From Candidatus Goldiibacteriota bacterium HGW-Goldbacteria-1 (lineage in GTDB: Bacteria; Oederibacteriota; PGYV01), in contig PGYV01000002.1 of the NCBI GenBank assembly GCA_002839855.1, positions 62,786-126,785 of the forward strand: a stretch of 64,000 bases of DNA. The letters are read 5' to 3'. Shown here piece after piece: positions 1 through 64,000 of this stretch (positions are counted from its first letter, which is position 1; every line of letters starts with the position of its first letter). The notes under the pieces are model-generated. The model saw nothing but the letters and a program-made list of their open reading frames with translations. It was not told the DNA's origin and did no database searches. A program made the position numbers and the translations under genes.

Positions 1-131
1 GCATGGGCGATGACATGGGAATGCCCGCTGATGATATGGGAATGGATGACATGGGCATGGGCGATGACATGGGACTTCCTGAAGATGAAATGGGTATGAT
101 GCCGGGTGATGAATTACCCCCAATGCCATAA
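1..131 (+). CDS. 3' end of a CDS with Met/Gly/Asp-rich tail (partial)
   Basis: The window opens inside an open frame (codons from base 3) that ends at TAA 129-131. The visible 42 residues are low complexity: repeats of MGDDMG- and DDMGM-like units, then a Pro-rich end (ELPPMP). The tail is acidic and methionine-rich, with no Cys, aromatic or basic residues. Only the C-terminus is visible, so the protein cannot be named; such tails occur as disordered extensions. The next gene starts 39 bases later with its own ribosome binding site, so the two could be co-transcribed. Confidence 0.6.
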   Translation, partial: MGDDMGMPADDMGMDDMGMGDDMGLPEDEMGMMPGDELPPMP

Positions 132-170
132 ATTAAAAAACATATAATTTCTTAAAAGGAGTGTGAAGTT

Positions 171-854
171 ATGAAATTTAAGGCGTATAAAGTATTGGTT
201 GTTGCTTTAGCAGTTGTATTCGCTTCCGGTTTGCTTTTTGCAGCTACACCGGAGCAGTATCTTGCTCAGGGGAATACATTTTTAAAAGCAAAACAGTACG
301 ACAAAGCTATTCAGTATTATAATGCAAGCGCAAAAATGAAACCCACTGATTCGGCTTATTATTATATGGGCCTTGCATATTACATGAAAGGAAAAAAAGC
401 GGAAGCTTTATCATCCTTTCAGAAGGCCTTGAAGATTAATCCTGCAAACGCAAATGCAAAGAAAATGGTTGCAAAACTGCAGGGCGGCGGAGCGGCAGCG
501 GGCGGCAGCAAAGCAAACCAGTATTTGACAATGGGTCATAAATATTTGAAAGCAGGCCAGTATGATAAGGCCATTCAGTATTATAACGCAAGCGCAAAAA
601 CACAGCCCACATATCAGGCATACCAGTTTATGGGGACCGCTTATTACAAAAAAGGCGATAAGGCAAACGCAAAAGTTGCATATGAAAAATCACTTCAGCT
701 TAACCCTAATAATACAGGCGTAAGAAATATTCTTGCAAAACTTGGCGGCGGGGATGCTTCTTCGGAACCGCGTTTAAGCCAGCAGATGGGCGTTCACCCG
801 CTTTTACTTGCAGGGCTTTTTGCGGGAGCAATAGCAGTTCTCTTCTTATTCTAA
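171..854 (+). CDS. Exported TPR protein with internal duplication and C-terminal membrane segment
   Basis: A 227-residue protein. Residues 1-25 form a signal peptide (KFKAYK, hydrophobic core, LLFAA). Two TPR pairs follow, at about 28-105 and 115-193, and they are clearly duplicated: both contain the block QYDKAIQYYNASAK. A Gly/Ala-rich linker (about 105-113) separates them. Residues about 208-227 form a hydrophobic C-terminal segment ending in LFLF, so the protein is probably held in a membrane with the TPRs in the periplasm. TPRs are protein-binding scaffolds; no partner is apparent from context. AAGGAG lies 10 bases before the ATG. A hairpin terminator follows the stop. Confidence 0.85.
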   Translation: MKFKAYKVLVVALAVVFASGLLFAATPEQYLAQGNTFLKAKQYDKAIQYYNASAKMKPTDSAYYYMGLAYYMKGKKAEALSSFQKALKINPANANAKKMVAKLQGGGAAAGGSKANQYLTMGHKYLKAGQYDKAIQYYNASAKTQPTYQAYQFMGTAYYKKGDKANAKVAYEKSLQLNPNNTGVRNILAKLGGGDASSEPRLSQQMGVHPLLLAGLFAGAIAVLFLF

Positions 855-875
855 AAATAGTCAGTTAAGATATTT

Positions 876-920
876 AAGAGGCAGGTGTGGCTTAGGTCAT
901 ATCTGCCTCTTATTATTTAA
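876..920 (+). terminator. Probable Rho-independent terminator after the TPR gene
   Basis: A 9-bp perfect stem, AAGAGGCAG (876-884) with CTGCCTCTT (903-911), closes an 18-base loop and is followed by a T/A-rich run. It lies 22 bases after the stop of the TPR gene. The loop is long for a terminator, so confidence is moderate. Confidence 0.5.
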
Positions 921-946
921 TAGTGTTTTAGATTTTGGTTTCTAAA

Positions 947-972
947 GTAGAGACGCAACATGTTGCGTCTTC
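947..972. repeat. REP-like palindrome, family A, just upstream of the RAYT gene
   Basis: A perfect 20-bp palindrome AGACGCAACATGTTGCGTCT occupies 951-970 and is preceded by GTAG (947-950). The same unit recurs at 1569-1588, 1671-1690 and 5404-5423. The GTAG foot beside a hairpin is the hallmark of REP elements recognised by RAYT transposases. Confidence 0.8.
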
Positions 973-1000
973 GGGGTGAAAAACATTGAGGGGTGTTTTT

Positions 1001-1518
1001 ATGCAGTTGTTTAATAATAAATACCGCACAGACTCTTTAAGGTTAAAAACATGGGATTACAGCTTATCGGGTTTTTATTATGTTACGATTTGTGTTTTGA
1101 ACCACAAACATAGTTTTGGTGTTGTTGACAGTCAATCGGTTAATCTAAATGGCTTGGGGGGGCCGAATCACGTTTCTTCCTGGACATACCTGAACACTTT
1201 AATAATGTATCTATTGCCAATCACATAGTTATGCCCAATCATATTCATGGGATTATTGTTATTGAAAAAGAGAAAGATATGCAGGCAGAAAAAAATAATA
1301 ACCGTAATTTAAAAGGGCACAGAAAGGGATCTCTTGGATTGATAGTATCCCAGTACAAAGCGGCGGTAAAAAGATTTGCGGTTAAAAATAATATAGAATT
1401 TAATTGGCAAGACGGATATTATGAACACATTATAAGAAATGAAAAATCAATGATAAAAATAAGTGAGTATATACAGTTGAATCCGTTAAGGTGGGAATTG
1501 GACGAGTACAATAAATAA
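1001..1518 (+). pseudogene. REP-associated tyrosine transposase (RAYT, Y1/IS200-like), frameshifted at a G7 run
   Basis: HUH single-strand transposase family. The first frame (ATG 1001, GAGGGGT 7 bases upstream) encodes NNKYRTDSLRLKTWDYS, then YYVTICVLNHKHSFG, the typical RAYT N-terminus. After the G7 run at 1156-1162 the match continues in another frame: FFLDIPEHFNNVSIANHIV, then MPNHIHGIIVI with the HIH metal-binding motif, then WQDGYYEHIIRNE and ISEYIQLNP, whose Tyr is the likely nucleophile. Both catalytic motifs survive and the joined product is about 170 residues, near the usual length. A single-base slip at a homopolymer could be an inactivating mutation, a sequencing error or programmed frameshifting. 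Family-A REP palindromes flank it on both sides. Confidence 0.8.
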
Positions 1519-1562
1519 AGGTGTTCGGTGTTAAATGTTTTGTATTGGCGGCTAGGTCTTAA

Positions 1563-1655
1563 ATGTAGAGACGCAACATGTTGCGTCTCGCGGTTTTAAA
1601 AGAAAATGCTTAAAGGCGGAGGCGCAACATGTTGCGCCTCTACAGTAATGGCAAA
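1563..1655. repeat. REP pair (BIME-like), family A
   Basis: Two facing palindromes: one of 22 bp at 1568-1589 (foot GTAG at 1565) and one of 22 bp at 1619-1640 with core GGCGCAACATGTTGCGCC (foot GGAG at 1618). The right edge is CTCTACAGTAATGGCAAAAG. The same two-palindrome unit with nearly the same outer edges recurs at 1661-1740 and 5394-5490, so the pair behaves as one repeated element. Confidence 0.8.
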
Positions 1656-1660
1656 AGAGT

Positions 1661-1740
1661 TTTAAAGTAGAGACGCAACATGTTGCGTCTGGGTATAAAA
1701 AACGGAGGCGTAATGCACTACGCCTCTGCAGTAAGAACTA
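1661..1740. repeat. REP pair (BIME-like), family A, second copy
   Basis: The left palindrome AGACGCAACATGTTGCGTCT lies at 1671-1690 with GTAG foot and left flank TTTTAAA. The right member is a variant: stem GAGGCGTA (1705-1712) and TACGCCTC (1719-1726) around a six-base loop. The right edge CTCTGCAGTAA matches the other copies with one change. It ends just before radC. Confidence 0.75.
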
Positions 1741-1755
1741 ATCGGGAGGGGAAAT

Positions 1756-2484
1756 ATGCCACAGATTAAGGCTTATGGTGAAGGCCACATACAAAGGCTT
1801 AAAGACAGGTTTGATGCCGGGGCTGTATCCAAACAGGAAATACTTGAAATTCTTTTATCGTATGTCATCAAAAGAAAAGATGTTAAACCACAGGCAAGGG
1901 AAATATTTCAGCTTTCTAAGGGCAACTTCAGGCAGGTATTTTCTGTTGTTGAAAATGAAAGCATACCGGGTGTTGGGAAAGAGACAAAGGTCTTTTTTAA
2001 AGTTGTAAAAACGTTTGTAAACAGTTTTGCCGAAGATGCTTTTTTAAATGAAAAAATTCATGTAAAAAACCAGAAGGATATTGTGGAATACTTCAGGGCG
2101 CTGTGTGAAGGCACGGACAGGGAAGTGGTGTACGCGCTGTATCTTGACGCTAAAAACAAAGTGATTATGAATACCAAAGTAAGTGAAGGCACGCTGACAC
2201 AATCGGTGGTATATCCAAGGGAGATAATTAAGGCGGGTATTAAATGCGGGGCGTTAAGCGTTGTGCTTGTGCATAATCATCCAAGCGGCGACCCGGCTCC
2301 TTCCGCAAGCGACAAAAGAATAACCAAAAGGCTGTTATTCTCCCTTAAAGAAATGGATATGACACTGCTGGACCATCTGGTTGTGGGCGGCGGAGGCAAT
2401 TATTTCAGTTTTTATGATGCGGGCTTAATCCGCGAATACAGCGCGGCTTACAGGGATGTTGAAGAAGAAATGGTCAACAGGTGA
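1756..2484 (+). CDS. radC: RadC family JAB-domain protein
   Basis: A 242-residue protein of normal RadC length. An N-terminal helix-hairpin-helix-like region (about 1-100, with SIPGVGKET) precedes a JAB/MPN metal-protease-like domain. The JAMM signature is complete: Glu in SEGTL (about 143), HNHPSGDP (about 173-180) and the downstream Ser/Asp in SASDKR. RadC proteins are widespread, linked to genome dynamics and mobile DNA, and have no settled biochemical role; the old DNA-repair assignment is not supported. GGGAGGGG lies about 5 bases before the ATG. The gene ends directly in a heptamer tandem array and converges on the penicillin-binding protein gene. Confidence 0.92.
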   Translation: MPQIKAYGEGHIQRLKDRFDAGAVSKQEILEILLSYVIKRKDVKPQAREIFQLSKGNFRQVFSVVENESIPGVGKETKVFFKVVKTFVNSFAEDAFLNEKIHVKNQKDIVEYFRALCEGTDREVVYALYLDAKNKVIMNTKVSEGTLTQSVVYPREIIKAGIKCGALSVVLVHNHPSGDPAPSASDKRITKRLLFSLKEMDMTLLDHLVVGGGGNYFSFYDAGLIREYSAAYRDVEEEMVNR

Positions 2485-2848
2485 CAGGTAGCAAGTGACA
2501 GGTGACAGGTAGCAAGTGACAGGTAGCAAGTGACAGGTAGCAGGTGACAGGTAGCAAGTGACAGGTAGCAGGTGACAGGTAGCAGGTGACAGGTAGCAGG
2601 TGACAGGTAGCAGGTGACAGGTAGCAGGTGACAAGTAGCAGGTGACAGGTAGCAGGTGACAAGTGACAGGTGACAAGTGACAGGTGACAAGTGACAGGTG
2701 ACAAGTGACAGGTGACAGGTGACAGGTGACAGGTAGCAAGTAGTAATAGTAAGTTGTAACTTGTAAGTTGTAACGTGTAACCTGTAACGTGTAACCTGTA
2801 ACCTGTAACGTGTAACCTGTAACCTGTAACCTGTAACCTGTAACTTGT
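2480..2848. repeat. Heptamer tandem array in two opposed blocks between convergent genes
   Basis: The left block (about 2480-2740) is built of 7-base units GTGACAG, GTAGCAG, GTAGCAA and GTGACAA, partly alternating as 14-mers. After a short AGTAATAGTAAG junction, the right block (about 2750-2848) is built of TGTAACC, TGTAACG and TGTAACT, which on the other strand read GTTACAG-like. The blocks are therefore inverted relatives with about one mismatch per unit and could fold into a long imperfect hairpin. The array fills the whole gap and overlaps the last bases of radC. A pure array of the right-block unit recurs at 35105-35184. Confidence 0.9.
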
Positions 2849-2849
2849 A

Positions 2850-5024
2850 CTAGAAAGTCAACGCTCCGCCTTCTTCTTCGGAATCAGGGTCTTCGTTATT
2901 TGTTTTTGGCGCGGGATTTGCAGGGGCATCTTCGCCGCTCTCATAATCATCAAAATCACTGTGCATGAAACTTGCGGATGTATCGGAATGAAGTGTGCAG
3001 AACTTTACAGGTTCTGTGCCTTCGACAAACGGGGCGTCTATCGGAGCGGGGCAGTTTTTATCCGCCAGCATACCGCTTTTTACGCATATTTTTTTGAAGA
3101 CAATATTGTTTGGAACGGGGAATTCGGCATCCGATGAACCGTAAGCTTTAAGCATAATTTCGGCCCATAATGGCGCGCAGGCATAACCGCCTGTCATCTG
3201 TTTGCCAAGATTTTCTTTTGTATCGCAGCCTATCCATATTGCAAGTACCATGCGCGGTGTAAAACCAATAAACCAGGTATCGGTGAATTCGTTTGTTGTA
3301 CCCGTTTTACCCGCTGCCGGGCCGGTGAAACCAAGGCGCCTTATAGAAGTGCCGGTACCGCGGTCAATAACGTTTTCCATCATAAATGTGACAATATACG
3401 CTGTGGTTTCCGGAAGCGCTTCGGTCAGTTTTGAAATATGGTTTTCAAGTTCTTTGCCTGAATTGTCTTTTACGGAAAGCACGGACAATGGTTCCGGTTT
3501 CATGCCGCCGTTTGCCAGTGTTGCAAAAGCTGTTGTCATTTCAAGAAGTGAAATAGATGAAGAACCAAGCCCAAGCGTAAGGTCATCCGCAAGGGAACTT
3601 GAAATTCCCATTTTGTGGGCGTATTTCTGTGCGGTGCGTATTCCTATTTTATCAAGCAATTTTACAGTGACCACGTTCATGGAAAAAGCAAGCCCGTTTA
3701 AAAGTATCACGGGGCCTGAAAACTTACCGCTGTAATTTTCAGGGCGCCAGTCAGTACCGTTGGTATTTTTATAAACAATAGGTGAATCCATAAGAACGTC
3801 GGACACGCGGAAGCCGTTGTCAATTGCCGATGTATAAACAATCGGTTTAAACGCGGAGCCGGTCTGCCTTTTTGCCTGTACCGCGCGGTTAAATTCATTC
3901 TCATTATAATCAAGCCCGCCTATCATTGCTTTAATGTTTCCGGTGGAAGGTTCCATCGCGATAAGAGCGCCCTGAAGCGGCTGTGACAGCGGTTTTCCTG
4001 TTTTGCTTTCTATTTTTGCCTGCAGGTTTCTTACGTGTTTTGTCATAAGGTCCTGCGCGATATTCTGCAGGTTGGTATCAAGAGTGGTATAGACCTTAAG
4101 GCCGCCTTTATATATTACGGTATTGCCGTATGTGCCTTCAAGCTGCTGGCGGATGTATTCCACAAAATACGGCGCGTTTTTTACCTCTAATTTGCTTAAT
4201 GTCAAAGGCGTATTAATTGCCTCGTCACGTTCTTCGGGGGTTATAACTCCGCGTTCCGTCATAATATTTAATACAACATTTCTTTTTTCAAGGGCAAGTT
4301 CCGGATTTCTGTAAGGGTTATAACTGGAAGGCGCCTGTGGAAGCGCGGCAAGCACGGCGCATTCGGGAAGGGTAAGTTCTTCCACGTGTTTTCCGAAATA
4401 AGTCCTTGAAGCCGCTTCAACTCCGTAAGCGCCGGCTCCAAAAAATATCTGGTTGCAGTAAAGTTCAAGTATTTCGCTCTTTGTATAATATTTTTCTATC
4501 TGCAGCGCAAGCAGGGCTTCTTTTATTTTTCTGCCGATTGTTTTTTCTCTGTTTAAGAATAGGTTCCTTGCAAGCTGCTGGGTAATGGTAGAGGCGCCTT
4601 CAACGATTTTTCCGTGGGAAAGATTATTGACTGTGGCGCGTATTATGGCTTTAAAATCAAAGCCGCCGTGCTGGTAAAAATTTGGGTCTTCTTTGGATAA
4701 AATGGCGTTCTGCAATATGGCAGGCACCTGTGCAATTTTCACAACCGTGCGCTGTTCCGCAAATAACTGGGAAACAAGGTTGCCGTTGTTGTCATAAATG
4801 GCTGTGGACATGTTGGGTTTATAATTTCTTAAATCCGCCACTTCCGGAACTTCCTGTGTATATGCAAGAAAAATGCCTGTAACGGCGCCCAGTATTACAA
4901 AAGCCGCGATGATATATACCGCCAGCATGAATTTACCTTTCTTTTCAGGGGAAGGGATATTTACCTGATTTTTATCAGGGGACTCTGTGGATGACTTTCC
5001 TGTATAGATGCTTCTATAATCCAA
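2850..5024 (-). CDS. Class A penicillin-binding protein (PBP1A family, bifunctional)
   Basis: A 724-residue peptidoglycan glycosyltransferase/transpeptidase. It has a short cytoplasmic tail, one membrane anchor (about 32-54), then a GT51 domain: catalytic Glu in KEDPNFYQHGG (about 112), GASTITQQLARNLFL (143-157) and the helix around EILELYCNQIFFGAGAYG. The transpeptidase domain shows TGSAFKP (SxxK, about 391), SMN (SxN, about 446) and KTGTTNEFTDTWFIG (KTG, about 573). All active-site motifs are intact. The C-terminus is acidic and disordered (EEEGG). The start is TTG with AAGAGGTG upstream. It polymerises and cross-links murein at the outer face of the inner membrane. It is a single gene, transcribed toward the heptamer array. 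Confidence 0.95.
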   Translation of the reverse strand: MDYRSIYTGKSSTESPDKNQVNIPSPEKKGKFMLAVYIIAAFVILGAVTGIFLAYTQEVPEVADLRNYKPNMSTAIYDNNGNLVSQLFAEQRTVVKIAQVPAILQNAILSKEDPNFYQHGGFDFKAIIRATVNNLSHGKIVEGASTITQQLARNLFLNREKTIGRKIKEALLALQIEKYYTKSEILELYCNQIFFGAGAYGVEAASRTYFGKHVEELTLPECAVLAALPQAPSSYNPYRNPELALEKRNVVLNIMTERGVITPEERDEAINTPLTLSKLEVKNAPYFVEYIRQQLEGTYGNTVIYKGGLKVYTTLDTNLQNIAQDLMTKHVRNLQAKIESKTGKPLSQPLQGALIAMEPSTGNIKAMIGGLDYNENEFNRAVQAKRQTGSAFKPIVYTSAIDNGFRVSDVLMDSPIVYKNTNGTDWRPENYSGKFSGPVILLNGLAFSMNVVTVKLLDKIGIRTAQKYAHKMGISSSLADDLTLGLGSSSISLLEMTTAFATLANGGMKPEPLSVLSVKDNSGKELENHISKLTEALPETTAYIVTFMMENVIDRGTGTSIRRLGFTGPAAGKTGTTNEFTDTWFIGFTPRMVLAIWIGCDTKENLGKQMTGGYACAPLWAEIMLKAYGSSDAEFPVPNNIVFKKICVKSGMLADKNCPAPIDAPFVEGTEPVKFCTLHSDTSASFMHSDFDDYESGEDAPANPAPKTNNEDPDSEEEGGALTF

Positions 5025-5074
5025 ATTACACCTCTTGTTATTTTTTTAAGTATGCCTGAATAAATACGTTTATA

Positions 5075-5102
5075 ATTCTATCAATTTTTGGCTTTAATTC
5101 AA
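5075..5102 (-). promoter_or_regulatory. Probable sigma70-type promoter of the penicillin-binding protein gene
   Basis: On the minus strand TTGAAT (5102-5097) and TAGAAT (5080-5075) are separated by 16 bases and lie about 50 bases before the TTG start. The rest of the 275-base gap to the tRNA shows nothing else recognisable. Confidence 0.4.
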
Positions 5103-5299
5103 GGGAAAAACACATAAAGTTATTCTTGTTCAGGTCATAAGCAGGCAGGGGATGAGGAAAGAGCTTAAATAAAAATGGCAGATATACTATTGCCAAAAAC
5201 CCGTAAATTTGATATAACCTTAATGTTTTAGGAGTTGTATATTTAAAAGCGGTATTTAAGTTTTAAAACGTTCTTTTTAAAATAGTTTTATTTTTAGGT

Positions 5300-5376
5300 G
5301 GCGGGGTAGCTCAGTTGGTTAGAGCAATCGGTTCATACCCGGTGGGTCGGGGGTTCAAATCCCTTCCCCGCTACCA
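5300..5376 (+). tRNA. tRNA-Met(CAU), probably elongator
   Basis: A complete cloverleaf can be folded by eye. The acceptor stem is 5300-5306 with 5366-5372 (G1-U72 wobble). The D stem is GCTC/GAGC and the anticodon stem ATCGG/CCGGT. The loop TTCATAC has anticodon CAT at 5334-5336. The T stem (GGGGG/CCCTT) has two G-U pairs, the T loop is TTCAAAT, the discriminator is A and the CCA is encoded. The anticodon stem lacks the three G-C pairs of initiator tRNA. The GGTTCATACC arm resembles elongator tRNA-Met; tRNA-Ile2, whose C34 becomes lysidine, is the alternative. tilS lies about 200 bases downstream. Confidence 0.93.
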
Positions 5377-5393
5377 AAAATATATAATAAGTT

Positions 5394-5490
5394 TTTAAAG
5401 TAGAGACGCAACATGTTGCGTCTAAGGTTGTGTTGTTTTATTTTTTAAAAACAAGGCGCAATGTATTGCGCCTCTACAGTAAGGGCAAAA
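5394..5490. repeat. REP pair (BIME-like), family A, third copy
   Basis: The left palindrome AGACGCAACATGTTGCGTCT lies at 5404-5423 with GTAG foot and TTTTTAAA flank. The right member AGGCGCAATGTATTGCGCCT (5454-5473) has a two-base centre mismatch. The right edge is CTCTACAGTAAGGGCAAAAG, matching the copy at 1563-1655. It sits between the tRNA and tilS. Confidence 0.8.
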
Positions 5491-5579
5491 GAATTAAAAG
5501 ACTCCGGGTTAATAAAAGATACTGCATGAAAACCATAACTTATCCTTAAATGTTTCTTTTGTCAGGGGAAAACATATTT

Positions 5580-6995
5580 ATGAAACTTTATTCTGCCATG
5601 CTTAAAGAAATTACAAAATTCATCAGGCCAAACGATGCAATAGTTATTGGTGTATCCGGCGGGCCGGATTCAATGGCTTTATTCAACCTTTTAAATTCCA
5701 TTGCAAAAAAATATAACCTTAAAATCATTGCGGCGCATTTTAATCACATGCTGCGCGGTAAGGAAAGCACCCGTGATATGGAATTTGTACGTAAACAAGC
5801 GGTTAAAGCGGGCAATGTATTCGTTACCAGAAGTAAAAATATAGACGCCCTTAATAAAAAAACCGGTTTTGGAACGGAAAAAACCGCAAGGGAAGAGCGG
5901 TACAGGTTTTTTATTGAAAGCGCCCTTGAATATAAAGCTTCAAAAATAGCGCTTGCGCATAACCTGGATGACAATGCGGAGACAATTTTATTCCGTCTTA
6001 TTAAAGGCACCGGCACAAAGGGTTTATGCGGGATTCCGGCGCAAAGAAAGGTAAAGGACGGCGAATTTGGAATTAAGCATAATAACCTTTCCGGCGCCGG
6101 TATTACGATAATAAGGCCTGTCCTTAAATTTTCCAAAAAACAGATTATTTCATACCTTAAAGAAAGAAAGCAGAAATATATAACTGACAGCAGCAACAGT
6201 AAGTCTGTATATCAGAGAAACATTATCAGGAATAAACTGATACCTTTCATAGAAAAAGAGATGAATCCCGCGGTAAAAGAGTGCCTTGTAAGAAATGCCG
6301 TAATTGCGGCAAATGAAGAAGATTTTATGCAGGCGCAAGCTGACGGATTTATTCAAAAAAACGCCTTAATTGACAGCAATAAGGCTGTTTTTTCAAGGGT
6401 GAAGTTTTTATCTCTTCATACCGCTGTCAGGCAAAGGGTAATAATGGCCGTTTTATACAGGGTTTTAGACGCTAAAAGGAAAGTGGATTACACGCTGGTA
6501 GCGGACGCGGAAAAATCTATTGCGGAAAATAGTGGCATGTCTTTGCCGGCAGGTTTTGCTATAAGGTACGAAAATGAAAATGTGATTATTAAAAAAGGGG
6601 ATAAAACTCCTGGTAATAATGATAAAGCCGTGATAATTCAAAAAAACGGCTTAAAAACCGCATATGGCGGGTTTGTGTTTGAAACAAGAATTGTAAACAA
6701 TAATAAGGGGATTAATTTAAAAGGGAAGAACAGCGCGTACGTTGATTTATCAAAAATAACTTTTCCTTTGACCATAAGAAAAAGGAGAAATGGCGATAAA
6801 TTTACCCCTTATGGCATGAATTCACAGGTGAAAATAAAGGATTTTATTATTTCGCAAAAAATAAAAGAAGATATAATACTGGTTTGTGACAAAAAAAAGA
6901 TTATTTGGGTGGCGGGCAAAAGGACAGATGACAGGGCGAAAGTGGACAAAGGTTCCAAAAAACTTCTTTTGCTGCGGTTTTTTCCTTTAAAATAA
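5580..6995 (+). CDS. tilS: tRNA(Ile)-lysidine synthetase TilS
   Basis: A 471-residue enzyme that attaches lysine to C34 of tRNA-Ile2(CAU), turning a Met-like anticodon into an AUA reader. The PP-loop SGGPDSMA (26-33), the HFNHMLRG region, HNLDDNAET and YQRNIIRNKLIP mark the N-terminal catalytic domain (about 1-215). A middle substrate-binding domain and a C-terminal TilS_C domain follow, the latter with LTIRKRRNGDKFTPYG and WVAGKRTDDR. The ATG at 5580 is chosen because CAGGGGAA lies about 10 bases upstream; an in-frame ATG at 5550 has no clear ribosome site. It is near a CAU tRNA and reads in the same direction. Confidence 0.95.
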   Translation: MKLYSAMLKEITKFIRPNDAIVIGVSGGPDSMALFNLLNSIAKKYNLKIIAAHFNHMLRGKESTRDMEFVRKQAVKAGNVFVTRSKNIDALNKKTGFGTEKTAREERYRFFIESALEYKASKIALAHNLDDNAETILFRLIKGTGTKGLCGIPAQRKVKDGEFGIKHNNLSGAGITIIRPVLKFSKKQIISYLKERKQKYITDSSNSKSVYQRNIIRNKLIPFIEKEMNPAVKECLVRNAVIAANEEDFMQAQADGFIQKNALIDSNKAVFSRVKFLSLHTAVRQRVIMAVLYRVLDAKRKVDYTLVADAEKSIAENSGMSLPAGFAIRYENENVIIKKGDKTPGNNDKAVIIQKNGLKTAYGGFVFETRIVNNNKGINLKGKNSAYVDLSKITFPLTIRKRRNGDKFTPYGMNSQVKIKDFIISQKIKEDIILVCDKKKIIWVAGKRTDDRAKVDKGSKKLLLLRFFPLK

Positions 6996-7028
6996 GGGGT
7001 TTTGATTAGTACAACGTTTAAAAAAAAC

Positions 7029-7057
7029 TTGCTTTTATGGTGGGGATGGTATATATT
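7029..7057 (+). promoter_or_regulatory. Probable sigma70-type promoter of the Ig-like surface protein
   Basis: TTGCTT (7029-7034) and TATATT (7052-7057) have exact 17-base spacing. A 35-base leader with GGAGG (7082-7086) follows before the ATG at 7093. Confidence 0.5.
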
Positions 7058-7092
7058 GTTAATATCTATTCATAAAAATTTGGAGGTTTTTA

Positions 7093-10000
7093 ATGAAACT
7101 ACATAAATTTAAAGCCTTTATTCTATCCCTAATTTTCCTTTCAATTTCAATTTCGGCATTCGCGGCGTCCGCGCTTTTAATTGTTGCACCGGGAGAGTCA
7201 TTCACTCCGGGCAGCGCTAAAACAGGAGCACCTTTACCGCAGACCTGCGGTGTGCCGTTTAATGTGAATGTTTATGCTGTTAATGATGTTGGCTGGCAGT
7301 TAATTGACGCAGCCGGAGCCGGATTAGATTTATCCGCCTCTGCTGCAGCTTCTTTTTCACCTGATCCTACAACCATAAATTCAACCAGAACAGTAAGCGC
7401 GACAATTAACACCGCTGCAACAGGCGCTGTAGGTTTGTATGTGAATAACAGCATTGCACCAATTTCCGGCCTTTCACCCGCATCTGTTACAGTAACCGCG
7501 CAGTATATTCAAAGTTTCAGTTTTGTAAATATCGCATCTGCCACGGCAGGCACGCCAATACAGCTTACAATTACCGCAATTGACAATACAGGCGCGCAGG
7601 TCACAAGTTTTAACGGAACGGCCGCGCTTACAGCTGTTTATCCAAACAGCGGGGATAACGTATCACTTGGAACGGTTACATTTACAGGCGGCAAATATAT
7701 AGGGCTGGCAACACTTTATAACGCGGAATCCGGAAACGTATTAATACGCTGCGTATCTACAACCCCGTCGCGTTCAAATGACAGCAATAATTTTGCAGTA
7801 AATCCGGGCGCTTTCGCGCGCATGCTTGTAGTGGGGCCGGGCCAGACATATTATCCCGGAACCAACGGCGGAAATGGAAGGGTATCATCTTCGACGTTTA
7901 CAACAACTCAGACAGCAGGAACACCTTTTAATGTTAATGTTTACGCGGTTGATAATTACTGGAACACGGTGCCTTCGGCTGCCGGTACTGCAACACTTGA
8001 TTCTACAGACACAAATGACAGTTATGACAGCGCTACAAAATCATTAGCTTCAGGTATGGCTTCTTTTTCTGTAACGTTAAGAACTGTCGGCGCGGGCAAA
8101 GCGCAGACAATAACAGCATCTTCAAGTGAAGGCGGAATTACGGAAGGAACAGATATAGCGCCAATGACATACAGTGCCACGGCAACGCAGTTTGTTTTTC
8201 CAACAACAATAAATACTCAGACCGCGGCAACTCCTTTTATTACAAGCGTGGTTGCGATGGACGCGTACGGCAATACAGTGCTTAATTACTCCGGAACCAC
8301 CACATTATACGTCCTTACCGGCGGTTTTCCTGTAAGCACAAATAACTGGACAAAAACCCCTACAAATCTTACCTTTACAAATGGTATTGCCGCTTTTGGC
8401 GTTACAATTTTTCAGAAACTGTTTAACGCGCAGTTAAGCATTATGGACGCGGGTGTGGCAACGGGAATAAGTAATTATTTTACGGTTAATGCGGGTAACT
8501 TTAACAGAATGCTTATAGTCGCACCGGGAGAAACATATGACCCGGGCAACAGGCTGGCTGTGACAAGGGGTAAAATAGGCACACCTTTGACCGCGACTGC
8601 GGGAACATCACTGACGCTTACCATATATGCAACTGACGCTTACGGAAATAAAATTACAAGTGTTAATGACCTTTCGCAGATTGTATCGTCTGACACTCTT
8701 GCAACCATAGGCGGCGGATACATGCCTCAGTATGTAACTCTCACTGCGGGTGAAGCTTCGTTTAATATGATATTAAGGACAGGCGGTTCCCAGACAATCA
8801 CGGGAACAGATTACGACAATGCGGCAATTACGGCAAGTACTGTAACAATACCTGTGCTGGCAACTGATGTCTCTTATTTCAGCGTTTCCGGACTTTCCGG
8901 CAATTATGTTGCAGGTGTTACAACAACAGCTACAATAGTGGCAAGGGACCAGTTTGGCAACATAAAGACAGACTGGGCAGGTATCATATATCTGTCTTCG
9001 CCCAATACAGATTATTCTCTTCCATACGAATCTACAATGTCTGTGCCAAGTTCCGATAACAGCACCGGTGCTTTTGGACACAAGTGGGCTGTAACATTTA
9101 CAGCGGCAAATATGGGGCAAAGGACGCTTAATGTTGCTTTTTACAGGGCTGTTACATACACGGCAAGGTTATTTGTAAGCACAGATTACGATGATACTCC
9201 GGTGTCATATATGGGTTCTACCGGAACAAGCCAGGCAATAAGCATATTGCCCAATAACGGCGTAAAACTGCAGGTGTTGCCGCCCGGAATGGAAGCAAGG
9301 CCCGGTACAGTTGACGGCGAATACAATACGCCGACAGGGCAGTTAAGGGCAGAGGATTTTTCTGATGTTGTAAGGGTTCATTATGTTGATATGTGGTGGA
9401 ACATAGTAAACAGTGTTCAGGGTGTAAATTTAAATACAAGCGACCCGTCAAATTCGTATATTGACGATGTAAGGCCTACCACGCAGAACCCAATTCATAA
9501 ATTTACAAATAACGGTGTTGCCACATTTACGGTAAGGCACGACAATAATACGACAACTTTGTATTTGAAAGCAACTCATGACGACACCACAATAGGCATG
9601 GATAATTCGCCTAATATTACCGTATTCCAGATTTATAACTTTCTTATTTATACTCCTACCGGCGGTGCGATAGGCGATCAGGTGGCTGGTGAACCTTTCA
9701 GCATTTCAATTGTCGCAAAGGCGGGATCGGGATCAACCGATTACGCTGATTCGTTTAACGGGCAGATTCAGTTAAAAGCAGGTAATAATTACAGTGATAA
9801 TCAGTTTTGTATTGATAAGACTTTGTCAGACCCTTTTGTTAACGGGATATGCGTAATGAATGTAACGCTTTACAGGGCATCAACCACAATAGAAGGCGGG
9901 CCCGGCGGCGGAACATTTATAAGGCCGATATTCGGGACTGTGGGTGTGGACGGTTCATCTGACAGTAATAAGTTCAGCGTATGGCCCGGAACCGCAACAA

Positions 10001-12480
10001 GGGTAATGACTCTTGTTGACGGCATGACATATCATCCGGGAGTCAGCCCTATAGTTGGTTTGCAGGGATATGAAGGATATGAAGGCGCAACAAGGATAGT
10101 GGAAGCAGGCCAAAGTTTTGACTTTAAGGTTTATCTGGTTGATAATTATTATAATATCAGACGTGTTGCGCCGAATGTGGCTGTTACGCTTACATCATCA
10201 GATCCTTTAGCGTCGGTGCCTGAAGGAACTATGCCGGAAACAATAAATCTTGTTGAAGGTATGTATGAAAAAACGGCAATTTTAAGGACTGTAAGTAGCG
10301 GCGCCGGAACACAGACTATTTCGGTTGACCATCCTTCGGCAGGAATAACAGACAACACAACCCCTTTAATAAGGGTAAAACACACTAACCTTGATCACTT
10401 TACCGTTGATGCTCCTTCAGGTTCGGTTATTGCGGGTGTGCCGTTTAACATTACCATTGTGGCAAGGGATGAATTTGCAAATATGTGTGATGAAAGAAAC
10501 GAAGGTATACCTTTTAATAATACAGTTGATTTAACTGCGGTAAATGGGGCTTTGAATACTATGTACCCTCAGTCTTATCCGCTTTCATCAGGATTTGCAG
10601 TTGCGAACGTTAGGATGTTTAAGGCTCAGTCAACTGAAAGTATTAATGCGTCTTATGGTTCAGTTACAACTACTCCGCTGCCTGTTGTGCAGATTCTGCC
10701 GAATGTTTTTGAAAGGCTGCTTGTAATGTCAACCGGAATGGCAACAAATGCGGGTTATTTTGAAGAAGAGCCGCCAACAACCTTCAATATGTATTTAGGA
10801 GCTCCGTCTGCAAGAATTGTAAATGATAATCCGTCGCATCCGGCTCAGTCTTTTCAGGTTTATACCTGCGATGCTTACGGAAACATGACAATGACAGCTG
10901 ATGCTATCGGTCATACGATAACTGTTACCACCAATGATCCGCATGCACCTGCAATTGCAAGCGCATGGATTTCTCCAGATTCTTATGTTACTAATGTTTA
11001 CCCTGAATTCCACACGGCAATGAGCGGTGTGACAGTGGGAGCCAAGATAACAAGGGAAGGAATACAGGATTTTGAAACCCCTGCATTTACAACAACAGCC
11101 GGAGATTTTTATGGATTTCAGGTTCTTGTTCCGGGAGTTTATGTTGACGCAGGCGCGGGAACAATTGTGTCAGGCGCTTGGGATAACGCGATAAGAGGAT
11201 TTGAATATAATCAGCTGGTGGGTTCGTATTTTGATATAACTATAAGTGCAGCTGATATATATGGTAATTTTAAGCCGGGAGTTGCTCATAATGTAAGAAT
11301 TACATCCTCGGATGCAAATGTTAACGCATATCCAGGTACTGTTAATGCTATTATTATGCAGACTGTTGATGGGATAGCAAATACCACAGGAGCGCTATTT
11401 ACTTTGGGTGACAGACAGTTATATGCTTATGACCTTGATTATCCCGCGCTTTATAATCCTGTGCTTTTTGAACACACTTCTGTATTGGTTACAAATAGCG
11501 GAAATTTAAATTATCAGATTATAACTAATGGTGTTGAAGATATTAACGGGCTTCAAAGCGTTGCGGCCAGCGCATATCCGGCAACTTTTAGTCTTATCAT
11601 AAATGTGGTTGACCCTTCTTCTAACACACCGGTTCCTGTAGGCGGTTCAAATGAAAGTTTTGTCTTAACGCCGGTTAATATTGACCCGCCATACACGCCG
11701 ATTACAGGCACAACGCTTTATCCTACAAGTGGTATTGCCGCAAACGGCCGGTTTTCTGTTCAGGCGCACTATACAAGGGCAGGGCAGTTCAGGATAAGGG
11801 CTGTTGATCCTAATGGAGTTCTTGCAACAAAGTATTCCTGTATAATTGATATGGGCGCTAACACTTCAAATGTAACACTTACACTTGAAGCAGACCCTTC
11901 AAATATAAGGGCTAACACTCAAAGTAATATAGTGGCTTCGCTTGTAGACGGAAATGGCAACCCGGTCTCTGGTATGCCGGTTAATTTTACCGTGTTAAGC
12001 GGTAATTCACAGTTTGCGGGGCTTGTAACTGCAACTGCCGTTACAGGCACTGACGGCAGGGCAATATCGGTAATAACCGGCGCCTATATGAATGAAGAAA
12101 ATATAATTGAAGCTCAGTACAATACTATTACCACAACAGCAAGCCTTTTCACTTCAATGTCAGACCCGGTAATAGGCGAAGTTTCCAATTACCCCAACCC
12201 GTTTAGGGCGGGTACTGAAAGCACAAATATAGACTATCTGCTTAATGAAACAACGGATGTTAAGATAAAAATATATACGCTTTTCGGCGATCTTGTCCTT
12301 ACAAAAGAATTCAGGTCAGGCGAACCGGGTGCTATTGCCGGCAGAATGAACACATTTGCCTGGGACGGTAAAAACCAAAAGGGCGATATTGTCGGAAACG
12401 GTGGATATATATGTATTGTTGAAGCTGTAATAGACGGCAAGAGGGAAAAGATGGTAAGAAAGATTGGTGTAGCGAAGTAA
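7093..12480 (+). CDS. Giant secreted Ig-like repeat protein with FlgD/T9SS-like C-terminal module
   Basis: A 1795-residue surface protein with a signal peptide (about 1-24, ending ISAFAAS). A marker of the type 'RMLVVGPGQTYYPG' recurs about seven times (near residues 26, 242, 472, 726, 970, 1208 and 1341). It heads modules of mostly 220-250 residues, each looking like paired Ig-like beta sandwiches with 'AVDxYGN' and 'TAGTPF' segments. Residues about 1600-1690 resemble an invasin-type Big_1 domain (LVDGNGNPVSGMPVNFTV). The last 105 residues contain YPNPFRAG, IKIYTLFGDLV, FAWDGKNQKGD and NGGYICIV, a FlgD-Ig/CTD-like module found on exported proteins of several phyla. Likely an adhesin or surface-layer protein; ligand unknown. 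A PorV-family barrel gene follows after 112 bases. Confidence 0.85.
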   Translation: MKLHKFKAFILSLIFLSISISAFAASALLIVAPGESFTPGSAKTGAPLPQTCGVPFNVNVYAVNDVGWQLIDAAGAGLDLSASAAASFSPDPTTINSTRTVSATINTAATGAVGLYVNNSIAPISGLSPASVTVTAQYIQSFSFVNIASATAGTPIQLTITAIDNTGAQVTSFNGTAALTAVYPNSGDNVSLGTVTFTGGKYIGLATLYNAESGNVLIRCVSTTPSRSNDSNNFAVNPGAFARMLVVGPGQTYYPGTNGGNGRVSSSTFTTTQTAGTPFNVNVYAVDNYWNTVPSAAGTATLDSTDTNDSYDSATKSLASGMASFSVTLRTVGAGKAQTITASSSEGGITEGTDIAPMTYSATATQFVFPTTINTQTAATPFITSVVAMDAYGNTVLNYSGTTTLYVLTGGFPVSTNNWTKTPTNLTFTNGIAAFGVTIFQKLFNAQLSIMDAGVATGISNYFTVNAGNFNRMLIVAPGETYDPGNRLAVTRGKIGTPLTATAGTSLTLTIYATDAYGNKITSVNDLSQIVSSDTLATIGGGYMPQYVTLTAGEASFNMILRTGGSQTITGTDYDNAAITASTVTIPVLATDVSYFSVSGLSGNYVAGVTTTATIVARDQFGNIKTDWAGIIYLSSPNTDYSLPYESTMSVPSSDNSTGAFGHKWAVTFTAANMGQRTLNVAFYRAVTYTARLFVSTDYDDTPVSYMGSTGTSQAISILPNNGVKLQVLPPGMEARPGTVDGEYNTPTGQLRAEDFSDVVRVHYVDMWWNIVNSVQGVNLNTSDPSNSYIDDVRPTTQNPIHKFTNNGVATFTVRHDNNTTTLYLKATHDDTTIGMDNSPNITVFQIYNFLIYTPTGGAIGDQVAGEPFSISIVAKAGSGSTDYADSFNGQIQLKAGNNYSDNQFCIDKTLSDPFVNGICVMNVTLYRASTTIEGGPGGGTFIRPIFGTVGVDGSSDSNKFSVWPGTATRVMTLVDGMTYHPGVSPIVGLQGYEGYEGATRIVEAGQSFDFKVYLVDNYYNIRRVAPNVAVTLTSSDPLASVPEGTMPETINLVEGMYEKTAILRTVSSGAGTQTISVDHPSAGITDNTTPLIRVKHTNLDHFTVDAPSGSVIAGVPFNITIVARDEFANMCDERNEGIPFNNTVDLTAVNGALNTMYPQSYPLSSGFAVANVRMFKAQSTESINASYGSVTTTPLPVVQILPNVFERLLVMSTGMATNAGYFEEEPPTTFNMYLGAPSARIVNDNPSHPAQSFQVYTCDAYGNMTMTADAIGHTITVTTNDPHAPAIASAWISPDSYVTNVYPEFHTAMSGVTVGAKITREGIQDFETPAFTTTAGDFYGFQVLVPGVYVDAGAGTIVSGAWDNAIRGFEYNQLVGSYFDITISAADIYGNFKPGVAHNVRITSSDANVNAYPGTVNAIIMQTVDGIANTTGALFTLGDRQLYAYDLDYPALYNPVLFEHTSVLVTNSGNLNYQIITNGVEDINGLQSVAASAYPATFSLIINVVDPSSNTPVPVGGSNESFVLTPVNIDPPYTPITGTTLYPTSGIAANGRFSVQAHYTRAGQFRIRAVDPNGVLATKYSCIIDMGANTSNVTLTLEADPSNIRANTQSNIVASLVDGNGNPVSGMPVNFTVLSGNSQFAGLVTATAVTGTDGRAISVITGAYMNEENIIEAQYNTITTTASLFTSMSDPVIGEVSNYPNPFRAGTESTNIDYLLNETTDVKIKIYTLFGDLVLTKEFRSGEPGAIAGRMNTFAWDGKNQKGDIVGNGGYICIVEAVIDGKREKMVRKIGVAK

Positions 12481-12483
12481 TAA

Positions 12484-12565
12484 AAGGAAGGTTGGAAGGT
12501 CAGAAGGTTGGAGGGTCAGAAGGTTTAGCCGACCATCCGAGCATCTGTGCATCCGACCATCTGTT
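12484..12565. repeat. Degenerate short-phrase repeat (GGAAGGT/GCATCCGACCATC type)
   Basis: The gap before the PorV-like gene holds imperfect 8-10 base phrases: GGTTGGAAGGTCAGAAGG twice in varied form, then CCGACCATCCGAGCATC and its echo. Similar phrases, often on the opposite strand, occur at 34350-34460, 41575-41620 and 42836-43006. They show no coding signal. Confidence 0.6.
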
Positions 12566-12592
12566 ATTAACATATAACGCAGGAGGATATTA

Positions 12593-13849
12593 ATGAAAAA
12601 ATTACTGCTGGTGATATCAATTTTAACGGCTTTTTCGGCTGTTTCTCTGGCCAATGGCGATTACGGGACTCCCGGCGAGTTTTTAAACTGGGGAGCCGGC
12701 GCGCGCTCGCTTGGAATGGGAAAGGCATTTACCGGCCTTGCAGATGACGCTTCCGCGGTTTACTACAATCCCGCCGGACTTGCGCAGCAGAACCCTTATC
12801 AGCTTACACTTATGCATGTGATATTATATGAAGACACAATGTATGATTTTGCCGCGGCGTCCGTTCCGTTTTCCGGAGTGGGTACGTTTGGACTTGCATA
12901 TGTCCGCCTTGGTTCGTCAAATTTTGACGGCAGGTCGGAACTTTGGGAGGCAAGGGGTAATTTTGACATTTCAAATCAGGCAATTTTTGTTTCTTACGCG
13001 CGTGATATTGTAGGGTCTTTAAGCGCGGGTATTAACCTTAAGGTAATTATGGAATCTGTATATGATAAAAGCGGCGCGGGTTATGGCGCTGACCTTGGTT
13101 TAATGTTTGTCCCTTCGGAATATGTAAGCTTTGGTTTAAGTGTAATAAACCTTCTTCCGCCCGCCGTAAAACTTGACACACTGACAGAGACTTTCCCAAT
13201 GGTGATAAAGTTTGGTATTGCCGGAAAATTTCTGGGTGAAAGAATTATACCGACGCTTGATGTGGAAAAAGAAATGTCAAATAAAGGCTTAAAATTCAAG
13301 ATGGGGCTTGAAGTATATCCTATTAACGACCTTGCCATAAGGGCGGGTTTGGATGAAACGGAAATAACTTTTGGCGCCGGATACAAGTTTCTTAAAAATT
13401 ATAAAGTTGACTACTCGCTGTCATCGCAGGAATTATCACAGCAGTTAGGCGTGCTTGGTATGACGCACAGGGTATCATTTACGTTTATGTTCGGCGGTTT
13501 TGATGTTAATGTCAGCGCGGAACCAAAAATATTCTCACCTGTAGGAACAAGAAAAAACACCACACTTACAATATACGCAAGTACAAAGTATCCTATAACA
13601 GAATGGGAACTTAATATAATCAACGAAGATGACGACGTGGTAAGAAGCTACAGCGGTGATGATAATCCGCCGGCGTCAATAATATGGGACGGCAAGGACG
13701 ACCGCGGCCTGCCTGTGTCTGACGGCGAATATAAATGCGTAATGAAGGCAATAGACAAAAACGGAAAGGTAAACGAATCAGGCGCCGAAAGCGTCAAAAT
13801 ATCAAGCTCGCTTCTTAATCAGCCCGGTACTATAGAGCTGGAAGAGTAA
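12593..13849 (+). CDS. PorV/UPF0164-family outer membrane barrel with C-terminal FlgD-like Ig domain
   Basis: A 418-residue protein with a signal peptide (1-20). The N-terminal signature FLNWGAGARSLGMGKAFTGL then DDASAVYYNPAGLAQ is the classic PorV/UPF0164 opening. Alternating beta strands to about residue 300 fit a FadL-like barrel. A C-terminal Ig module (about 315-405) has FSPVGTRKNTTLTIYAST, SIIWDGKDDRGLPVSDGEY and KAIDKNGKV. In Bacteroidota, PorV (LptO) receives type IX substrates from the SprA translocon; that role here is inference. AGGAGGAT lies just before the ATG. It heads an operon-like series with the TPR and Tol/Ton genes. Confidence 0.85.
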   Translation: MKKLLLVISILTAFSAVSLANGDYGTPGEFLNWGAGARSLGMGKAFTGLADDASAVYYNPAGLAQQNPYQLTLMHVILYEDTMYDFAAASVPFSGVGTFGLAYVRLGSSNFDGRSELWEARGNFDISNQAIFVSYARDIVGSLSAGINLKVIMESVYDKSGAGYGADLGLMFVPSEYVSFGLSVINLLPPAVKLDTLTETFPMVIKFGIAGKFLGERIIPTLDVEKEMSNKGLKFKMGLEVYPINDLAIRAGLDETEITFGAGYKFLKNYKVDYSLSSQELSQQLGVLGMTHRVSFTFMFGGFDVNVSAEPKIFSPVGTRKNTTLTIYASTKYPITEWELNIINEDDDVVRSYSGDDNPPASIIWDGKDDRGLPVSDGEYKCVMKAIDKNGKVNESGAESVKISSSLLNQPGTIELEE

Positions 13850-13893
13850 TATAGGCGCGCTTAAATAAAAACCAATATTGAAAAGGTGAAAAA

Positions 13894-16800
13894 ATGAAAT
13901 TAAAACTTACAGTTTTATTCATAATTTTGTGCGCTGCCGTATCCGCGCCTGTTTTCGCGGAAGATGATAAGGGAAAAGAAATAAGTAAAGACTGGCAGGC
14001 CGCAATAGAAGCGTATAAAGCTGCGCCGGATGCGTCCGCAACAATAGAACGAATGAATAACTTTGCGGAACGCTGGAAAAATTCCAATAGATACGAAGCT
14101 TCCAGGGCAAAATACCTTAACGCGGAAATCTTTTATAAAGGGAAAAAATATCAGGCGGCATTTGACGCTTACAAGAAAGTTGTTGATGAATTTGGTTCTT
14201 CGCCATACGCGGATTCAGCCATGTATAAAATGGGCGAATGCCTTTATAATATGGGGAAATATACGCAGGCAATTGAACTTTTAACCAATTACAGGTTTAA
14301 ATTTTCATCAAGCGTTTTTCATATGGAAGCTGTTTATGTTACTGCGCTTTCATACCTGAATCTTCTTGAATATAAAAAAGCGGACAGGGAACTTACGCAG
14401 TTTCTTGAAAAAAACCCGTTTTACGCTGCGGATGAAAAAGTAAAACTTATAGGCGGTATTATAGATTTTTACCTTGAAAGGTACGACGCGTCCGCGGAAA
14501 AACTTAAAAGAATAAAAAGAGATGCCGCGTATTATTATATGGGGCACAGCCTTACAAAATCCGGCAAATATCTTGAAGCCGCAACCGCGTTTAAAAAGCT
14601 TGGGGAAGAATTTAAAACAAGCAAATACCTTGAAAGCGCGCAGTATAATAAAGCGGAAGCTTTTTATAAGGGGTTGAATTTTCCGGTTGCCGCGGCAGAT
14701 TACAAGGCTTTTATTTTAAGATTTCCCGCAAGCGAACTTACGCCTTATGCGTCATTAAAATATGCTTCCACGCTTTTTAATGACAGAAAATATAAGGAAG
14801 CCGCAAAAGCATACGACAATGTAATGGCAGGCGGCGGGGACGCAAGGGTGAAGGCATACGCCAGATATTTATCAGGCGAATGCGCCAGAAAACTTGATGA
14901 CAATAAAGGCGCACTTGTTTCATATGAGAAGGTGATAAGCGACTATCCCACCATTTACGATGCGCTTGCATCCGCGCAGTTAAGGGCGGGCTGGTGTTAT
15001 CTTAACCTTGGGCAATATGATAAGGCGGAAGAAATTCTTACAAGTTTTACGCAGAAGTTTACCACGCACGATGACATAGCCACCGGTTATTACCTGCTTG
15101 GCAATGCCAATTACAATAAAAAACAGTATGACCAGGCGGTAGCGAGATACAGGTTTATACTTGAAAAATTCAACTACAGCAATATTTCTGAAGCGGCGCT
15201 TTTAATGATGGCGCTTTCATATTACAATCAGAAACAGTATGACATGCTTGCCACAGAAGTGGCGCATTCCTTAAATCAGCTTTCCGCAAAGTTTAAGGAT
15301 CCGGAGGGCAAGAAAATAAGGGCAAGGTCGTATTTTTATTTAGGGCAGGCGTATTTTAAAACAGGGCTTTTTGGGCCGGCTGCAAAGGCGTTTAAATCAA
15401 TACTGGATGACTATTATGAAAGTGATATTACAAATGAAGCAAGGGCTAATCTTGCATGGTGTTACTATGAACTTGAAAATTTTCAGGGCGCAAGGACAAT
15501 GGCAAGGGACGTAATCAACAGCAATCTTACAAACGCCGAAGTAAAAAGCGCGTGTGAAATATTAATCGCTCACTCTTATTTCAGCGAAAAGAATTTTGAA
15601 ACCGCTATTGTAAAATATACAGATTTTGCTTATTCTCACTCTAAAGATAAAAACGGCGAACTTACGGCAGAAGCGCTTTTTCAGAAAGGTAAAGCCCAGG
15701 AAATAATGGAAGCGTACGGCGACGCTTTAGAATCGTGGAAAACGTCCGCCATTAATTACCCCAAAAGCAAAAGGGCGGCGGAATCTACATTTAAAGCCGC
15801 TGATATTTATTTTAAAGCCCAGCAGTATCAGACTGCAATAGACTGGTACAGGCAGGTAATGATAAAATTTCCGGACACGGAACTGGCGGAAGATTCAATG
15901 CTTGCGATTGCAGAAGTTTATTACAATTCCGGCAAAGAAGCGGAAGCTGTAAAATCATATAACGATTTCCTTAAAAAATATCCGGACAGCAACAAGATAC
16001 AGAATGTGGAAGAGGGAATGCAGAGAGCGATGTTTGTAAAGGCTGAAAAACAGGAAAATCCGGACATGATGCTTGAATTTTATGAAAAGTATCCGGAAAG
16101 CAACCTGGCTATGAACTCTTTATATTCAGCGGCGGAGCTTTATTACAAAAACAATAAATTTGAAAAAGCCATTGATACGTTCAATAAATTAATAGAGCAG
16201 TTTCCGAATGACTCTATGGCTATTAACGCCAACTATTATGTGGCTGCGTGCTATCAGGAACTTAAAAGGTTTGAAGACGCTATTGCGGCGTATAAAGCTT
16301 TTGTAAAAAACTATCCAAAGCATGAACTTGCCGCGGAAGTCACCTTTAACCTTGCCACGACGGCTTTTCAGGTTAAAAACTACCCGGAAGCGATATTCTA
16401 TTACGAACGTATCCTTGAAAAATATCCGGACAGCCAGTATGCCAATAATTCCATGTACAACTCCGCGCTTGCTTATACGGAACTTGGAAAGCACGACGAC
16501 GCCATTAAAATTTACAACAGCTTTATGTTGAAATTCGGCGATGACGATAAATCCAAGGGGCTAAAGGCTTATATAGCACAGATTTATTTTGAGCAGAAAC
16601 GTTATGTGGAAGCGCTGAAAGCGTATGAAGAGGTTTATCAGACAGGGACAGATGATGAAAAAATACAGGCGCTTTATACAATGGGAAATATCTATGGGAC
16701 AACGGAGAACTTTGAGAAACAGATAGAGACATATAACAGATTAATTGACGTTAAGCCCGCTGATAACGTATACAGGTTAAACGGGCTTGTGGATCTGGCA

Positions 16801-16968
16801 GGCAAGTACGAAGAGAAGCAGGCGTGGAAAGACGCGGTAAGGATTTATGAAGTAATAAAGGTAAGCAACGGAACAAAGGAATATGTGGATTTTGCAACAA
16901 ACAGGATTCCCACAATTCAGCAGGCATATCCGGAAGCGTTTAAAGTAACCGTACCAAAGACAAAATAA
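13894..16968 (+). CDS. Large periplasmic TPR protein (YbgF/BamD-like repeats)
   Basis: A 1024-residue protein with a signal peptide (about 1-22, SAPVFAEDD). It consists almost wholly of TPR units of about 35 residues, by eye some 22-25. Many have the 'F...YPDS..A..A.Y..G..Y...G.Y..A' form seen in YbgF/CpoB and BamD (for example KKYPDSNKIQN and EKYPDSQYANNSMYNSALAY). No membrane anchor follows the signal, so it is probably periplasmic. It lies 44 bases after a PorV-like gene and 32 bases before the TolQ/ExbB gene. This suggests a scaffold coupling the energised Tol/Ton complex to envelope assembly, as CpoB does in the Tol system. Partner proteins cannot be named from sequence. Confidence 0.85.
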   Translation: MKLKLTVLFIILCAAVSAPVFAEDDKGKEISKDWQAAIEAYKAAPDASATIERMNNFAERWKNSNRYEASRAKYLNAEIFYKGKKYQAAFDAYKKVVDEFGSSPYADSAMYKMGECLYNMGKYTQAIELLTNYRFKFSSSVFHMEAVYVTALSYLNLLEYKKADRELTQFLEKNPFYAADEKVKLIGGIIDFYLERYDASAEKLKRIKRDAAYYYMGHSLTKSGKYLEAATAFKKLGEEFKTSKYLESAQYNKAEAFYKGLNFPVAAADYKAFILRFPASELTPYASLKYASTLFNDRKYKEAAKAYDNVMAGGGDARVKAYARYLSGECARKLDDNKGALVSYEKVISDYPTIYDALASAQLRAGWCYLNLGQYDKAEEILTSFTQKFTTHDDIATGYYLLGNANYNKKQYDQAVARYRFILEKFNYSNISEAALLMMALSYYNQKQYDMLATEVAHSLNQLSAKFKDPEGKKIRARSYFYLGQAYFKTGLFGPAAKAFKSILDDYYESDITNEARANLAWCYYELENFQGARTMARDVINSNLTNAEVKSACEILIAHSYFSEKNFETAIVKYTDFAYSHSKDKNGELTAEALFQKGKAQEIMEAYGDALESWKTSAINYPKSKRAAESTFKAADIYFKAQQYQTAIDWYRQVMIKFPDTELAEDSMLAIAEVYYNSGKEAEAVKSYNDFLKKYPDSNKIQNVEEGMQRAMFVKAEKQENPDMMLEFYEKYPESNLAMNSLYSAAELYYKNNKFEKAIDTFNKLIEQFPNDSMAINANYYVAACYQELKRFEDAIAAYKAFVKNYPKHELAAEVTFNLATTAFQVKNYPEAIFYYERILEKYPDSQYANNSMYNSALAYTELGKHDDAIKIYNSFMLKFGDDDKSKGLKAYIAQIYFEQKRYVEALKAYEEVYQTGTDDEKIQALYTMGNIYGTTENFEKQIETYNRLIDVKPADNVYRLNGLVDLAGKYEEKQAWKDAVRIYEVIKVSNGTKEYVDFATNRIPTIQQAYPEAFKVTVPKTK

Positions 16969-17000
16969 TAAGATATCATATCAAATAAGGAGGAAGTAGA

Positions 17001-17735
17001 ATGAAACGCAGTTTGACATTGGTTTTAACTTTTGTACTTTCAGTGTTTTTTGCCGGAGCTCTTTTTGCAGCAGAAGGCGGAGAAGCGGGCGGCTACCAGA
17101 TTGACACGCTTCAGGTGTTAAGAAGCAGCTGGGTTATTATACTTATGCTTGTGCTTTCAATTGTTGTTGTGGGCGTAACCGTGGAAAGGTTTATGTATTT
17201 TCAGAAAAATAAACTTGATTCAGATAAATTTATGGCCAAGATTAAGGGTTATATAGTTGATAAAAAGTTTGAAGAAGCGGAAGAATTCTGCAAAAATACA
17301 AAAGGCAACGTTCCAAAAGTTATTCTTGAAGGGCTTGAAAACAGGTTTCTTCCAAGGGAAGAAGTTTCAAAGCTTATGGAAGTTGCCCATATGGAACAGA
17401 AGATAAACATGGAACGCTACCTTGGCGTCCTTGGAACCCTGGGTAACATTTCGCCGTTTATCGGGCTTCTTGGAACGGTTCTTGGTATCATAAAAGCTTT
17501 TAAAGACCTTGCTTCGTCAGCCGGCGGAGGGCCGGAAGTTGTTATGGTAGGTATAGCCGAAGCCCTTATAGCCACGGCCGCGGGCCTTGCAGTTGCTATC
17601 CCGGCCGTTGTTATGTTTAACATATACACAAAAAGGGTAAAAAACATAGCGGTAGAAATGGAAGCTATGGCTAAAAAAATGCTGGTATTACTTGCGAACT
17701 ACGCGGAGGGCTCCAATGCAGGCCGGAGGAAATAG
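17001..17735 (+). CDS. MotA/TolQ/ExbB proton channel family protein
   Basis: A 244-residue inner membrane protein with an N-terminal hydrophobic signal-like segment (1-24). A membrane helix at about 42-64 (VIILMLVLSIVVVGVTVERF) precedes a cytoplasmic region. Two C-terminal helices follow, around GTLGNISPFIGLLGTVLGII and GIAEALIATAAGLAVAIPAVVMFN, the diagnostic MotA/TolQ/ExbB core. With ExbD/TolR partners it forms the proton-driven stator energising an outer-membrane-directed protein. AAGGAGGAAGT precedes the ATG. The first TolR/ExbD gene overlaps its last 20 bases. The ExbB/TolQ choice cannot be made by sequence alone; the downstream TonB favours ExbB. Confidence 0.92.
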   Translation: MKRSLTLVLTFVLSVFFAGALFAAEGGEAGGYQIDTLQVLRSSWVIILMLVLSIVVVGVTVERFMYFQKNKLDSDKFMAKIKGYIVDKKFEEAEEFCKNTKGNVPKVILEGLENRFLPREEVSKLMEVAHMEQKINMERYLGVLGTLGNISPFIGLLGTVLGIIKAFKDLASSAGGGPEVVMVGIAEALIATAAGLAVAIPAVVMFNIYTKRVKNIAVEMEAMAKKMLVLLANYAEGSNAGRRK

Positions 17736-18123
17736 CGACGAAGGGATAACAAATATAAATGTTACCCCGCTTGTAGATATCGCGCTGGTTCTGGTTATCA
17801 TCTTTATGGTAACCGCTCCTATGACCGTGCAGTCCGGTATAATTGTAAACAGTTCCAAGGTGACTGCGTCAGTCGGGAAAAGCACCAAAAGCGACGCCAT
17901 ACAGGTAAAACTTACGGCAAGGTCCATACTTATCAATAATAATAAAGTGGAGCCTGACCAGTATGTGGCACATTTAAAAGCGCTGCTTGCAAAAAATGAA
18001 AAGAAGCTGGTTATGATTACCACTGACAGGGTGGTGCAGCACGGAACGCTTGTCACTATTCTTGACGAATCAAAAAAGGCGGGCGCTAAAACGCTTACCC
18101 TTATGAAAGAAGAAAAGCAGTAA
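17716..18123 (+). CDS. ExbD/TolR family protein (copy 1)
   Basis: A 135-residue protein with a short cytoplasmic N-terminus, then one membrane helix containing the essential Asp: INVTPLVDIALVLVIIFMV. The periplasmic domain runs from about 45 to the end and finishes LTLMKEEKQ. The start is ATG 17716 because CGGAGGG (17704-17710) sits six bases upstream; an upstream in-frame ATG at 17692 lacks a ribosome site and would deepen the overlap. Being translationally coupled to the channel gene, it should be the channel's partner subunit. Confidence 0.92.
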   Translation: MQAGGNSDEGITNINVTPLVDIALVLVIIFMVTAPMTVQSGIIVNSSKVTASVGKSTKSDAIQVKLTARSILINNNKVEPDQYVAHLKALLAKNEKKLVMITTDRVVQHGTLVTILDESKKAGAKTLTLMKEEKQ

Positions 18124-18151
18124 ATAAAATTAATATAACCGGAGGAAAGCC

Positions 18152-18571
18152 ATGAGTGTTGATGTCGGCGATGACGCAGAACCGATAACAGAAATAAACG
18201 TAACACCGCTGGTTGACGTCTGCCTTGTGCTTGTTATCATATTTATGGTAACGGCGCCCATGATGACGCAGTCAAAACTTTCGGTGACGCTGCCTAAAGC
18301 GGCAACGGATGAGTCTAAAAATGAAGACCACGTGACAATAACAATAGATAAAGACGGCAAGATAAACGTGAATGAAACCGTGGTATACAGTATTGCCCAG
18401 ATGGAGCCCGTTTTGGCAAGAAAACTTGCGCAGTCTGATGAACAGGTGGTAATTATCAAGGCTGATGAACTTCTTGAAAACGGCACTGTTATGGATGTAA
18501 TGGAAGCCGCAAAAAAAGCAAAACCAAATAAAATATACTTTGCTACACAGCATAAAAAAGAGGGGATATAA
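18152..18571 (+). CDS. ExbD/TolR family protein (copy 2)
   Basis: A 139-residue paralogue of the preceding protein. The helix INVTPLVDVCLVLVIIFMV again carries the proton-path Asp. The periplasmic half differs considerably (ITIDKDGKINVNETVVYS, VVIIKADELLENGTVMDVM) and fits the ExbD/TolR fold. CGGAGGAAAG lies just before the ATG. Two different ExbD-type subunits beside one ExbB-type channel are seen in several Gram-negative groups and suggest a hetero-assembly. The tonB gene begins one base after its stop. Confidence 0.92.
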   Translation: MSVDVGDDAEPITEINVTPLVDVCLVLVIIFMVTAPMMTQSKLSVTLPKAATDESKNEDHVTITIDKDGKINVNETVVYSIAQMEPVLARKLAQSDEQVVIIKADELLENGTVMDVMEAAKKAKPNKIYFATQHKKEGI

Positions 18572-18572
18572 A

Positions 18573-19511
18573 ATGTTTGCCGGCGATTTTGACGTAAAGG
18601 GAACTTCAGGCAGTTTTGCGTTTTCGATTACAGTGCATGTACTTGCATTTTTAATGTTTTTGTCATTTCAGGCAAAACAGAAAAGGACACTGGCTGATTA
18701 CACGCTGACCGAAATAACAATGATGGAAACGGTGCCGGACGAGCAAAAGCCGGTAGAAATACAGAAACCCAAAAGCATGGCAGATATGTTTAAGCAGTTA
18801 ATTCCTATTAAACAGTCTGCGCCAAAAGTGGAACTTGCAAAACCCCAGGCAATGATGGAAAAACCAAAGCTGGAAATGTCCAAACCGCAGGCATTGGCGC
18901 TGGATAAAATGGCTAAACTTGATCCGGCTATGAAAAAAATAGATATAAGCAATGAAATAGGAAAAACAAAATTATCGCCTGCGCAGATAAAAGCGGTGGA
19001 GCTTAATCAGTCGCAGCAGAGGGAAATAGCCACCACTTCTCAGAAGGTTTCTTTAAGCAGCCAGAAGCCTTCCACAAGTTTTCTGCCTTCTGCAAGGCCC
19101 GGCATAAGCACAATGAAGTCTTCACAGCCGGCCTTAAAACCTGAAACAATTAAAATAGACAAACCCACTCCCGTTATGAAAGCCGCGGCGCAGGAAAAAA
19201 TAGAGATAGCCCCAAAAAAAGGCGCACTTTTAATTACCGGGCAGATTGCAAACAGAAGGGTGTTAAGGGCTGCAAAACCCACATACCCTTTATGGGCGCA
19301 GGAAAAGAACATTCAGGCTGAAGTTTTTATTAATGTAACCGTTAAACCGGACGGAAGCGTCAAAGATAATGCGTATATACAGACATCATCAGGTTATGGA
19401 GAACTGGATCAGCTTGCGATGGAAGCGATAATGCAGTTTATGTTCGCGCCTTCGCTTACCTCCGCCGATGAATCCGGAGTCGTAGTATTCAGATTCCAAT
19501 TAGAGAGGTGA
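18573..19511 (+). CDS. TonB family energy transducer
   Basis: A 312-residue protein. The N-terminal membrane helix lies at about 14-31 (FSITVHVLAFLMFLSFQ). A long periplasmic linker (about 45-215) is rich in Lys/Pro/Gln, with many 'KPQAM' and 'KPKLEM' phrases. A TonB_C domain (about 225-312) shows RRVLRAAKPTYPLWAQ, VFINVTVKPDGSV and the terminal strand. The chosen ATG at 18573 has AGAGGGG about eight bases upstream; the earlier in-frame start at 18540 would lie inside the ExbD gene. It transmits inner-membrane proton energy to an outer membrane protein. No TonB-dependent receptor is present in this window, so its target is unknown. Confidence 0.88.
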   Translation: MFAGDFDVKGTSGSFAFSITVHVLAFLMFLSFQAKQKRTLADYTLTEITMMETVPDEQKPVEIQKPKSMADMFKQLIPIKQSAPKVELAKPQAMMEKPKLEMSKPQALALDKMAKLDPAMKKIDISNEIGKTKLSPAQIKAVELNQSQQREIATTSQKVSLSSQKPSTSFLPSARPGISTMKSSQPALKPETIKIDKPTPVMKAAAQEKIEIAPKKGALLITGQIANRRVLRAAKPTYPLWAQEKNIQAEVFINVTVKPDGSVKDNAYIQTSSGYGELDQLAMEAIMQFMFAPSLTSADESGVVVFRFQLER

Positions 19512-19516
19512 TTTTA

Positions 19517-20422
19517 ATGAAAAAAACGGCTGTATTAACGGCCTGTCTTTTCGCGCTTGTAATATTTTCCGCGGATGTTTTTGCCGCGGAAGCTGGACAG
19601 GGCGCCGATTCCGGGCAGGAAATTGTTGTAAAAGGCCAGCTTAAAATTAAAATTCAGACAGAGAAACCGGACATGGACATCAAAACGGATATAAATGAAA
19701 CTGCCGGTAAAGTCATAAAGACTGAAGAAGCGTTTTTGTCAATGGCTCCGGAAGACATTAAGAATGTTAAGATGAGCCTTCCTGATTCCGTATATGAAGA
19801 ACGCGCGGATTATCACCCGAATTTTGATTATTTTGAAGAAGCTCCTATTTTTAACCTGGCGCTTAAAAAACAGAATATAGAAATTGAAAAATGGACATTC
19901 AAAATTACTGATCTTGCCGGTAAAACAGTTAAGACACTTAAAGGGTCAGGCAACCTGCCGGAACAGTTTTCGTGGGATGGTTTTGATGAAGAAGGATATG
20001 TATTAAGGATGAATTCCGGATATACATACAGGCTTTACTGGATGGACAAAGCAGGAAATCCGGGGGCTGTTAACAGAAAAGAACCGCGCGTGGTTAACGC
20101 GATAAAGTATAAGAAAGACGGCACTCTTATTCTGGAAGCGGCTGAAGCCATGATGTTTCAGGAAAAAAGAAGGGAAAGGCTTACTGAAGACGGCAAAAAT
20201 GCCATTGAAGAGGTAAAGGATTACATTAAGATGAGCAACCTTTATCCTGTAATCATTAAAGTATATTCTGATGATGAAGCTGTTGCAAACGAACAGATAA
20301 GGACGCTTCAAAAGGTTATTGTGGAAGCGTTAAAACTTCCCAAGAATAATTTTAAATTTGAAGCGTACAAGGATATAAATGTTCCAAAAAACAGAAGGGT
20401 AGTCTTCAGGATAAAAGGGTAA
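19517..20422 (+). CDS. Exported protein with FlgD-like Ig module and degenerate OmpA-like C-terminus
   Basis: A 301-residue protein with a signal peptide (MKKTAVLTACLFALVIFSA...FAAE). An Ig/FlgD-like module spans about 105-190 (WTFKITDLAGKTVKTLKGSG, FSWDGFDEEG, RLYWMDKAGNPG). The last 100 residues (TLILEAAEAMMFQEKRRERL to VVFRIKG) follow the OmpA/MotB fold pattern: an 'ltedGk..ieev..yik' helix and a 'vyaDd' strand (KVYSDDEAV). The usual Arg/Asp murein-binding residues are not evident, so binding may be lost. The start is ATG 19517 with AGAGAGGTG upstream; an in-frame GTG at 19508 overlaps the tonB stop. It ends the Tol/Ton series, so it may link that complex to the wall (inference). Confidence 0.7.
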   Translation: MKKTAVLTACLFALVIFSADVFAAEAGQGADSGQEIVVKGQLKIKIQTEKPDMDIKTDINETAGKVIKTEEAFLSMAPEDIKNVKMSLPDSVYEERADYHPNFDYFEEAPIFNLALKKQNIEIEKWTFKITDLAGKTVKTLKGSGNLPEQFSWDGFDEEGYVLRMNSGYTYRLYWMDKAGNPGAVNRKEPRVVNAIKYKKDGTLILEAAEAMMFQEKRRERLTEDGKNAIEEVKDYIKMSNLYPVIIKVYSDDEAVANEQIRTLQKVIVEALKLPKNNFKFEAYKDINVPKNRRVVFRIKG

Positions 20423-20426
20423 AATT

Positions 20427-21002
20427 GTGGCTTATTTAAAATACAGGGGCACCATATCCCACAGGGAAATTTTAAGAGAGCTTGAAGAAGAACTTGCCGA
20501 TATATCATCTATAAGCGGATGGAAATATCAGTTTATAACAGAAAATTTCCATACCATGAGCAGAAAAACAAAGAATACTCCGGAACCTGAAGAAATTACA
20601 GGGCCGGAATTCGGCGGGGAAATAAGAAAGGTAAGCAGTGCGGAAGTTTATCTTGACGGTATTTCGCTGTTTATTGACCATGGAAATGACCCTTTAACCT
20701 TTTCGTTTGATAAAAACGGAAGCATGGCCACTGTGTCCATGCAGCTTGTGGATGACCCGCTTTCAACGCATAAGATTACGGTAAAAAAATACGAATTCAT
20801 GTACAGCCCTTATATAAAAATGTTCACCAGAAACGCGGAACACCATATTAAAGCGGTTAAAGTGCTTGATTACATAAAAAAGAAATATGTCACGGACCTT
20901 GAAGTGATTGATACCACAATGTATTGGGAAACAAGGGATGAAGAAGAATTAAAAGTAATAATGTGGAAGTCTGCGGGCAAAAACAGGCAGATTAGTATTT
21001 AG
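20427..21002 (+). CDS. Conserved-looking protein of unknown function
   Basis: A 191-residue protein starting with GTG, five bases after the previous stop. It has no signal peptide or membrane segment and is predicted cytoplasmic. The sequence is well mixed and charged: a helical start (HREILRELEEELADIS), a WKYQF strand, several beta-like segments around VSSAEVYLDGISLFIDHGND, and a C-terminal region with RNAEHHIKAVKVLDYIKKKYV and TMYWETRDEEELKVIMW. I do not recognise the family. Tight linkage suggests co-expression with the Tol/Ton cluster, although its predicted location differs. The compact composition makes it a likely real gene. Confidence 0.75.
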   Translation: MAYLKYRGTISHREILRELEEELADISSISGWKYQFITENFHTMSRKTKNTPEPEEITGPEFGGEIRKVSSAEVYLDGISLFIDHGNDPLTFSFDKNGSMATVSMQLVDDPLSTHKITVKKYEFMYSPYIKMFTRNAEHHIKAVKVLDYIKKKYVTDLEVIDTTMYWETRDEEELKVIMWKSAGKNRQISI

Positions 21003-21097
21003 CAAATTTTTTCAATAATTGATTACCCCGTTTTTATCATAAATCAGGCGGCGTTTAGCGCCAATAATCTTATTTAAAATTCAAAGGAGTATTAATC

Positions 21098-22075
21098 ATG
21101 GTTAAACGTATTGCCGTAATGACAACCGGAGGAGATGCGCCCGGCATGAACGCCGCCATAAGGGGCGTGGTAAGGACCGCTATAGGTTTAGGAATGGAAG
21201 TTTACGGGATAGAAGAGGGTTTCAGCGGCCTTCTGCAGAACATGTTCAAAAAGATGGAATCATATTCGGTAAGCAATATTGTAAATAAGGGCGGCACAAT
21301 ATTAAGGACTGTGCGGTCAAAAGATTTCAGGCTGCCGGAAAAAAGAAAAGAGGCATACTCTTTTTTAAAGCGCAACCTTATAGAGGGGCTTGTGGTTATT
21401 GGCGGCGACGGGTCAAGGATGGGCGCGTACACCGTCACGAAAGAAACAGGATTACCAACTGTATTTATACCGGCATCAATTGATAATGATGTCTATGGGA
21501 CTGACTTTACAATAGGGTTTGACACGGCTGTCAATGTGGCGCTTGAAGCGATTGACAAGATAAGGGATACCGCGGCTTCGCATGAAAGGGTTTTTATCGT
21601 GGAATTAATGGGCAGGGAGCACGGTTTTTTAACGCTTGAATGCGGGATAACAGGGGGCGCGGAAATTATCCTTATACCTGAATTTAAAAAAGATTTTAAC
21701 CTTTTAAAGATAGCGAATTCCCTTCAGGCAGGCATAAAAAGGGGAAAAAGCAGCAGCATAATAGTTATGGCCGAAGGGCTTGGCAGCGGTATTGATTTTG
21801 CGGTTAAACTTGAAAAGAAACTGGGTTTTGAAGTGCGCTGTTCTGTGCTGGGTTACATTCAAAGGGGCGGCACGCCGACCGCAAGAAGCAGAAAATTAGG
21901 TCTTAGTTTCGGATACAATGCGGTTAAACTTATTAAAAAAATGAAAACAGGCGAAAGCAAGATGGTTGGAATTCAGGGTGAAAAGATTGTAATTCATGAG
22001 ATGAAAGATGTAACCGGAAAAGAAAGGGATATTGACAAAGACTCTTACGAAATGAATAAAATATTTTCTTTATAG
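21098..22075 (+). CDS. pfkA: ATP-dependent 6-phosphofructokinase
   Basis: A 325-residue protein of normal bacterial PFK length. It phosphorylates fructose 6-phosphate in glycolysis. Motifs in order: TGGDAPGMNAAIRG (10-23), GGTILRTVRS (65-74), GGDGSRMGA (102-110; Gly at the position that is Asp in pyrophosphate-dependent forms), PASIDNDV (125-132; catalytic Asp129), GFDTA (140-144), MGREHG (about 172) and QRGGTPTARSR. The Ala in PASIDND replaces the Gly of PGTIDND, and Lys is not present as in PPi enzymes, so ATP use is favoured but worth testing. AAAGGAG precedes the ATG. It leads an operon with a beta-CASP nuclease and ftsEX. Confidence 0.93.
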   Translation: MVKRIAVMTTGGDAPGMNAAIRGVVRTAIGLGMEVYGIEEGFSGLLQNMFKKMESYSVSNIVNKGGTILRTVRSKDFRLPEKRKEAYSFLKRNLIEGLVVIGGDGSRMGAYTVTKETGLPTVFIPASIDNDVYGTDFTIGFDTAVNVALEAIDKIRDTAASHERVFIVELMGREHGFLTLECGITGGAEIILIPEFKKDFNLLKIANSLQAGIKRGKSSSIIVMAEGLGSGIDFAVKLEKKLGFEVRCSVLGYIQRGGTPTARSRKLGLSFGYNAVKLIKKMKTGESKMVGIQGEKIVIHEMKDVTGKERDIDKDSYEMNKIFSL

Positions 22076-22084
22076 GAGAACCCC

Positions 22085-23488
22085 TTGTTAAAACTTAAAT
22101 TCAGCGGAGCGGCACGTGAAGTGACAGGGTCTTTTCACATAATAGAAAAAGACGGGAAGAATTTCGCGATAGACTGCGGAATGATACAGGGCAAAAGGAA
22201 AGAAAGTTATGAAAGAAACAGGCATTTTCCGCTGCCGCCGTCAGATGTACAGTCAATGATACTTACCCACGCGCATATTGACCATTCAGGCAACATACCC
22301 ACCTTTACTTCGCAGGGTTTTAAAGGGGACATCTATTCCACTTATGCCACAAAAGACTTATGTTCAATAATGCTGCCGGATTCCGCGTTTGTCCAGTTAA
22401 AAGACCTTGAATACGTAAACAGAAAAAGGATTAAACAGGGCAAAGCGCCGTTTGACCCGCTGTACACGGAAGCTCAGGCAGAGGCCGCTTTAAAGCAGTT
22501 TGTTCCAAAAAACCTTGGGGAAAATTTTCCGCTTACAGACGGCCTTTACGCATACCTGCTTAACGCGGGGCACATTCTGGGTTCTTCTATGGCTGTTGTA
22601 AAACTTAAAGAGGGTAATAAAAAAATTAAAATATGTTTTTCGGGCGATTTAGGAAGAAGTTCGCTGCCCATTTTGAAAGACCCGGATGAAGTATATGATG
22701 TGGATTATCTGATACTTGAAAGTACTTACGGCAGCAGGGATCATAAAGCTATTGATACAGCGCAGGACAGGCTGTCAATGATAATAACAGAGACCTATAG
22801 AAAGAACGGCAGGGTGATAATACCGGTATTTGCGGTAGAGCGGGCGCAGGAAATGCTTTATGTTTTAAATCAGCTTGCAATCGCGAATAAAATACCGGCT
22901 ATGCCCATATTTGTGGACAGCCCGCTTGCCATAGAAGCGACAGAAGTCTTTAAGAAACATTCAGAGTGTTTTGACGAAAAAATGATGGAATATATTGCCA
23001 ATAATAATAATCCGTTTTATCTGGAACTTGTAAAGTACACAAGGGACGTGGATGAATCAATGGCTATTAACGAGTATAAGAAGCCGTGTATAGTGCTTTC
23101 CGCGCAGGGTATGTGCGAAGCCGGCAGGATACTGCACCATTTAAAAAACGGAGTGGATAATCCTAATAACACCATTCTTTTTGTGGGATATCAGGCGGCA
23201 AATACCCTTGGCAGAAAGATTGTGCAGGGTGACAGAAACATAAAAATTTTCGGCGAGCCGCACACGGTGCAGGCAAGGGTGGAAAAGATAGACGAATTTT
23301 CAGGACACGCGGGCCAGTCTGACCTTGTGGAATTCGTGAAAAAAGCATCGGGGCCAAAGTTAAAAAAAGTGCTGCTGGTTCACGGGGAAGAAGATGAACA
23401 GGCAGATCTTATGAGAGTATTAAAAGCCGCCGGGATTGAAAATGTTTACAATCCCGAGCCGGGATACGTAGAGGTGATAGACCCTTGA
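22085..23488 (+). CDS. Metallo-beta-lactamase fold, beta-CASP ribonuclease-like protein
   Basis: A 467-residue protein with TTG start and AGGAG upstream. HAHIDHSG (62-69) is the zinc-binding HxHxDH motif. GHILGSS (about 163) and FSGDLGR (about 186) complete the MBL sites. The beta-CASP cap and C-terminal metal-binding segment show QGMCEAGRILHH, YQAANTLGRKI and FSGHAGQ. The family contains CPSF73-like and YSH1/RNase J-related RNA nucleases; this short bacterial branch is usually called 'MBL fold metallo-hydrolase, RNA-metabolising'. Substrate unknown. It lies nine bases after pfkA and overlaps ftsE by four. Confidence 0.92.
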   Translation: MLKLKFSGAAREVTGSFHIIEKDGKNFAIDCGMIQGKRKESYERNRHFPLPPSDVQSMILTHAHIDHSGNIPTFTSQGFKGDIYSTYATKDLCSIMLPDSAFVQLKDLEYVNRKRIKQGKAPFDPLYTEAQAEAALKQFVPKNLGENFPLTDGLYAYLLNAGHILGSSMAVVKLKEGNKKIKICFSGDLGRSSLPILKDPDEVYDVDYLILESTYGSRDHKAIDTAQDRLSMIITETYRKNGRVIIPVFAVERAQEMLYVLNQLAIANKIPAMPIFVDSPLAIEATEVFKKHSECFDEKMMEYIANNNNPFYLELVKYTRDVDESMAINEYKKPCIVLSAQGMCEAGRILHHLKNGVDNPNNTILFVGYQAANTLGRKIVQGDRNIKIFGEPHTVQARVEKIDEFSGHAGQSDLVEFVKKASGPKLKKVLLVHGEEDEQADLMRVLKAAGIENVYNPEPGYVEVIDP

Positions 23489-24138
23489 TTAAATTCAGCA
23501 GGGTATTTAAAGTTTATGAAAAAAACATACAGGCGCTGACTGACATTAATTTTGAAGTGGAAAAGGGCGAATTTGTATTTTTAACCGGGCCTTCCGGCGC
23601 GGGAAAAACCACAATTTTAAAACTTCTTTACAGGGAAGAAACCCCGGATATGGGCAGCATTGTGGTGGACAATACGGATATTTCACACCTTTCCCACGGC
23701 AAGGTGCCGTTTTACAGGCGCGGGATTGGTTTTGTATTTCAGGATTTTAAACTTATTTTTGAAAGAAGCATCTATGAAAATCTGGCGCTGCCGCTTGAAA
23801 TCACGGGAGCGCCGGAAAAATTCATAAAACATACTGTCATGGAAAGCCTTGAAAAAATAGGGCTTGCAGGCAGGGAAGACCATAATCCGTGGCATATTTC
23901 CGGCGGAGAAAAACAGAAAGTGGCTATAGCAAGGGCGCTTATAATGTCGCCGCCCGTGCTGTTAGCCGATGAGCCCACCGGTAATCTGGACGAAACAAGC
24001 GCGTCGGAAATAATGAAAATGTTTAAGGACGCGAACGCGAAAGGCACAACCGTGCTTATGGCAAGCCATAACAAGGAAATAATTTCAAACAGCGGGTTTC
24101 GGTCCATAAAACTGCGCGGCGGGAGAATAGAAGAATGA
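23485..24138 (+). CDS. ftsE: Cell division ATP-binding protein FtsE
   Basis: A 217-residue ABC ATPase. Walker A GPSGAGKTT (35-43), Q-loop FVFQDFKLI, signature HISGGEKQKVAIARAL (about 137-152) and Walker B VLLADEPTGNLDE are all present. The start is TTG 23485 inside a TTGA overlap with the preceding gene. Its length and the 'FERSIYENLALPLEI' segment fit FtsE rather than LolD. With FtsX it forms a transmembrane complex that activates murein hydrolases during septation. The order ftsE-ftsX-envC-like supports the call. Confidence 0.93.
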   Translation: MIKFSRVFKVYEKNIQALTDINFEVEKGEFVFLTGPSGAGKTTILKLLYREETPDMGSIVVDNTDISHLSHGKVPFYRRGIGFVFQDFKLIFERSIYENLALPLEITGAPEKFIKHTVMESLEKIGLAGREDHNPWHISGGEKQKVAIARALIMSPPVLLADEPTGNLDETSASEIMKMFKDANAKGTTVLMASHNKEIISNSGFRSIKLRGGRIEE

Positions 24139-25013
24139 GGCTGTTTAAAGAGGTTGCCCTTAACTTTAAAAGAAGCGGGTTTATGAGTTTTGTTTCCATA
24201 GGCACAATTATACTGGCTGTCACCATGCTGGGCGGATTTTATATAATTCACACAGTGGTTAACTTTGCCGCGGATGAAATGCAGAATAAGGTTGAAGCTG
24301 TAGTGTTTTTAAAGGACGGCACATCCGCCGAAGAGATAAAGATGCTTGGCGATGAGATTGCGGCAATGAACGGGATAAAAGAAGCCCGGTATATTTCCAA
24401 AGACGACGCGTATCAGGACTTTTCAAAAGACCCGGAAATGCAGAAAATTCTTGCGTCGTTTGAGGGCAATCCGCTGCCGGATTCCATATCGGTAAAATTT
24501 ACGGAATATAAAGCTCAGGAGATTAAAAACGCTGTAAGCGTGTTACGGTCAAAATCTTCGGTTGAAGAGGTGGAATACGGGGCCGCTGAAATAGAGCACC
24601 TTTTAAACGTAATCAACGCGGTAAAATACATAGCGGGGGCGGCGGGTATAATTTTCATGATTGCCGCGCTGCTTGTAGTGTCCAATATAATAAAATTAAC
24701 CATCTATAACAGAAGGCAGGACATTTACGTGTTAAAAATGGTGGGCGCTACAGGGGCGGATATACGCCTGCCGTTTATCCTTGAAGGGCTTATACACGGC
24801 TTTCTGGGCGGGGTTATGGGCTGGCTTATACTGTATGGCGTGGTGTCTTTTCTGATGTTTCAGGTGCAGAAGGAAACCGGTATAGATTTATCGGCGTTTT
24901 ACGCGTTTGATAAAACCATTTTATCCGCCGAATTTATACTTGGAATGACAGGCGCGGGGTCGCTGCTGGGTTTAACCGGAAGTTTAATGTCGCAGGGAAG
25001 GATATTTAAGTGA
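24135..25013 (+). CDS. ftsX: Cell division protein FtsX
   Basis: A 292-residue membrane protein starting at an ATGA overlap with ftsE. A cytoplasmic start (MRLFKEVALNFKRSG) leads to membrane helix 1 (about 16-40). A periplasmic loop (about 41-150) contains KVEAVVFLKDGTS, the extracellular loop that recruits hydrolase activators. Three further helices lie at about 155-180, 207-232 and 262-285. The fourfold-helix FtsX/MacB-like topology and its partner gene leave little doubt. It overlaps the next gene by four bases. Confidence 0.92.
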   Translation: MRLFKEVALNFKRSGFMSFVSIGTIILAVTMLGGFYIIHTVVNFAADEMQNKVEAVVFLKDGTSAEEIKMLGDEIAAMNGIKEARYISKDDAYQDFSKDPEMQKILASFEGNPLPDSISVKFTEYKAQEIKNAVSVLRSKSSVEEVEYGAAEIEHLLNVINAVKYIAGAAGIIFMIAALLVVSNIIKLTIYNRRQDIYVLKMVGATGADIRLPFILEGLIHGFLGGVMGWLILYGVVSFLMFQVQKETGIDLSAFYAFDKTILSAEFILGMTGAGSLLGLTGSLMSQGRIFK

Positions 25014-26182
25014 AGTTAAGCAGGTTATTGGTTTTAACATTCGCGGTTTTATTCTTTGCCGCAGGGCTTTTTGGGGCGCAGGCAAAGGATTACAGAAAAA
25101 TATTAAAGGATAAAAAAAGCGAACTTAGCGATGTTAAAAAGAGGATTGAACAGGAACGAAAAAAAATAGCCGCGGAAAAAAAACAGGAAAAACTGACGGC
25201 AGGTTCTCTTAGAGGTATTGAAAAAGAAATTGATATCACCCGCAAGGAATTAAGGGTCTTTGATAACAATATAAGCGTGGTCACTGAAGGGATAAAAGAG
25301 ATAGAAACAAGGATAGCGCAGGCAGAAAAAGAGATGCAGGACAGGGAAAATGACGTAAAAGAGATGCTTGCAAAACAGTATAAGAAAAAGGAAGACGGTT
25401 ACATAAAACTTATCTTTAAATCCAAAGATATGGGGCAGCTTATCAGGCGGTACAAGTTCACCAAAATTCTGGGCAGAAAAAATGTTGAAAAAATAAATAC
25501 GTATAAAAATCTGGTTATTGAACTTGAAAATGATAAAGCGGCCCTTGTGGAATACGGCAATGAACTTAAAGCGCTGAAAAATGAAAAGAAAGACCGCGAA
25601 AAAAGGATACAGAACGAAATATGGCGCAAACACGTTACCCTTAAGAATATCAGGAATAATATAAACCGCAGGACGCAGATGTTAAAGGAACTTGAAAAAA
25701 GCGCCGCGAACCTTACAAAACTTATGGAAAAACTGCGCGTAAGCGCGGATTTATCTGACGCAAGCGCGGCAGAGGCGTTTGGGAAAAAACGGGGAAGTTT
25801 CCCGTGGCCGGTGGACAGCAGGAACATACTTGCCAGGTTTGGCAAATTCAAACACCCTAAATTTGGAAGCATAATTTATAACAGGGGAATTCACATAGGC
25901 GCCAAGTACGGAATGCCCGTATATTCGGTGTTTTCAGGGATAGTAAAATACGCTGACTGGTTTGAAGGCTACGGAAAAATGATAGTTATTCAGCACGGCG
26001 GCGGCTACTACACGGTTTACTGCCATCTCTCTGAAATATTGGTTAGTGAAGGGTCAAAGGTGGGCATTAAGAACGTGATAGCCAAAACCGGCGACACAGA
26101 GTCATTTTATGGGGATGAGTTATACTTTGAAATAAGAAACAGCCAGGGCACCGTCGACCCGCTTAAATACCTGATGAGGTAA
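25010..26182 (+). CDS. EnvC-like murein hydrolase activator with degenerate LytM domain
   Basis: A 390-residue protein with GTG start overlapping the ftsX stop. A signal peptide (1-23) precedes a long coiled coil (about 25-245, Lys/Glu-rich heptads), then a LytM/M23 fold (about 264-390). The fold is recognisable (YGMPVYSVFSGIVKYADWF, YTVYCHLSEI, LYFEIRNSQGTVDPLKYL), but zinc ligands appear lost. The usual 'H..GiD' reads NRGIHIG, and the final 'HLHFE' reads ELYFE. In E. coli, EnvC is likewise inactive as a peptidase and works by activating amidases through FtsEX. The operon position makes that role likely here. No amidase gene is in the window. Confidence 0.88.
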   Translation: MKLSRLLVLTFAVLFFAAGLFGAQAKDYRKILKDKKSELSDVKKRIEQERKKIAAEKKQEKLTAGSLRGIEKEIDITRKELRVFDNNISVVTEGIKEIETRIAQAEKEMQDRENDVKEMLAKQYKKKEDGYIKLIFKSKDMGQLIRRYKFTKILGRKNVEKINTYKNLVIELENDKAALVEYGNELKALKNEKKDREKRIQNEIWRKHVTLKNIRNNINRRTQMLKELEKSAANLTKLMEKLRVSADLSDASAAEAFGKKRGSFPWPVDSRNILARFGKFKHPKFGSIIYNRGIHIGAKYGMPVYSVFSGIVKYADWFEGYGKMIVIQHGGGYYTVYCHLSEILVSEGSKVGIKNVIAKTGDTESFYGDELYFEIRNSQGTVDPLKYLMR

Positions 26183-26223
26183 TAATCTTTTGTGTTTTAT
26201 TGTTTTATATTTTTTTTTGCTTT

Positions 26224-26300
26224 GCTAGCCGCACCCTTTAGGGTGCGTTGTTTAGATTTATGTACTGGTAGACGCGGGTCTTTAGCCCGCGGTAGTTGAT
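26224..26300. repeat. REP-like hairpins, families C and B, after the envC-like gene
   Basis: The first hairpin has stem CGCACCC (26230-26236) and GGGTGCG (26241-26247) with TTTA loop; it could also serve as terminator of the ftsEX operon. The second, CGCGGGTCTTTAGCCCGCG (26273-26291), carries a GGTAG foot at 26268-26272. The 504-base gap between the converging genes holds these and the copies below, and no gene. Confidence 0.7.
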
Positions 26301-26464
26301 TTGTTTTTAGATGAGAACAAAAGGGCAGCTAAAGGTTGTAGTATCGGCAGAAATGCCAAGTGGAAAAAGAACATGATAACAAACAATAAATGTGATAATA
26401 AACGTGATAATAAGAAATAAGCCGCAGGTTTCAGTTTGGGCGGTTGGTTTTTATCTCTAGATTT

Positions 26465-26545
26465 GGTAGGCGCACCTTTTAAGGTGCGGCAGTTGAATTA
26501 ATATAAATCTAAAAGATCCGCGGGCTAAAGACCCGCGTCTACCAA
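26465..26545. repeat. REP-like pair: family C (forward) and family B (reverse)
   Basis: CGCACCTTTTAAGGTGCG (26471-26488) has foot GGTAGG at 26465-26470. The inverted family-B copy CGCGGGCTAAAGACCCGCG starts at 26519 and ends in TCTACC. The outer edges are GGTAG and CTACC, so the pair has the same inverted-foot layout as the family-A pairs. Confidence 0.75.
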
Positions 26546-26585
26546 AACGAAAAACTAATACAAAACAAACAAATCCAAAACAGAA

Positions 26586-26664
26586 CACGCGCCTTAAAAG
26601 GCGCGGTTACCAGGGATAAAGACAGGGCTAAAAGATCCGCGGGCTAAAGACCCGCGTCTACCAA
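26586..26664. repeat. REP-like hairpins, families C-variant and B
   Basis: CGCGCCTTAAAAGGCGCG (26588-26605), followed by GTTACC, is a longer-stemmed relative of family C in reverse. A second inverted family-B copy (26637-26662) with CTACC edge is almost identical to the one at 26518-26543, including the preceding AAAAGAT. Confidence 0.75.
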
Positions 26665-26686
26665 GACTGGAAAAAAGACTAAGACT

Positions 26687-27787
26687 TTATCTCTTCACCC
26701 TTAACAGCGCCATTACTCCCAGCCCGGCGAAGACAATATTGGATATCCATGCGGACAGTATAGGGGACAGCATGGATGCTTTTCCCATTGACAGCCCTAT
26801 TGTGACAAAACCCATGTAGAAAAATGATACTATAATAGTGACAACAAACCCGATAGCCGCGTTAACGAAAGAACGCTGGGTGGAAAACATAAAGGGGATT
26901 GATATGCCTAAAAGCGATAATATAAAAGTGGCGAAAGGGTAGGCGATTTTAAGGTGAAAGTTAACCTCTTCTTCATTATATTTAAAGCCGCTTGATTTTA
27001 GGGTGTTGATGATTTTTCTTAACCTGAATATGTTAATGGCAAGCGTGTCGTCAAAGGACTGTTTTTTTACTATGAAATCTTCCGGCGCGTCGGATACGTG
27101 AAGTTCTTTGCTTTTAAAGATATTTGTATCTGTCTCCGCGCCGTCTTTAAAACGCCTTTCCACGCCGTTTTTAAGCGTCCAGGTGCCGCCCTGCCAGACG
27201 CCCTCTTTGGCGTCAAGGCGGTAAGTAATGTTAAATTCTTTGTCTATTTCAAGGATGCAGATACCTTTCATCTGGCCCACAAGGCCGTCAAAATACTTTA
27301 TATAAAAGACCTTTCCGTCAGACGCCAGCTTTGCAAGGTCGTGTGACACCTGCATTGAAGATATGTTCTTTTTTTCTATTTTGACGTCCTTAATATAAGC
27401 GGCGTTTTCATAGCTCTTTGAAACAAGGGTCTCGTTTGTCACCATCGCGGCGGCGCTTACCAGAAATGCCAGCACAAGCACGGGCATGGCAATGTTCCTG
27501 AAATCTATGCCGGCTGATTTCATGGCTGTAAGTTCGTTATTGCGGCTAAGCTGGCTGAACACAAACAGTATTGACAGAAGCATGGCAAAAGGGATTGCCT
27601 GCGAAGCCAGAAAGGGGACGCGAAGTACATAATAATATAAAAGCAGAAATAAAGAAGGTTTATGCGCAAGCAGAATAGGAAGCTCGTCTATCAGGTTGGA
27701 CACCATTATAAAGACCACAATGCCGGAAAGAATTACAGCGAAAGCTTTTATTATCTCTGTCAGGATATATTTATGAAGTATTTTCAT
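26687..27787 (-). CDS. LptF/LptG family permease (YjgP/YjgQ), LptG-like position
   Basis: A 366-residue inner membrane protein. Three N-terminal helices lie at about 12-35, 50-75 and 95-120, with the family phrase LSRNNELTAMKSAGI between them. A periplasmic jellyroll-like region (about 130-265) precedes three C-terminal helices (about 275-360; YPFATFILSLLGISIPF). LptF and LptG form the channel of the LPS-export ABC transporter that extracts lipid A-core from the inner membrane. It overlaps the upstream LptF-like gene by four bases, so translation is coupled. The ATPase LptB is not in this window. Confidence 0.9.
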   Translation of the reverse strand: MKILHKYILTEIIKAFAVILSGIVVFIMVSNLIDELPILLAHKPSLFLLLYYYVLRVPFLASQAIPFAMLLSILFVFSQLSRNNELTAMKSAGIDFRNIAMPVLVLAFLVSAAAMVTNETLVSKSYENAAYIKDVKIEKKNISSMQVSHDLAKLASDGKVFYIKYFDGLVGQMKGICILEIDKEFNITYRLDAKEGVWQGGTWTLKNGVERRFKDGAETDTNIFKSKELHVSDAPEDFIVKKQSFDDTLAINIFRLRKIINTLKSSGFKYNEEEVNFHLKIAYPFATFILSLLGISIPFMFSTQRSFVNAAIGFVVTIIVSFFYMGFVTIGLSMGKASMLSPILSAWISNIVFAGLGVMALLRVKR

Positions 27788-28941
27788 TTTTGCACCCGCT
27801 TGCTTTGTATTTTTACCGCAATATAAGGCATAAATATGGCGATAAAAAGCACAAGGCTTATTGCAATCATGGCAAGGTTAGGCAGCCATGCCGCGGTAAA
27901 GTGGTTCCATTTTCCCGAATAACCGTAAGACTGTCCCACTGAAAGCAGTATGTAATATAAAAATATTAAAACCAGCGAGAAACTTATGGCGGTTATCTTG
28001 CCGCCTTTCTTTGTAAGCAGCCCAAGTGGTATGCCTATTATGGCAAACGCTATTACAGCGAAGGGAAGCGAGAATTTCTTGTGCAGCTCCAGAATAACCC
28101 AGTTTTTGTCGTGCCTGCTCTGCGGCCCCTTCTTCATTTCTGTATAAAGTTCCTGTGCTGTCATTTCGCGGGAACCTTTTAAATCATCAGCCACGTTCTT
28201 TTTTCGCATGGCGCCCTGTATGTCAAGGTCCACGTAATTGACGGCGAAAAAGATTGAATTTAACCGTTCCGGTTCCGTGAAAGAACCTGTCTGAAGCACG
28301 CCGTTTTTTAACTTAAGCGCTATTCTGAAACTTTTTTCATCGGATATAAATTCGCCTTCTTTGGAAGTTATCACTTTTACCGGTTCGTCAGAGTTTTCCT
28401 TGTCCTTGATGAAAATAAGGATATTTTTTAAAAGCTCGTTCTTATTGTCCTTTTCGCCTATGTAAAAGACGTAATCGTCAAACTGTTTTATAAAAGTGTG
28501 TTCCTGTATAAGGATTCCGGAGCGTTTTTTAACTATTTCGTAATAGACTTTTTTGTATTCCAGATTCGCGGCAGGAAGCACATAGTTGTTAAAAAGCACA
28601 AGCCCTGCCGTGACGATAAGGGCAAGCAGTATTGAAGGGATGGTTACCTTTGCAATGCTTATTCCGCACGCCTGCATACCGTGGTATTCATTGTCCTGCA
28701 CAAGGCGGCTGTAAGTTAAAAGTATGCCCACAAGAAAAGCCATGGGCAGGGTAACCGCAACCGTTGAGGGTAATAATAAAACAAGCAGTTTGGCGACGGT
28801 CAGGATATCCACGCCGTATTTAACCACAAGGTCGCTCATGACAAACAGGGAATTCATGATAAGAAAAAAAGTGAATATAAAAAATCCCATAAGGGTTACG
28901 TATGACACCTCTTTAATTATGTATCTGGAAATTATTTTCAT
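27784..28941 (-). CDS. LptF/LptG family permease (YjgP/YjgQ), LptF-like position
   Basis: A 385-residue paralogue of the next gene with the same 3+3 helix plan. The N-terminus MKIISRYIIKEVSYVTLMGF and LLPSTVAVTLPMAFLVGILL followed by YSRLVQDNEYHGMQACG are typical. A beta-rich periplasmic domain lies at about 135-285, and C-terminal helices include LPFAVIAFAIIGIPLGLLTKKGG. It is the second half of the heteromeric LPS export permease. It overlaps the upstream glycosyltransferase gene and the downstream permease gene by four bases each, making a three-gene minus-strand operon. Confidence 0.9.
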   Translation of the reverse strand: MKIISRYIIKEVSYVTLMGFFIFTFFLIMNSLFVMSDLVVKYGVDILTVAKLLVLLLPSTVAVTLPMAFLVGILLTYSRLVQDNEYHGMQACGISIAKVTIPSILLALIVTAGLVLFNNYVLPAANLEYKKVYYEIVKKRSGILIQEHTFIKQFDDYVFYIGEKDNKNELLKNILIFIKDKENSDEPVKVITSKEGEFISDEKSFRIALKLKNGVLQTGSFTEPERLNSIFFAVNYVDLDIQGAMRKKNVADDLKGSREMTAQELYTEMKKGPQSRHDKNWVILELHKKFSLPFAVIAFAIIGIPLGLLTKKGGKITAISFSLVLIFLYYILLSVGQSYGYSGKWNHFTAAWLPNLAMIAISLVLFIAIFMPYIAVKIQSKRVQK

Positions 28942-30401
28942 TGAATGCCTTTAAACCCCGTATTGTAATCAAAAAAGAACCTTAATTCGGCGGCGCCTTT
29001 TTTGTAGAAAAATTCATCTGTTGTTTTTGTACCCGTAAAATATACGGCCATTTCCGCGTGCTCCCAGGGGGCGCCATAAATAAACATGCAGCTGCCGCCC
29101 TTAAAATTCTTATATCCGTCCCAGAACCTGTAATGCTTGCGCGATTCGTGGGGTATTAAACAGTAAATTTCCGGATTATCTTTCATATAAAAAGCAAGCA
29201 GGCTGGCTGTCTGGTAATGCCTTGAAGCAATAAACAACGGGCCTGTTTGGTTTAAAGTATTATAAACGCCGTCCGCTTTTTCGGCAAGTTCTTTGTAGCC
29301 ATACGCTTTTTTTAGCGGATTTGCTTTTTCAGGTATGGGAAGTATGGGGTAAACAAGGTGAACGTGTATTAGTATAACCGCTATAAGGCCAAGCGTGTAA
29401 GGGCCGTGTACTGCAAGTTTTTTTAAAATTGGATTAAGGTTAAGGCTGAAAATATACCTTGTGGTGATAAAGAAAAGAGGTAAGAAGCAGTATGCCGGCC
29501 AGTTTGCCTCTACCCTGCTTTTAAGCGATAGAAGCAGGTAGGGTATTATGGATACAAAAAACAGGACAGCCATAAGGTATTCGTTTTTATTATCACGTTT
29601 TTTAAGCGCTGTAAATGCCGCGGCTAACATAAACGGGAACAGAAAAGGGGATATTAAACCAAACTGCGCGCCTATAAGTTCTCCCAAATATTTCAGAGTG
29701 AACCCGCCGTCTGCGCCTCCGCGGATAAACAGGTATTTAACAGTGGCAAAGTCGTGGGTTATGTTCCAGTAAATATACGGCGAAGCCGCAATTGCGGCGA
29801 ACAGGGTGAAAATAAAAAGGTTTTTAAAAAGCTGTTTATTTATGGCAAGGGCAGTCAGCGCGAAGATAATAACCGCGGGATAAAACGTGGCAAGCGTCAG
29901 TTTGCTTATTACGCCAAAACCAAGTAAAAGCCCCGCCTGCATCCAGTATTTTTGTTTGTCCGGTTTCTCACATATATAAATCATCTGCAGTATAAACAGC
30001 GCGGCAAAGAACCCCATTACTGTGTCGTGCATCATAAGTATGCTTCCCGCCGCAAATATGACGGAAGACGCCATGTTAAGGATGTTTATGAAATTTTCTT
30101 TTCTGTTTGTGTTGTGGGAATACAATTTATTATATATAAGGAAAGAAATTATCATAGTGGCGGCAGAGAGAATAACCGCGCCTAATCTTACCGTAAAAAC
30201 GGTGTTAATATTTGTAAACAGGGTAAACAGCCAGATGACAACAGCTACGCCGGGGCCCTGTTCGTAGAATCCAAAATCCAGATGCCGCGCCCACTGCCAG
30301 TAATAAGCCTCGTCCCCCAGAAGGGGAAAAAGGGTAATAAACCAAAGTCGTACGGCGGTAACCGCCGCTATAAAAATAAAAATTGCTTTTGTGTGCTGCA
30401 T
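28938..30401 (-). CDS. Family 39 (ArnT/PMT-like) membrane glycosyltransferase
   Basis: A 487-residue polytopic membrane protein with about 11-12 hydrophobic segments. The first periplasmic loop carries LLGDEAYYWQWARHLDFGFY (28-47) with the catalytic-type Asp30-Glu31 pair of GT39/GT83 enzymes, which use polyprenyl-phosphate sugars. A soluble C-terminal portion (about 370-487) follows. Such enzymes add sugars to lipid A, lipids or proteins outside the inner membrane; acceptor unknown. Its operon with two LPS-export permeases makes LPS modification the favoured guess. AGGAGAT precedes the ATG. Confidence 0.88.
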   Translation of the reverse strand: MQHTKAIFIFIAAVTAVRLWFITLFPLLGDEAYYWQWARHLDFGFYEQGPGVAVVIWLFTLFTNINTVFTVRLGAVILSAATMIISFLIYNKLYSHNTNRKENFINILNMASSVIFAAGSILMMHDTVMGFFAALFILQMIYICEKPDKQKYWMQAGLLLGFGVISKLTLATFYPAVIIFALTALAINKQLFKNLFIFTLFAAIAASPYIYWNITHDFATVKYLFIRGGADGGFTLKYLGELIGAQFGLISPFLFPFMLAAAFTALKKRDNKNEYLMAVLFFVSIIPYLLLSLKSRVEANWPAYCFLPLFFITTRYIFSLNLNPILKKLAVHGPYTLGLIAVILIHVHLVYPILPIPEKANPLKKAYGYKELAEKADGVYNTLNQTGPLFIASRHYQTASLLAFYMKDNPEIYCLIPHESRKHYRFWDGYKNFKGGSCMFIYGAPWEHAEMAVYFTGTKTTDEFFYKKGAAELRFFFDYNTGFKGIQ

Positions 30402-30426
30402 TATATCTCCTGATGGTGTTTCCTTA

Positions 30427-30455
30427 ATAATATCACATAAGGGGGGAATATTGAA
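30427..30455 (-). promoter_or_regulatory. Possible promoter of the GT39-lptFG operon
   Basis: On the minus strand TTCAAT (30455-30450) and TATTAT (30432-30427) have 17-base spacing, about 26 bases before the ATG. The -35 box is weak, so this is tentative. Confidence 0.3.
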
Positions 30456-30470
30456 ATGGTTTTAAGGCGC

Positions 30471-30500
30471 AGCTAGGCAGCTAGGCAGCTAGGCAGCTGA
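30471..30500. repeat. Octamer tandem repeat (AGCTAGGC)
   Basis: The unit AGCTAGGC is repeated about 3.5 times in perfect tandem between the GT39 operon and REP copies. It shows no coding signal. A different tandem unit from the heptamer arrays. Confidence 0.7.
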
Positions 30501-30510
30501 GTTTAGATCT

Positions 30511-30540
30511 GGTAGGCGCACCTTTTAAGGTGCGGCAGTT
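30511..30540. repeat. REP-like hairpin, family C
   Basis: CGCACCTTTTAAGGTGCG at 30517-30534 has foot GGTAGG and right flank GCAGTTGAAT, the same as the copy at 26465. The two copies match over more than 30 bases, far beyond the stem. Confidence 0.8.
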
Positions 30541-30605
30541 GAATGAATATAAAATAAAAATACCCGAGTCTACCAATAAAAACAATTCAAAACAAAAATA
30601 AACTG

Positions 30606-30631
30606 CCGCGGGCTAAAGACCCGCGTCTACC
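30606..30631. repeat. REP-like hairpin, family B (reverse)
   Basis: CGCGGGCTAAAGACCCGCG with following TCTACC is identical over 26 bases to the copies at 26518 and 26637. With the family-C copy at 30511 it again makes a GGTAG...CTACC pair. The rest of 30632-30740 is degenerate phrase repeats such as TGCTTAATTGCTTA. Confidence 0.8.
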
Positions 30632-30743
30632 AAATCCACAACCAAACCGAGCTTCTGAGCCGCCGAGCTGCCTTTTTCAATCGCTTCTGCTTATCTGCCT
30701 AATGCTTAATTGCTTATTATCTTTATTATTACCTATGCTTATA

Positions 30744-30771
30744 TTGAAAAAATATGTAATTACTGTATAAT
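30744..30771 (+). promoter_or_regulatory. Probable promoter of the HicB-like gene
   Basis: TTGAAA (30744-30749) and a perfect TATAAT (30766-30771) with 16-base spacing, 32 bases before the ATG at 30804. Confidence 0.5.
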
Positions 30772-30803
30772 TATTATACGAATCACTTAAACAGGAGAAA
30801 ATT

Positions 30804-30962
30804 ATGAAAAAAAGTCTGGTTGCTTATATAGAAAAAGATACTGAAACAAATTTGTTCGTCGCGGAAGTTCCGGGGATACCTGGCGCGCACACACAGGCAA
30901 AAACAATGGATGAATTGCTTATAAATTTAAAAGAAGTAACGGAACTTTGCCTTGAAGAGTAG
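30804..30962 (+). CDS. Small HicB-like (UPF0150) protein, apparently without HicA partner
   Basis: A 52-residue protein preceded by CAGGAGAAA and a good promoter. The sequence follows the HicB N-terminal pattern: VAYIEKDTETNLFVAEVPGI, PGAHTQAKTMDELLINLKE, VTELCLEE. HicB proteins are antitoxins that bind and neutralise the mRNA-targeting HicA toxin. This form is only the partially degraded RNase-H-like domain, with no DNA-binding extension, as in many short HicB family members. No intact hicA flanks it. A fragment with the residues KFQKAGFVTIF, resembling the 'KkaGF' start of HicA, can be read at about 30999-31031, but it is too short to be counted as a gene. Confidence 0.7.
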   Translation: MKKSLVAYIEKDTETNLFVAEVPGIPGAHTQAKTMDELLINLKEVTELCLEE

Positions 30963-31049
30963 ATGACTTCATAGATTTATTCAATAAATAACAGTTAACC
31001 GCATTAAATTCCAAAAAGCCGGATTTGTCACCATATTTTCATCTGTCCC

Positions 31050-31165
31050 TCATTTCTTATCTATGGGATATGGGATAACAGTTTATGGGTTAGGCTCTTG
31101 CATCCGTCCCTCCGTTTCCGCTTATGCTTAAATGCCTAATGCTTAATTGCTTATGTCTTAAAATT
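31050..31165. repeat. Degenerate phrase repeats in gene-free DNA
   Basis: The 445 bases between the HicB-like gene and the next CDS hold degenerate phrases: GGGATATGGGATAACAGT, CCGTCCCTCCGTTTCC and TGCCTAATGCTTAATTGCTT. The last is shared with about 30699 and, with changes, with 34391. The remainder is AT-rich leader DNA with the promoter below; I see no gene or RNA motif. Confidence 0.5.
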
Positions 31166-31270
31166 CCTGAAACTGCTTACCGCATGCCAAAATAGGCAAT
31201 AATGATGTATAGATGCACGTTATAAAACCCTTTATTTACAGGTAAATATGATAAATACGATTTTATTTTC

Positions 31271-31298
31271 TTGCAAAAATTCACAAAAAAAGTATAAT
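31271..31298 (+). promoter_or_regulatory. Strong-looking promoter of the Thr-linker secreted protein
   Basis: TTGCAA (31271-31276) and a perfect TATAAT (31293-31298) with 16-base spacing. The leader of about 100 bases before the GTG at 31408 is long for this window and could hold a regulatory structure, but I recognise none. Confidence 0.5.
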
Positions 31299-31407
31299 TT
31301 TGACCGAAACTTAAACGGTTAAATGATGTCTAATTTTTGAACATAAATAAAGGCATGTTCTGAAACGCTAAAAAGATGATGCTAAACACATTTCAGGAGG
31401 CTTTACC

Positions 31408-34170
31408 GTGAAAAGGCTTACATTCATTTTATTATCTTTGATAAGTTTTAATTTCATATTTGCCGCAGGCGGCACAATTCCTGCCGGCTTGCCCACAGTT
31501 TTTGGTTTTGGCACGATTGATAAGTCTGATACATATGCTGCAAGTTCACCTCATTTCTTTAAAGGGACAACAGCAGGAACCTGCTGGGATTACAGTTACG
31601 CATATTTAACATCTGATTTCAGCGCTTCGGGATATAATACATGGACAGGCTGGGTGGCAGGCGGCCAGTGGGCTGCAAATGAACTTAAGTACTGGGAAGC
31701 AAGGGGGCAGATACAGGTTTTTTCTTTTTATTACACACCTTACGCTCTTGCCAACTATAATGACGGCGGAAAAATGAATCAGTATTATAAGGACTTCAAA
31801 TTGCTTTGTCAGGTTATAGCCGCGAATTCCACAAAAAAAGTTATCATTCACCTTGAACCTGACCTTCTTGGATTCTGGAGAAAAGCAGGCAGGTCAGCCA
31901 CATCAACCGGCGCGGTTAAGGTGGGCGGGGCTAATTTTGGAGAGACGTGCGACGGCGTTGCAATTAACAGCCTGCCTGATACAATTCAGGGGTGGAGCGA
32001 AGCGTTATACAGGATAAGAAACCAGTACGGTGCCGGCAAGGTTTTGCTTGCTCACCACTACACTCACTGGGGCAATGCATCTTCCAAAGACGTGCTTGTT
32101 GACACATCGTTAAGCCAGAATGACGTTAACACACACGTTGATGACACAACTACATTTATGAATCAGGTTGAAAACGGAAAAAAGTATGACCTTATATTTG
32201 TTGACCCGTCTGACCGCGACGCGGACTGGTTCAGAATAAAAGGCGGTGAAGGCAATACCCGCTGGACAGGGCCGGACCATTCCGGTTTTACAAACGCAAG
32301 GACATGGGGCAAGCTGGGTTATGTGTTTGACAGGGTATCCACAAATATGGCAAGAAAGATGATGTTCTGGCAGATACCGGTGGGCAACACGTATTATAAA
32401 ACCTGCAATAACACCGACTACCATTACAGGGACAACAGCGCGCAGGAATTCATACCTTCAACCTCTATGGACGGTTCAAGCGGCACGCCGGGTGACGCGT
32501 ATTCGCCCACAAGCACAACGACAGGGCCCGGTTACTGGGCGTCCAAAGGTTTCATTGGCGTGCTTTTTGGCGAAGGCGGTTATGACCAGTACCAGACTGC
32601 TTTTAATACTGTCACGCATTTAAGAGACTGGCCCAATGACGGAATTACAAATCCGGGAAGCGACGCCAGCCCGAATGGGGCGGTTTCATTTGATGTATGG
32701 GGAAAGGCAACATCCACGGATGCCGATAACGAAGGCGGATATGTAAGAAAAGCGGTTGCCGCGTATTGCAGCAAAGGCAAGTATTCGCTTACAGGGGCGG
32801 TTAATACTCCCACATACACAAACACATCAACAAATACAGCCACATACACAGCGACAAGGACAAATACGGCAACAAGGACAAACACTCCGATACCGCCCAC
32901 GTCAACCTATACTTTTACAAACACATCCACCAACACCGCGACACGGACATTTACAGCGGTTCCGCCTACGTCAACTTTTACCAACACGGCAACAAATACA
33001 GCCACAAGGACATTTACGGCAATACCGCCTACAGCAACGCACACGTTTACGCGCACCGCGACAAACACGCATACAAGCACAAACACCGCGGTTTTGCCCA
33101 CGTTTACGCATACGCATACAAACACGTTTACAAGTACAAACACGCATACAGCCACTTTAATACCAACTTCAACAAACACGGTGCCTGTGGGTTCCACAAA
33201 TACAAATACTTATACTGTAACAAACACGTTTACAAATACAAACACGCACACCGCCACAAGCACAAATACGCCGGTGCCGCCGACAAGCACAAATACCACA
33301 ATACCGTCATCAACCAACACAACAATACCGGGTTCCACAAACACATATACATTTACAATAACAAACACGCACACCGCAACGCATACACCCACAAACACGG
33401 CAATAGCAGCGCTTGATGTAAACATAAACTATATGATACCTTCGGGAACCGTTACTCTTGGTTCCACAAGCGTAATACAGTTTAATTACGCCATTGCGAA
33501 CCAGCAGGCAAATACTGTGGTGATAATGCTTATGCAGGGCGGGCTTCCTGTTAAAACACTTGTGTATGACACAACTGCCAAAGCCCCGGGTAATTATAAC
33601 GATGAACTTAATGTTACAAACCTTTTCAGCACAGTATCTTCCGGCAGTTATACAATAAGGGTAAGTGTTAACAATGCTGCTCTGGCTCAGTCTGATTTAG
33701 CGGAAACCGCCGCGTTTAATTTTGTGAATAGCCCTACATCAACTGCGACAGTACCGCCTGCATCAACCGCGACAAACACAAATACATTTACACACACGCC
33801 GACACCAACCTTTACGCACACATACACGCCTACGGAAATTGTAACTCCCGCGCCTACAGAGTCAATGGATCCAAAAATAGAAGACCTGCTGGTATACCCA
33901 AACCCGTATACCGGCGGCAAACTGAAAATACGCTGCACCTTAACAAAGAAGACGCAGGGTATTTCGTTCAGGTTATATTCCGCTTCTTTCAGGTTATTAA
34001 AAGAACATAAAAATACCGGCGCCCAGATGAACGGGGAAGTGATAGTGGAAGTACCGGAGAAAGACTTAAAACCGCTGTCAAACGGGACATATTATTATGT
34101 GTTAACCGCTGAAACAGAAGCCGGCTCCAAAATAAAATCCAAAGCAGATAAGTTTATAATAATGAAGTAG
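31408..34170 (+). CDS. Large secreted protein: putative glycosidase-like domain, Thr-rich linkers, FlgD-like end
   Basis: A 920-residue protein with GTG start and AGGAGG eight bases upstream. The signal peptide is about 1-19. Residues about 25-465 form a globular domain rich in Trp/Tyr/His, with [21 protein letters not shown] and [12 protein letters not shown]. Strand-end acidic residues of this kind recall TIM-barrel glycoside hydrolases, but I cannot assign a family. Residues about 467-665 are a repetitive linker of TNT/TAT/TFT and PPTST phrases. A beta domain (about 670-775) precedes a second short Thr/Pro linker. The last 95 residues carry [17 protein letters not shown] and [15 protein letters not shown], the FlgD/CTD-like sorting-type module. 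Architecture suggests a cell-surface or secreted polysaccharide-active enzyme. Confidence 0.75.
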
Positions 34171-34288
34171 TAAAAATAGCGGATTAAGCTATAGGCAGAT
34201 AAGCATAAGCGGAATATAAAAAATGTTTTGGCAGCAGATATATTTGCTTGTTTTTGTTTTTTGTTTTGTTTTGTATTTGAACTCGTAG

Positions 34289-34310
34289 GGACAGCGCTCC
34301 CGCGCTGTCC
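34289..34310. repeat. REP-like hairpin, family D
   Basis: Stem GGACAGCG (34289-34296) and CGCTGTCC (34303-34310) with CGTAG foot at 34284-34288. Single copy here. The surrounding 453-base gap (34171-34623) otherwise holds degenerate phrases such as TGCCTAATGCTTATCTGC (about 34391) and the small ORF below. Confidence 0.6.
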
Positions 34311-34530
34311 GGCTCTTTTGTTTTTTGTATTTGAATACCTTCCTGCCTTCTGACCCTCGGCTTTATTTTTCCTACGCTTCTGCTTAACTGCCTAATGCTT
34401 ATCTGCTTGTTTTCTCCAAGCCGCCGAGTTGCTTTTCTTCCGTCCCTCGATTTCTTTCTTTCCAATCGTTTATATTTGATGTAATATAAATCATCTGGGG
34501 AATAAAAAGACAGTCTATACGGGAGAAATT

Positions 34531-34623
34531 TTGAATTTAAACCGGAAAATTAACAGGGGATATAACAGACAACGATATTTATCATTGGCAGATGATAACA
34601 CAAATGATGATTTGGAGAAGTAA
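34531..34623 (+). CDS. Possible 30-residue ORF abutting the small membrane protein gene
   Basis: TTG start with GGGAG (34521-34525) five bases upstream. It encodes MNLNRKINRGYNRQRYLSLA followed by an acidic end, DDNTNDDLEK. Its TAA directly touches the ATG of the next gene (TAAATG), which would allow translational coupling. It could be a leader peptide or chance. No family recognised. Confidence 0.3.
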   Translation: MNLNRKINRGYNRQRYLSLADDNTNDDLEK

Positions 34624-35010
34624 ATGCTTTCAAAAAAGTTTTTAAATAAGAGACAACTGACAGTTTTTTTTACTTTTGGTATATTATATATTATTATGAT
34701 GGCGGTAATTGATTATAATAAAATGACGCCGATAGAGAATAGCTTATATGTCAGCATAAGAACGGTATTGTCATTAGCGGTTGCTTTAAGCTACTGGATT
34801 GTTATTTACGATATTTATCTTAAAGTTTTCTATTTGAAAAATGAAAAATTTACTTTCGGATTTTATGCGGCTTTAATTATTTGCATTCTATTTGTAGTGA
34901 TATTTCGTGAAAGTATAAATAAGGCTATTTTCCTGACGTATTTTATTGCAACCCCGTTTATAATATTGCTTGTGTTTTTTATCAAATTTATGATTGTAAA
35001 GCGGATGTGA
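34624..35010 (+). CDS. Small polytopic membrane protein of unknown function
   Basis: A 128-residue protein with TTGGAG five to ten bases before the ATG. It has four hydrophobic segments (about 13-30, 43-62, 77-95 and 102-124) joined by short charged loops (YLKNEKFTFG, FRESINK). Composition is rich in Ile/Phe/Tyr and the DNA is distinctly AT-rich compared with the envelope genes around it. It resembles the two small membrane proteins at 41837-42683 in style, not obviously in sequence. I cannot assign a family. The AT content and repeat-rich setting suggest accessory DNA. Confidence 0.6.
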   Translation: MLSKKFLNKRQLTVFFTFGILYIIMMAVIDYNKMTPIENSLYVSIRTVLSLAVALSYWIVIYDIYLKVFYLKNEKFTFGFYAALIICILFVVIFRESINKAIFLTYFIATPFIILLVFFIKFMIVKRM

Positions 35011-35095
35011 AATAGTTTAGGTTGAATTGTTTTTTAAGGTGCGGCAGTTGATTTATTATCTACGATATAAAAACCCGCGGCTAATGGAGCAGGGT

Positions 35096-35329
35096 TTAAT
35101 AGTATACCTGTAACCTGTAACCTGTAACCTGTAACCTGTAACCTGTAACCTGTAACCTGTAACCTGTAACCTGTAACCTGTAACGGGCGCAGACAAATGA
35201 ATCTTTTCCCTCTACCTTAACTTCAATCTTTCCGCCGCAGTCGCAGGTAAGGCGGCGCGGGCCTTTGCGTTTATCTTTATTTATGGGAACATGGTTCTTT
35301 CTTCTGTCTTTGGCGCGGTTATCATCCAT
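35096..35329 (-). CDS. Zinc-ribbon-like small protein whose 3' end is a heptamer array
   Basis: A 77-residue frame with a well-placed GGGAGGT eight bases before the ATG. Residues 1-27 are very basic (DRRKNHVPINKDKRKGPRR). They lead into LTCDCGGKIEV and DSFVCAR, three cysteines of a zinc ribbon. Exactly where the fourth Cys (CxxC) is expected, the frame enters the heptamer array and continues as YRLQVTG repeats to a stop. The repeat therefore seems to have replaced the gene's natural end. The product may be unable to close its metal site, or the tail may be tolerated. Confidence 0.6.
   Translation of the reverse strand: MDDNRAKDRRKNHVPINKDKRKGPRRLTCDCGGKIEVKVEGKDSFVCARYRLQVTGYRLQVTGYRLQVTGYRLQVYY
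35105..35184. repeat. Perfect heptamer tandem array (ACCTGTA, about 11 copies)
   Basis: About 80 bases of unbroken 7-base units. The same unit is the core of the right block of the array at 2750-2848. Read on the minus strand it is in frame with the zinc-ribbon gene and encodes YRLQVTG repeats. Confidence 0.95.
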
Positions 35330-35491
35330 TATTATTACCTCCCGGGGATTAATTAATCAGTTAATTTTCTTATTTTAGCAAAAAAACAGCCTTCGGGCAA
35401 TGGGAATATACGAAAGTTTTCGGTATAAAATACAGTAAAACATATCGCTTTCGTTCATTTTTCGCTTAAATACTTAACAAAATAAATACTA

Positions 35492-35519
35492 TTGACTATT
35501 TTATATATAATGATAAAAT
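35492..35519 (+). promoter_or_regulatory. Probable promoter of the PorV-OmpA fusion gene
   Basis: TTGACT (35492-35497) and TAAAAT (35514-35519) with 16-base spacing, in very AT-rich DNA; overlapping TATATAAT runs offer alternatives. It lies about 40 bases before the GTG. Confidence 0.45.
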
Positions 35520-35556
35520 TATATATAATCAAAAAATGAATTAAAAGGGGCGTGCG

Positions 35557-37596
35557 GTGGCAGAAGTAATATACCGTATAAATTTAAAGATAAGCATAAT
35601 AATATTATTATTTATATTTATTGCGCCTTTTACCTCCCTTAATGCCGGCAGTTTTGGCACAAGTACTGCTGAATTCCTTAAGATAAAACCAGAAGCTGTT
35701 CAGGCGGGAATGGGCGAGGCGGGCACCGCTCTTCCGGACGGCACAAATGCCCTTATTTTTAACCCTGCAAATCTTGCGCTTTTGGATAAAGCGGAATTAA
35801 CTCCCACCGGAATTTTCTGGTTTAATAATATCAACATGCAGCACATTGCTTTTGGCGTGCCGTTTGAAAAAGGCTCCGGTTTTGGTGTAAGCCTGCTTTA
35901 TATTGATTACGGTTCTTATGACTCTACCGGCGGTACGTCGCCTTCTGTTTCCCTGAAAAATGCCGTCTTAACAGCCGGTTTTGGAAAAAGTTTTGGAAAC
36001 ACTTTCAGTTTTGGCGTGCAGTCAAGGGGGCTTTACGAAGATTTTATGGGCGATGTCAGCATGGGTGTGTCTTTTGACACGGGGATTTCGTTAAGCCTTT
36101 TAGAAAATAATATTTATGCGGCATTAACCGTAAAAAATCTGGGATTCTTATCCGGAACAAATGACATGTTTCCTGTGGAATTCGGCGCGGGCTTGGGTTT
36201 CAGGGTATATGAAGGTTCTTTTGATGTTTTCAGCGCCGCGATAGATTTTTCCAAGGCCGCGGGCGCGGATAATATTTTTGCCGGAGCCGGAATTGAATAT
36301 TTTTTATTCCGCGCGGTGGCGCTTAGGCTTGGCGCAAAATATAGTAATGCAATGGACCTTGGCAAAATGTCTTTTTCTGACGTGACAAAACTTACGTCCT
36401 TAACCGGCGGGCTGGGGATTCACGTGGGCGATTTTGGGCTTGATTACGCCTTTACGCCAATGGGTGACCTTGGCGCGGTGCACAGGATATCCGCAACCAT
36501 TAAATTCGGCGCGTCAATGTATGAACAGCAGCTGGCGGAAAAAAACGCGGAATTTGTGCCGAAAGCTATTGAAGTGCCAAAGGTGAACGTGGAAAACGGA
36601 AGAATAAAATCAGTTTCTTTTAAGCCCAATGTCCCTGAAGAAAAAGTAAAGGAATGGAGCCTTGATATCAAGACGTCTGACGGCAAAATTGTAAAGTCTT
36701 TTTCCGGCATGGGCGAAGTGCCAAAGGATTTAAGCTGGGACGGCACGGATAACGTGGGTAAAATAGCGGGCGCAAACACAAATTATATCTTTGATTTTAA
36801 AGCTAAAGACTACACCGGGCAGATTATAAAAACGGTGGGGCAGATTATTCAGCCCAAAAAATATGAATTTGAAGTTCCGGTGGACAAACCGTTTGTCCCG
36901 CTTAAAAACCGCGAAATGCTTGTAGCCCCGATAACACTGCTTGTGTCAAGTGACAGTGACGAAAGAAAAACAGTGCCTTTTGTCATGGTTAACAGGGAGA
37001 TTAAGAAAATTAAAGACTGGAATTTTCAGATATTTGATTCAAAGGATATGCTGTTAAAAGAGTTTTCCGGCGGGGAAACACTGCCTTCGTACCTTGTGTG
37101 GGACGGCCTTGATTCCGCGGGCAAATACGTGGACGACCTTAAAGGGTGCAGATACGTGCTTAACGTAAACGGCGTTAACGGCAAAAAAGCGGTTATAAAA
37201 GACAGGCAGGTTATACGCGACCCGTTTATTATCACGGCAAAGAGCAAAAAACTTAAACTTGGAAAGAAGATATATTTTGACCAGAACTCTTCCGTTATAA
37301 TGCCGGAAATGGCTGACAGGTTAAATCAACTGGCTGCCGAAATTGAAGGGCAGAAAAATGTCCAGGTTTATATACAGGGGCATTCCAGCGAGGAAGGCGA
37401 TTCCGCGCAGAATTTATACCTGTCCCAGGAAAGGGCAAAAACAGTATTGCGGTATTTTGTGGAAAAATATAAAATGTCGCCGCTTTCAATTACCACGGTG
37501 GGTTATGGCGCCAAAGTGCCGCTTAATAAAAACCGCACAGACACGGAAAGAAGAATTAACAGAAGGGTGGAAATAATCATAATGGGTGAAAAATAA
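35557..37596 (+). CDS. PorV-family barrel fused to two FlgD-like Ig modules and an OmpA domain
   Basis: A 679-residue protein with GTG start (AAAAGGGG upstream) and signal peptide (about 1-31). Residues about 32-310 are a UPF0164/PorV-type barrel (KIKPEAVQAGMGEAGTALPD, NALIFNPANLAL). Two Ig modules follow, with LSWDGTDNVGKIAGANTNY (about 390) and LVWDGLDSAGKYVDD (about 515). Residues about 565-679 are a good OmpA/Pal domain: IYFDQNSSVIMPEMADRLNQ, VYIQGHSSEEGDSAQNLYLS, then QERAKTVLRYFV and ERRINRRVEI. The protein would sit in the outer membrane and grip peptidoglycan, joining barrel and wall anchor in one chain. The next gene overlaps its stop by one base. Confidence 0.88.
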   Translation: MAEVIYRINLKISIIILLFIFIAPFTSLNAGSFGTSTAEFLKIKPEAVQAGMGEAGTALPDGTNALIFNPANLALLDKAELTPTGIFWFNNINMQHIAFGVPFEKGSGFGVSLLYIDYGSYDSTGGTSPSVSLKNAVLTAGFGKSFGNTFSFGVQSRGLYEDFMGDVSMGVSFDTGISLSLLENNIYAALTVKNLGFLSGTNDMFPVEFGAGLGFRVYEGSFDVFSAAIDFSKAAGADNIFAGAGIEYFLFRAVALRLGAKYSNAMDLGKMSFSDVTKLTSLTGGLGIHVGDFGLDYAFTPMGDLGAVHRISATIKFGASMYEQQLAEKNAEFVPKAIEVPKVNVENGRIKSVSFKPNVPEEKVKEWSLDIKTSDGKIVKSFSGMGEVPKDLSWDGTDNVGKIAGANTNYIFDFKAKDYTGQIIKTVGQIIQPKKYEFEVPVDKPFVPLKNREMLVAPITLLVSSDSDERKTVPFVMVNREIKKIKDWNFQIFDSKDMLLKEFSGGETLPSYLVWDGLDSAGKYVDDLKGCRYVLNVNGVNGKKAVIKDRQVIRDPFIITAKSKKLKLGKKIYFDQNSSVIMPEMADRLNQLAAEIEGQKNVQVYIQGHSSEEGDSAQNLYLSQERAKTVLRYFVEKYKMSPLSITTVGYGAKVPLNKNRTDTERRINRRVEIIIMGEK

Positions 37597-38654
37597 TGAA
37601 GTTAAGAAATTTTTTTGCTGCTGCGTTAATCTGCGCTGTTTTTGCGGCTGCGGTTTATGCCGCGGAAAGTCCGGAAGCTTTGTACAACAGGGCAAACGAA
37701 CAGGCGGCTATTGGTGATTCTGCCGCGGCTATTGACCTGTTTTACAGGGTCATTGAAGATTATCCCAAATTCACTTACGCGGCTGACGCTATGTACCGCC
37801 TTGGAAATCTGCTGTACCGCACCGAAAGATACGAAGAGTCGGAAAGGGTATTTAATGCCCTGGCGGGTAAATTTAAAAATTATAAACACCTGGATAAGGT
37901 ATATGAAAAACTTATACATATTTATGTGGAAGTTTACCCTGATAATGCCAAAGCGGACGCAATAAGGGACAGGTATAAAAAACGTTTTGGAATTACGCCT
38001 GTGCTTACCGCCATTGACAAGACACTTACAATTTTAAAAAGCGATGAACAGCAGGGGGCGAAAATACTTGCGCTTGACGCGCACCTGATAACCGCCGGCA
38101 GGGTGTCGGTTGTATCACGCCTTGAAAAAGAGGTTTTCCCTTTAAGGAATTACATACTTGCAGAGGCATATTCGGCTGATAGAAAATATATGGTGAAGAA
38201 AGACGGCGGGAAAAAGCAAAAAAATCTTGTTATTTATAATGCCGCGGGAAAAAAAGTAAAAGTGATAAAGCAATCCGCGGGCGGGCAGGCGCCGCAGTGG
38301 TCATGGGACGGCAGATATATCGGCTACACAATTCTGACAAAAAATGTAAGAAAAATAATGGTCTATGACGTCAAAAAGAATAAGGTTAGAAAGCTTTTTT
38401 CCGGAAAAAATGTGGAACCAATGCTTCTGTTTTCTCCGGAAGGCGGAAAGATAGTTTTTATATATAACGGCAATCCGTGGATAATGGAAAAAACCGGAAA
38501 TAACATTTCATTTCTGGGGACGGTTAAGTTAAAAAAAGTAGTAATGGCGGCGTGGAGCCAGTACGGTGAAAAGTTAATTTTTATGCAGGATGGACGCAGT
38601 GATTTTAATCTGATAGTACTTGAAAGAAAGCGCCTTTTAATGGGCGGAAAATAG
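37596..38654 (+). CDS. Exported TPR plus beta-propeller (PD40-like) protein
   Basis: A 352-residue protein starting at a TAATG overlap. Signal peptide 1-22 (AAAVYAAE). TPR-like repeats at about 25-125 (LYNRANEQAAIGDSAAAIDL, YPKFTYAADAMYRLGNLLY). Residues about 185-345 have WD40-like/TolB-type strands: APQWSWDGRYIGYTIL, MLLFSPEGGKIVFIY and AAWSQYGEKLIFMQ, each a 'w.s.dg..i.f' blade. The number of blades is too few for a full propeller alone. It is predicted periplasmic and likely works with the PorV-OmpA protein encoded just upstream. Confidence 0.8.
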   Translation: MKLRNFFAAALICAVFAAAVYAAESPEALYNRANEQAAIGDSAAAIDLFYRVIEDYPKFTYAADAMYRLGNLLYRTERYEESERVFNALAGKFKNYKHLDKVYEKLIHIYVEVYPDNAKADAIRDRYKKRFGITPVLTAIDKTLTILKSDEQQGAKILALDAHLITAGRVSVVSRLEKEVFPLRNYILAEAYSADRKYMVKKDGGKKQKNLVIYNAAGKKVKVIKQSAGGQAPQWSWDGRYIGYTILTKNVRKIMVYDVKKNKVRKLFSGKNVEPMLLFSPEGGKIVFIYNGNPWIMEKTGNNISFLGTVKLKKVVMAAWSQYGEKLIFMQDGRSDFNLIVLERKRLLMGGK

Positions 38655-38666
38655 GGAGGTATTATT

Positions 38667-40541
38667 ATGAAAAAAAGTTTAATCGCCAGGCTGATTGCGG
38701 CCGTATTAATGGTGTTTATGGTATCCGCGGTCTTTGCGTCTGTGGAAGAATATAAGAAGGCCGTGGAGCTTGACGGTAACAATGTGGTAAAGCGGTTTAA
38801 CCTTGGGCTGGCCTATTACAATGATTCACGGCACGACGAAGCGCTTGATACGATGAGAAAGGTGCTGGAAATAAACAGGGATGACAAAGCGTCGCATGAC
38901 AAGGTGGATTTTTCCGCCGCGCAGATTTTAGGGATAATTTATTTTAATTTTAAAAACAATGATGATGAAGCGATAAAATATTTTGACAAAGCATCACAGC
39001 TAAACCCGGCGGACGGGGCCAATTATTTTTACACGGGGCTTGCTTACCTGCGCAAGGAAAATCTGGATAAATCAATAGAAGCTTTTACCAAAAGCATAGC
39101 CAAAGGGTACGATGACATGGCAGAGGCTTATTTCAGGCTGGGGCAGTCGTATTATAAAAAGAATGTTTTTGGAGACGCGCTTATTAATTTTGAAAAGTGT
39201 ATTGATATAAAACCCAAGCATCTGGAATGCAGGGAACTTCTGGGGCTTATCTACCATAAAAGGGAAAATGCTGACAAAACAATAGAAAATCTGAAAGAAG
39301 TTGTAAAAGCCAATCCGGAAAATTTTAACGCGCAGTATCTGCTTGGCCTTAATTACTTTAAGAAAAAAGAGTATGATAAGATGATAACGGCGTATAAAAA
39401 GGCAATTAACATTAACCCTAACTTTTCCGACGCGCATTATAATCTGGGGATGGCATATTATTACAGGAATATGTATAAAGAAGCCATTGAAGAGCTGGAA
39501 ACAGCCAAGAAACTTAATCCGGGCGATTCTTCCACGTTTTCGCTTTTAGCGCAGGTGAAGACCACCGGATACGACTATTACCTTAGCAGCGGCACAACAT
39601 ATCTGACGGAAGAAGATTTTATGAAGGCAAAAGAGCAGTTTACCCTTGCGCTTGCGGTAAAACCGGGCGACAGCGAAGCACAGAAATATCTGTCTTCTGT
39701 AAACGAAAGCATATCAAAGCAGATTCCCGATTATCTTGAGAAAGGCAAAAAAGCTTTTGAAGCGGGCGATGTGGGCGGGGCATATAATGCCTGGTATTAT
39801 GTACTTCAGGTAAACCCGGATAACGGGGAAGCAAAAGCAGGAATGGCAAAGGTTGAAAAAAATATAAGCGAGCTTATTTCCGCCAAGGAAAAGCAGGCAA
39901 AACTTTATCTTAACCAGGAAAAATACACGGAAGCGGTTGATGAATATTACGAATTAAAGAAACTGCTTACCGGCACAAAGGCGCAGGCTGTGGATGAAAA
40001 AATACGCGCTGCCCGGGCTTCCCGCGATGCGAAACTAAAAACGCTTCTTATACAGGCGGAAAAACATTTCAGCGGCAGCGATAAAAAAGTAAAAAAAGAT
40101 TACAGAAAAGCCGCACAAAAATTTAATGACGTGCTGAAATATGACCCAAAGAATTCATCCGCCCTTGACGGAATAACAAAGGTGAACCAGAAAATAGAAG
40201 CGGATAAGGATAAATATTTAAGCCTTGCCAGGCAGAATAAATCTTCACCGGAAAAAGCCAAGTCTTATTATCAGAAAGTGCTTGCTATAGACCCCAATAA
40301 CGAAGAGGCCAATAACGGTATAGAAAAACTTACAGGCACCCAAAGTAAAGCGTCTGTGGACGCTAAGGCCTTAAAATCGCTTTATTATGAAGGCGTTGAT
40401 AAATACGTAAACGGCGAGATTGAAGCCGCGATAACGGTATGGGGCAAAGTCATTGCCATGGACCCGGGGCACGCTGAAGCAAAGAAAAATATCGCAAGGG
40501 CAAAAGAAAAACTTGCTGCCATAAAAAAATTAAGCAGATAA
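38667..40541 (+). CDS. Exported TPR repeat protein
   Basis: A 624-residue protein with GGAGGT before the ATG and signal peptide 1-24 (VSAVFAS). At least ten TPR units are readable, for example AFTKSIAKGYDDMAEAYFRL, AYKKAININPNFSDAHYNLG and SYYQKVLAIDPNNEEANNGI. The C-terminal third (about 390-530) is Lys-rich and more helical. No other domain. It is the third gene of a PorV-OmpA/propeller/TPR series, so a periplasmic scaffold role beside that barrel is likely. Partner unknown. Confidence 0.85.
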   Translation: MKKSLIARLIAAVLMVFMVSAVFASVEEYKKAVELDGNNVVKRFNLGLAYYNDSRHDEALDTMRKVLEINRDDKASHDKVDFSAAQILGIIYFNFKNNDDEAIKYFDKASQLNPADGANYFYTGLAYLRKENLDKSIEAFTKSIAKGYDDMAEAYFRLGQSYYKKNVFGDALINFEKCIDIKPKHLECRELLGLIYHKRENADKTIENLKEVVKANPENFNAQYLLGLNYFKKKEYDKMITAYKKAININPNFSDAHYNLGMAYYYRNMYKEAIEELETAKKLNPGDSSTFSLLAQVKTTGYDYYLSSGTTYLTEEDFMKAKEQFTLALAVKPGDSEAQKYLSSVNESISKQIPDYLEKGKKAFEAGDVGGAYNAWYYVLQVNPDNGEAKAGMAKVEKNISELISAKEKQAKLYLNQEKYTEAVDEYYELKKLLTGTKAQAVDEKIRAARASRDAKLKTLLIQAEKHFSGSDKKVKKDYRKAAQKFNDVLKYDPKNSSALDGITKVNQKIEADKDKYLSLARQNKSSPEKAKSYYQKVLAIDPNNEEANNGIEKLTGTQSKASVDAKALKSLYYEGVDKYVNGEIEAAITVWGKVIAMDPGHAEAKKNIARAKEKLAAIKKLSR

Positions 40542-40552
40542 AAGAGGCGGGG

Positions 40553-41575
40553 ATGAAAATAACGATATATGACGTTGCCAAAAAAGCCGGGGTTTCCATT
40601 TCCACCGCTTCTAAGGCGTTAAACGACCGCAAAGACGTGGGCGATAAAACAAAAGAAGCGGTAAGGATAATAGCCAAAGAATTAAACTATGAACCTTCAC
40701 GTTTTGCGCGCGCCCTTGCCATGAGAAAAACAGAAAACATAGGCGTGGTATCGGGCAGGTTTTACCGCGCGCCTGTCATTACCAACCCGTTTTATTCAAA
40801 GATACTTGAAGGCATTGAAGAAGTTCTGGCGGACACGGATTTTAACCTTGTCACCAATGTGGTAAAAAAAGAGCAGATTGAAGCGATGGAACTGCCGAAG
40901 ATAATAAAAGAAAAAAGCGTTGACGGGCTGATACTTCTTGGGCATATGCCCGCGGATTACGCGGACATGATAATAGACAGGGGAATTCCCGTGGTTATGA
41001 TAGACAATTCATATGACACGGATAAAGCGGACTGCATAGTGGCCGATAACGAAGGCGGCGCGTTTAATGCTGTTGAACAGCTGATAAAACTTGGGCATAA
41101 AAAAATTGCTTATATGTCGCGAAACGGAAGGTACAGTTTTCTTTTAAGGCGCGACGGGTATAAAAGGGCGCTTATTGCCAACGGGCTGCCGGTGGATGAC
41201 AACATGATAGTGTTCTGCAGGGAAAATCAGGAAGAGGCGGATGACCCTTACGCGTGGATGAAAAAGGTAATTGAAAGCGATAATAAACCGGATGCGCTTT
41301 TTATGTGCAACGACATAAACGCGATACTTGCGATAAACATGCTTAAAGACGCCGGGTTAAAAGTACCGGATGATATGTCTGTGGTGGGTTTTGACAATAT
41401 AGAACTTGCCGGCCACTTTATCCCGTCCATTGCCACGGTTAACGTGCCAAAAGAAGAAATGGGCAAGAAAGCGGTAAACATACTGCTGGATATAATGAAC
41501 AAGAAAAGGACAGTAAAGGAAAAGATTGTCGTCCCGACAGAATTTATCATGGGCGGCTCGGTACGGAAGCGGTAA
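40553..41575 (+). CDS. LacI family transcriptional regulator
   Basis: A 340-residue protein. The N-terminal helix-turn-helix TIYDVAKKAGVSISTASKAL (3-22) and hinge helix (PSRFARALAMRKTENIGVV) precede a periplasmic-binding-protein-like effector domain (about 60-330; NPFYSKILEGIEEVL, DDMSVVGFDNIELAGHFIPS). LacI regulators usually sense sugars or nucleosides and repress nearby genes. The adjacent genes are TPR and small membrane proteins, so the target is not evident, and I found no clear operator palindrome beside it. It lies 11 bases after the TPR gene. It is the only clear transcription factor in the window. Confidence 0.93.
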   Translation: MKITIYDVAKKAGVSISTASKALNDRKDVGDKTKEAVRIIAKELNYEPSRFARALAMRKTENIGVVSGRFYRAPVITNPFYSKILEGIEEVLADTDFNLVTNVVKKEQIEAMELPKIIKEKSVDGLILLGHMPADYADMIIDRGIPVVMIDNSYDTDKADCIVADNEGGAFNAVEQLIKLGHKKIAYMSRNGRYSFLLRRDGYKRALIANGLPVDDNMIVFCRENQEEADDPYAWMKKVIESDNKPDALFMCNDINAILAINMLKDAGLKVPDDMSVVGFDNIELAGHFIPSIATVNVPKEEMGKKAVNILLDIMNKKRTVKEKIVVPTEFIMGGSVRKR

Positions 41576-41623
41576 GGCAGATGGTTGGATGTTTAGATGC
41601 TTGGATGCTTGGAAAATCGGTGT

Positions 41624-41653
41624 GGTAGACGCGGGTCTTCGGCCCGCAGTAGT
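41624..41653. repeat. REP-like hairpin, family B (variant)
   Basis: GGTAGAC followed by stem GCGGG and CCCGC around TCTTCGG. The TCTTTAG loop of other copies is changed to TCTTCGG, as in the copy at 42884. The 261-base gap also holds a TTGGATGTTTAGATGC-type phrase repeat (41581-41620). Nothing else is recognisable. Confidence 0.7.
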
Positions 41654-41836
41654 TGTTTTATGTATGTATTTAAAACGCCTCCCGTCTGTATAAAATTAAT
41701 TTCTCAACACTAATTACAACTATCGGAAGGTATTTGTTGGCAGATCTGATGTATAAAAGGCTTGTGTTTTACTTGGTGGATAGGGAATTGATATATGGTT
41801 CTTGGGTGTAATGTTGGAAAATGGCGGGGATTAAAG

Positions 41837-42178
41837 ATGAGAAAAATAATCTTTTTTTTAATCGTAACAGTATTTTTTGCTATACAGTTATTTTTTACTG
41901 CGAAGAATAATATGCATGTTGTTACGGCTTTGGTTTTAACTGTTATGCTTATTCCGGGATTGCTTCTTATTGTTTTTCCGGAAAAGACTATAGAACTTCA
42001 TATTAAATTACACGAATATTTAAAGAATAAGCCGGGCGTGATGAAGGTGCATTCGGAAGAGTTTTGGAAATCCATGGAATACGGCCCGAATAAGTCATAC
42101 AACGTTAAATTGGTTAGAATCCTGGGTGTTTTAATACTTGGGTTTTCTATTTTCAGTCAATACAAATTCTTTTTTTAA
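41837..42178 (+). CDS. Small membrane protein of unknown function
   Basis: A 113-residue protein from ATG 41837, with GGGGA six bases upstream; an in-frame ATG at 41795 would add 14 residues. Two N-terminal hydrophobic helices (about 2-20 and 26-46) precede a soluble segment (IELHIKLHEYLKNKPGVMKV, SEEFWKSMEYGPNKSYNV). A final helix (about 92-108) ends QYKFFF. AT-rich DNA. No family recognised; the topology of three helices with an amphipathic loop suggests a small integral membrane protein. Confidence 0.6.
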   Translation: MRKIIFFLIVTVFFAIQLFFTAKNNMHVVTALVLTVMLIPGLLLIVFPEKTIELHIKLHEYLKNKPGVMKVHSEEFWKSMEYGPNKSYNVKLVRILGVLILGFSIFSQYKFFF

Positions 42179-42221
42179 GAGGGTTTAAGGACTTGAAATT
42201 GAAAAATAACGGGGATAAAAA

Positions 42222-42683
42222 GTGAATGAATTGAAAGAGTTTATCAATTGGTTAAAGACGGCAAAAAAGAATGTGCTATTAGTATTCTCTGTTGTCGTTT
42301 TTTTAATTTTTAATGAATTGTTAGTTTTGTGGGTTACTTATATTTTATACCAGAATTATACAGTGTTTCCAATTGAACAGAATATGTTTATAAACTCTTT
42401 ATCTATTTTTTTAGGACCTATATATTATTTTATTGTTATATTTATTGATTCATTTCCTCCTTTTCGTTATTTGATGGGGCTGAATGTTATTATCCCTTTT
42501 ATACCGGTTTTACTGTGTTTGGTTTATATTGCTGTAATTTTTTCAAAGTATAAAAAAATGTTAATACAAAATAGAAATAAAGCATTCAAATTTCTGTTGA
42601 TGAATATGATGATATGGATATTTTTGGGAACGTTGATGTATATTTTGATTTTGTTTATTTATCCTGGAATTATGCGTCTTTAA
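42222..42683 (+). CDS. Small polytopic membrane protein of unknown function, strongly AT-rich
   Basis: A 153-residue protein with GTG start after GGGGATAAAA. Four hydrophobic segments (about 18-42, 55-75, 83-105 and 122-148) are rich in Ile, Leu, Phe and Tyr. The polar parts are short (INWLKTAKKN, FSKYKKMLIQNRNKAFK). Codon choice (ATT, TTT, TTA, TTG) is visibly more AT-biased than in neighbours, suggesting a recent arrival or a fast-evolving gene. No family recognised. Confidence 0.55.
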   Translation: MNELKEFINWLKTAKKNVLLVFSVVVFLIFNELLVLWVTYILYQNYTVFPIEQNMFINSLSIFLGPIYYFIVIFIDSFPPFRYLMGLNVIIPFIPVLLCLVYIAVIFSKYKKMLIQNRNKAFKFLLMNMMIWIFLGTLMYILILFIYPGIMRL

Positions 42684-42835
42684 GTTAAATGATAGTTGAA
42701 TTTATTTTATACAAATTTATTAATTGCGATTACCGCATCGGTATTTGTGTTATAAGTTACACCAGTGATAGGGGATATATAGTAATAATGTTTTATACAA
42801 TTAGTAGAAGAGTAATCGACAGGAAAAGATGGCTC

Positions 42836-43006
42836 TGCTGTTTGGAAGGTTGGGAAAGATAATGCCGAAAGCAAGGGCAACTACCGCGGGCTGAAGACCC
42901 GCGTCTACCACACCGATTTTCCAAGCATCAAAGCGTCCAAGCATCCAAACATCCGATCTTCCAAGCATCCAAGCCTCTAACCCTCTAACCCTCCAAGCCT
43001 CCATTT
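42836..43006. repeat. Phrase repeats and a reverse family-B REP hairpin
   Basis: The REP copy (42884-42909) has CCGCGGGCTGAAGACCCGCG then TCTACC. It is followed by about 95 bases of imperfect 8-9 base phrases (CCAAGCATC, CCTCTAACC, CCTCCAAGC). On the opposite strand the phrases match those at 41581-41620 (GCTTGGATG type). The 389-base gap contains no credible gene. Confidence 0.7.
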
Positions 43007-43013
43007 TATCTGT

Positions 43014-43042
43014 TTGCCATAACTCCCATATTAGTTTATAAT
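43014..43042 (+). promoter_or_regulatory. Probable promoter of the O-antigen-ligase/SprA gene series
   Basis: TTGCCA (43014-43019) and perfect TATAAT (43037-43042) with exact 17-base spacing, 30 bases before the ATG at 43073. It could drive the whole run from the ligase through the SprA-family gene and beyond, since no later gap is large. Confidence 0.55.
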
Positions 43043-43072
43043 ATTATATTATTATATATAAAGGAGCTGGAA

Positions 43073-44263
43073 ATGGTTAAATTTGACCTTAAAACAGGCG
43101 CTTTTTGGGCTTTGTGCGGGTATGCGGCGGTGTCTGCTGTGTCCATCACAATGGCGGAGATATTCTATATTTTGTCGCTGGTTTTGTGGATTGTCCTGTT
43201 TGTAAAGCAGAAGGATGAAACTGCTTTTAACATAAGCAAATTCATCCTTATCCCTTTTTCCGCTTTCATATTCATCCACTTTATTGCGGCAGTTTTTGGT
43301 GTTGACCCTTTAAACAGTATAAAAGACTTCAAAAAGGTCTATATAATGGGCGCGGTTTTTCTTGCTGCTTATATCTCCCGCAGCTCTTTGAATAAAGAGA
43401 TGCTTATGCGGTTTTTTGCGGCAGGGGCGATATTTGTCGGCGGGTACGCTTTTTCCACCGGCATCTACCACAGGTTAATAATGCACGAAGCGGATTTTAG
43501 GGCTGTCTCTTTTTCCGGCAACCACATGCACGCGGGCGGAATGCTTGCTATGGCATGTGTGGTGCTGGCGGGGTTTATGGTGGCGGAATTAAAGTCGTTA
43601 AGCGTTAAACGGTTGAACGTTCTTTTATACTCGCTTGGTTCTTTTTTCGCGGGGCTTGGGCTGGTCTTCACATTTACCAGGGGTTCCTGGCTGGCGGCTT
43701 TATGTGGAATGCTTATTATTTTTTTTATGGCCGGAAAGAAATACTTTGTGATTTTTCTTGTGATTATAGCAGCCGCGGGTTTTGCCCTTAAAGACACGGC
43801 AGTTGGCAAAAGGGCAATGAGTTCGTTTAATACAAACAAAGGCACTTCAAATATTGAAAGGGCTTATATGTGGGAAAGCGGTATTAAAATGATAAAAGAT
43901 AAACCGTGGCTTGGCATAGGCACCGCAAATGTCGGGAAAATATATCCGCAGTACATAAATCCGGAAGCGCGGGAGAGGCAGCAGGGGCACCTTCATAATA
44001 CCGCGATTCAGATTGCCGTAATAGACGGGCTTTTGGGGCTGGCGGCATTAATATGGCTTTTTGTATCGCTTTTAATCACGCAGATACGCGGCGCGCTGTC
44101 AGCTAACGGTTATGACAAACACGCGCTTTTTGCTTTTTTTGCCGTAACAGTTGTATTTGTGATAAACGGCCTCTTTGAATATAACCTGTTTTCATCGCAG
44201 GTGGCTTTAATGTTCTGGTTTCTTACGGGAATTTCTTTACGGCCAAGAATTCATGGCCAATAA
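43073..44263 (+). CDS. O-antigen ligase/polymerase family (WaaL/Wzy_C) membrane protein
   Basis: A 396-residue protein with AAGGAG before the ATG. About 11-12 membrane helices. The Wzy_C core includes FTFTRGSWLAALCGM (about 203-217) and a large periplasmic loop (about 250-315) with YMWESGIKMIKDKPWLGIGT, then EARERQQGHLHNTAIQIAV; the HLHN motif is typical of the family. These proteins join polysaccharide to lipid A-core, to proteins, or polymerise O-units; which applies is not decidable here. It is followed by a heptosyltransferase-like gene after eight bases. Confidence 0.88.
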   Translation: MVKFDLKTGAFWALCGYAAVSAVSITMAEIFYILSLVLWIVLFVKQKDETAFNISKFILIPFSAFIFIHFIAAVFGVDPLNSIKDFKKVYIMGAVFLAAYISRSSLNKEMLMRFFAAGAIFVGGYAFSTGIYHRLIMHEADFRAVSFSGNHMHAGGMLAMACVVLAGFMVAELKSLSVKRLNVLLYSLGSFFAGLGLVFTFTRGSWLAALCGMLIIFFMAGKKYFVIFLVIIAAAGFALKDTAVGKRAMSSFNTNKGTSNIERAYMWESGIKMIKDKPWLGIGTANVGKIYPQYINPEARERQQGHLHNTAIQIAVIDGLLGLAALIWLFVSLLITQIRGALSANGYDKHALFAFFAVTVVFVINGLFEYNLFSSQVALMFWFLTGISLRPRIHGQ

Positions 44264-44271
44264 GGAGCAAC

Positions 44272-45333
44272 GTGGTTAAAGTTGAGTTGTCTAAAATAAA
44301 AAGGGTTTTAATAATAAGGCCCGGCGCCATAGGCGATGTGCTTTTAACCACGCCTTTTATACGCGCGCTTAAAAAAGCTCTGCCCGAAGCGGTGATAGAT
44401 TACGTGGCCGCGCCTTTTCCGGCCAAGATACTTGAAGGGAATCCGTACCTTTCAAATGTGATAGTGTTTGACAAGAGTAAAAAAACAAATTTTATTGTTA
44501 AAAATATTAATGATTTAAATTTTTATTTATCGCTTGCCAAAAACAAATACGACCTTGTTTTTGATCTGTTCGGCAATCTGCGCTCCGCGCTTATGGCTTT
44601 TTTAAGCGGCGCGCGGTACAGGGCGGGTTTCACTTTCAGGGTAAGAAAGTATTTGTATAATATCAAAGTAAAGCCGGCGCAGGACCCGATGTATAACGTT
44701 CATTACCACACGCAGTTATTAACGGCAATAGGCATTCCCGAAGACGGCGAAGAACTTGATTTTATAATTCCGGAAGCGGAAAAGGCAAAAGCGACGCGGT
44801 TAATAAACACAGTTAAAACCGGCGGCCCGGTTATAGGGCTTAACCCGTCCGGCACATGGCCCACAAAACGCTGGCCGGAAGAGAAGTTTGGCGAATTGGC
44901 GGGGCTTATTCTAAGCGGCATAAAGGGAAGTTCTGTAATTGTGCTGTGGGGCCCCGGCGAACAGCACATGGCTGAAAAAGTATTGAAGAATTGCCCGGTA
45001 AAACAGGGTATAATAATTGCGCCGCAGACATCGCTTAAGGAACTTGCGGCTTTAATAGGGCAGATGGATGTGCTGGTTACAAACGACGGTGCGCCCAAAC
45101 ATATCAGCGTGGCTATGAAGACGCCGGCGGTTACGATATTCGGGCCCACAAACAGTATTTCGTGGAATCCGCATAATAACCCGTATTATCCCGCGGTGGT
45201 AAGCGCGCTTGCCTGCGCGCCGTGCGATAAAACGCAGTGCCCTGACAAAGATATTGAGTGCATGAAAAAGATAAGCGCGGCGGATGTTTTTGAAACGGTA
45301 AAAAATACTGCGGCATTAAAAAGCCGCGTTTAA
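44272..45333 (+). CDS. Family 9 glycosyltransferase (heptosyltransferase-like)
   Basis: A 353-residue protein with GTG start and AAGGAG upstream. GT-B fold of the ADP-heptose:LPS heptosyltransferase group: RPGAIGDVLLTTPFIRALKK (about 16-35), GLNPSGTWPTKRWPEEKF (about 187), and near the end the donor site DGAPKHISVAMKTPAVTIFG (about 267-286). The C-terminal Cys-rich segment CAPCDKTQCPDKDIECMKKI resembles the common 'C..C...CP....CM..I' end of these enzymes. It acts on LPS core at the cytoplasmic face. Its place beside the ligase-like gene supports surface polysaccharide synthesis. Confidence 0.92.
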   Translation: MVKVELSKIKRVLIIRPGAIGDVLLTTPFIRALKKALPEAVIDYVAAPFPAKILEGNPYLSNVIVFDKSKKTNFIVKNINDLNFYLSLAKNKYDLVFDLFGNLRSALMAFLSGARYRAGFTFRVRKYLYNIKVKPAQDPMYNVHYHTQLLTAIGIPEDGEELDFIIPEAEKAKATRLINTVKTGGPVIGLNPSGTWPTKRWPEEKFGELAGLILSGIKGSSVIVLWGPGEQHMAEKVLKNCPVKQGIIIAPQTSLKELAALIGQMDVLVTNDGAPKHISVAMKTPAVTIFGPTNSISWNPHNNPYYPAVVSALACAPCDKTQCPDKDIECMKKISAADVFETVKNTAALKSRV

Positions 45334-45347
45334 TCAAGGAGGATGGC

Positions 45348-46007
45348 ATGGCTGAAATTGACATAGACAAGATGCTGGAACAAAGGGAACAGGCGGGAAA
45401 AACCGGAAAGAAAAAAAGCGGCGTTAATATGAATGTTATATACGGCGCAGCGGCAGCGGTTGTGCTTGGTGTAATTGCTTTTATTGTTGTCACAATGATG
45501 AAACCAAACGCGGGGCTTTATTTTCCCGTGGAAAATACCGGTTTATCACTGTTTAATATTTCCGGTAAGAGCCCGGAGCGCTGGGAGTTTCTTGATAAAA
45601 AAGAAGTTATAAACGGAGAAACTTTCGCGATACTAAACAGGACAGACACGGGAAATAATTATACAGTGCAGGAATATTATTCATACGGAAAAACCGGAGT
45701 TATAAAAGCGTATATTTCTGAAAACTTTGGCGATAAAAAACCTTATGGTATGATAATGCTTCCGCCAAAGGTAAAAAAAGGCGCTAAGTTTAAAGCGGCT
45801 GATACCGCCGCCGGCCCGATTATGGGATCGGTAAACGAACCGGAGCTGATTTTAACAACGGCCGGGGAAATGGAAGCGGTAAGGGTGGATTATAAAGGCG
45901 GCAGGGCGACTGATAAAAGTATATGGTATGCCCAAGGCCAGGGCGTAATAAAGACGGCTGACAGGTATAAAAATGAAACCATGGATATTATAAGCATAAC
46001 AAAATAG
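45348..46007 (+). CDS. Membrane-anchored protein of unknown function preceding the SprA-family gene
   Basis: A 219-residue protein with AAGGAGGA before the ATG. A charged cytoplasmic start (MAEIDIDKMLEQREQAGKTG) is followed by one membrane helix (about 29-50) and a periplasmic beta-rich domain. The domain has GLYFPVENTGLSLFNISG, QEYYSYGKTGVIKAY, MLPPKVKKGAKF and YAQGQGVIKTADRY. This pattern recalls lipoprotein-like domains with a 'WYA.GvG.vk' ending, which occur in proteins of unknown role. It sits between sugar-transfer genes and the giant translocon gene, 58 bases ahead of the latter. I do not assign a function. Confidence 0.7.
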   Translation: MAEIDIDKMLEQREQAGKTGKKKSGVNMNVIYGAAAAVVLGVIAFIVVTMMKPNAGLYFPVENTGLSLFNISGKSPERWEFLDKKEVINGETFAILNRTDTGNNYTVQEYYSYGKTGVIKAYISENFGDKKPYGMIMLPPKVKKGAKFKAADTAAGPIMGSVNEPELILTTAGEMEAVRVDYKGGRATDKSIWYAQGQGVIKTADRYKNETMDIISITK

Positions 46008-46065
46008 AGGGTGCAATGATTTTAAAAACGTTAACACAGCATTCAAACAACAGGGTGAACAGGCC

Positions 46066-49000
46066 GTGATTCGGCGCGCGATTAAATTATTTCTAAGCGT
46101 GCTGATTTTTTCCGCGGTTTTTGCCGCTGCGGAATTATCAGCGGCAGAGCCGTCGATAGCAGAAGAGCCGGCCGCCTCAGGGGTTACGTCTGTCAACCGC
46201 TCGCCTTTTAATTTAAGGGCCAAGACTGACGGCATAAGGGTTATTTTGTCATGGGACGCTGATACCGCAGACGGTGTGACATACGAAGTTTACCGCGCGT
46301 CCGGGCCGGATGAAGACTATATTACAATTACAAAAGAGCCGTTAAAAGAACTCATATACATTGATTCGGCGGATTCAAGCGTAATTCCGCCGGAGAGCAA
46401 TGTCACGTATTATTACAAAGTCGGCGCGGTTTTTAACGGCGCAAACCTTGGCGATTCAAATGTGGCTACCGCAAAACCGGTCGGCGTGCTTGAAGCGCCG
46501 CGCCAGATAGAAGCGTCTGCGGGTTTTTCTTCGGTAACGCTAAACTGGGTACAGCCGGATTCCACAGGGCCTTTTGAACTGTCCGGATATAACATTTACC
46601 GTTCCTTTAACAGGGAAGAACAGGGAATGCGGATTAACCCTGAAATCCTGAAAGTTACCACTTATGAAGATACAGGCCTTTCTGAAGGGACAGAATATTT
46701 TTACAGGGTGCAGACTGTTGATTTAAGGGGCGGCATGGTAATGTCACTTCCTGTATCCGCTATACCATATTCGCGTTTGGGCGGGCCCGCTGATGTCACG
46801 GTAAAAGCCGTATCTCAGGAAAGCATAAGGCTGTCCTGGCTGGAACCATTGGTAACAGGGGCTGCCGGAATACAGGGTTATAATATTTTTAGAAGCAATA
46901 ATGCATCCTCTTTTTCGGAACAGCCGCTTAACATAGGCATTGTAAAACCGTATAAAGATGAAGCGGGCAGGTCTTTTTATTACGATAACATAATATTAAG
47001 CCGCGACCCGCCTGTCCCGGGAGTGGAATATTTTTATAAGATAGTGCCTGTTGACGCTTATGGCAATTCCGGCACCGCAAGTGTGCCTGTGTCAACAAAA
47101 ATAGAATGGGTAAGCGTGCCGCAGACGGGTATTCTTTCCGCTGATATTTCCCAGTACGGGCTGCCGCCGGAATCCAAGCTTGAAATCCGGGGGATGAAGT
47201 CTGTTAAGATTGGTTACACGGGTGTAATGCCGGATGATGCCATAGTGACAGGCGATAAAAAAGGTATTGATTTCACGCAGGCGTTCAGAGTAAGGTTAAA
47301 CGGCAACATAGGCAGGAAGATACTTGTGGATGTGGATTATGATGACCAGAATCCCACAAGTGAATACACAAAAATTTCCATACAGTATCAGGGCGAGAAA
47401 GAAGAGACAATTCAGGAAGCTTCTTTCGGCGATATAACATTATCGTTGCCGCCCACGCGCTACGCCAGCTATTCGCAGACGCTTTTTGGAATAAAAGGAA
47501 GGGCTGTGCTTGGCGATAAGTTTTCTGTGACCGCTTTTGGCGCGCAGGCAAAAGGTATTTCTGCCGTGCAGGAATTTACCGGAAATTTAAGGCAGAAAGA
47601 AGTAAACGGAAAAGAAGGTTACACGATACTTGACAACCAGTATCAGAAAAACATCTACTATTACCTGTCAAAAGACCCGGCGCACGTAAGCGCGCTTGCG
47701 CCCAACGCCGGGCTGCCCGTTCCTGCCGTGCCGGTTTCCATAAAGCCGGGTTCTGTTTTAATTTATTATGACGACGGGATAGCCAGCAATGACATTCCCG
47801 CCGAAGTTATTTATTCCGTCCCCAACAGGACTTTTCATTTCAGGCCGCTTTTAATAGGTTCGGATTATGTTATTGACTATAAGAACGGCGTTGTGAAATT
47901 TAACATCGGCATACCTGATACAAGCACCATGGCTGTGGCTTTTGAAACAAGCGACGGGCAAAGGGTGGGGTATTCTTCGGACGGCAGTTTTAATTTTAAC
48001 GAAACCGGGCTTACATCCGCCAGCACCGGTTACACGTCCGACAGCGCGCATCTTATACAGGATGGGCGGCAGAATACAACAGGCGATTTATCCCATAAAG
48101 TGCTTAACTATTATTACCTTGGCGAAACGCAGATAGAAAACCCGGCCAATGACGGGTATTTTTACATAGAGATAAGAAAAAAATCGCAGGAAAGCATTAA
48201 TATTCCGCAGCCCAATAACAATGATTCTTCAAGGTATTATGAAATTGACACGGATATGGGGCTTTTAAAATTTAAGGCGTTCTTTCCGTTTGCTTCAAAT
48301 TATTCAACACCGGCAGACCCGGGCAATAATGTAAGGCCTTCTAACTTAACGGAAGACGCGTACAGCTTAAGCGCGAATAAGTCCCTTTATGAAATTTATC
48401 TTAAATATAATTACAGGGTATCTTCTTACAGGCTTGATAATTCGCCCGTGGTGTACGGCAGCGAAAGGGTTCAGATTGACGGGCGCGACCTTTTAAAGGA
48501 TAAAGACTATAATATTTTTTATGAGACCGGTGAAATAATTTTTATAGATAAAAATCTTGTGCAGCCAAGTTCCAGGATAAAAATTGCGTATGAATATTTT
48601 CCGTTCTTTCAGAGTTTTCAAAGCACGGTTGTGGGTGCAAGGATAGATTATAAGCTGTTTGATAATTTAAACCTGGGCAGTACGTGGCTGTGGAAATTTT
48701 CCAGCGCCGGGACAACAGTCCCTGACGCGCGTTCAACGGACACAAGGCTTTCAACGCCTGCCAGTATGTACATGCTTGACGGAGACATAAAACTTACGCT
48801 GGATAAAAAACAGATTAACGAAGTTATAAACGGCGTGCCGTTTGTGGACGGGGCGGATTTACCGGTGGATTTCAGCTTTCAGGGTGAAGTGGCGTACAGC
48901 GATTTTAACCCTAACCTTTTTGAAAATGTCAGGACAAAGGAAAAAGGCGCAGCCATGATTGATAATATGGAAGGCGCAGATAATGTGTTATCGCTTTCCA

Positions 49001-52000
49001 CGAACAGGTATTCATGGTTTCCGGCAAGCATACCGGCGGGAGTGGTGCCTGAAAACAGGGTGCTTACAGGAAAAGAAAATGTCACTGAAAACGGGCATCA
49101 GATAGTCACCGAAGGCACGCTGGGTTCTTCGGCACAGGTGATGCTGCGTTTAAATTACAGCGGGCTTACGCAGGACAGATGGGACGCGTACAGGTATGTG
49201 GTATCCGCTTTCGGGGAAAATCTTAATAATTTAAATTATATGGAAATGTGGGTTTATGTGGATACGGACAATCCGGTAAAGCTTAAAGTGGATGTGGGTA
49301 TAATAAGCGAAGACAGCAACGGCAATAATACTTTTCAGCTGAATTCCACGTCCGGTGTAAGGCGGGACAGTGAAGACGCGGAAAATAACGGCAAATTAAA
49401 AGCCGTTTATGATATAGGCATAGGCAGGGGTATTTATCCGGAAAATCCGGACTACTGGGGCGCGGGCAATGATGTCCTTGACACTGAAGATATGGACAAT
49501 GACGGGCAGATGGACACTTCAGAGTCATATTATGAATTCAGTTCGGACGGCCCCAATTATTACCATCCGCAGCTGACACTGTCCCAGAAGGGCTGGCATC
49601 TGGTAAAGATACCCCTTTCTCAGTTTTCACAGTCTTTTGGGCTTAATTCTGACCAGCGCAATCCAAGCAGTACGGCATTTTTCTCCATAATCAAACACGT
49701 AAGGGTAAGCATAAAAGGCGCCGGCGCGTCGCCAAGCGCGGGGCATATTAAAATTGAATCCATTAACTTTCTGGGAAATTCGTGGAGGTTAAAGACCTTA
49801 ACCGGCGCTACAGACATGGTGGGTAATATTATAAATTCGCCGAATACCGCAAAGATGAACGTGGAAACGGTAAATCAGAATACCGATGAAGCGTATACGC
49901 CTAACGTGGATTATTTTGATTACCAGAAGGACGAAGATAAAAAATCCGAAGAGGCGCTTAAAATTTCCTATAAACTTTCCGCTTATGACCAGAGGCCTTC
50001 GGACGGTCAGCCAATATATTACACCACCAAATTTTTAAGCGAGTCCACGGGGTATGACTACCAGCAGTATAAAAAAATAAAGATGGACCTTTTATTTTCC
50101 AGAAAAAGCGGGGATGCGGGCGCGGGAAGGGTTATGTTTGTACGCCTGGGAACCGCTGCGCCGCCGCCCGGTGTGGACGAGACAAATTATTACCAGTACA
50201 ACCTTCAGATGGATTCTGTACCGGCGGACGGGGGCTGGCATACGGTGGAATTTGAAATTGACGGGTCCGATAAAAAACGCAGCGGCGCCGTGGGTTCTCC
50301 GAATTTAAGAAAAGTGCAGTACATTACTCTGGGTTTCATAAATCCGAATAACACCGTAACTGACGACGTCATATATGTAAATAACATAAGGCTTGTGGAT
50401 CCGATTTCAAAAGTGGGTATGGCAAGGTATACCAATTCAGCCCTTAATATGGCGGGTTTTGGAAACCTGACGCATACATACGAAGAACTTGATTCCGGAT
50501 TCAACACAATCCTTGATATGGACAGGGCAAAATATCTGCAGCATTCAAGGGACAACAGGGTAAGGTTTGACTACACACAGATAAAAGAGGTGCCTGTCTC
50601 TGCGGAGATTGCAAAAACCGAGAGGTACACCGAAGATCAGTACAGAAATGACCCCACGTACACCAACAGTTTTTCAACGCCTGACACCGTGGTGGACAGT
50701 TTCAGAAATGACATATCGCTGATGTCGGTGCCCGGACTTACGCTTTCCAATGCTATTACCTTAAGAAATATGAAGTTCAATTATTTTCAGCTTTATGAAT
50801 ATCAGAATAATCTAAGTGAGGTGTTCACAGTAAGGCCTTACGCGCGCTATATGATTCCCACAGAGATAAAAGTGGGAGACCTGTTTACCATACCGCTTGG
50901 GACAAACACTCTTGAAAGCAGCATGCTTGTAACAAACACCAAAACCGATTACGCGGATTATTTCGGCGTGACAATGAACACGCAGGCGACATATTATGAT
51001 CAGTGGAACTTAAAAAGGGAACAGGACCACGACTATAAGGGGAGTTTTACGGTAGATAAGCTATCCATTAACCCGTCATATAATTATAAACTTGGCGAAG
51101 AAAAAGGAAACCTTTTAAGCCGGTTTAATTATTATTATGATTCAATAGGCGATAAAAATTATACCGATAAATACCTTGTGACAAAGCGGGAAATAACACC
51201 AAAGATTAATATCAGCGCCCAGGAGATAGGTATAGTTTCACCTTCCATTGACTACACTTCAGGATACCGCTATGAGTATACGTCAAACCTGCTTTATACA
51301 AACGCCTCGCTGTCGGCGCGTGCGCGCGTGGCAATCAGTAAAATTATACCGGTGCTTCCGGATATCACGAATATTTCCGCGGGGGTATCGGATAGCAACA
51401 GGCGTTATGACAACAATTATTACCCGGGTTCTTTTAAGGCGTTTGATGAACTGCCGTTTGAGAAAAAATGGTATGTTTTTATATGGGAGTACTTTTACGA
51501 CGAAAAATCTGTGGAAAGGCTTGAAGCGCTGTCTTATGGAGGCGCCATGTCGCGCGATTATACCCTTGACCTGGCGGAAATTAAATTTTTTGACAGGCTA
51601 AGGATAGCTATCGGCGCAAATTACAGTATTAGGCGCGATTCGCAGACCAGGACTTTAACGGGGATAAACGATTCTTTAAGGCTGTCGGCGCGTGAAATTT
51701 ATTTTGATAAGGTTACTCTGCCGGGGCTGGAATTTTTAGTAAAGGACCAGACTGTATCCGGGTCTTATAATTACACGGTTACAAATACATATAACCCGCT
51801 TGACAGAAAAGAACTTATAAGGGGAACTAAAGGGCATGATGCCAGTTTTAATCTGCCATATAAGACAGAAGGGGATAACCCTATAAACGGATCTTTAAGG
51901 TTAACTTACAGCAGGTCTGATTCAAAAGAGAAATATATTGAAAATTACCTTTGGACTCTGCGGCCGGAATTAAGCCTTAATTACGCGCTTAATATTACAC

Positions 52001-52305
52001 AGCCGTTTACAATACCGGGCTGGATACCGTTTCTGGGTAATAAAATAATAAAACTTGATAACAGTATAAATCTAAGAAGCGTGCTGGCGTATTCGGTTAT
52101 GCAGGGCGACGGCAGGGGCGATAATAATTTAAGCAAGAAAGACATTAAAGAACTGACTGCTGATCTGGGTTTTTCTTACAATATCCTCAGCAATATACGC
52201 ACCAATGTCAACCTGCGCTACAGGCAGAAAGACGATTCGCAGGGGCAGGCAAGGGACAGTTTTAAATCTTTTGGCGGCACGCTTGAGTTTATAGCGGAAT
52301 TTTAG
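46066..52305 (+). CDS. sprA: SprA-family giant outer membrane translocon with N-terminal FN3 domains
   Basis: A 2079-residue protein with GTG start and signal peptide (about 1-26). Three FN3-like domains (about 44-345) precede a region that follows SprA/Sov closely. IRGMKSVKIGYTGVMPDD, then IGRKILVDVDYDDQNPTSEY and YQGEKEETIQEASFGDITLS, and SQTLFGIKGRAVLGDKFSVT with LDNQYQKNIYYYLSKDP (about 365-540). The 'GRDLLKDKDYNIFYETGEII' block lies near 805, and AAMIDNMEGADNVLS (about 960) equals the D-D/N-x-EG block of SprA. DMDNDGQMD (about 1140) looks calcium-binding. The rest is beta-rich and ends FGGTLEFIAEF, a barrel-type end. In Bacteroidota SprA is the type IX secretion pore with PorV as its plug. 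N-terminal FN3 domains are not usual for SprA. Confidence 0.85.
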   Translation: MIRRAIKLFLSVLIFSAVFAAAELSAAEPSIAEEPAASGVTSVNRSPFNLRAKTDGIRVILSWDADTADGVTYEVYRASGPDEDYITITKEPLKELIYIDSADSSVIPPESNVTYYYKVGAVFNGANLGDSNVATAKPVGVLEAPRQIEASAGFSSVTLNWVQPDSTGPFELSGYNIYRSFNREEQGMRINPEILKVTTYEDTGLSEGTEYFYRVQTVDLRGGMVMSLPVSAIPYSRLGGPADVTVKAVSQESIRLSWLEPLVTGAAGIQGYNIFRSNNASSFSEQPLNIGIVKPYKDEAGRSFYYDNIILSRDPPVPGVEYFYKIVPVDAYGNSGTASVPVSTKIEWVSVPQTGILSADISQYGLPPESKLEIRGMKSVKIGYTGVMPDDAIVTGDKKGIDFTQAFRVRLNGNIGRKILVDVDYDDQNPTSEYTKISIQYQGEKEETIQEASFGDITLSLPPTRYASYSQTLFGIKGRAVLGDKFSVTAFGAQAKGISAVQEFTGNLRQKEVNGKEGYTILDNQYQKNIYYYLSKDPAHVSALAPNAGLPVPAVPVSIKPGSVLIYYDDGIASNDIPAEVIYSVPNRTFHFRPLLIGSDYVIDYKNGVVKFNIGIPDTSTMAVAFETSDGQRVGYSSDGSFNFNETGLTSASTGYTSDSAHLIQDGRQNTTGDLSHKVLNYYYLGETQIENPANDGYFYIEIRKKSQESINIPQPNNNDSSRYYEIDTDMGLLKFKAFFPFASNYSTPADPGNNVRPSNLTEDAYSLSANKSLYEIYLKYNYRVSSYRLDNSPVVYGSERVQIDGRDLLKDKDYNIFYETGEIIFIDKNLVQPSSRIKIAYEYFPFFQSFQSTVVGARIDYKLFDNLNLGSTWLWKFSSAGTTVPDARSTDTRLSTPASMYMLDGDIKLTLDKKQINEVINGVPFVDGADLPVDFSFQGEVAYSDFNPNLFENVRTKEKGAAMIDNMEGADNVLSLSTNRYSWFPASIPAGVVPENRVLTGKENVTENGHQIVTEGTLGSSAQVMLRLNYSGLTQDRWDAYRYVVSAFGENLNNLNYMEMWVYVDTDNPVKLKVDVGIISEDSNGNNTFQLNSTSGVRRDSEDAENNGKLKAVYDIGIGRGIYPENPDYWGAGNDVLDTEDMDNDGQMDTSESYYEFSSDGPNYYHPQLTLSQKGWHLVKIPLSQFSQSFGLNSDQRNPSSTAFFSIIKHVRVSIKGAGASPSAGHIKIESINFLGNSWRLKTLTGATDMVGNIINSPNTAKMNVETVNQNTDEAYTPNVDYFDYQKDEDKKSEEALKISYKLSAYDQRPSDGQPIYYTTKFLSESTGYDYQQYKKIKMDLLFSRKSGDAGAGRVMFVRLGTAAPPPGVDETNYYQYNLQMDSVPADGGWHTVEFEIDGSDKKRSGAVGSPNLRKVQYITLGFINPNNTVTDDVIYVNNIRLVDPISKVGMARYTNSALNMAGFGNLTHTYEELDSGFNTILDMDRAKYLQHSRDNRVRFDYTQIKEVPVSAEIAKTERYTEDQYRNDPTYTNSFSTPDTVVDSFRNDISLMSVPGLTLSNAITLRNMKFNYFQLYEYQNNLSEVFTVRPYARYMIPTEIKVGDLFTIPLGTNTLESSMLVTNTKTDYADYFGVTMNTQATYYDQWNLKREQDHDYKGSFTVDKLSINPSYNYKLGEEKGNLLSRFNYYYDSIGDKNYTDKYLVTKREITPKINISAQEIGIVSPSIDYTSGYRYEYTSNLLYTNASLSARARVAISKIIPVLPDITNISAGVSDSNRRYDNNYYPGSFKAFDELPFEKKWYVFIWEYFYDEKSVERLEALSYGGAMSRDYTLDLAEIKFFDRLRIAIGANYSIRRDSQTRTLTGINDSLRLSAREIYFDKVTLPGLEFLVKDQTVSGSYNYTVTNTYNPLDRKELIRGTKGHDASFNLPYKTEGDNPINGSLRLTYSRSDSKEKYIENYLWTLRPELSLNYALNITQPFTIPGWIPFLGNKIIKLDNSINLRSVLAYSVMQGDGRGDNNLSKKDIKELTADLGFSYNILSNIRTNVNLRYRQKDDSQGQARDSFKSFGGTLEFIAEF

Positions 52306-52336
52306 CAAATATTTTAAAAGGGATGGAAATTATTTT

Positions 52337-55300
52337 ATGAAAAAATTATTTTTAACAGCACTTTTAATGCTTCTATCCGGTTTTGCCATGGCTGCGCCAT
52401 ATGCGGTAACCGGGCTGTCGGTATATAATTGCGGCGGCATAAAACTTGTATGGGACGCGCCGTCTGACACTTCGACTGCTGTATCTTATGTCATAAACAG
52501 GTCTGTGATAAGCGCAGGGCCGTTTGACCTTACCGTTACCGCTTCTGTTAATAATTACTATGACGCATCAGCTGATACCACGCTGGCGTATTATTATACG
52601 GTTAAGTCGGTGGATTTTACCGGCGCTACAGGCGCTGCGTCAGCGGCAAAAAGCACTTTGCCGGCTTCGCCTGAAAACCTGCAGGCAGTACCTTATAATG
52701 CAAAAAACATGCTATCCTGGCAGCCGTCTTCGGACGGTGCGGTTGAGTCATATAACATTTACAGAAGCAGCGGATATGGTTTTAAGATACTTAATAATAC
52801 TTATAGTACAGAGTACACTGATGAAAGCGCTGCAAACGGCACCCTTTACTGGTACAGGGTGGCATCGTTAAAAACAAATCAGGAAGGTGCCTGCGCGTGT
52901 TCTGCTTCGGCAAAGCCATATATTCCTCCTTTTCCTGTAAGCGCAGTTGATGCTTTTGTGGAAGCGGGGGAGCTTACCGCCGCCTGGACAATGTCCGCTC
53001 TGCAGGGGACTTACGAAATAGACAGTTTCAAAATATTCAGGTCAACTTCTTATGGGGATGAAAGTTTTTCTCCGGCTTCTGTTACGTACACTTCTTACAG
53101 CGAAACCCTGCCGCTTGCCGGGCAGTTATATTATTACGCGGTGCGCACCATTGACACACAGGGAAATTCCTCGCCGGCGTATTGGTTTTCCGCATATAAT
53201 CCAGGATTGCCGTCGGTACCTTTGGGGCTTACTGTCACGGCGGCAAATGCGGCGCGGATAAATATTTCCTGGCAGGCAAATCCGGCAGCTGAAGATATTA
53301 CCGCGTATCAGGTAATAAGAAACTCCGCAATAATTGCCACAAAAGCCACCCCAACCGCCGCTTCATACGAAGACATGGATGTGGTTTTAGGAAATACATA
53401 TTCATATTATATTCAGGCAATAAATTCTTTCGGCACAGGGGATGGCTCATCTGCGGTGACACAGACGGTTATACCCGCGCCACCGGCAGGTCTTACTGCA
53501 ACCACAGGTGTGCTGCCCGGAACTGTTTATCTTAACTGGGCTGATAATAATGCTGAAGAAAATATTCAGACATATAATATTTACAGGGCCACGTCCGCGG
53601 TGACATTTAATTATACAACCCCGTATTTAAGTACGGGAACAGCCGGCGTTACAGACGCAGCCGTTGTAACGGGGACGCCATATTTTTACAGTGTATCAGC
53701 GGTGACCGAAACTGCGTATGAGTCTTTTTCTGAAATAGTCTCTGCAATGGCTGTGACTTACGCGGCGCAGCCGGAAAATCTGACAGCAACCGCTTACAGC
53801 AATTATGCCGAACTTTCGTGGGATAATCCCGGCGCGTCATACGCGATTGCTTCATTTAAAATATATAAAAGCACAGATGGTTCTGTTTTTAATTATCTGG
53901 CATCAGTTTCGCCCCCGCAGTTTAATGACGCAGGGCTTACAAACGGCAGTACCTATTATTACCGCGTGTCTGCTGTAAATATTTATGGCGAAAGCACCCA
54001 CTCCGAGCATGTGACCATTACCCCGCAGGCGGGGTATTTTACGGAACCAAAAAACCTGACTGCAACGGCAGAAGCGGGGGACGGCAGAATAATACTTTCA
54101 TGGTCCGCGGTTCAATCGCAGGAAATTACAGGGTATAAAATATATAGAAGCACGGTGTCAGGGTCTTATGACACTGTGCCTTACGCGACGGCTGTTACAA
54201 TCACCGCATATACAGACAGCGCGGCCGCCACGCTTACCACTTATTATTATAAAGTCAGCGGCTATGGGGTGTCAGAAACCGCAAAGTCAGCTGAAGTTTC
54301 AGCAGCACCGTTTATCAGGCCGGGTCCGGCTTTAAATCTTACGCTTACAAGCCTGTATGACAGGGTATATCTTACATGGGATTCACCGGCAAATGATTAT
54401 ACATACAAAACAACTGTGAAATATAATATTTACAGAAGCACTTCGTCGCTTTCTTACAGCCAAAGCGCGTTTACCGCGCTTGCATCGGAATATACGGGGG
54501 CAAGTTATATTGACGCGCAGATAAATACGGCGGGAACTTATTACTATAAGATAAAAGTTATTGACGACATGGGAAATGAAGATACATCCACAACGGGCGT
54601 GCAGATAGTGTTAAGCGGGGTTATGGAACCGCCTGCGGTTTTAAAAGGCGTGGCTTCCAACAAACAGGTAAGGCTTGTCTGGTCATCGATAAATCCGGAT
54701 TCTTACAGTGTGTACAGAAAAACAACACAGACGGCGGCTGAATTTGGTGCGCCTATTGCCTATAATCTGGGTTTTGACGTAAAAGAGTACGTGGACAGTA
54801 ATGTGGAAAATAACATCACTTACATTTACGCGGTGGCCGCGGTAAATGATTCCGGTGAAGGCCCCAAGTCCAATCCGGTTTATGTCACGCCGTACCTTGC
54901 TTCGGGGCTTCCGGCGGACGCTTCGGTAAAATTTGAAATAGAAAATAAAAAAGACGTAAGGTTATGGTGGAATCCCGCGTCTGACGGAACATATCAGGTT
55001 GCGGGTTACAGCGTTTTCAGAAGCAATGACAACGGTTATTCTTATGTGCATTTAAGTGTAACTGCCGCTTCTGTTGTGGAATACACCGATACAGCAACGG
55101 AATGGGATAATAATTATCTTTATATGGTACGTGTGGTGGATTCAGGCGGGAATACAGACGCCACATACACGCCTGTTAAAGTGGAACTGCCGCTTCCGAA
55201 AAATAAAATAAGGGTGTTTTCCAACCTTGTGGATTTAAGCAAAGGGGAAAAACTAAGATTAAAATACCTGCTTGTAAAGAGCGGCAAACTTAAATTTTAT

Positions 55301-55507
55301 ATCACCACTTTAAGCGGAGTGCATGTGCGGACGCTTATTGAAAGTACATCAGAACAGGGAATAACTAAAAATCTGCCATTTGAAAGCGGTGACATTTTCT
55401 GGGACGGCACAAATCAGTCCGGTAAGAAAGTGGCATCCGGCGCTTATCTTATTGTGCTTGAAATGGACGGCGTAAGGGTAATAGAAAAAGCAGCTGTAGT
55501 TAAATAA
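52337..55507 (+). CDS. Secreted protein of ten FN3 domains with FlgD/CTD-like end
   Basis: A 1056-residue protein with signal peptide 1-19 (GFAMAAP). Ten fibronectin type III modules of about 90-95 residues follow, each with the '...L.W..p......Y.iyRs' core, for example LTATAYSNYAELSWDNPG, LSWSAVQSQEITGYKIYRST and VRLVWSSINPDSYSVYRKT. The last 75 residues form a FlgD/type IX-like module: IRVFSNLVDLSKGEKLRLKY, KFYITTLSGVHVRTL, FWDGTNQSGKKVASGAYLIV. The gene lies 31 bases after the SprA-family gene, so it may be a cargo or an extracellular partner of that pore (inference). A cell-surface adhesive or structural role is likely. Confidence 0.82.
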   Translation: MKKLFLTALLMLLSGFAMAAPYAVTGLSVYNCGGIKLVWDAPSDTSTAVSYVINRSVISAGPFDLTVTASVNNYYDASADTTLAYYYTVKSVDFTGATGAASAAKSTLPASPENLQAVPYNAKNMLSWQPSSDGAVESYNIYRSSGYGFKILNNTYSTEYTDESAANGTLYWYRVASLKTNQEGACACSASAKPYIPPFPVSAVDAFVEAGELTAAWTMSALQGTYEIDSFKIFRSTSYGDESFSPASVTYTSYSETLPLAGQLYYYAVRTIDTQGNSSPAYWFSAYNPGLPSVPLGLTVTAANAARINISWQANPAAEDITAYQVIRNSAIIATKATPTAASYEDMDVVLGNTYSYYIQAINSFGTGDGSSAVTQTVIPAPPAGLTATTGVLPGTVYLNWADNNAEENIQTYNIYRATSAVTFNYTTPYLSTGTAGVTDAAVVTGTPYFYSVSAVTETAYESFSEIVSAMAVTYAAQPENLTATAYSNYAELSWDNPGASYAIASFKIYKSTDGSVFNYLASVSPPQFNDAGLTNGSTYYYRVSAVNIYGESTHSEHVTITPQAGYFTEPKNLTATAEAGDGRIILSWSAVQSQEITGYKIYRSTVSGSYDTVPYATAVTITAYTDSAAATLTTYYYKVSGYGVSETAKSAEVSAAPFIRPGPALNLTLTSLYDRVYLTWDSPANDYTYKTTVKYNIYRSTSSLSYSQSAFTALASEYTGASYIDAQINTAGTYYYKIKVIDDMGNEDTSTTGVQIVLSGVMEPPAVLKGVASNKQVRLVWSSINPDSYSVYRKTTQTAAEFGAPIAYNLGFDVKEYVDSNVENNITYIYAVAAVNDSGEGPKSNPVYVTPYLASGLPADASVKFEIENKKDVRLWWNPASDGTYQVAGYSVFRSNDNGYSYVHLSVTAASVVEYTDTATEWDNNYLYMVRVVDSGGNTDATYTPVKVELPLPKNKIRVFSNLVDLSKGEKLRLKYLLVKSGKLKFYITTLSGVHVRTLIESTSEQGITKNLPFESGDIFWDGTNQSGKKVASGAYLIVLEMDGVRVIEKAAVVK

Positions 55508-55530
55508 GAGAATAAAGCAGGGGTTACTAA

Positions 55531-57282
55531 ATGGGAAGAATACAGGTGCTGCCGGCTAATGTGGCAAACCAGATAGCGGCAGGCGAAGTGGTTGTAAGGC
55601 CTGCGTCGTGCGTAAAGGAACTTCTGGAAAATGCAATTGACGCGGGCGCGAAAAATATTACAATCAATATTGAAGACGCCGGGAAAAAATTAATAGAGAT
55701 AAAAGACGACGGCTGCGGTATGGATGAAACAGACGCCGTTAATTCTTTTTTAAGGCATGCCACTTCAAAGATAACCGCGATAAAAGACCTGGATTCAATT
55801 CAGACGCTGGGGTTTCGCGGGGAGGCGCTGGCATCTATTGCCTCTGTTTCGCGGATGGAAATGATAACCAGGACGCTAAAAGATGAAGCCGCAACAAGGA
55901 TACTTTTTGAAAACGGCAAAATTCAGAAAAATGAAAAGGCCGCGGCAAACCCGGGCACTATTATAAGGGTAAGGGACCTTTTTTATAATACGCCGGCACG
56001 CCTGAAATTCTTAAAATCCAAATACACGGAAGAAGCGCAGATAATTGATACGGTTATGTCACAGGGGTTATCAAAAGAAGATATTTCCCTTAAACTTTTT
56101 ATTGACGGAAAAGAAGCGGTGGTTTTTCCGCCGGGGGCGGATTTTAAGGAAAAAGTCTGCGCGGTATTCGGAAATGAAGCCTGCGCCGCTTTATTGGAAA
56201 TAGGCGAATACACGGATAACATCAAGATAACGGGTTTCATCTGCGCGCCGTCTGTCACCAAAACCAACCGTTCCGGGCAGTTTATGTTTGTCAACGGGCG
56301 CGTGATTTCAAGCAGGGCTCTGTCATACGCCGTCTATGAAGGGTACGGCACCCTTCTAATGAAAGGCAATTACCCGGTGACTTTCATATTTATAGACATA
56401 AACCCGTCTTTTGTGGATGTCAACGTGCACCCTACAAAAGCGGAAGTAAAATTCAGAAATGAACATGACATTTATGTCCTTATAAAAAAGGCAGTGGAAA
56501 ACGCTCTGGCAGCGGGCAATTTAACCAGAAACGCATATGCTGATGTTTTTGACGGCAATCAGAATCAGGACAGCTATAAAAACGCGGTGGGAGAATCCGT
56601 AAACAGATTTTTTTCAAATGAATCGCACCAGCTGTTTACGTCGCCGCTTGTTTCAGGGCCAAGGGAAGATGTCTCTTTTCAGACGCAGTCTCAGCGAAGG
56701 CAGTATTTTAATTTCAGGTTTTTAGGGCAGGTCAATCTTACTTATATAGTGGGTGAAGAACAGGGAAACCTTGTAATAATTGACCAGCACGCGGCGCATG
56801 AAAAAGTGCTTTTTGAGGAAATAATGAAAGAGATTAATTCCGGGAAAGTAAGAATTCAGGAAATGCTGATACCGGAAGTGGTGGAAATGACACCCGCGGA
56901 AAAACTTACCGTGGAAAATAATATGGAAGTTTTCATAAAAATGGGAATAGAGCTGGAGCCGTTTGGCGGCAATGCTTTTGGCATAAGGGCTCACCCCGTA
57001 ATTATTAAAAATAAAGCCATAGGAAATATAGTAAAAGCGGTTGTTGACGCATTAAAAGAAAAAGGGACGGCAAGCGCGGATGAAGCTATGAAAGACGCGG
57101 CCGCCACAATGGCGTGCAGGGCGGCGTATAAAGCGGGCGACGCGCTTAACCAGAATGAAATAGAGGCGCTGCTTACCCGGTATTTTGAAATAGACGCGCC
57201 GTTTTCATGCCCTCACGGAAGGCCGCCTATCGTTAAAATTGGGTTTGAAGAAATTGAAAAAATGTTCAAAAGAAAACTGTAA
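55531..57282 (+). CDS. mutL: DNA mismatch repair protein MutL (endonuclease type)
   Basis: A 583-residue protein. The GHKL ATPase has VKELLENAIDAGAKNI (motif I, about 29-44), DDGCGM, RHATSKI, GFRGEALASIASV and YNTPARLKFLK. The C-terminal part carries DQHAAHEKVLFEE (about 417-429), the DQHA(x)2E(x)4E metal motif of MutL nickases, plus ACRAAYK and CPHGRPP. It should nick the nascent strand itself, as in organisms without MutH. It lies 23 bases after the FN3 gene with the start at ATG; miaA follows after 61 bases, an order common in bacteria. Confidence 0.97.
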   Translation: MGRIQVLPANVANQIAAGEVVVRPASCVKELLENAIDAGAKNITINIEDAGKKLIEIKDDGCGMDETDAVNSFLRHATSKITAIKDLDSIQTLGFRGEALASIASVSRMEMITRTLKDEAATRILFENGKIQKNEKAAANPGTIIRVRDLFYNTPARLKFLKSKYTEEAQIIDTVMSQGLSKEDISLKLFIDGKEAVVFPPGADFKEKVCAVFGNEACAALLEIGEYTDNIKITGFICAPSVTKTNRSGQFMFVNGRVISSRALSYAVYEGYGTLLMKGNYPVTFIFIDINPSFVDVNVHPTKAEVKFRNEHDIYVLIKKAVENALAAGNLTRNAYADVFDGNQNQDSYKNAVGESVNRFFSNESHQLFTSPLVSGPREDVSFQTQSQRRQYFNFRFLGQVNLTYIVGEEQGNLVIIDQHAAHEKVLFEEIMKEINSGKVRIQEMLIPEVVEMTPAEKLTVENNMEVFIKMGIELEPFGGNAFGIRAHPVIIKNKAIGNIVKAVVDALKEKGTASADEAMKDAAATMACRAAYKAGDALNQNEIEALLTRYFEIDAPFSCPHGRPPIVKIGFEEIEKMFKRKL

Positions 57283-57343
57283 GAATAACATTGCGTAAAA
57301 TCCGATAAGATTATCTTTGTCTTAATAACAAGGAGACGGAATA

Positions 57344-58264
57344 ATGTTTATGGTAATCTGCGGCCCTACAGCCTCGGGCAAGTCTGCCATTGCGGTGGAA
57401 ACGGCCGCGGTTTTAAACGGCGAAATAATATCTTCCGATTCCATGCAGGTTTACCGGGATATGGATATAGGCACAAATAAAATTTCAATTGAAGCTCAAA
57501 AAGGTATTCCTCATCATCTTATCGGCATAATTGACCCTGAAAGCGCTTATTCAGCAGCTATGTTTAAAAAAGACGCGGAATCGCTTTTGGATGAAATAAA
57601 AAAAAGAAACAGCCTTCCTATTATATGCGGAGGAACAGGTTTATACATAGACGGCATAATTAAGGGCCTTGCTGTATCAGGGGAAGTTGATGAGTATATA
57701 AAAGAACGTATAAGGCGCCTTGAAAAAGAAAAGGGCGCGGAGTATCTTTATGAAATGCTGAAAGCAAAAGATCCGCAGGAAGCAGATGTTATTGACAGAA
57801 AAAATCCCCGCAGGCTTACAAGGGCGCTTGAAATAATTGAATCAACGGGCAAAAAAGTCTCGGATATAAAAAAAAGCACCGCGCAGACGGCATACAAAGA
57901 TGAATACATGATATTCGTAATTGACGCGCAAAAAGATGTGCTTTACAGCCGTATTGACAGGCGTGTGGACGCGATGGTAAATGACGGCCTGTTTGAAGAG
58001 GTTGAAGCTTTGTTAAAAAAAGGAATAAAGGCTGATTCCGTGCCTATGCAGGCGATAGGGTATAAAGAAGCTGCCATGTATATTTCAGGGGCGGAAAAAA
58101 AGGAAGATGTAATAATGATGATAAAACAGGCCACGCGCAATTACGCCAAACGCCAGCTTACATGGTTTAAACGCTATAAAAATGCGCATCGGATAGATGC
58201 CACAAATGGGGATGAAAAAAAGGCCGCGCAGGACGTAATTAAAGCGTGGAAAAGCCAAAGCTGA
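57344..58264 (+). CDS. miaA: tRNA dimethylallyltransferase MiaA
   Basis: A 306-residue enzyme that isopentenylates A37 of UNN-reading tRNAs. CGPTASGKSAIAVETA (P-loop, 5-20), DSMQVYRDMDIGTNK (about 33-47), PHHLIGIIDP, GGTGLYIDGI, VPMQAIGYKEAAMYI and RQLTWFKRY are all family signatures. AAGGAGACGG precedes the ATG. It follows mutL. Confidence 0.97.
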   Translation: MFMVICGPTASGKSAIAVETAAVLNGEIISSDSMQVYRDMDIGTNKISIEAQKGIPHHLIGIIDPESAYSAAMFKKDAESLLDEIKKRNSLPIICGGTGLYIDGIIKGLAVSGEVDEYIKERIRRLEKEKGAEYLYEMLKAKDPQEADVIDRKNPRRLTRALEIIESTGKKVSDIKKSTAQTAYKDEYMIFVIDAQKDVLYSRIDRRVDAMVNDGLFEEVEALLKKGIKADSVPMQAIGYKEAAMYISGAEKKEDVIMMIKQATRNYAKRQLTWFKRYKNAHRIDATNGDEKKAAQDVIKAWKSQS

Positions 58265-58321
58265 TGTGTTAATATTTTTCTTAATTGCAGTCAGGCTTCT
58301 TATTGAACCCGGAAGGAAAAA

Positions 58322-59572
58322 ATGAAAAAAATATTTTCAAATTTAAATTTTATGCTGCTGATGGCCGTGCAGACAGTGGAGCAGATAGGCGACAGCCTTA
58401 CGCTTATGGCGCTTATAGCGTGGGCCATGCAGTCATCCGGCGCGGCGCACGCGTCAACCGCAAATATGACCATTATTCTTTTCTGGATAGGAGTCCCAAT
58501 ACTGCTGGTTGGGCCGTTTAGCGGCGTTTTGATTGACCGGTTTAAAAGAAAAAATCTTCTTGCGTCGGCCACCGCTTCAAAAGGGATTTTTATACTTCTT
58601 ATTTTTATGTATATGTCCGGTTATTCCCAAAACGCATGGCCTGCGGCGCTTCTGTATTTTTTTGTATTTATGAAATCATTTTCCACGCAGTTTTTTGTAC
58701 CCGCAAAATCGGCTTTTATTCCGGATGTGGTGGGGGATGAAAATGCCCTTGTAAAAGCCAATTCGCTTTCTGCCACGCTGATGGTAATAACGCAGATTTT
58801 TACCTACGCGGCCGCGGGAATCCTTATAGCGCAGTTTGGTTACAAAGTTATACTTATGGCAAGCGCCGCGTTATATATTCCGGCGCTTCTGCTTATCCTT
58901 CTGATTAATTCCGCCGAGAAACATGAAGAAAAAGGGCATTTTGAATCCTGGGGACACGCCATTGTGGATTTAAAGGAAGGTTTTGTTTTTATGTTTTCAG
59001 GCGAGCGTATAAAATTTGTCACAAGAAGGGTATTTGTCCTTATGATTTGCGCTATTGTATTTTACATCTCGCTTACCGGCGGTTTTTTAAAGGAAATAAC
59101 GGCAGCCACAGGTTTAAAGCTGGAAGATATAAAAGCCCTTGGTTTTGTTCAGGCCGCGCTTGGGCTTGGGCTTGTGGCAGGGGTGGTGTTCCTTGAAAGG
59201 CTTATAAAAAGATTCGGCGAAATTAATCTGATAAGGATTGTATTTCCGGCTGTGGGGCTGGTTTTATCCGCTGTTTATTTTTTCAGAAATTTTTATTTTC
59301 TGCTGGCTTGTGGCTTTCTGGCGGGAATGGCGGGTGTTATTCTGCTGTCAATCGCGGAAACCGTGGTACAGAAAGATTCCCCCTCGGATATGCGCGGCAG
59401 GGTTTTTTCCGCTTATTATCTGTTCCGCAATACAGGGCCTTTAATAGCCGCGGCGCTGGCAGGGCTTCTGGTAAGGTTTATGGAAGAAAGCGCGATAGCG
59501 CTGGCGGCGGTTTTGTGCCTTGTGGTATATGGAATGGTTAATCTGGTATTTAATAAAAGCCGGAAGAATTAG
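58322..59572 (+). CDS. MFS transporter
   Basis: A 416-residue polytopic protein with about 12 hydrophobic segments. An early cytoplasmic loop has GVLIDRFKRKNLLASATASK (motif A-like), and STQFFVPAKSAFIPDVVGDE with ENALVKANSLSATLM is typical of the MFS_3/enterobactin-exporter-like branch. The C-terminal SPSDMRGRVFSAYYLFRNTG is also characteristic. Substrate unknown; the branch is mainly drug or siderophore efflux. GGAAGGA precedes the ATG. Confidence 0.9.
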   Translation: MKKIFSNLNFMLLMAVQTVEQIGDSLTLMALIAWAMQSSGAAHASTANMTIILFWIGVPILLVGPFSGVLIDRFKRKNLLASATASKGIFILLIFMYMSGYSQNAWPAALLYFFVFMKSFSTQFFVPAKSAFIPDVVGDENALVKANSLSATLMVITQIFTYAAAGILIAQFGYKVILMASAALYIPALLLILLINSAEKHEEKGHFESWGHAIVDLKEGFVFMFSGERIKFVTRRVFVLMICAIVFYISLTGGFLKEITAATGLKLEDIKALGFVQAALGLGLVAGVVFLERLIKRFGEINLIRIVFPAVGLVLSAVYFFRNFYFLLACGFLAGMAGVILLSIAETVVQKDSPSDMRGRVFSAYYLFRNTGPLIAAALAGLLVRFMEESAIALAAVLCLVVYGMVNLVFNKSRKN

Positions 59573-59575
59573 TTT

Positions 59576-60127
59576 ATGGCAGATATAAGGCAGCCGCGTC
59601 CGGGGAAACTTATATGTTCTTTAATTTATTCGGATGAAAGCGCTTATACCGGCGCGCTGACTGAACTGAAAACTACATATGGGCAGACTGATTTTGAAAC
59701 ACAGCAGGCGCCGTTTACTCATACGGCATATTACGGCGAAGAAATGGGAAACCGCTTAAAACGCAGGTTTGTCTCGTTTGAAAAGCCGGTTACGCCTGAT
59801 GCTCTTGCGCCGGCAAAAGCACTTACAATTGAAATAGAAAAAAAATATCTTAATGAAAATGGCGGAAGAATTATAAATATTGACCCGGGTTTTCTGTGCC
59901 AGGCAAAACTTGTTCTTGCATCGGCAAAAAACTTCAGCCACCGGGTTTATATGTCGCAGGGCATATATGGAGAATCCACGCTTAGGTTTAACACGGATAC
60001 AAAGTCTTACGAGCCCTGGCCGTGGACGTATCCTGACTATACACAGGCGGAAATTATAGGCGTGTTTAATAAAATAAGGGGTATTTTAACAGAGCAGGCA
60101 TATAAAAGCGGAGAAAAGAAGCGTTAA
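59576..60127 (+). CDS. DUF4416 family protein
   Basis: A 183-residue protein starting three bases after the MFS stop. It carries the conserved DUF4416 phrases: PGKLICSLIYSDESAY, HTAYYGEEMGNRLKRRFVSF, IINIDPGFLCQAKLVLASAK, NFSHRVYMSQGIYGESTL and WTYPDYTQAEIIGVFNKIR. The family is widespread in anaerobes and candidate phyla and has no known function. There is no signal peptide; it is probably cytoplasmic. It is likely co-transcribed with the MFS gene. Confidence 0.9.
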   Translation: MADIRQPRPGKLICSLIYSDESAYTGALTELKTTYGQTDFETQQAPFTHTAYYGEEMGNRLKRRFVSFEKPVTPDALAPAKALTIEIEKKYLNENGGRIINIDPGFLCQAKLVLASAKNFSHRVYMSQGIYGESTLRFNTDTKSYEPWPWTYPDYTQAEIIGVFNKIRGILTEQAYKSGEKKR

Positions 60128-60194
60128 AAATGAACCGAAAACAGCCGAAAAACCATTGTTTTAAGGCGGTTTCAAGCAAATGTGTTTTTTTTGT

Positions 60195-60223
60195 TTGACA
60201 GTCAAAGGGCTATTATGTTAAAT
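60195..60223 (+). promoter_or_regulatory. Probable promoter of the 60.4-kb PorV-type gene
   Basis: A perfect TTGACA (60195-60200) and TTAAAT (60218-60223) with 17-base spacing, leaving an untranslated leader of about 140 bases before the GTG. No riboswitch recognised in it. Confidence 0.5.
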
Positions 60224-60367
60224 TGTTTTATCAGATACTGCATTTTTTGTATTGCGGAAAGTGATTTTAGAATGGCGCGCCTGTGCGCGTCAATTTAAAT
60301 ATTTATGCTGTTTTTTTGCCCGTATATTTATTTTCGGGATACATATTAGGAATAGCGGAGGACAATT

Positions 60368-62509
60368 GTGCGCATAAAAAGTGTAATTCTGTCCATTTTT
60401 GCAGTTATTATTTTATTTGCAGCGGTTCCGTTTGTGTCTGCGGACGATTTTACCGATACGCTGCAGATTACCTGGGAGAAAGTTAAAGAACCGTTTTTTG
60501 ATAAATACAATCCTTTTGGAACAGGTGCAAGGGCAATAGGGATGGGAGAGGCTTTTTCAGCTATTGCTGACGACTCTTCCACGGTATATTACAATCCTGC
60601 CGGCCTTGCGCAGATGGATCATAATGAAATTTTCTGGACAGGCGGAAGTTATTATGGCGGTGTCCCTTATACCGGATTTGCGTCTTTCACAATGGCGCTG
60701 GGAGGGCAGTATTTCGGCCTTTCGTATGAAAAACTTTATCATCCAATAGGCAGGTATCCGGAGAAAGTCGTTATACCGGTACGCATTGGCAATGCAGGTG
60801 TTCCTCCTCCAACTCCTCTTTTTTATACAGAAAATATTGACATAACTGTTGGTACTTATGACTGGTTTGGCGGCGCAGGAATGGGCGGGCTTGACCCTTC
60901 GTGGCAGGAATTTTTAGGCGATAAATACAGGAAGTACATAAACCTTCCTTTTCAGACAAATAGCGTGCTTTTAACATATGCCACTCCTTTAACCTCGGAC
61001 AAAAGTTTTAACTTTGGCGTAAACGTTAAATATATGTTTACTGATGCTGATGCTAAAAAAATTATTACTGATGAATTTGACGCATGGTCATGGGGGCTGG
61101 ATGTGGGCTTCCTTTACAAGCTGCGCCTTATTGAATTCTTAAAAGACCTTAATATTTCAATTATGTTAAGGGATGTTTCGGGACAGATGAAGAGGTACAA
61201 GACCGGAATAGAAAAAAACTTATTTTTTACTTCAACCATCGGGCTTTCAATGCGCACAACGCAGCTTATAGAAAAAGAAGTCACAAGTTTTTCCGTTGAT
61301 TTTAATTCTGTAAATGACCCGGGCGTTTTAGAGCAGGAAAGATACAGGTTTAATTTTGGAGCGGAGCAGTGGTTTATAGACGGCCATTTTGCGGTAAGGG
61401 GCGGCCTTGTGGATGTTATGTATCCCGGCACGTGGAGGGCGTCTTTGGGCTTGTCAGCCAAGTATATTTTTGGAATTGATTACGCATATGTATTTGGAGT
61501 TCCGCTTGGACAGGATGCTGAAAACGAAAGCGATTCGCACTGGATATCGCTGCACTGGGAATGGGGTAAAGTTGTAAGAAAGCTTCCCACACCGGATGTT
61601 TTTGCCGCGGTAGAACCAATTTCTTTTGCTCCTAAAAACGGAGAAACTGTAATTTTCAAGCTTAACGCGGATTCAAAAGCGGGAATAGACAGGTGGGCGC
61701 TTAACATACTTGATAAAAACAATAACCTTGTTAAATCTTATGTGGATATAGGCGCTCCGCCTTCGCAGATTATATGGAATGGCACGGATAACAAATATCA
61801 GCCCCTGTCTGACGGGGAATACACTTTTATATTTGAAGCCACGGACAAACTTGGAAGCACGGCTTCCACTCCGGTGCAGACTGTAAAGCTGTTCACTCCG
61901 GTGCTTGAAGCTGTAAATAAAGAAGCACTGAATAAATTAAAAATTCTTTTAAAACAGATCGGCGACAGAGACCTTGCGGAAGACAACGCTCAGATGGCAA
62001 ACGCGAAAGCGGGCGTGGAAGAGTGGAAGGCAATAAAAGGCAAACCGACACCGGTTCCTCCTCCTCCCGCAGGCACAATACCGGAGCCGCTTCCTTTAAC
62101 GGCGTTCCCGGGTTTTGAAAACTATCAGGGCGCAACGCCAAGTGCGGCAGCTGGCAATGTTAATGTGGCGGGTTTCCCGAATGTGGATTCATCCGCAATC
62201 AGGTCCGCTTACATCGCAACCGATGCTGACGGCAATAAACAGTTTATGATGGAATATGCAACGGCAAACACCATACCGCAGTATGTAATGAAAGAAGTGG
62301 CAATGATGGCCAGAAGCATAGCTGAAAGCATGGGCGGTTCCATCAGTAACATAGGTATTAATGCTTTATATGGCGGCAGCAATACGATGGCGGTCAACGT
62401 GCCTATTGCACAGGCTCAGAACTATTCAAGAGGATACATTTCCGCGGAACAGATGCTTCGCGGTGCAAATATTACGCTGAACGGCGAGATAATAAATCCT
62501 AATTATTAA
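60368..62509 (+). CDS. PorV/UPF0164-family barrel with FlgD-like Ig module and extra C-terminal domain
   Basis: A 713-residue protein with GTG start (GCGGAGGACAA upstream) and signal peptide (1-25). The signature YNPFGTGARAIGMGEAFSAI then DDSSTVYYNPAGLAQ opens a barrel of about 400 residues, with unusually long loops rich in Gly/Tyr (about 110-195). An Ig module (about 415-515) contains SFAPKNGETVIFKLNADS, IIWNGTDNKYQPLSDGEY and EATDKLGSTA. A helical stretch and Pro-rich linker (PTPVPPPPAG, about 560) lead to an unassigned C-terminal domain (about 575-713; KQFMMEYATANTIPQYVMKE, ANITLNGEIINPNY). Outer membrane location is likely. Confidence 0.85.
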   Translation: MRIKSVILSIFAVIILFAAVPFVSADDFTDTLQITWEKVKEPFFDKYNPFGTGARAIGMGEAFSAIADDSSTVYYNPAGLAQMDHNEIFWTGGSYYGGVPYTGFASFTMALGGQYFGLSYEKLYHPIGRYPEKVVIPVRIGNAGVPPPTPLFYTENIDITVGTYDWFGGAGMGGLDPSWQEFLGDKYRKYINLPFQTNSVLLTYATPLTSDKSFNFGVNVKYMFTDADAKKIITDEFDAWSWGLDVGFLYKLRLIEFLKDLNISIMLRDVSGQMKRYKTGIEKNLFFTSTIGLSMRTTQLIEKEVTSFSVDFNSVNDPGVLEQERYRFNFGAEQWFIDGHFAVRGGLVDVMYPGTWRASLGLSAKYIFGIDYAYVFGVPLGQDAENESDSHWISLHWEWGKVVRKLPTPDVFAAVEPISFAPKNGETVIFKLNADSKAGIDRWALNILDKNNNLVKSYVDIGAPPSQIIWNGTDNKYQPLSDGEYTFIFEATDKLGSTASTPVQTVKLFTPVLEAVNKEALNKLKILLKQIGDRDLAEDNAQMANAKAGVEEWKAIKGKPTPVPPPPAGTIPEPLPLTAFPGFENYQGATPSAAAGNVNVAGFPNVDSSAIRSAYIATDADGNKQFMMEYATANTIPQYVMKEVAMMARSIAESMGGSISNIGINALYGGSNTMAVNVPIAQAQNYSRGYISAEQMLRGANITLNGEIINPNY

Positions 62510-62522
62510 AAGAGAGGGGAAC

Positions 62523-64000
62523 ATGAAAAAAATAATAACAGCGGTTATACTTTCACTGGCACTGGCGCAGTTTGCGTTTGCCGGAGCTTTTGATAAAGGC
62601 GGCGTGCTTGGCGTTGGCGGCAGGGCGCTTGGAATGGGCCATGCTTTTGGCGCGGTTGCCGATGACGGAAGCGCCGTATACTGGAACACGGCGGGTTTAA
62701 CGCAGCTTGAAAGGGCGGAAGTTAACCTTTTTCTTGGGCCGTTGTTAAACGGAAAGGAATATTACACATTTCTTTCTTTTGGTTCGCCTTTCTTTCAGGA
62801 CACAGCGTGGCAGCTGTCCGTGCTTTCCCTTATACATAACGACAAAAATAACACAAAAGAATTTACCGTAATCGGCAGTTTTGCGTCCGCGCTTAACCTT
62901 GAAAGGACTTTTTCGGTGGGCGTAAACGTTAAGTACTTAAATTATAATTCCACCGCTTCTTATACAACATCATCCGGCACCACGCTTCAGGGAATTGCAA
63001 ACGGGCTTGGGCTTGATCTTGGCGTGCTTTATCAAATGCCTCTTCCTCAGTTTGGAAAAAAAATCAACCTTGGGCTTTTCATACAGGATATTGAGACCAC
63101 GCTGCACTGGCAGGGCGGTACCACAGAAGAAAAAATACCCACCATTTTTAAGATTGCAAGCGCATATTATATAGATGACAACCTTTTAATGACAGCTGAC
63201 CTTGATTTTTTTAATGACCTTAATATAAGCGGAATTCCGCTTCAGGAACCAATTTATGATATCAGCGGAAACACTATTACGGCGCTTAAACCGGATCCAT
63301 ACAGGTTACATGTGGGTGTGGAAGGCTGGTTCTTTAAAAGGCACCTTGGACTGCGCGGCGGATATACGGGTTTTGCCACAATGCAGGGCAGGCTTACAGG
63401 CGGCGTAACTTACAGGGAAGATATATGGGAAGTTGACTACGCATATATAGGGCACGCGGAACACCTTGGGGACTCACACAGATTCTCTGTTATTTTAAGG
63501 TTCGGCACAGAAAGGGAAAAACTTACCGCCATAAGCGTGGTAAGGCCTCCTAAGAATCTGAATTCATATCCGGCAAACGGCGCAATAAACCTGACGTGGG
63601 AGCCAAACGAAGAGCCCAATGTCACGGGTTACGCCATTTACATGAGCAAATCACCGGGCGCAAGGTATATTCCGGTGGCAAAAAGAATAAAAGAAAATTA
63701 TGTGACAATTGACGGCTTAAAGAACGGCACAAGGTATTACTTTGTTGTGGCTTCAATTAATAATACATATCCATCGGTTGAAAGCGCGTACAGCAATGAA
63801 GCTTCAGCGGTACCGGCACCTGTGGTTCCGGGCACGCCTGAAATGTTCCCTGTAGCGCAGAAAAAAGAAGTAAGAAAGAATGGCGCTGTTGATGTAAAGT
63901 GGGGCAAAATGCCTCCTGCAAATATGGCGGGATACAATATTTATATAACGGAATCATCGGGCAAGGGATATGTTAAGGTTAACCCGTCGCCTGTAAATGA
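62523..64000 (+). CDS. PorV/UPF0164-family protein with FN3 domains, cut by window edge
   Basis: Open from ATG 62523 (AGGGGAA upstream) to the last base, at least 492 residues. Signal peptide 1-20 (AQFAFAGAF). The PorV opening VLGVGGRALGMGHAFGAVAD, DDGSAVYWNTAGLTQ is followed by a barrel to about residue 335, ending SHRFSVILRFG. FN3-like domains follow: RPPKNLNSYPAN, NLTWEPNEEPNVTGYAIYMS (about 345-435), and a second from about 440 (VDVKWGKMPPANMAGYNIYI) that continues beyond the window. Only 13 bases separate it from the preceding PorV-type gene, so the two are a tandem pair, probably one operon. The 3' end is unseen. Confidence 0.85.
   Translation, partial: MKKIITAVILSLALAQFAFAGAFDKGGVLGVGGRALGMGHAFGAVADDGSAVYWNTAGLTQLERAEVNLFLGPLLNGKEYYTFLSFGSPFFQDTAWQLSVLSLIHNDKNNTKEFTVIGSFASALNLERTFSVGVNVKYLNYNSTASYTTSSGTTLQGIANGLGLDLGVLYQMPLPQFGKKINLGLFIQDIETTLHWQGGTTEEKIPTIFKIASAYYIDDNLLMTADLDFFNDLNISGIPLQEPIYDISGNTITALKPDPYRLHVGVEGWFFKRHLGLRGGYTGFATMQGRLTGGVTYREDIWEVDYAYIGHAEHLGDSHRFSVILRFGTEREKLTAISVVRPPKNLNSYPANGAINLTWEPNEEPNVTGYAIYMSKSPGARYIPVAKRIKENYVTIDGLKNGTRYYFVVASINNTYPSVESAYSNEASAVPAPVVPGTPEMFPVAQKKEVRKNGAVDVKWGKMPPANMAGYNIYITESSGKGYVKVNPSPVN

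Follow-up and report, generated by a model that had tools for sequence, protein, structure and literature searches.

SprA is the pore of the type IX secretion system (T9SS) in the Bacteroidota, and the barrel of the known protein comprises 36 strands. In F. johnsoniae, energy input is thought to free the substrate–carrier complex from the translocon (PMC10994853), and in P. gingivalis PorW connects the motor ring to the pore (PMC8754138). Type A CTDs in Bacteroidota are all recognised by the PorV shuttle, and a known case of pairing between cargo and barrel is that of type B CTDs and PorP/SprF (PMC12618676). CTD proteins have been described as restricted to Bacteroidota (2023 review, PMC10202324) and T9SS genes as absent outside the FCB phyla (2024, PMC11285876); in the literature we found no report of a T9SS in Elusimicrobia or Goldbacteria, the mentions encountered being reference-list entries or unrelated.

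Our analysis of a 64-kb stretch of DNA from Candidatus Goldiibacteriota (the window, at its full length of 64,000 nucleotides) indicates that the product of the gene at 46066–52305 is very probably SprA/Sov, the outer-membrane translocon, in a type IX-like secretion system of this phylum. The evidence presented here consists of SprA homology (in sequence and in predicted fold), CTD proteins, PorV-family barrels and the pairing of their genes; transport direction, the role as a pore and the handover from CTD to PorV would follow by analogy with F. johnsoniae. Cargo would thus cross the inner membrane by Sec and show a C-terminal Ig-like type A CTD, would enter the SprA barrel, and would exit bound to a PorV-family shuttle barrel, which would often be encoded right behind the cargo gene.

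The SprA/Sov homologue

The open reading frame begins with GTG and has no internal stops, and sprA occurs as a single copy in a host genome of 2.86 Mb that is rated 100% complete. The gene and the segments discussed below are as follows.

46066..52305, + strand: SprA/Sov-family giant outer-membrane translocon, 2079 aa (TIGR04189, profile match to PDB, predicted fold)
46207..47100, + strand: N-terminal FN3-like domains of SprA, about residues 48–137, 144–231 and 238–345 (Pfam, titin match)
48478..48543, + strand: conserved DG..LL.DKDY.I.YETG.I.F block, residues 805–826 (translation and homologue alignment)
48958..48975, + strand: IDNMEG motif, residues 965–970 (translation and homologue alignment)

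The original prediction, made from the letters alone, described a 2079-residue product following the SprA/Sov plan, with an ‘IDNMEG’ segment and a ‘DG..L..G.DY.I.Y..G.I.f’-type block, and this description is borne out. Both motif regions contain invariant or near-invariant residues in an alignment of 22 homologues, and TIGR04189, the curated SprA/Sov NCBIfam equivalog, is matched by the protein at 205.9 bits (E 6.8e-61; curated cut-off 200 bits) and by 22/22 of its phylum homologues. Searching with the alignment profile of the 22 homologues found F. johnsoniae SprA (PDB 6h3i) at E 6.4e-40. Of the two profiles proposed as a check, only TIGR04189 recognises the protein, Pfam SprA_N (PF14349) giving no match to it; since PF14349 matches 4 of the 22 phylum homologues, at best with 2.3e-08, that model is at the limit of its reach in the phylum.

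The proposed check by structure prediction was carried out with AlphaFold on two overlapping fragments, residues 355–1520 (42-sequence alignment, mean pLDDT 82.1) and residues 905–2079 (41-sequence alignment, mean pLDDT 84.9), and each half of the SprA region, modelled separately, finds SprA as its best match in the PDB. For both fragments the best Foldseek match is F. johnsoniae SprA with probability 1.00 (best E 1.8e-54 and 1.7e-35, respectively), four SprA PDB entries rank first, and all further matches are weaker by more than 20 orders of magnitude; the TM-scores of the fragment models to SprA are moderate, at about 0.5 over the query. Both models contain many long predicted strands, and we infer that in the whole protein they would close into one giant barrel. 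The 46066–52305 product is a genuine SprA/Sov homologue outside the Bacteroidota. It shares with SprA (F. johnsoniae, PDB 6h3i/8gl8) and Sov (P. gingivalis) its size, block order, TIGR04189 match and the predicted fold of its halves, but differs in sequence (about 13–16% identity in the Foldseek alignments), in giving no PF14349 match and in belonging to a genome in which GldM and PorU were not detected.

Two other sources of the match were weighed and set aside. One is a phage-tail or chance match: the weak phage-tail model matches seen in some homologues lie far below the SprA match. The other is the FN3 domains: the TIGR04189 and Foldseek matches fall on residues outside them.

The three FN3-like domains predicted ahead of the SprA region were recovered, two of them passing in Pfam and one by a match of residues 236–350 to titin FN3, with the first domain weak when taken alone. 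Such N-terminal domains are found in the Goldibacteria protein and not in classical SprA/Sov. The N-terminal extension measures about 256–482 aa in the Goldibacteria branch, 168–191 aa in Firestonebacteria and mostly 86–175 aa in Elusimicrobia, and its FN3-bearing form is best read as an addition within the one (Goldibacteria) branch, accessory and not pore-defining. The FN3 domains are probably periplasmic, and they may replace the N-terminal region of SprA that docks SkpA in F. johnsoniae.

Cargo signals and PorV-family shuttles

The context of sprA had been taken as free of type IX parts, a view that does not hold: two CTD proteins and four PorV-family genes lie within the window, and 29 PorV-family genes in the genome. 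The two candidate cargoes and one of the barrels are given here.

7093..12480, + strand: 1795-aa protein with a C-terminal T9SS-type (type A-like) CTD, candidate cargo
52337..55507, + strand: FN3-repeat protein, 1056 aa, with a type A-like CTD at its end (about 55238–55504), candidate cargo, in synteny with SprA within the order
60368..62509, + strand: 713-aa PorV-family barrel with an Ig domain of FlgD type

Seventeen of the 29 PorV-family genes score over the cut-off of NF033709 (best 204.9 bits against a cut-off of 90); of the window proteins that were scored with the PorV equivalog NF033710, none reached its cut-off. The type A CTD model TIGR04183 has 39 matches in the genome, 27 of them over cut-off. 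FlgD_ig-type domains mostly finish 11–20 residues ahead of the stop, and some CTD-like matches are internal or in proteins possibly not secreted, such as the anti-sigma-like protein of L040/L044 described below. Of the 29 PorV-family genes, 12 have a CTD on their own strand less than 400 bp upstream, against 0.15 expected from the 72 CTD-like places in the genome. Moreover, when the comparison was repeated with 30 high-scoring PorV loci of six other genomes, 9/24 upstream neighbours of PorV were CTD-ended, compared with 26/1357 ORFs from SprA loci. A CTD likewise forms the end of the FN3-repeat neighbour of sprA at seven further loci of the order. Near lptFG–sprA, CTD genes occur in some Elusimicrobia and, together with PorV-like genes, in Firestonebacteria.

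These parts resemble the type A CTD and PorV shuttle of the Bacteroidota T9SS in having TIGR04183/FlgD-type C-terminal Ig domains and PorV-family barrels, but here there are 29 PorV-family genes, 12 of them directly behind a CTD gene. Pairing of a cargo gene with its own barrel gene recalls type B CTDs and their dedicated PorP/SprF, from which the present proteins differ, the domains being matched by the type A model and the barrels by the PorV/PorQ model.

Classical parts not found and a candidate motor

The search of the genome for further T9SS genes gave a divided answer: PorV-family barrels and CTD proteins are present, and GldM and PorU were not found. GldM was matched in 0/45 phylum genomes in a search of 384 genomes in which three other genomes score 264–394 bits (an earlier 59-genome run, made without a positive control, is uninformative alone). 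The genome has no match to PF01364 (C25 peptidase), and its matches to PorU (NF033707) are confined to the CTD part, with no full PorU; PorU reaches 575–776 bits in four genomes from other phyla. GldN had no match in any genome and no control responded, so that this result is uninformative. By homology, the system is type IX-like as to its predicted pore, shuttles and signal, and fails two tested classical features, GldM and PorU. The following genes of the window may bear on how the SprA route is powered.

12593..13849, + strand: PorV/PorQ-family barrel with C-terminal FlgD-type Ig, first gene of the candidate motor operon
13894..16968, + strand: 1024-aa TPR protein
17001..17735, + strand: TolQ/ExbB proton channel protein
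17692..18571, + strand: two TolR/ExbD-type proteins (17692–18123 and 18152–18571)
18540..19511, + strand: TonB-family protein

The operon at 12593–19511 (PorV-Ig, TPR, TolQ/ExbB, two ExbD, TonB) is like Tol-Pal and TonB–ExbB–ExbD systems in uniting TolQ/ExbB, two ExbD/TolR and a TonB-family protein, but it opens with a PorV-Ig barrel and a TPR protein of ~1020 aa, and this arrangement recurs in much of the phylum. As far as the fetched stretches extend, the succession PorV, TPR, ExbB, ExbD is shared by the window's order and sister lineages, and part of it by Firestonebacteria. Judged from gene order only, this operon would be the leading candidate for a replacement motor, and a Tol/TonB-type motor acting via the TPR protein would take the energy-input, PorW-like role.

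It is also conceivable that a complete classical T9SS is present, with GldLMN and PorU too divergent for the models. The uninformative GldN search, matched nowhere, leaves room for this, and the 1024-aa TPR protein does score 118.7 bits with the SprE/PorW model NF052312, which is under the cut-off of 250 and lower than its scores with generic TPR models. Considering, however, that GldM is missing from all 45 phylum genomes in a search that detects it elsewhere, and that a genome rated 100% complete has no C25 peptidase while PorU is readily found in four others, we regard a hidden classical system as rather unlikely. Conceivable too, though less likely than not, is a second type IX architecture beyond the Bacteroidota superphylum, in which a SprA pore and many cargo-specific PorV shuttles would operate without GldM and PorU, served by a motor of Tol/TonB type encoded in an operon that opens with PorV-Ig and a giant TPR protein. 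The SprA export route outside the Bacteroidota may be differently powered.

Gene neighbourhood of sprA

35557..37596, + strand: 679-aa PorV-family barrel carrying an Ig domain and a C-terminal OmpA domain, in synteny with SprA within the order
37596..38654, + strand: TPR plus beta-propeller-like protein (PorE-like pieces)
43073..44263, + strand: O-antigen ligase/Wzy_C-type protein (domain match)
44272..45333, + strand: glycosyltransferase family 9, heptosyltransferase-like (domain match)
45348..46007, + strand: 219-aa single-TM protein, no family assigned, syntenic with SprA in the order (domain search, synteny)
26687..28941, − strand: lptF and lptG, here 17 kb from sprA

The original prediction placed SprA outside its classical setting, and the neighbours it named are indeed there, sugar-transfer genes upstream and the FN3-repeat protein downstream; as a sign of oddity this setting, including the lack of gldKLMN beside sprA, is weak, because T9SS genes are scattered across Bacteroidota genomes too (review, PMC10202324). 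Within the window's order, sprA is flanked by the Wzy/O-antigen ligase, GT9 and 219-aa block and by the FN3-repeat gene, followed by mutL, and the same upstream block begins with the PorV-OmpA barrel and the TPR-propeller protein. Together, the latter two (35557–38654) show a likeness to PorE pieces, rearranged. In distant relatives the usual place of sprA is beside lptF/lptG, which divergently adjoin it in 49/80 fetched loci (a count that leaves out the window's own lptFG), and a ComF-like gene often comes after it (39/80 fetched loci). In several genera of the order, sprA is immediately preceded by a gene for a methyl-accepting chemotaxis-type protein (e.g. L073:1073-2704), which is absent from that position in the window. 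For an ORF of 920 aa at 31408–34170, neither Pfam nor NCBIfam gave a match under the thresholds applied.

The divergent lptF/lptG genes and, in the window's order, the O-antigen ligase and heptosyltransferase genes upstream would also fit a SprA homologue recruited to lipopolysaccharide or surface-glycan work instead of protein export. We consider such a recruitment improbable, given that this genome also has CTD and PorV genes, that some relatives carry such genes near sprA, and that the SprA fold is retained; moreover, a link with LPS fits a T9SS equally, cargo of P. gingivalis being attached to A-LPS (PMC9143113). That the gene is degenerate or a contaminant with no present function, a reading raised because knowledge of the host comes from assembled environmental genomes, and one for which we found no positive evidence, can be dismissed with near certainty in view of the open 2079-codon frame, synteny around sprA conserved over several families of the order, residues invariant across the phylum in the homologue alignment (including the terminal Phe), and a SprA tree that groups the protein with its own phylum.

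Relatives and implications

Close named relatives are mostly labelled as Candidatus Goldiibacteriota or candidate division FCPU426, and more distant ones as Firestonebacteria and Elusimicrobia; in the SprA tree Goldibacteria group with Firestonebacteria, and Elusimicrobia stand apart. In the NCBI taxonomy Goldiibacteriota are listed among the candidate phyla, Elusimicrobiota as a separate phylum. Pore, shuttles and cargo signal co-occur in Goldiibacteriota, and the pore is also found in Firestonebacteria and Elusimicrobia. If the motor does differ, the comparison would show which parts form the core of type IX secretion and would make the role of the energy step testable. Four genomes from other phyla (G045, G047, G051 and G053) have SprA-like matches and PorU over cut-off, with no GldM or GldN match, which suggests that further lineages may lack the classical motor.

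Finally, as to what might be exported, cellulases have been reported from Goldbacteria (PMC7031533), and we suggest that a type IX-like route could export them. Additionally, on contig 4 of the same genome near 323900 (L040/L044), a PorV-family gene directly follows the gene of a 317-aa protein that starts with an anti-sigma-like zinc finger and ends in a type IX-like CTD, which may link signalling to export.
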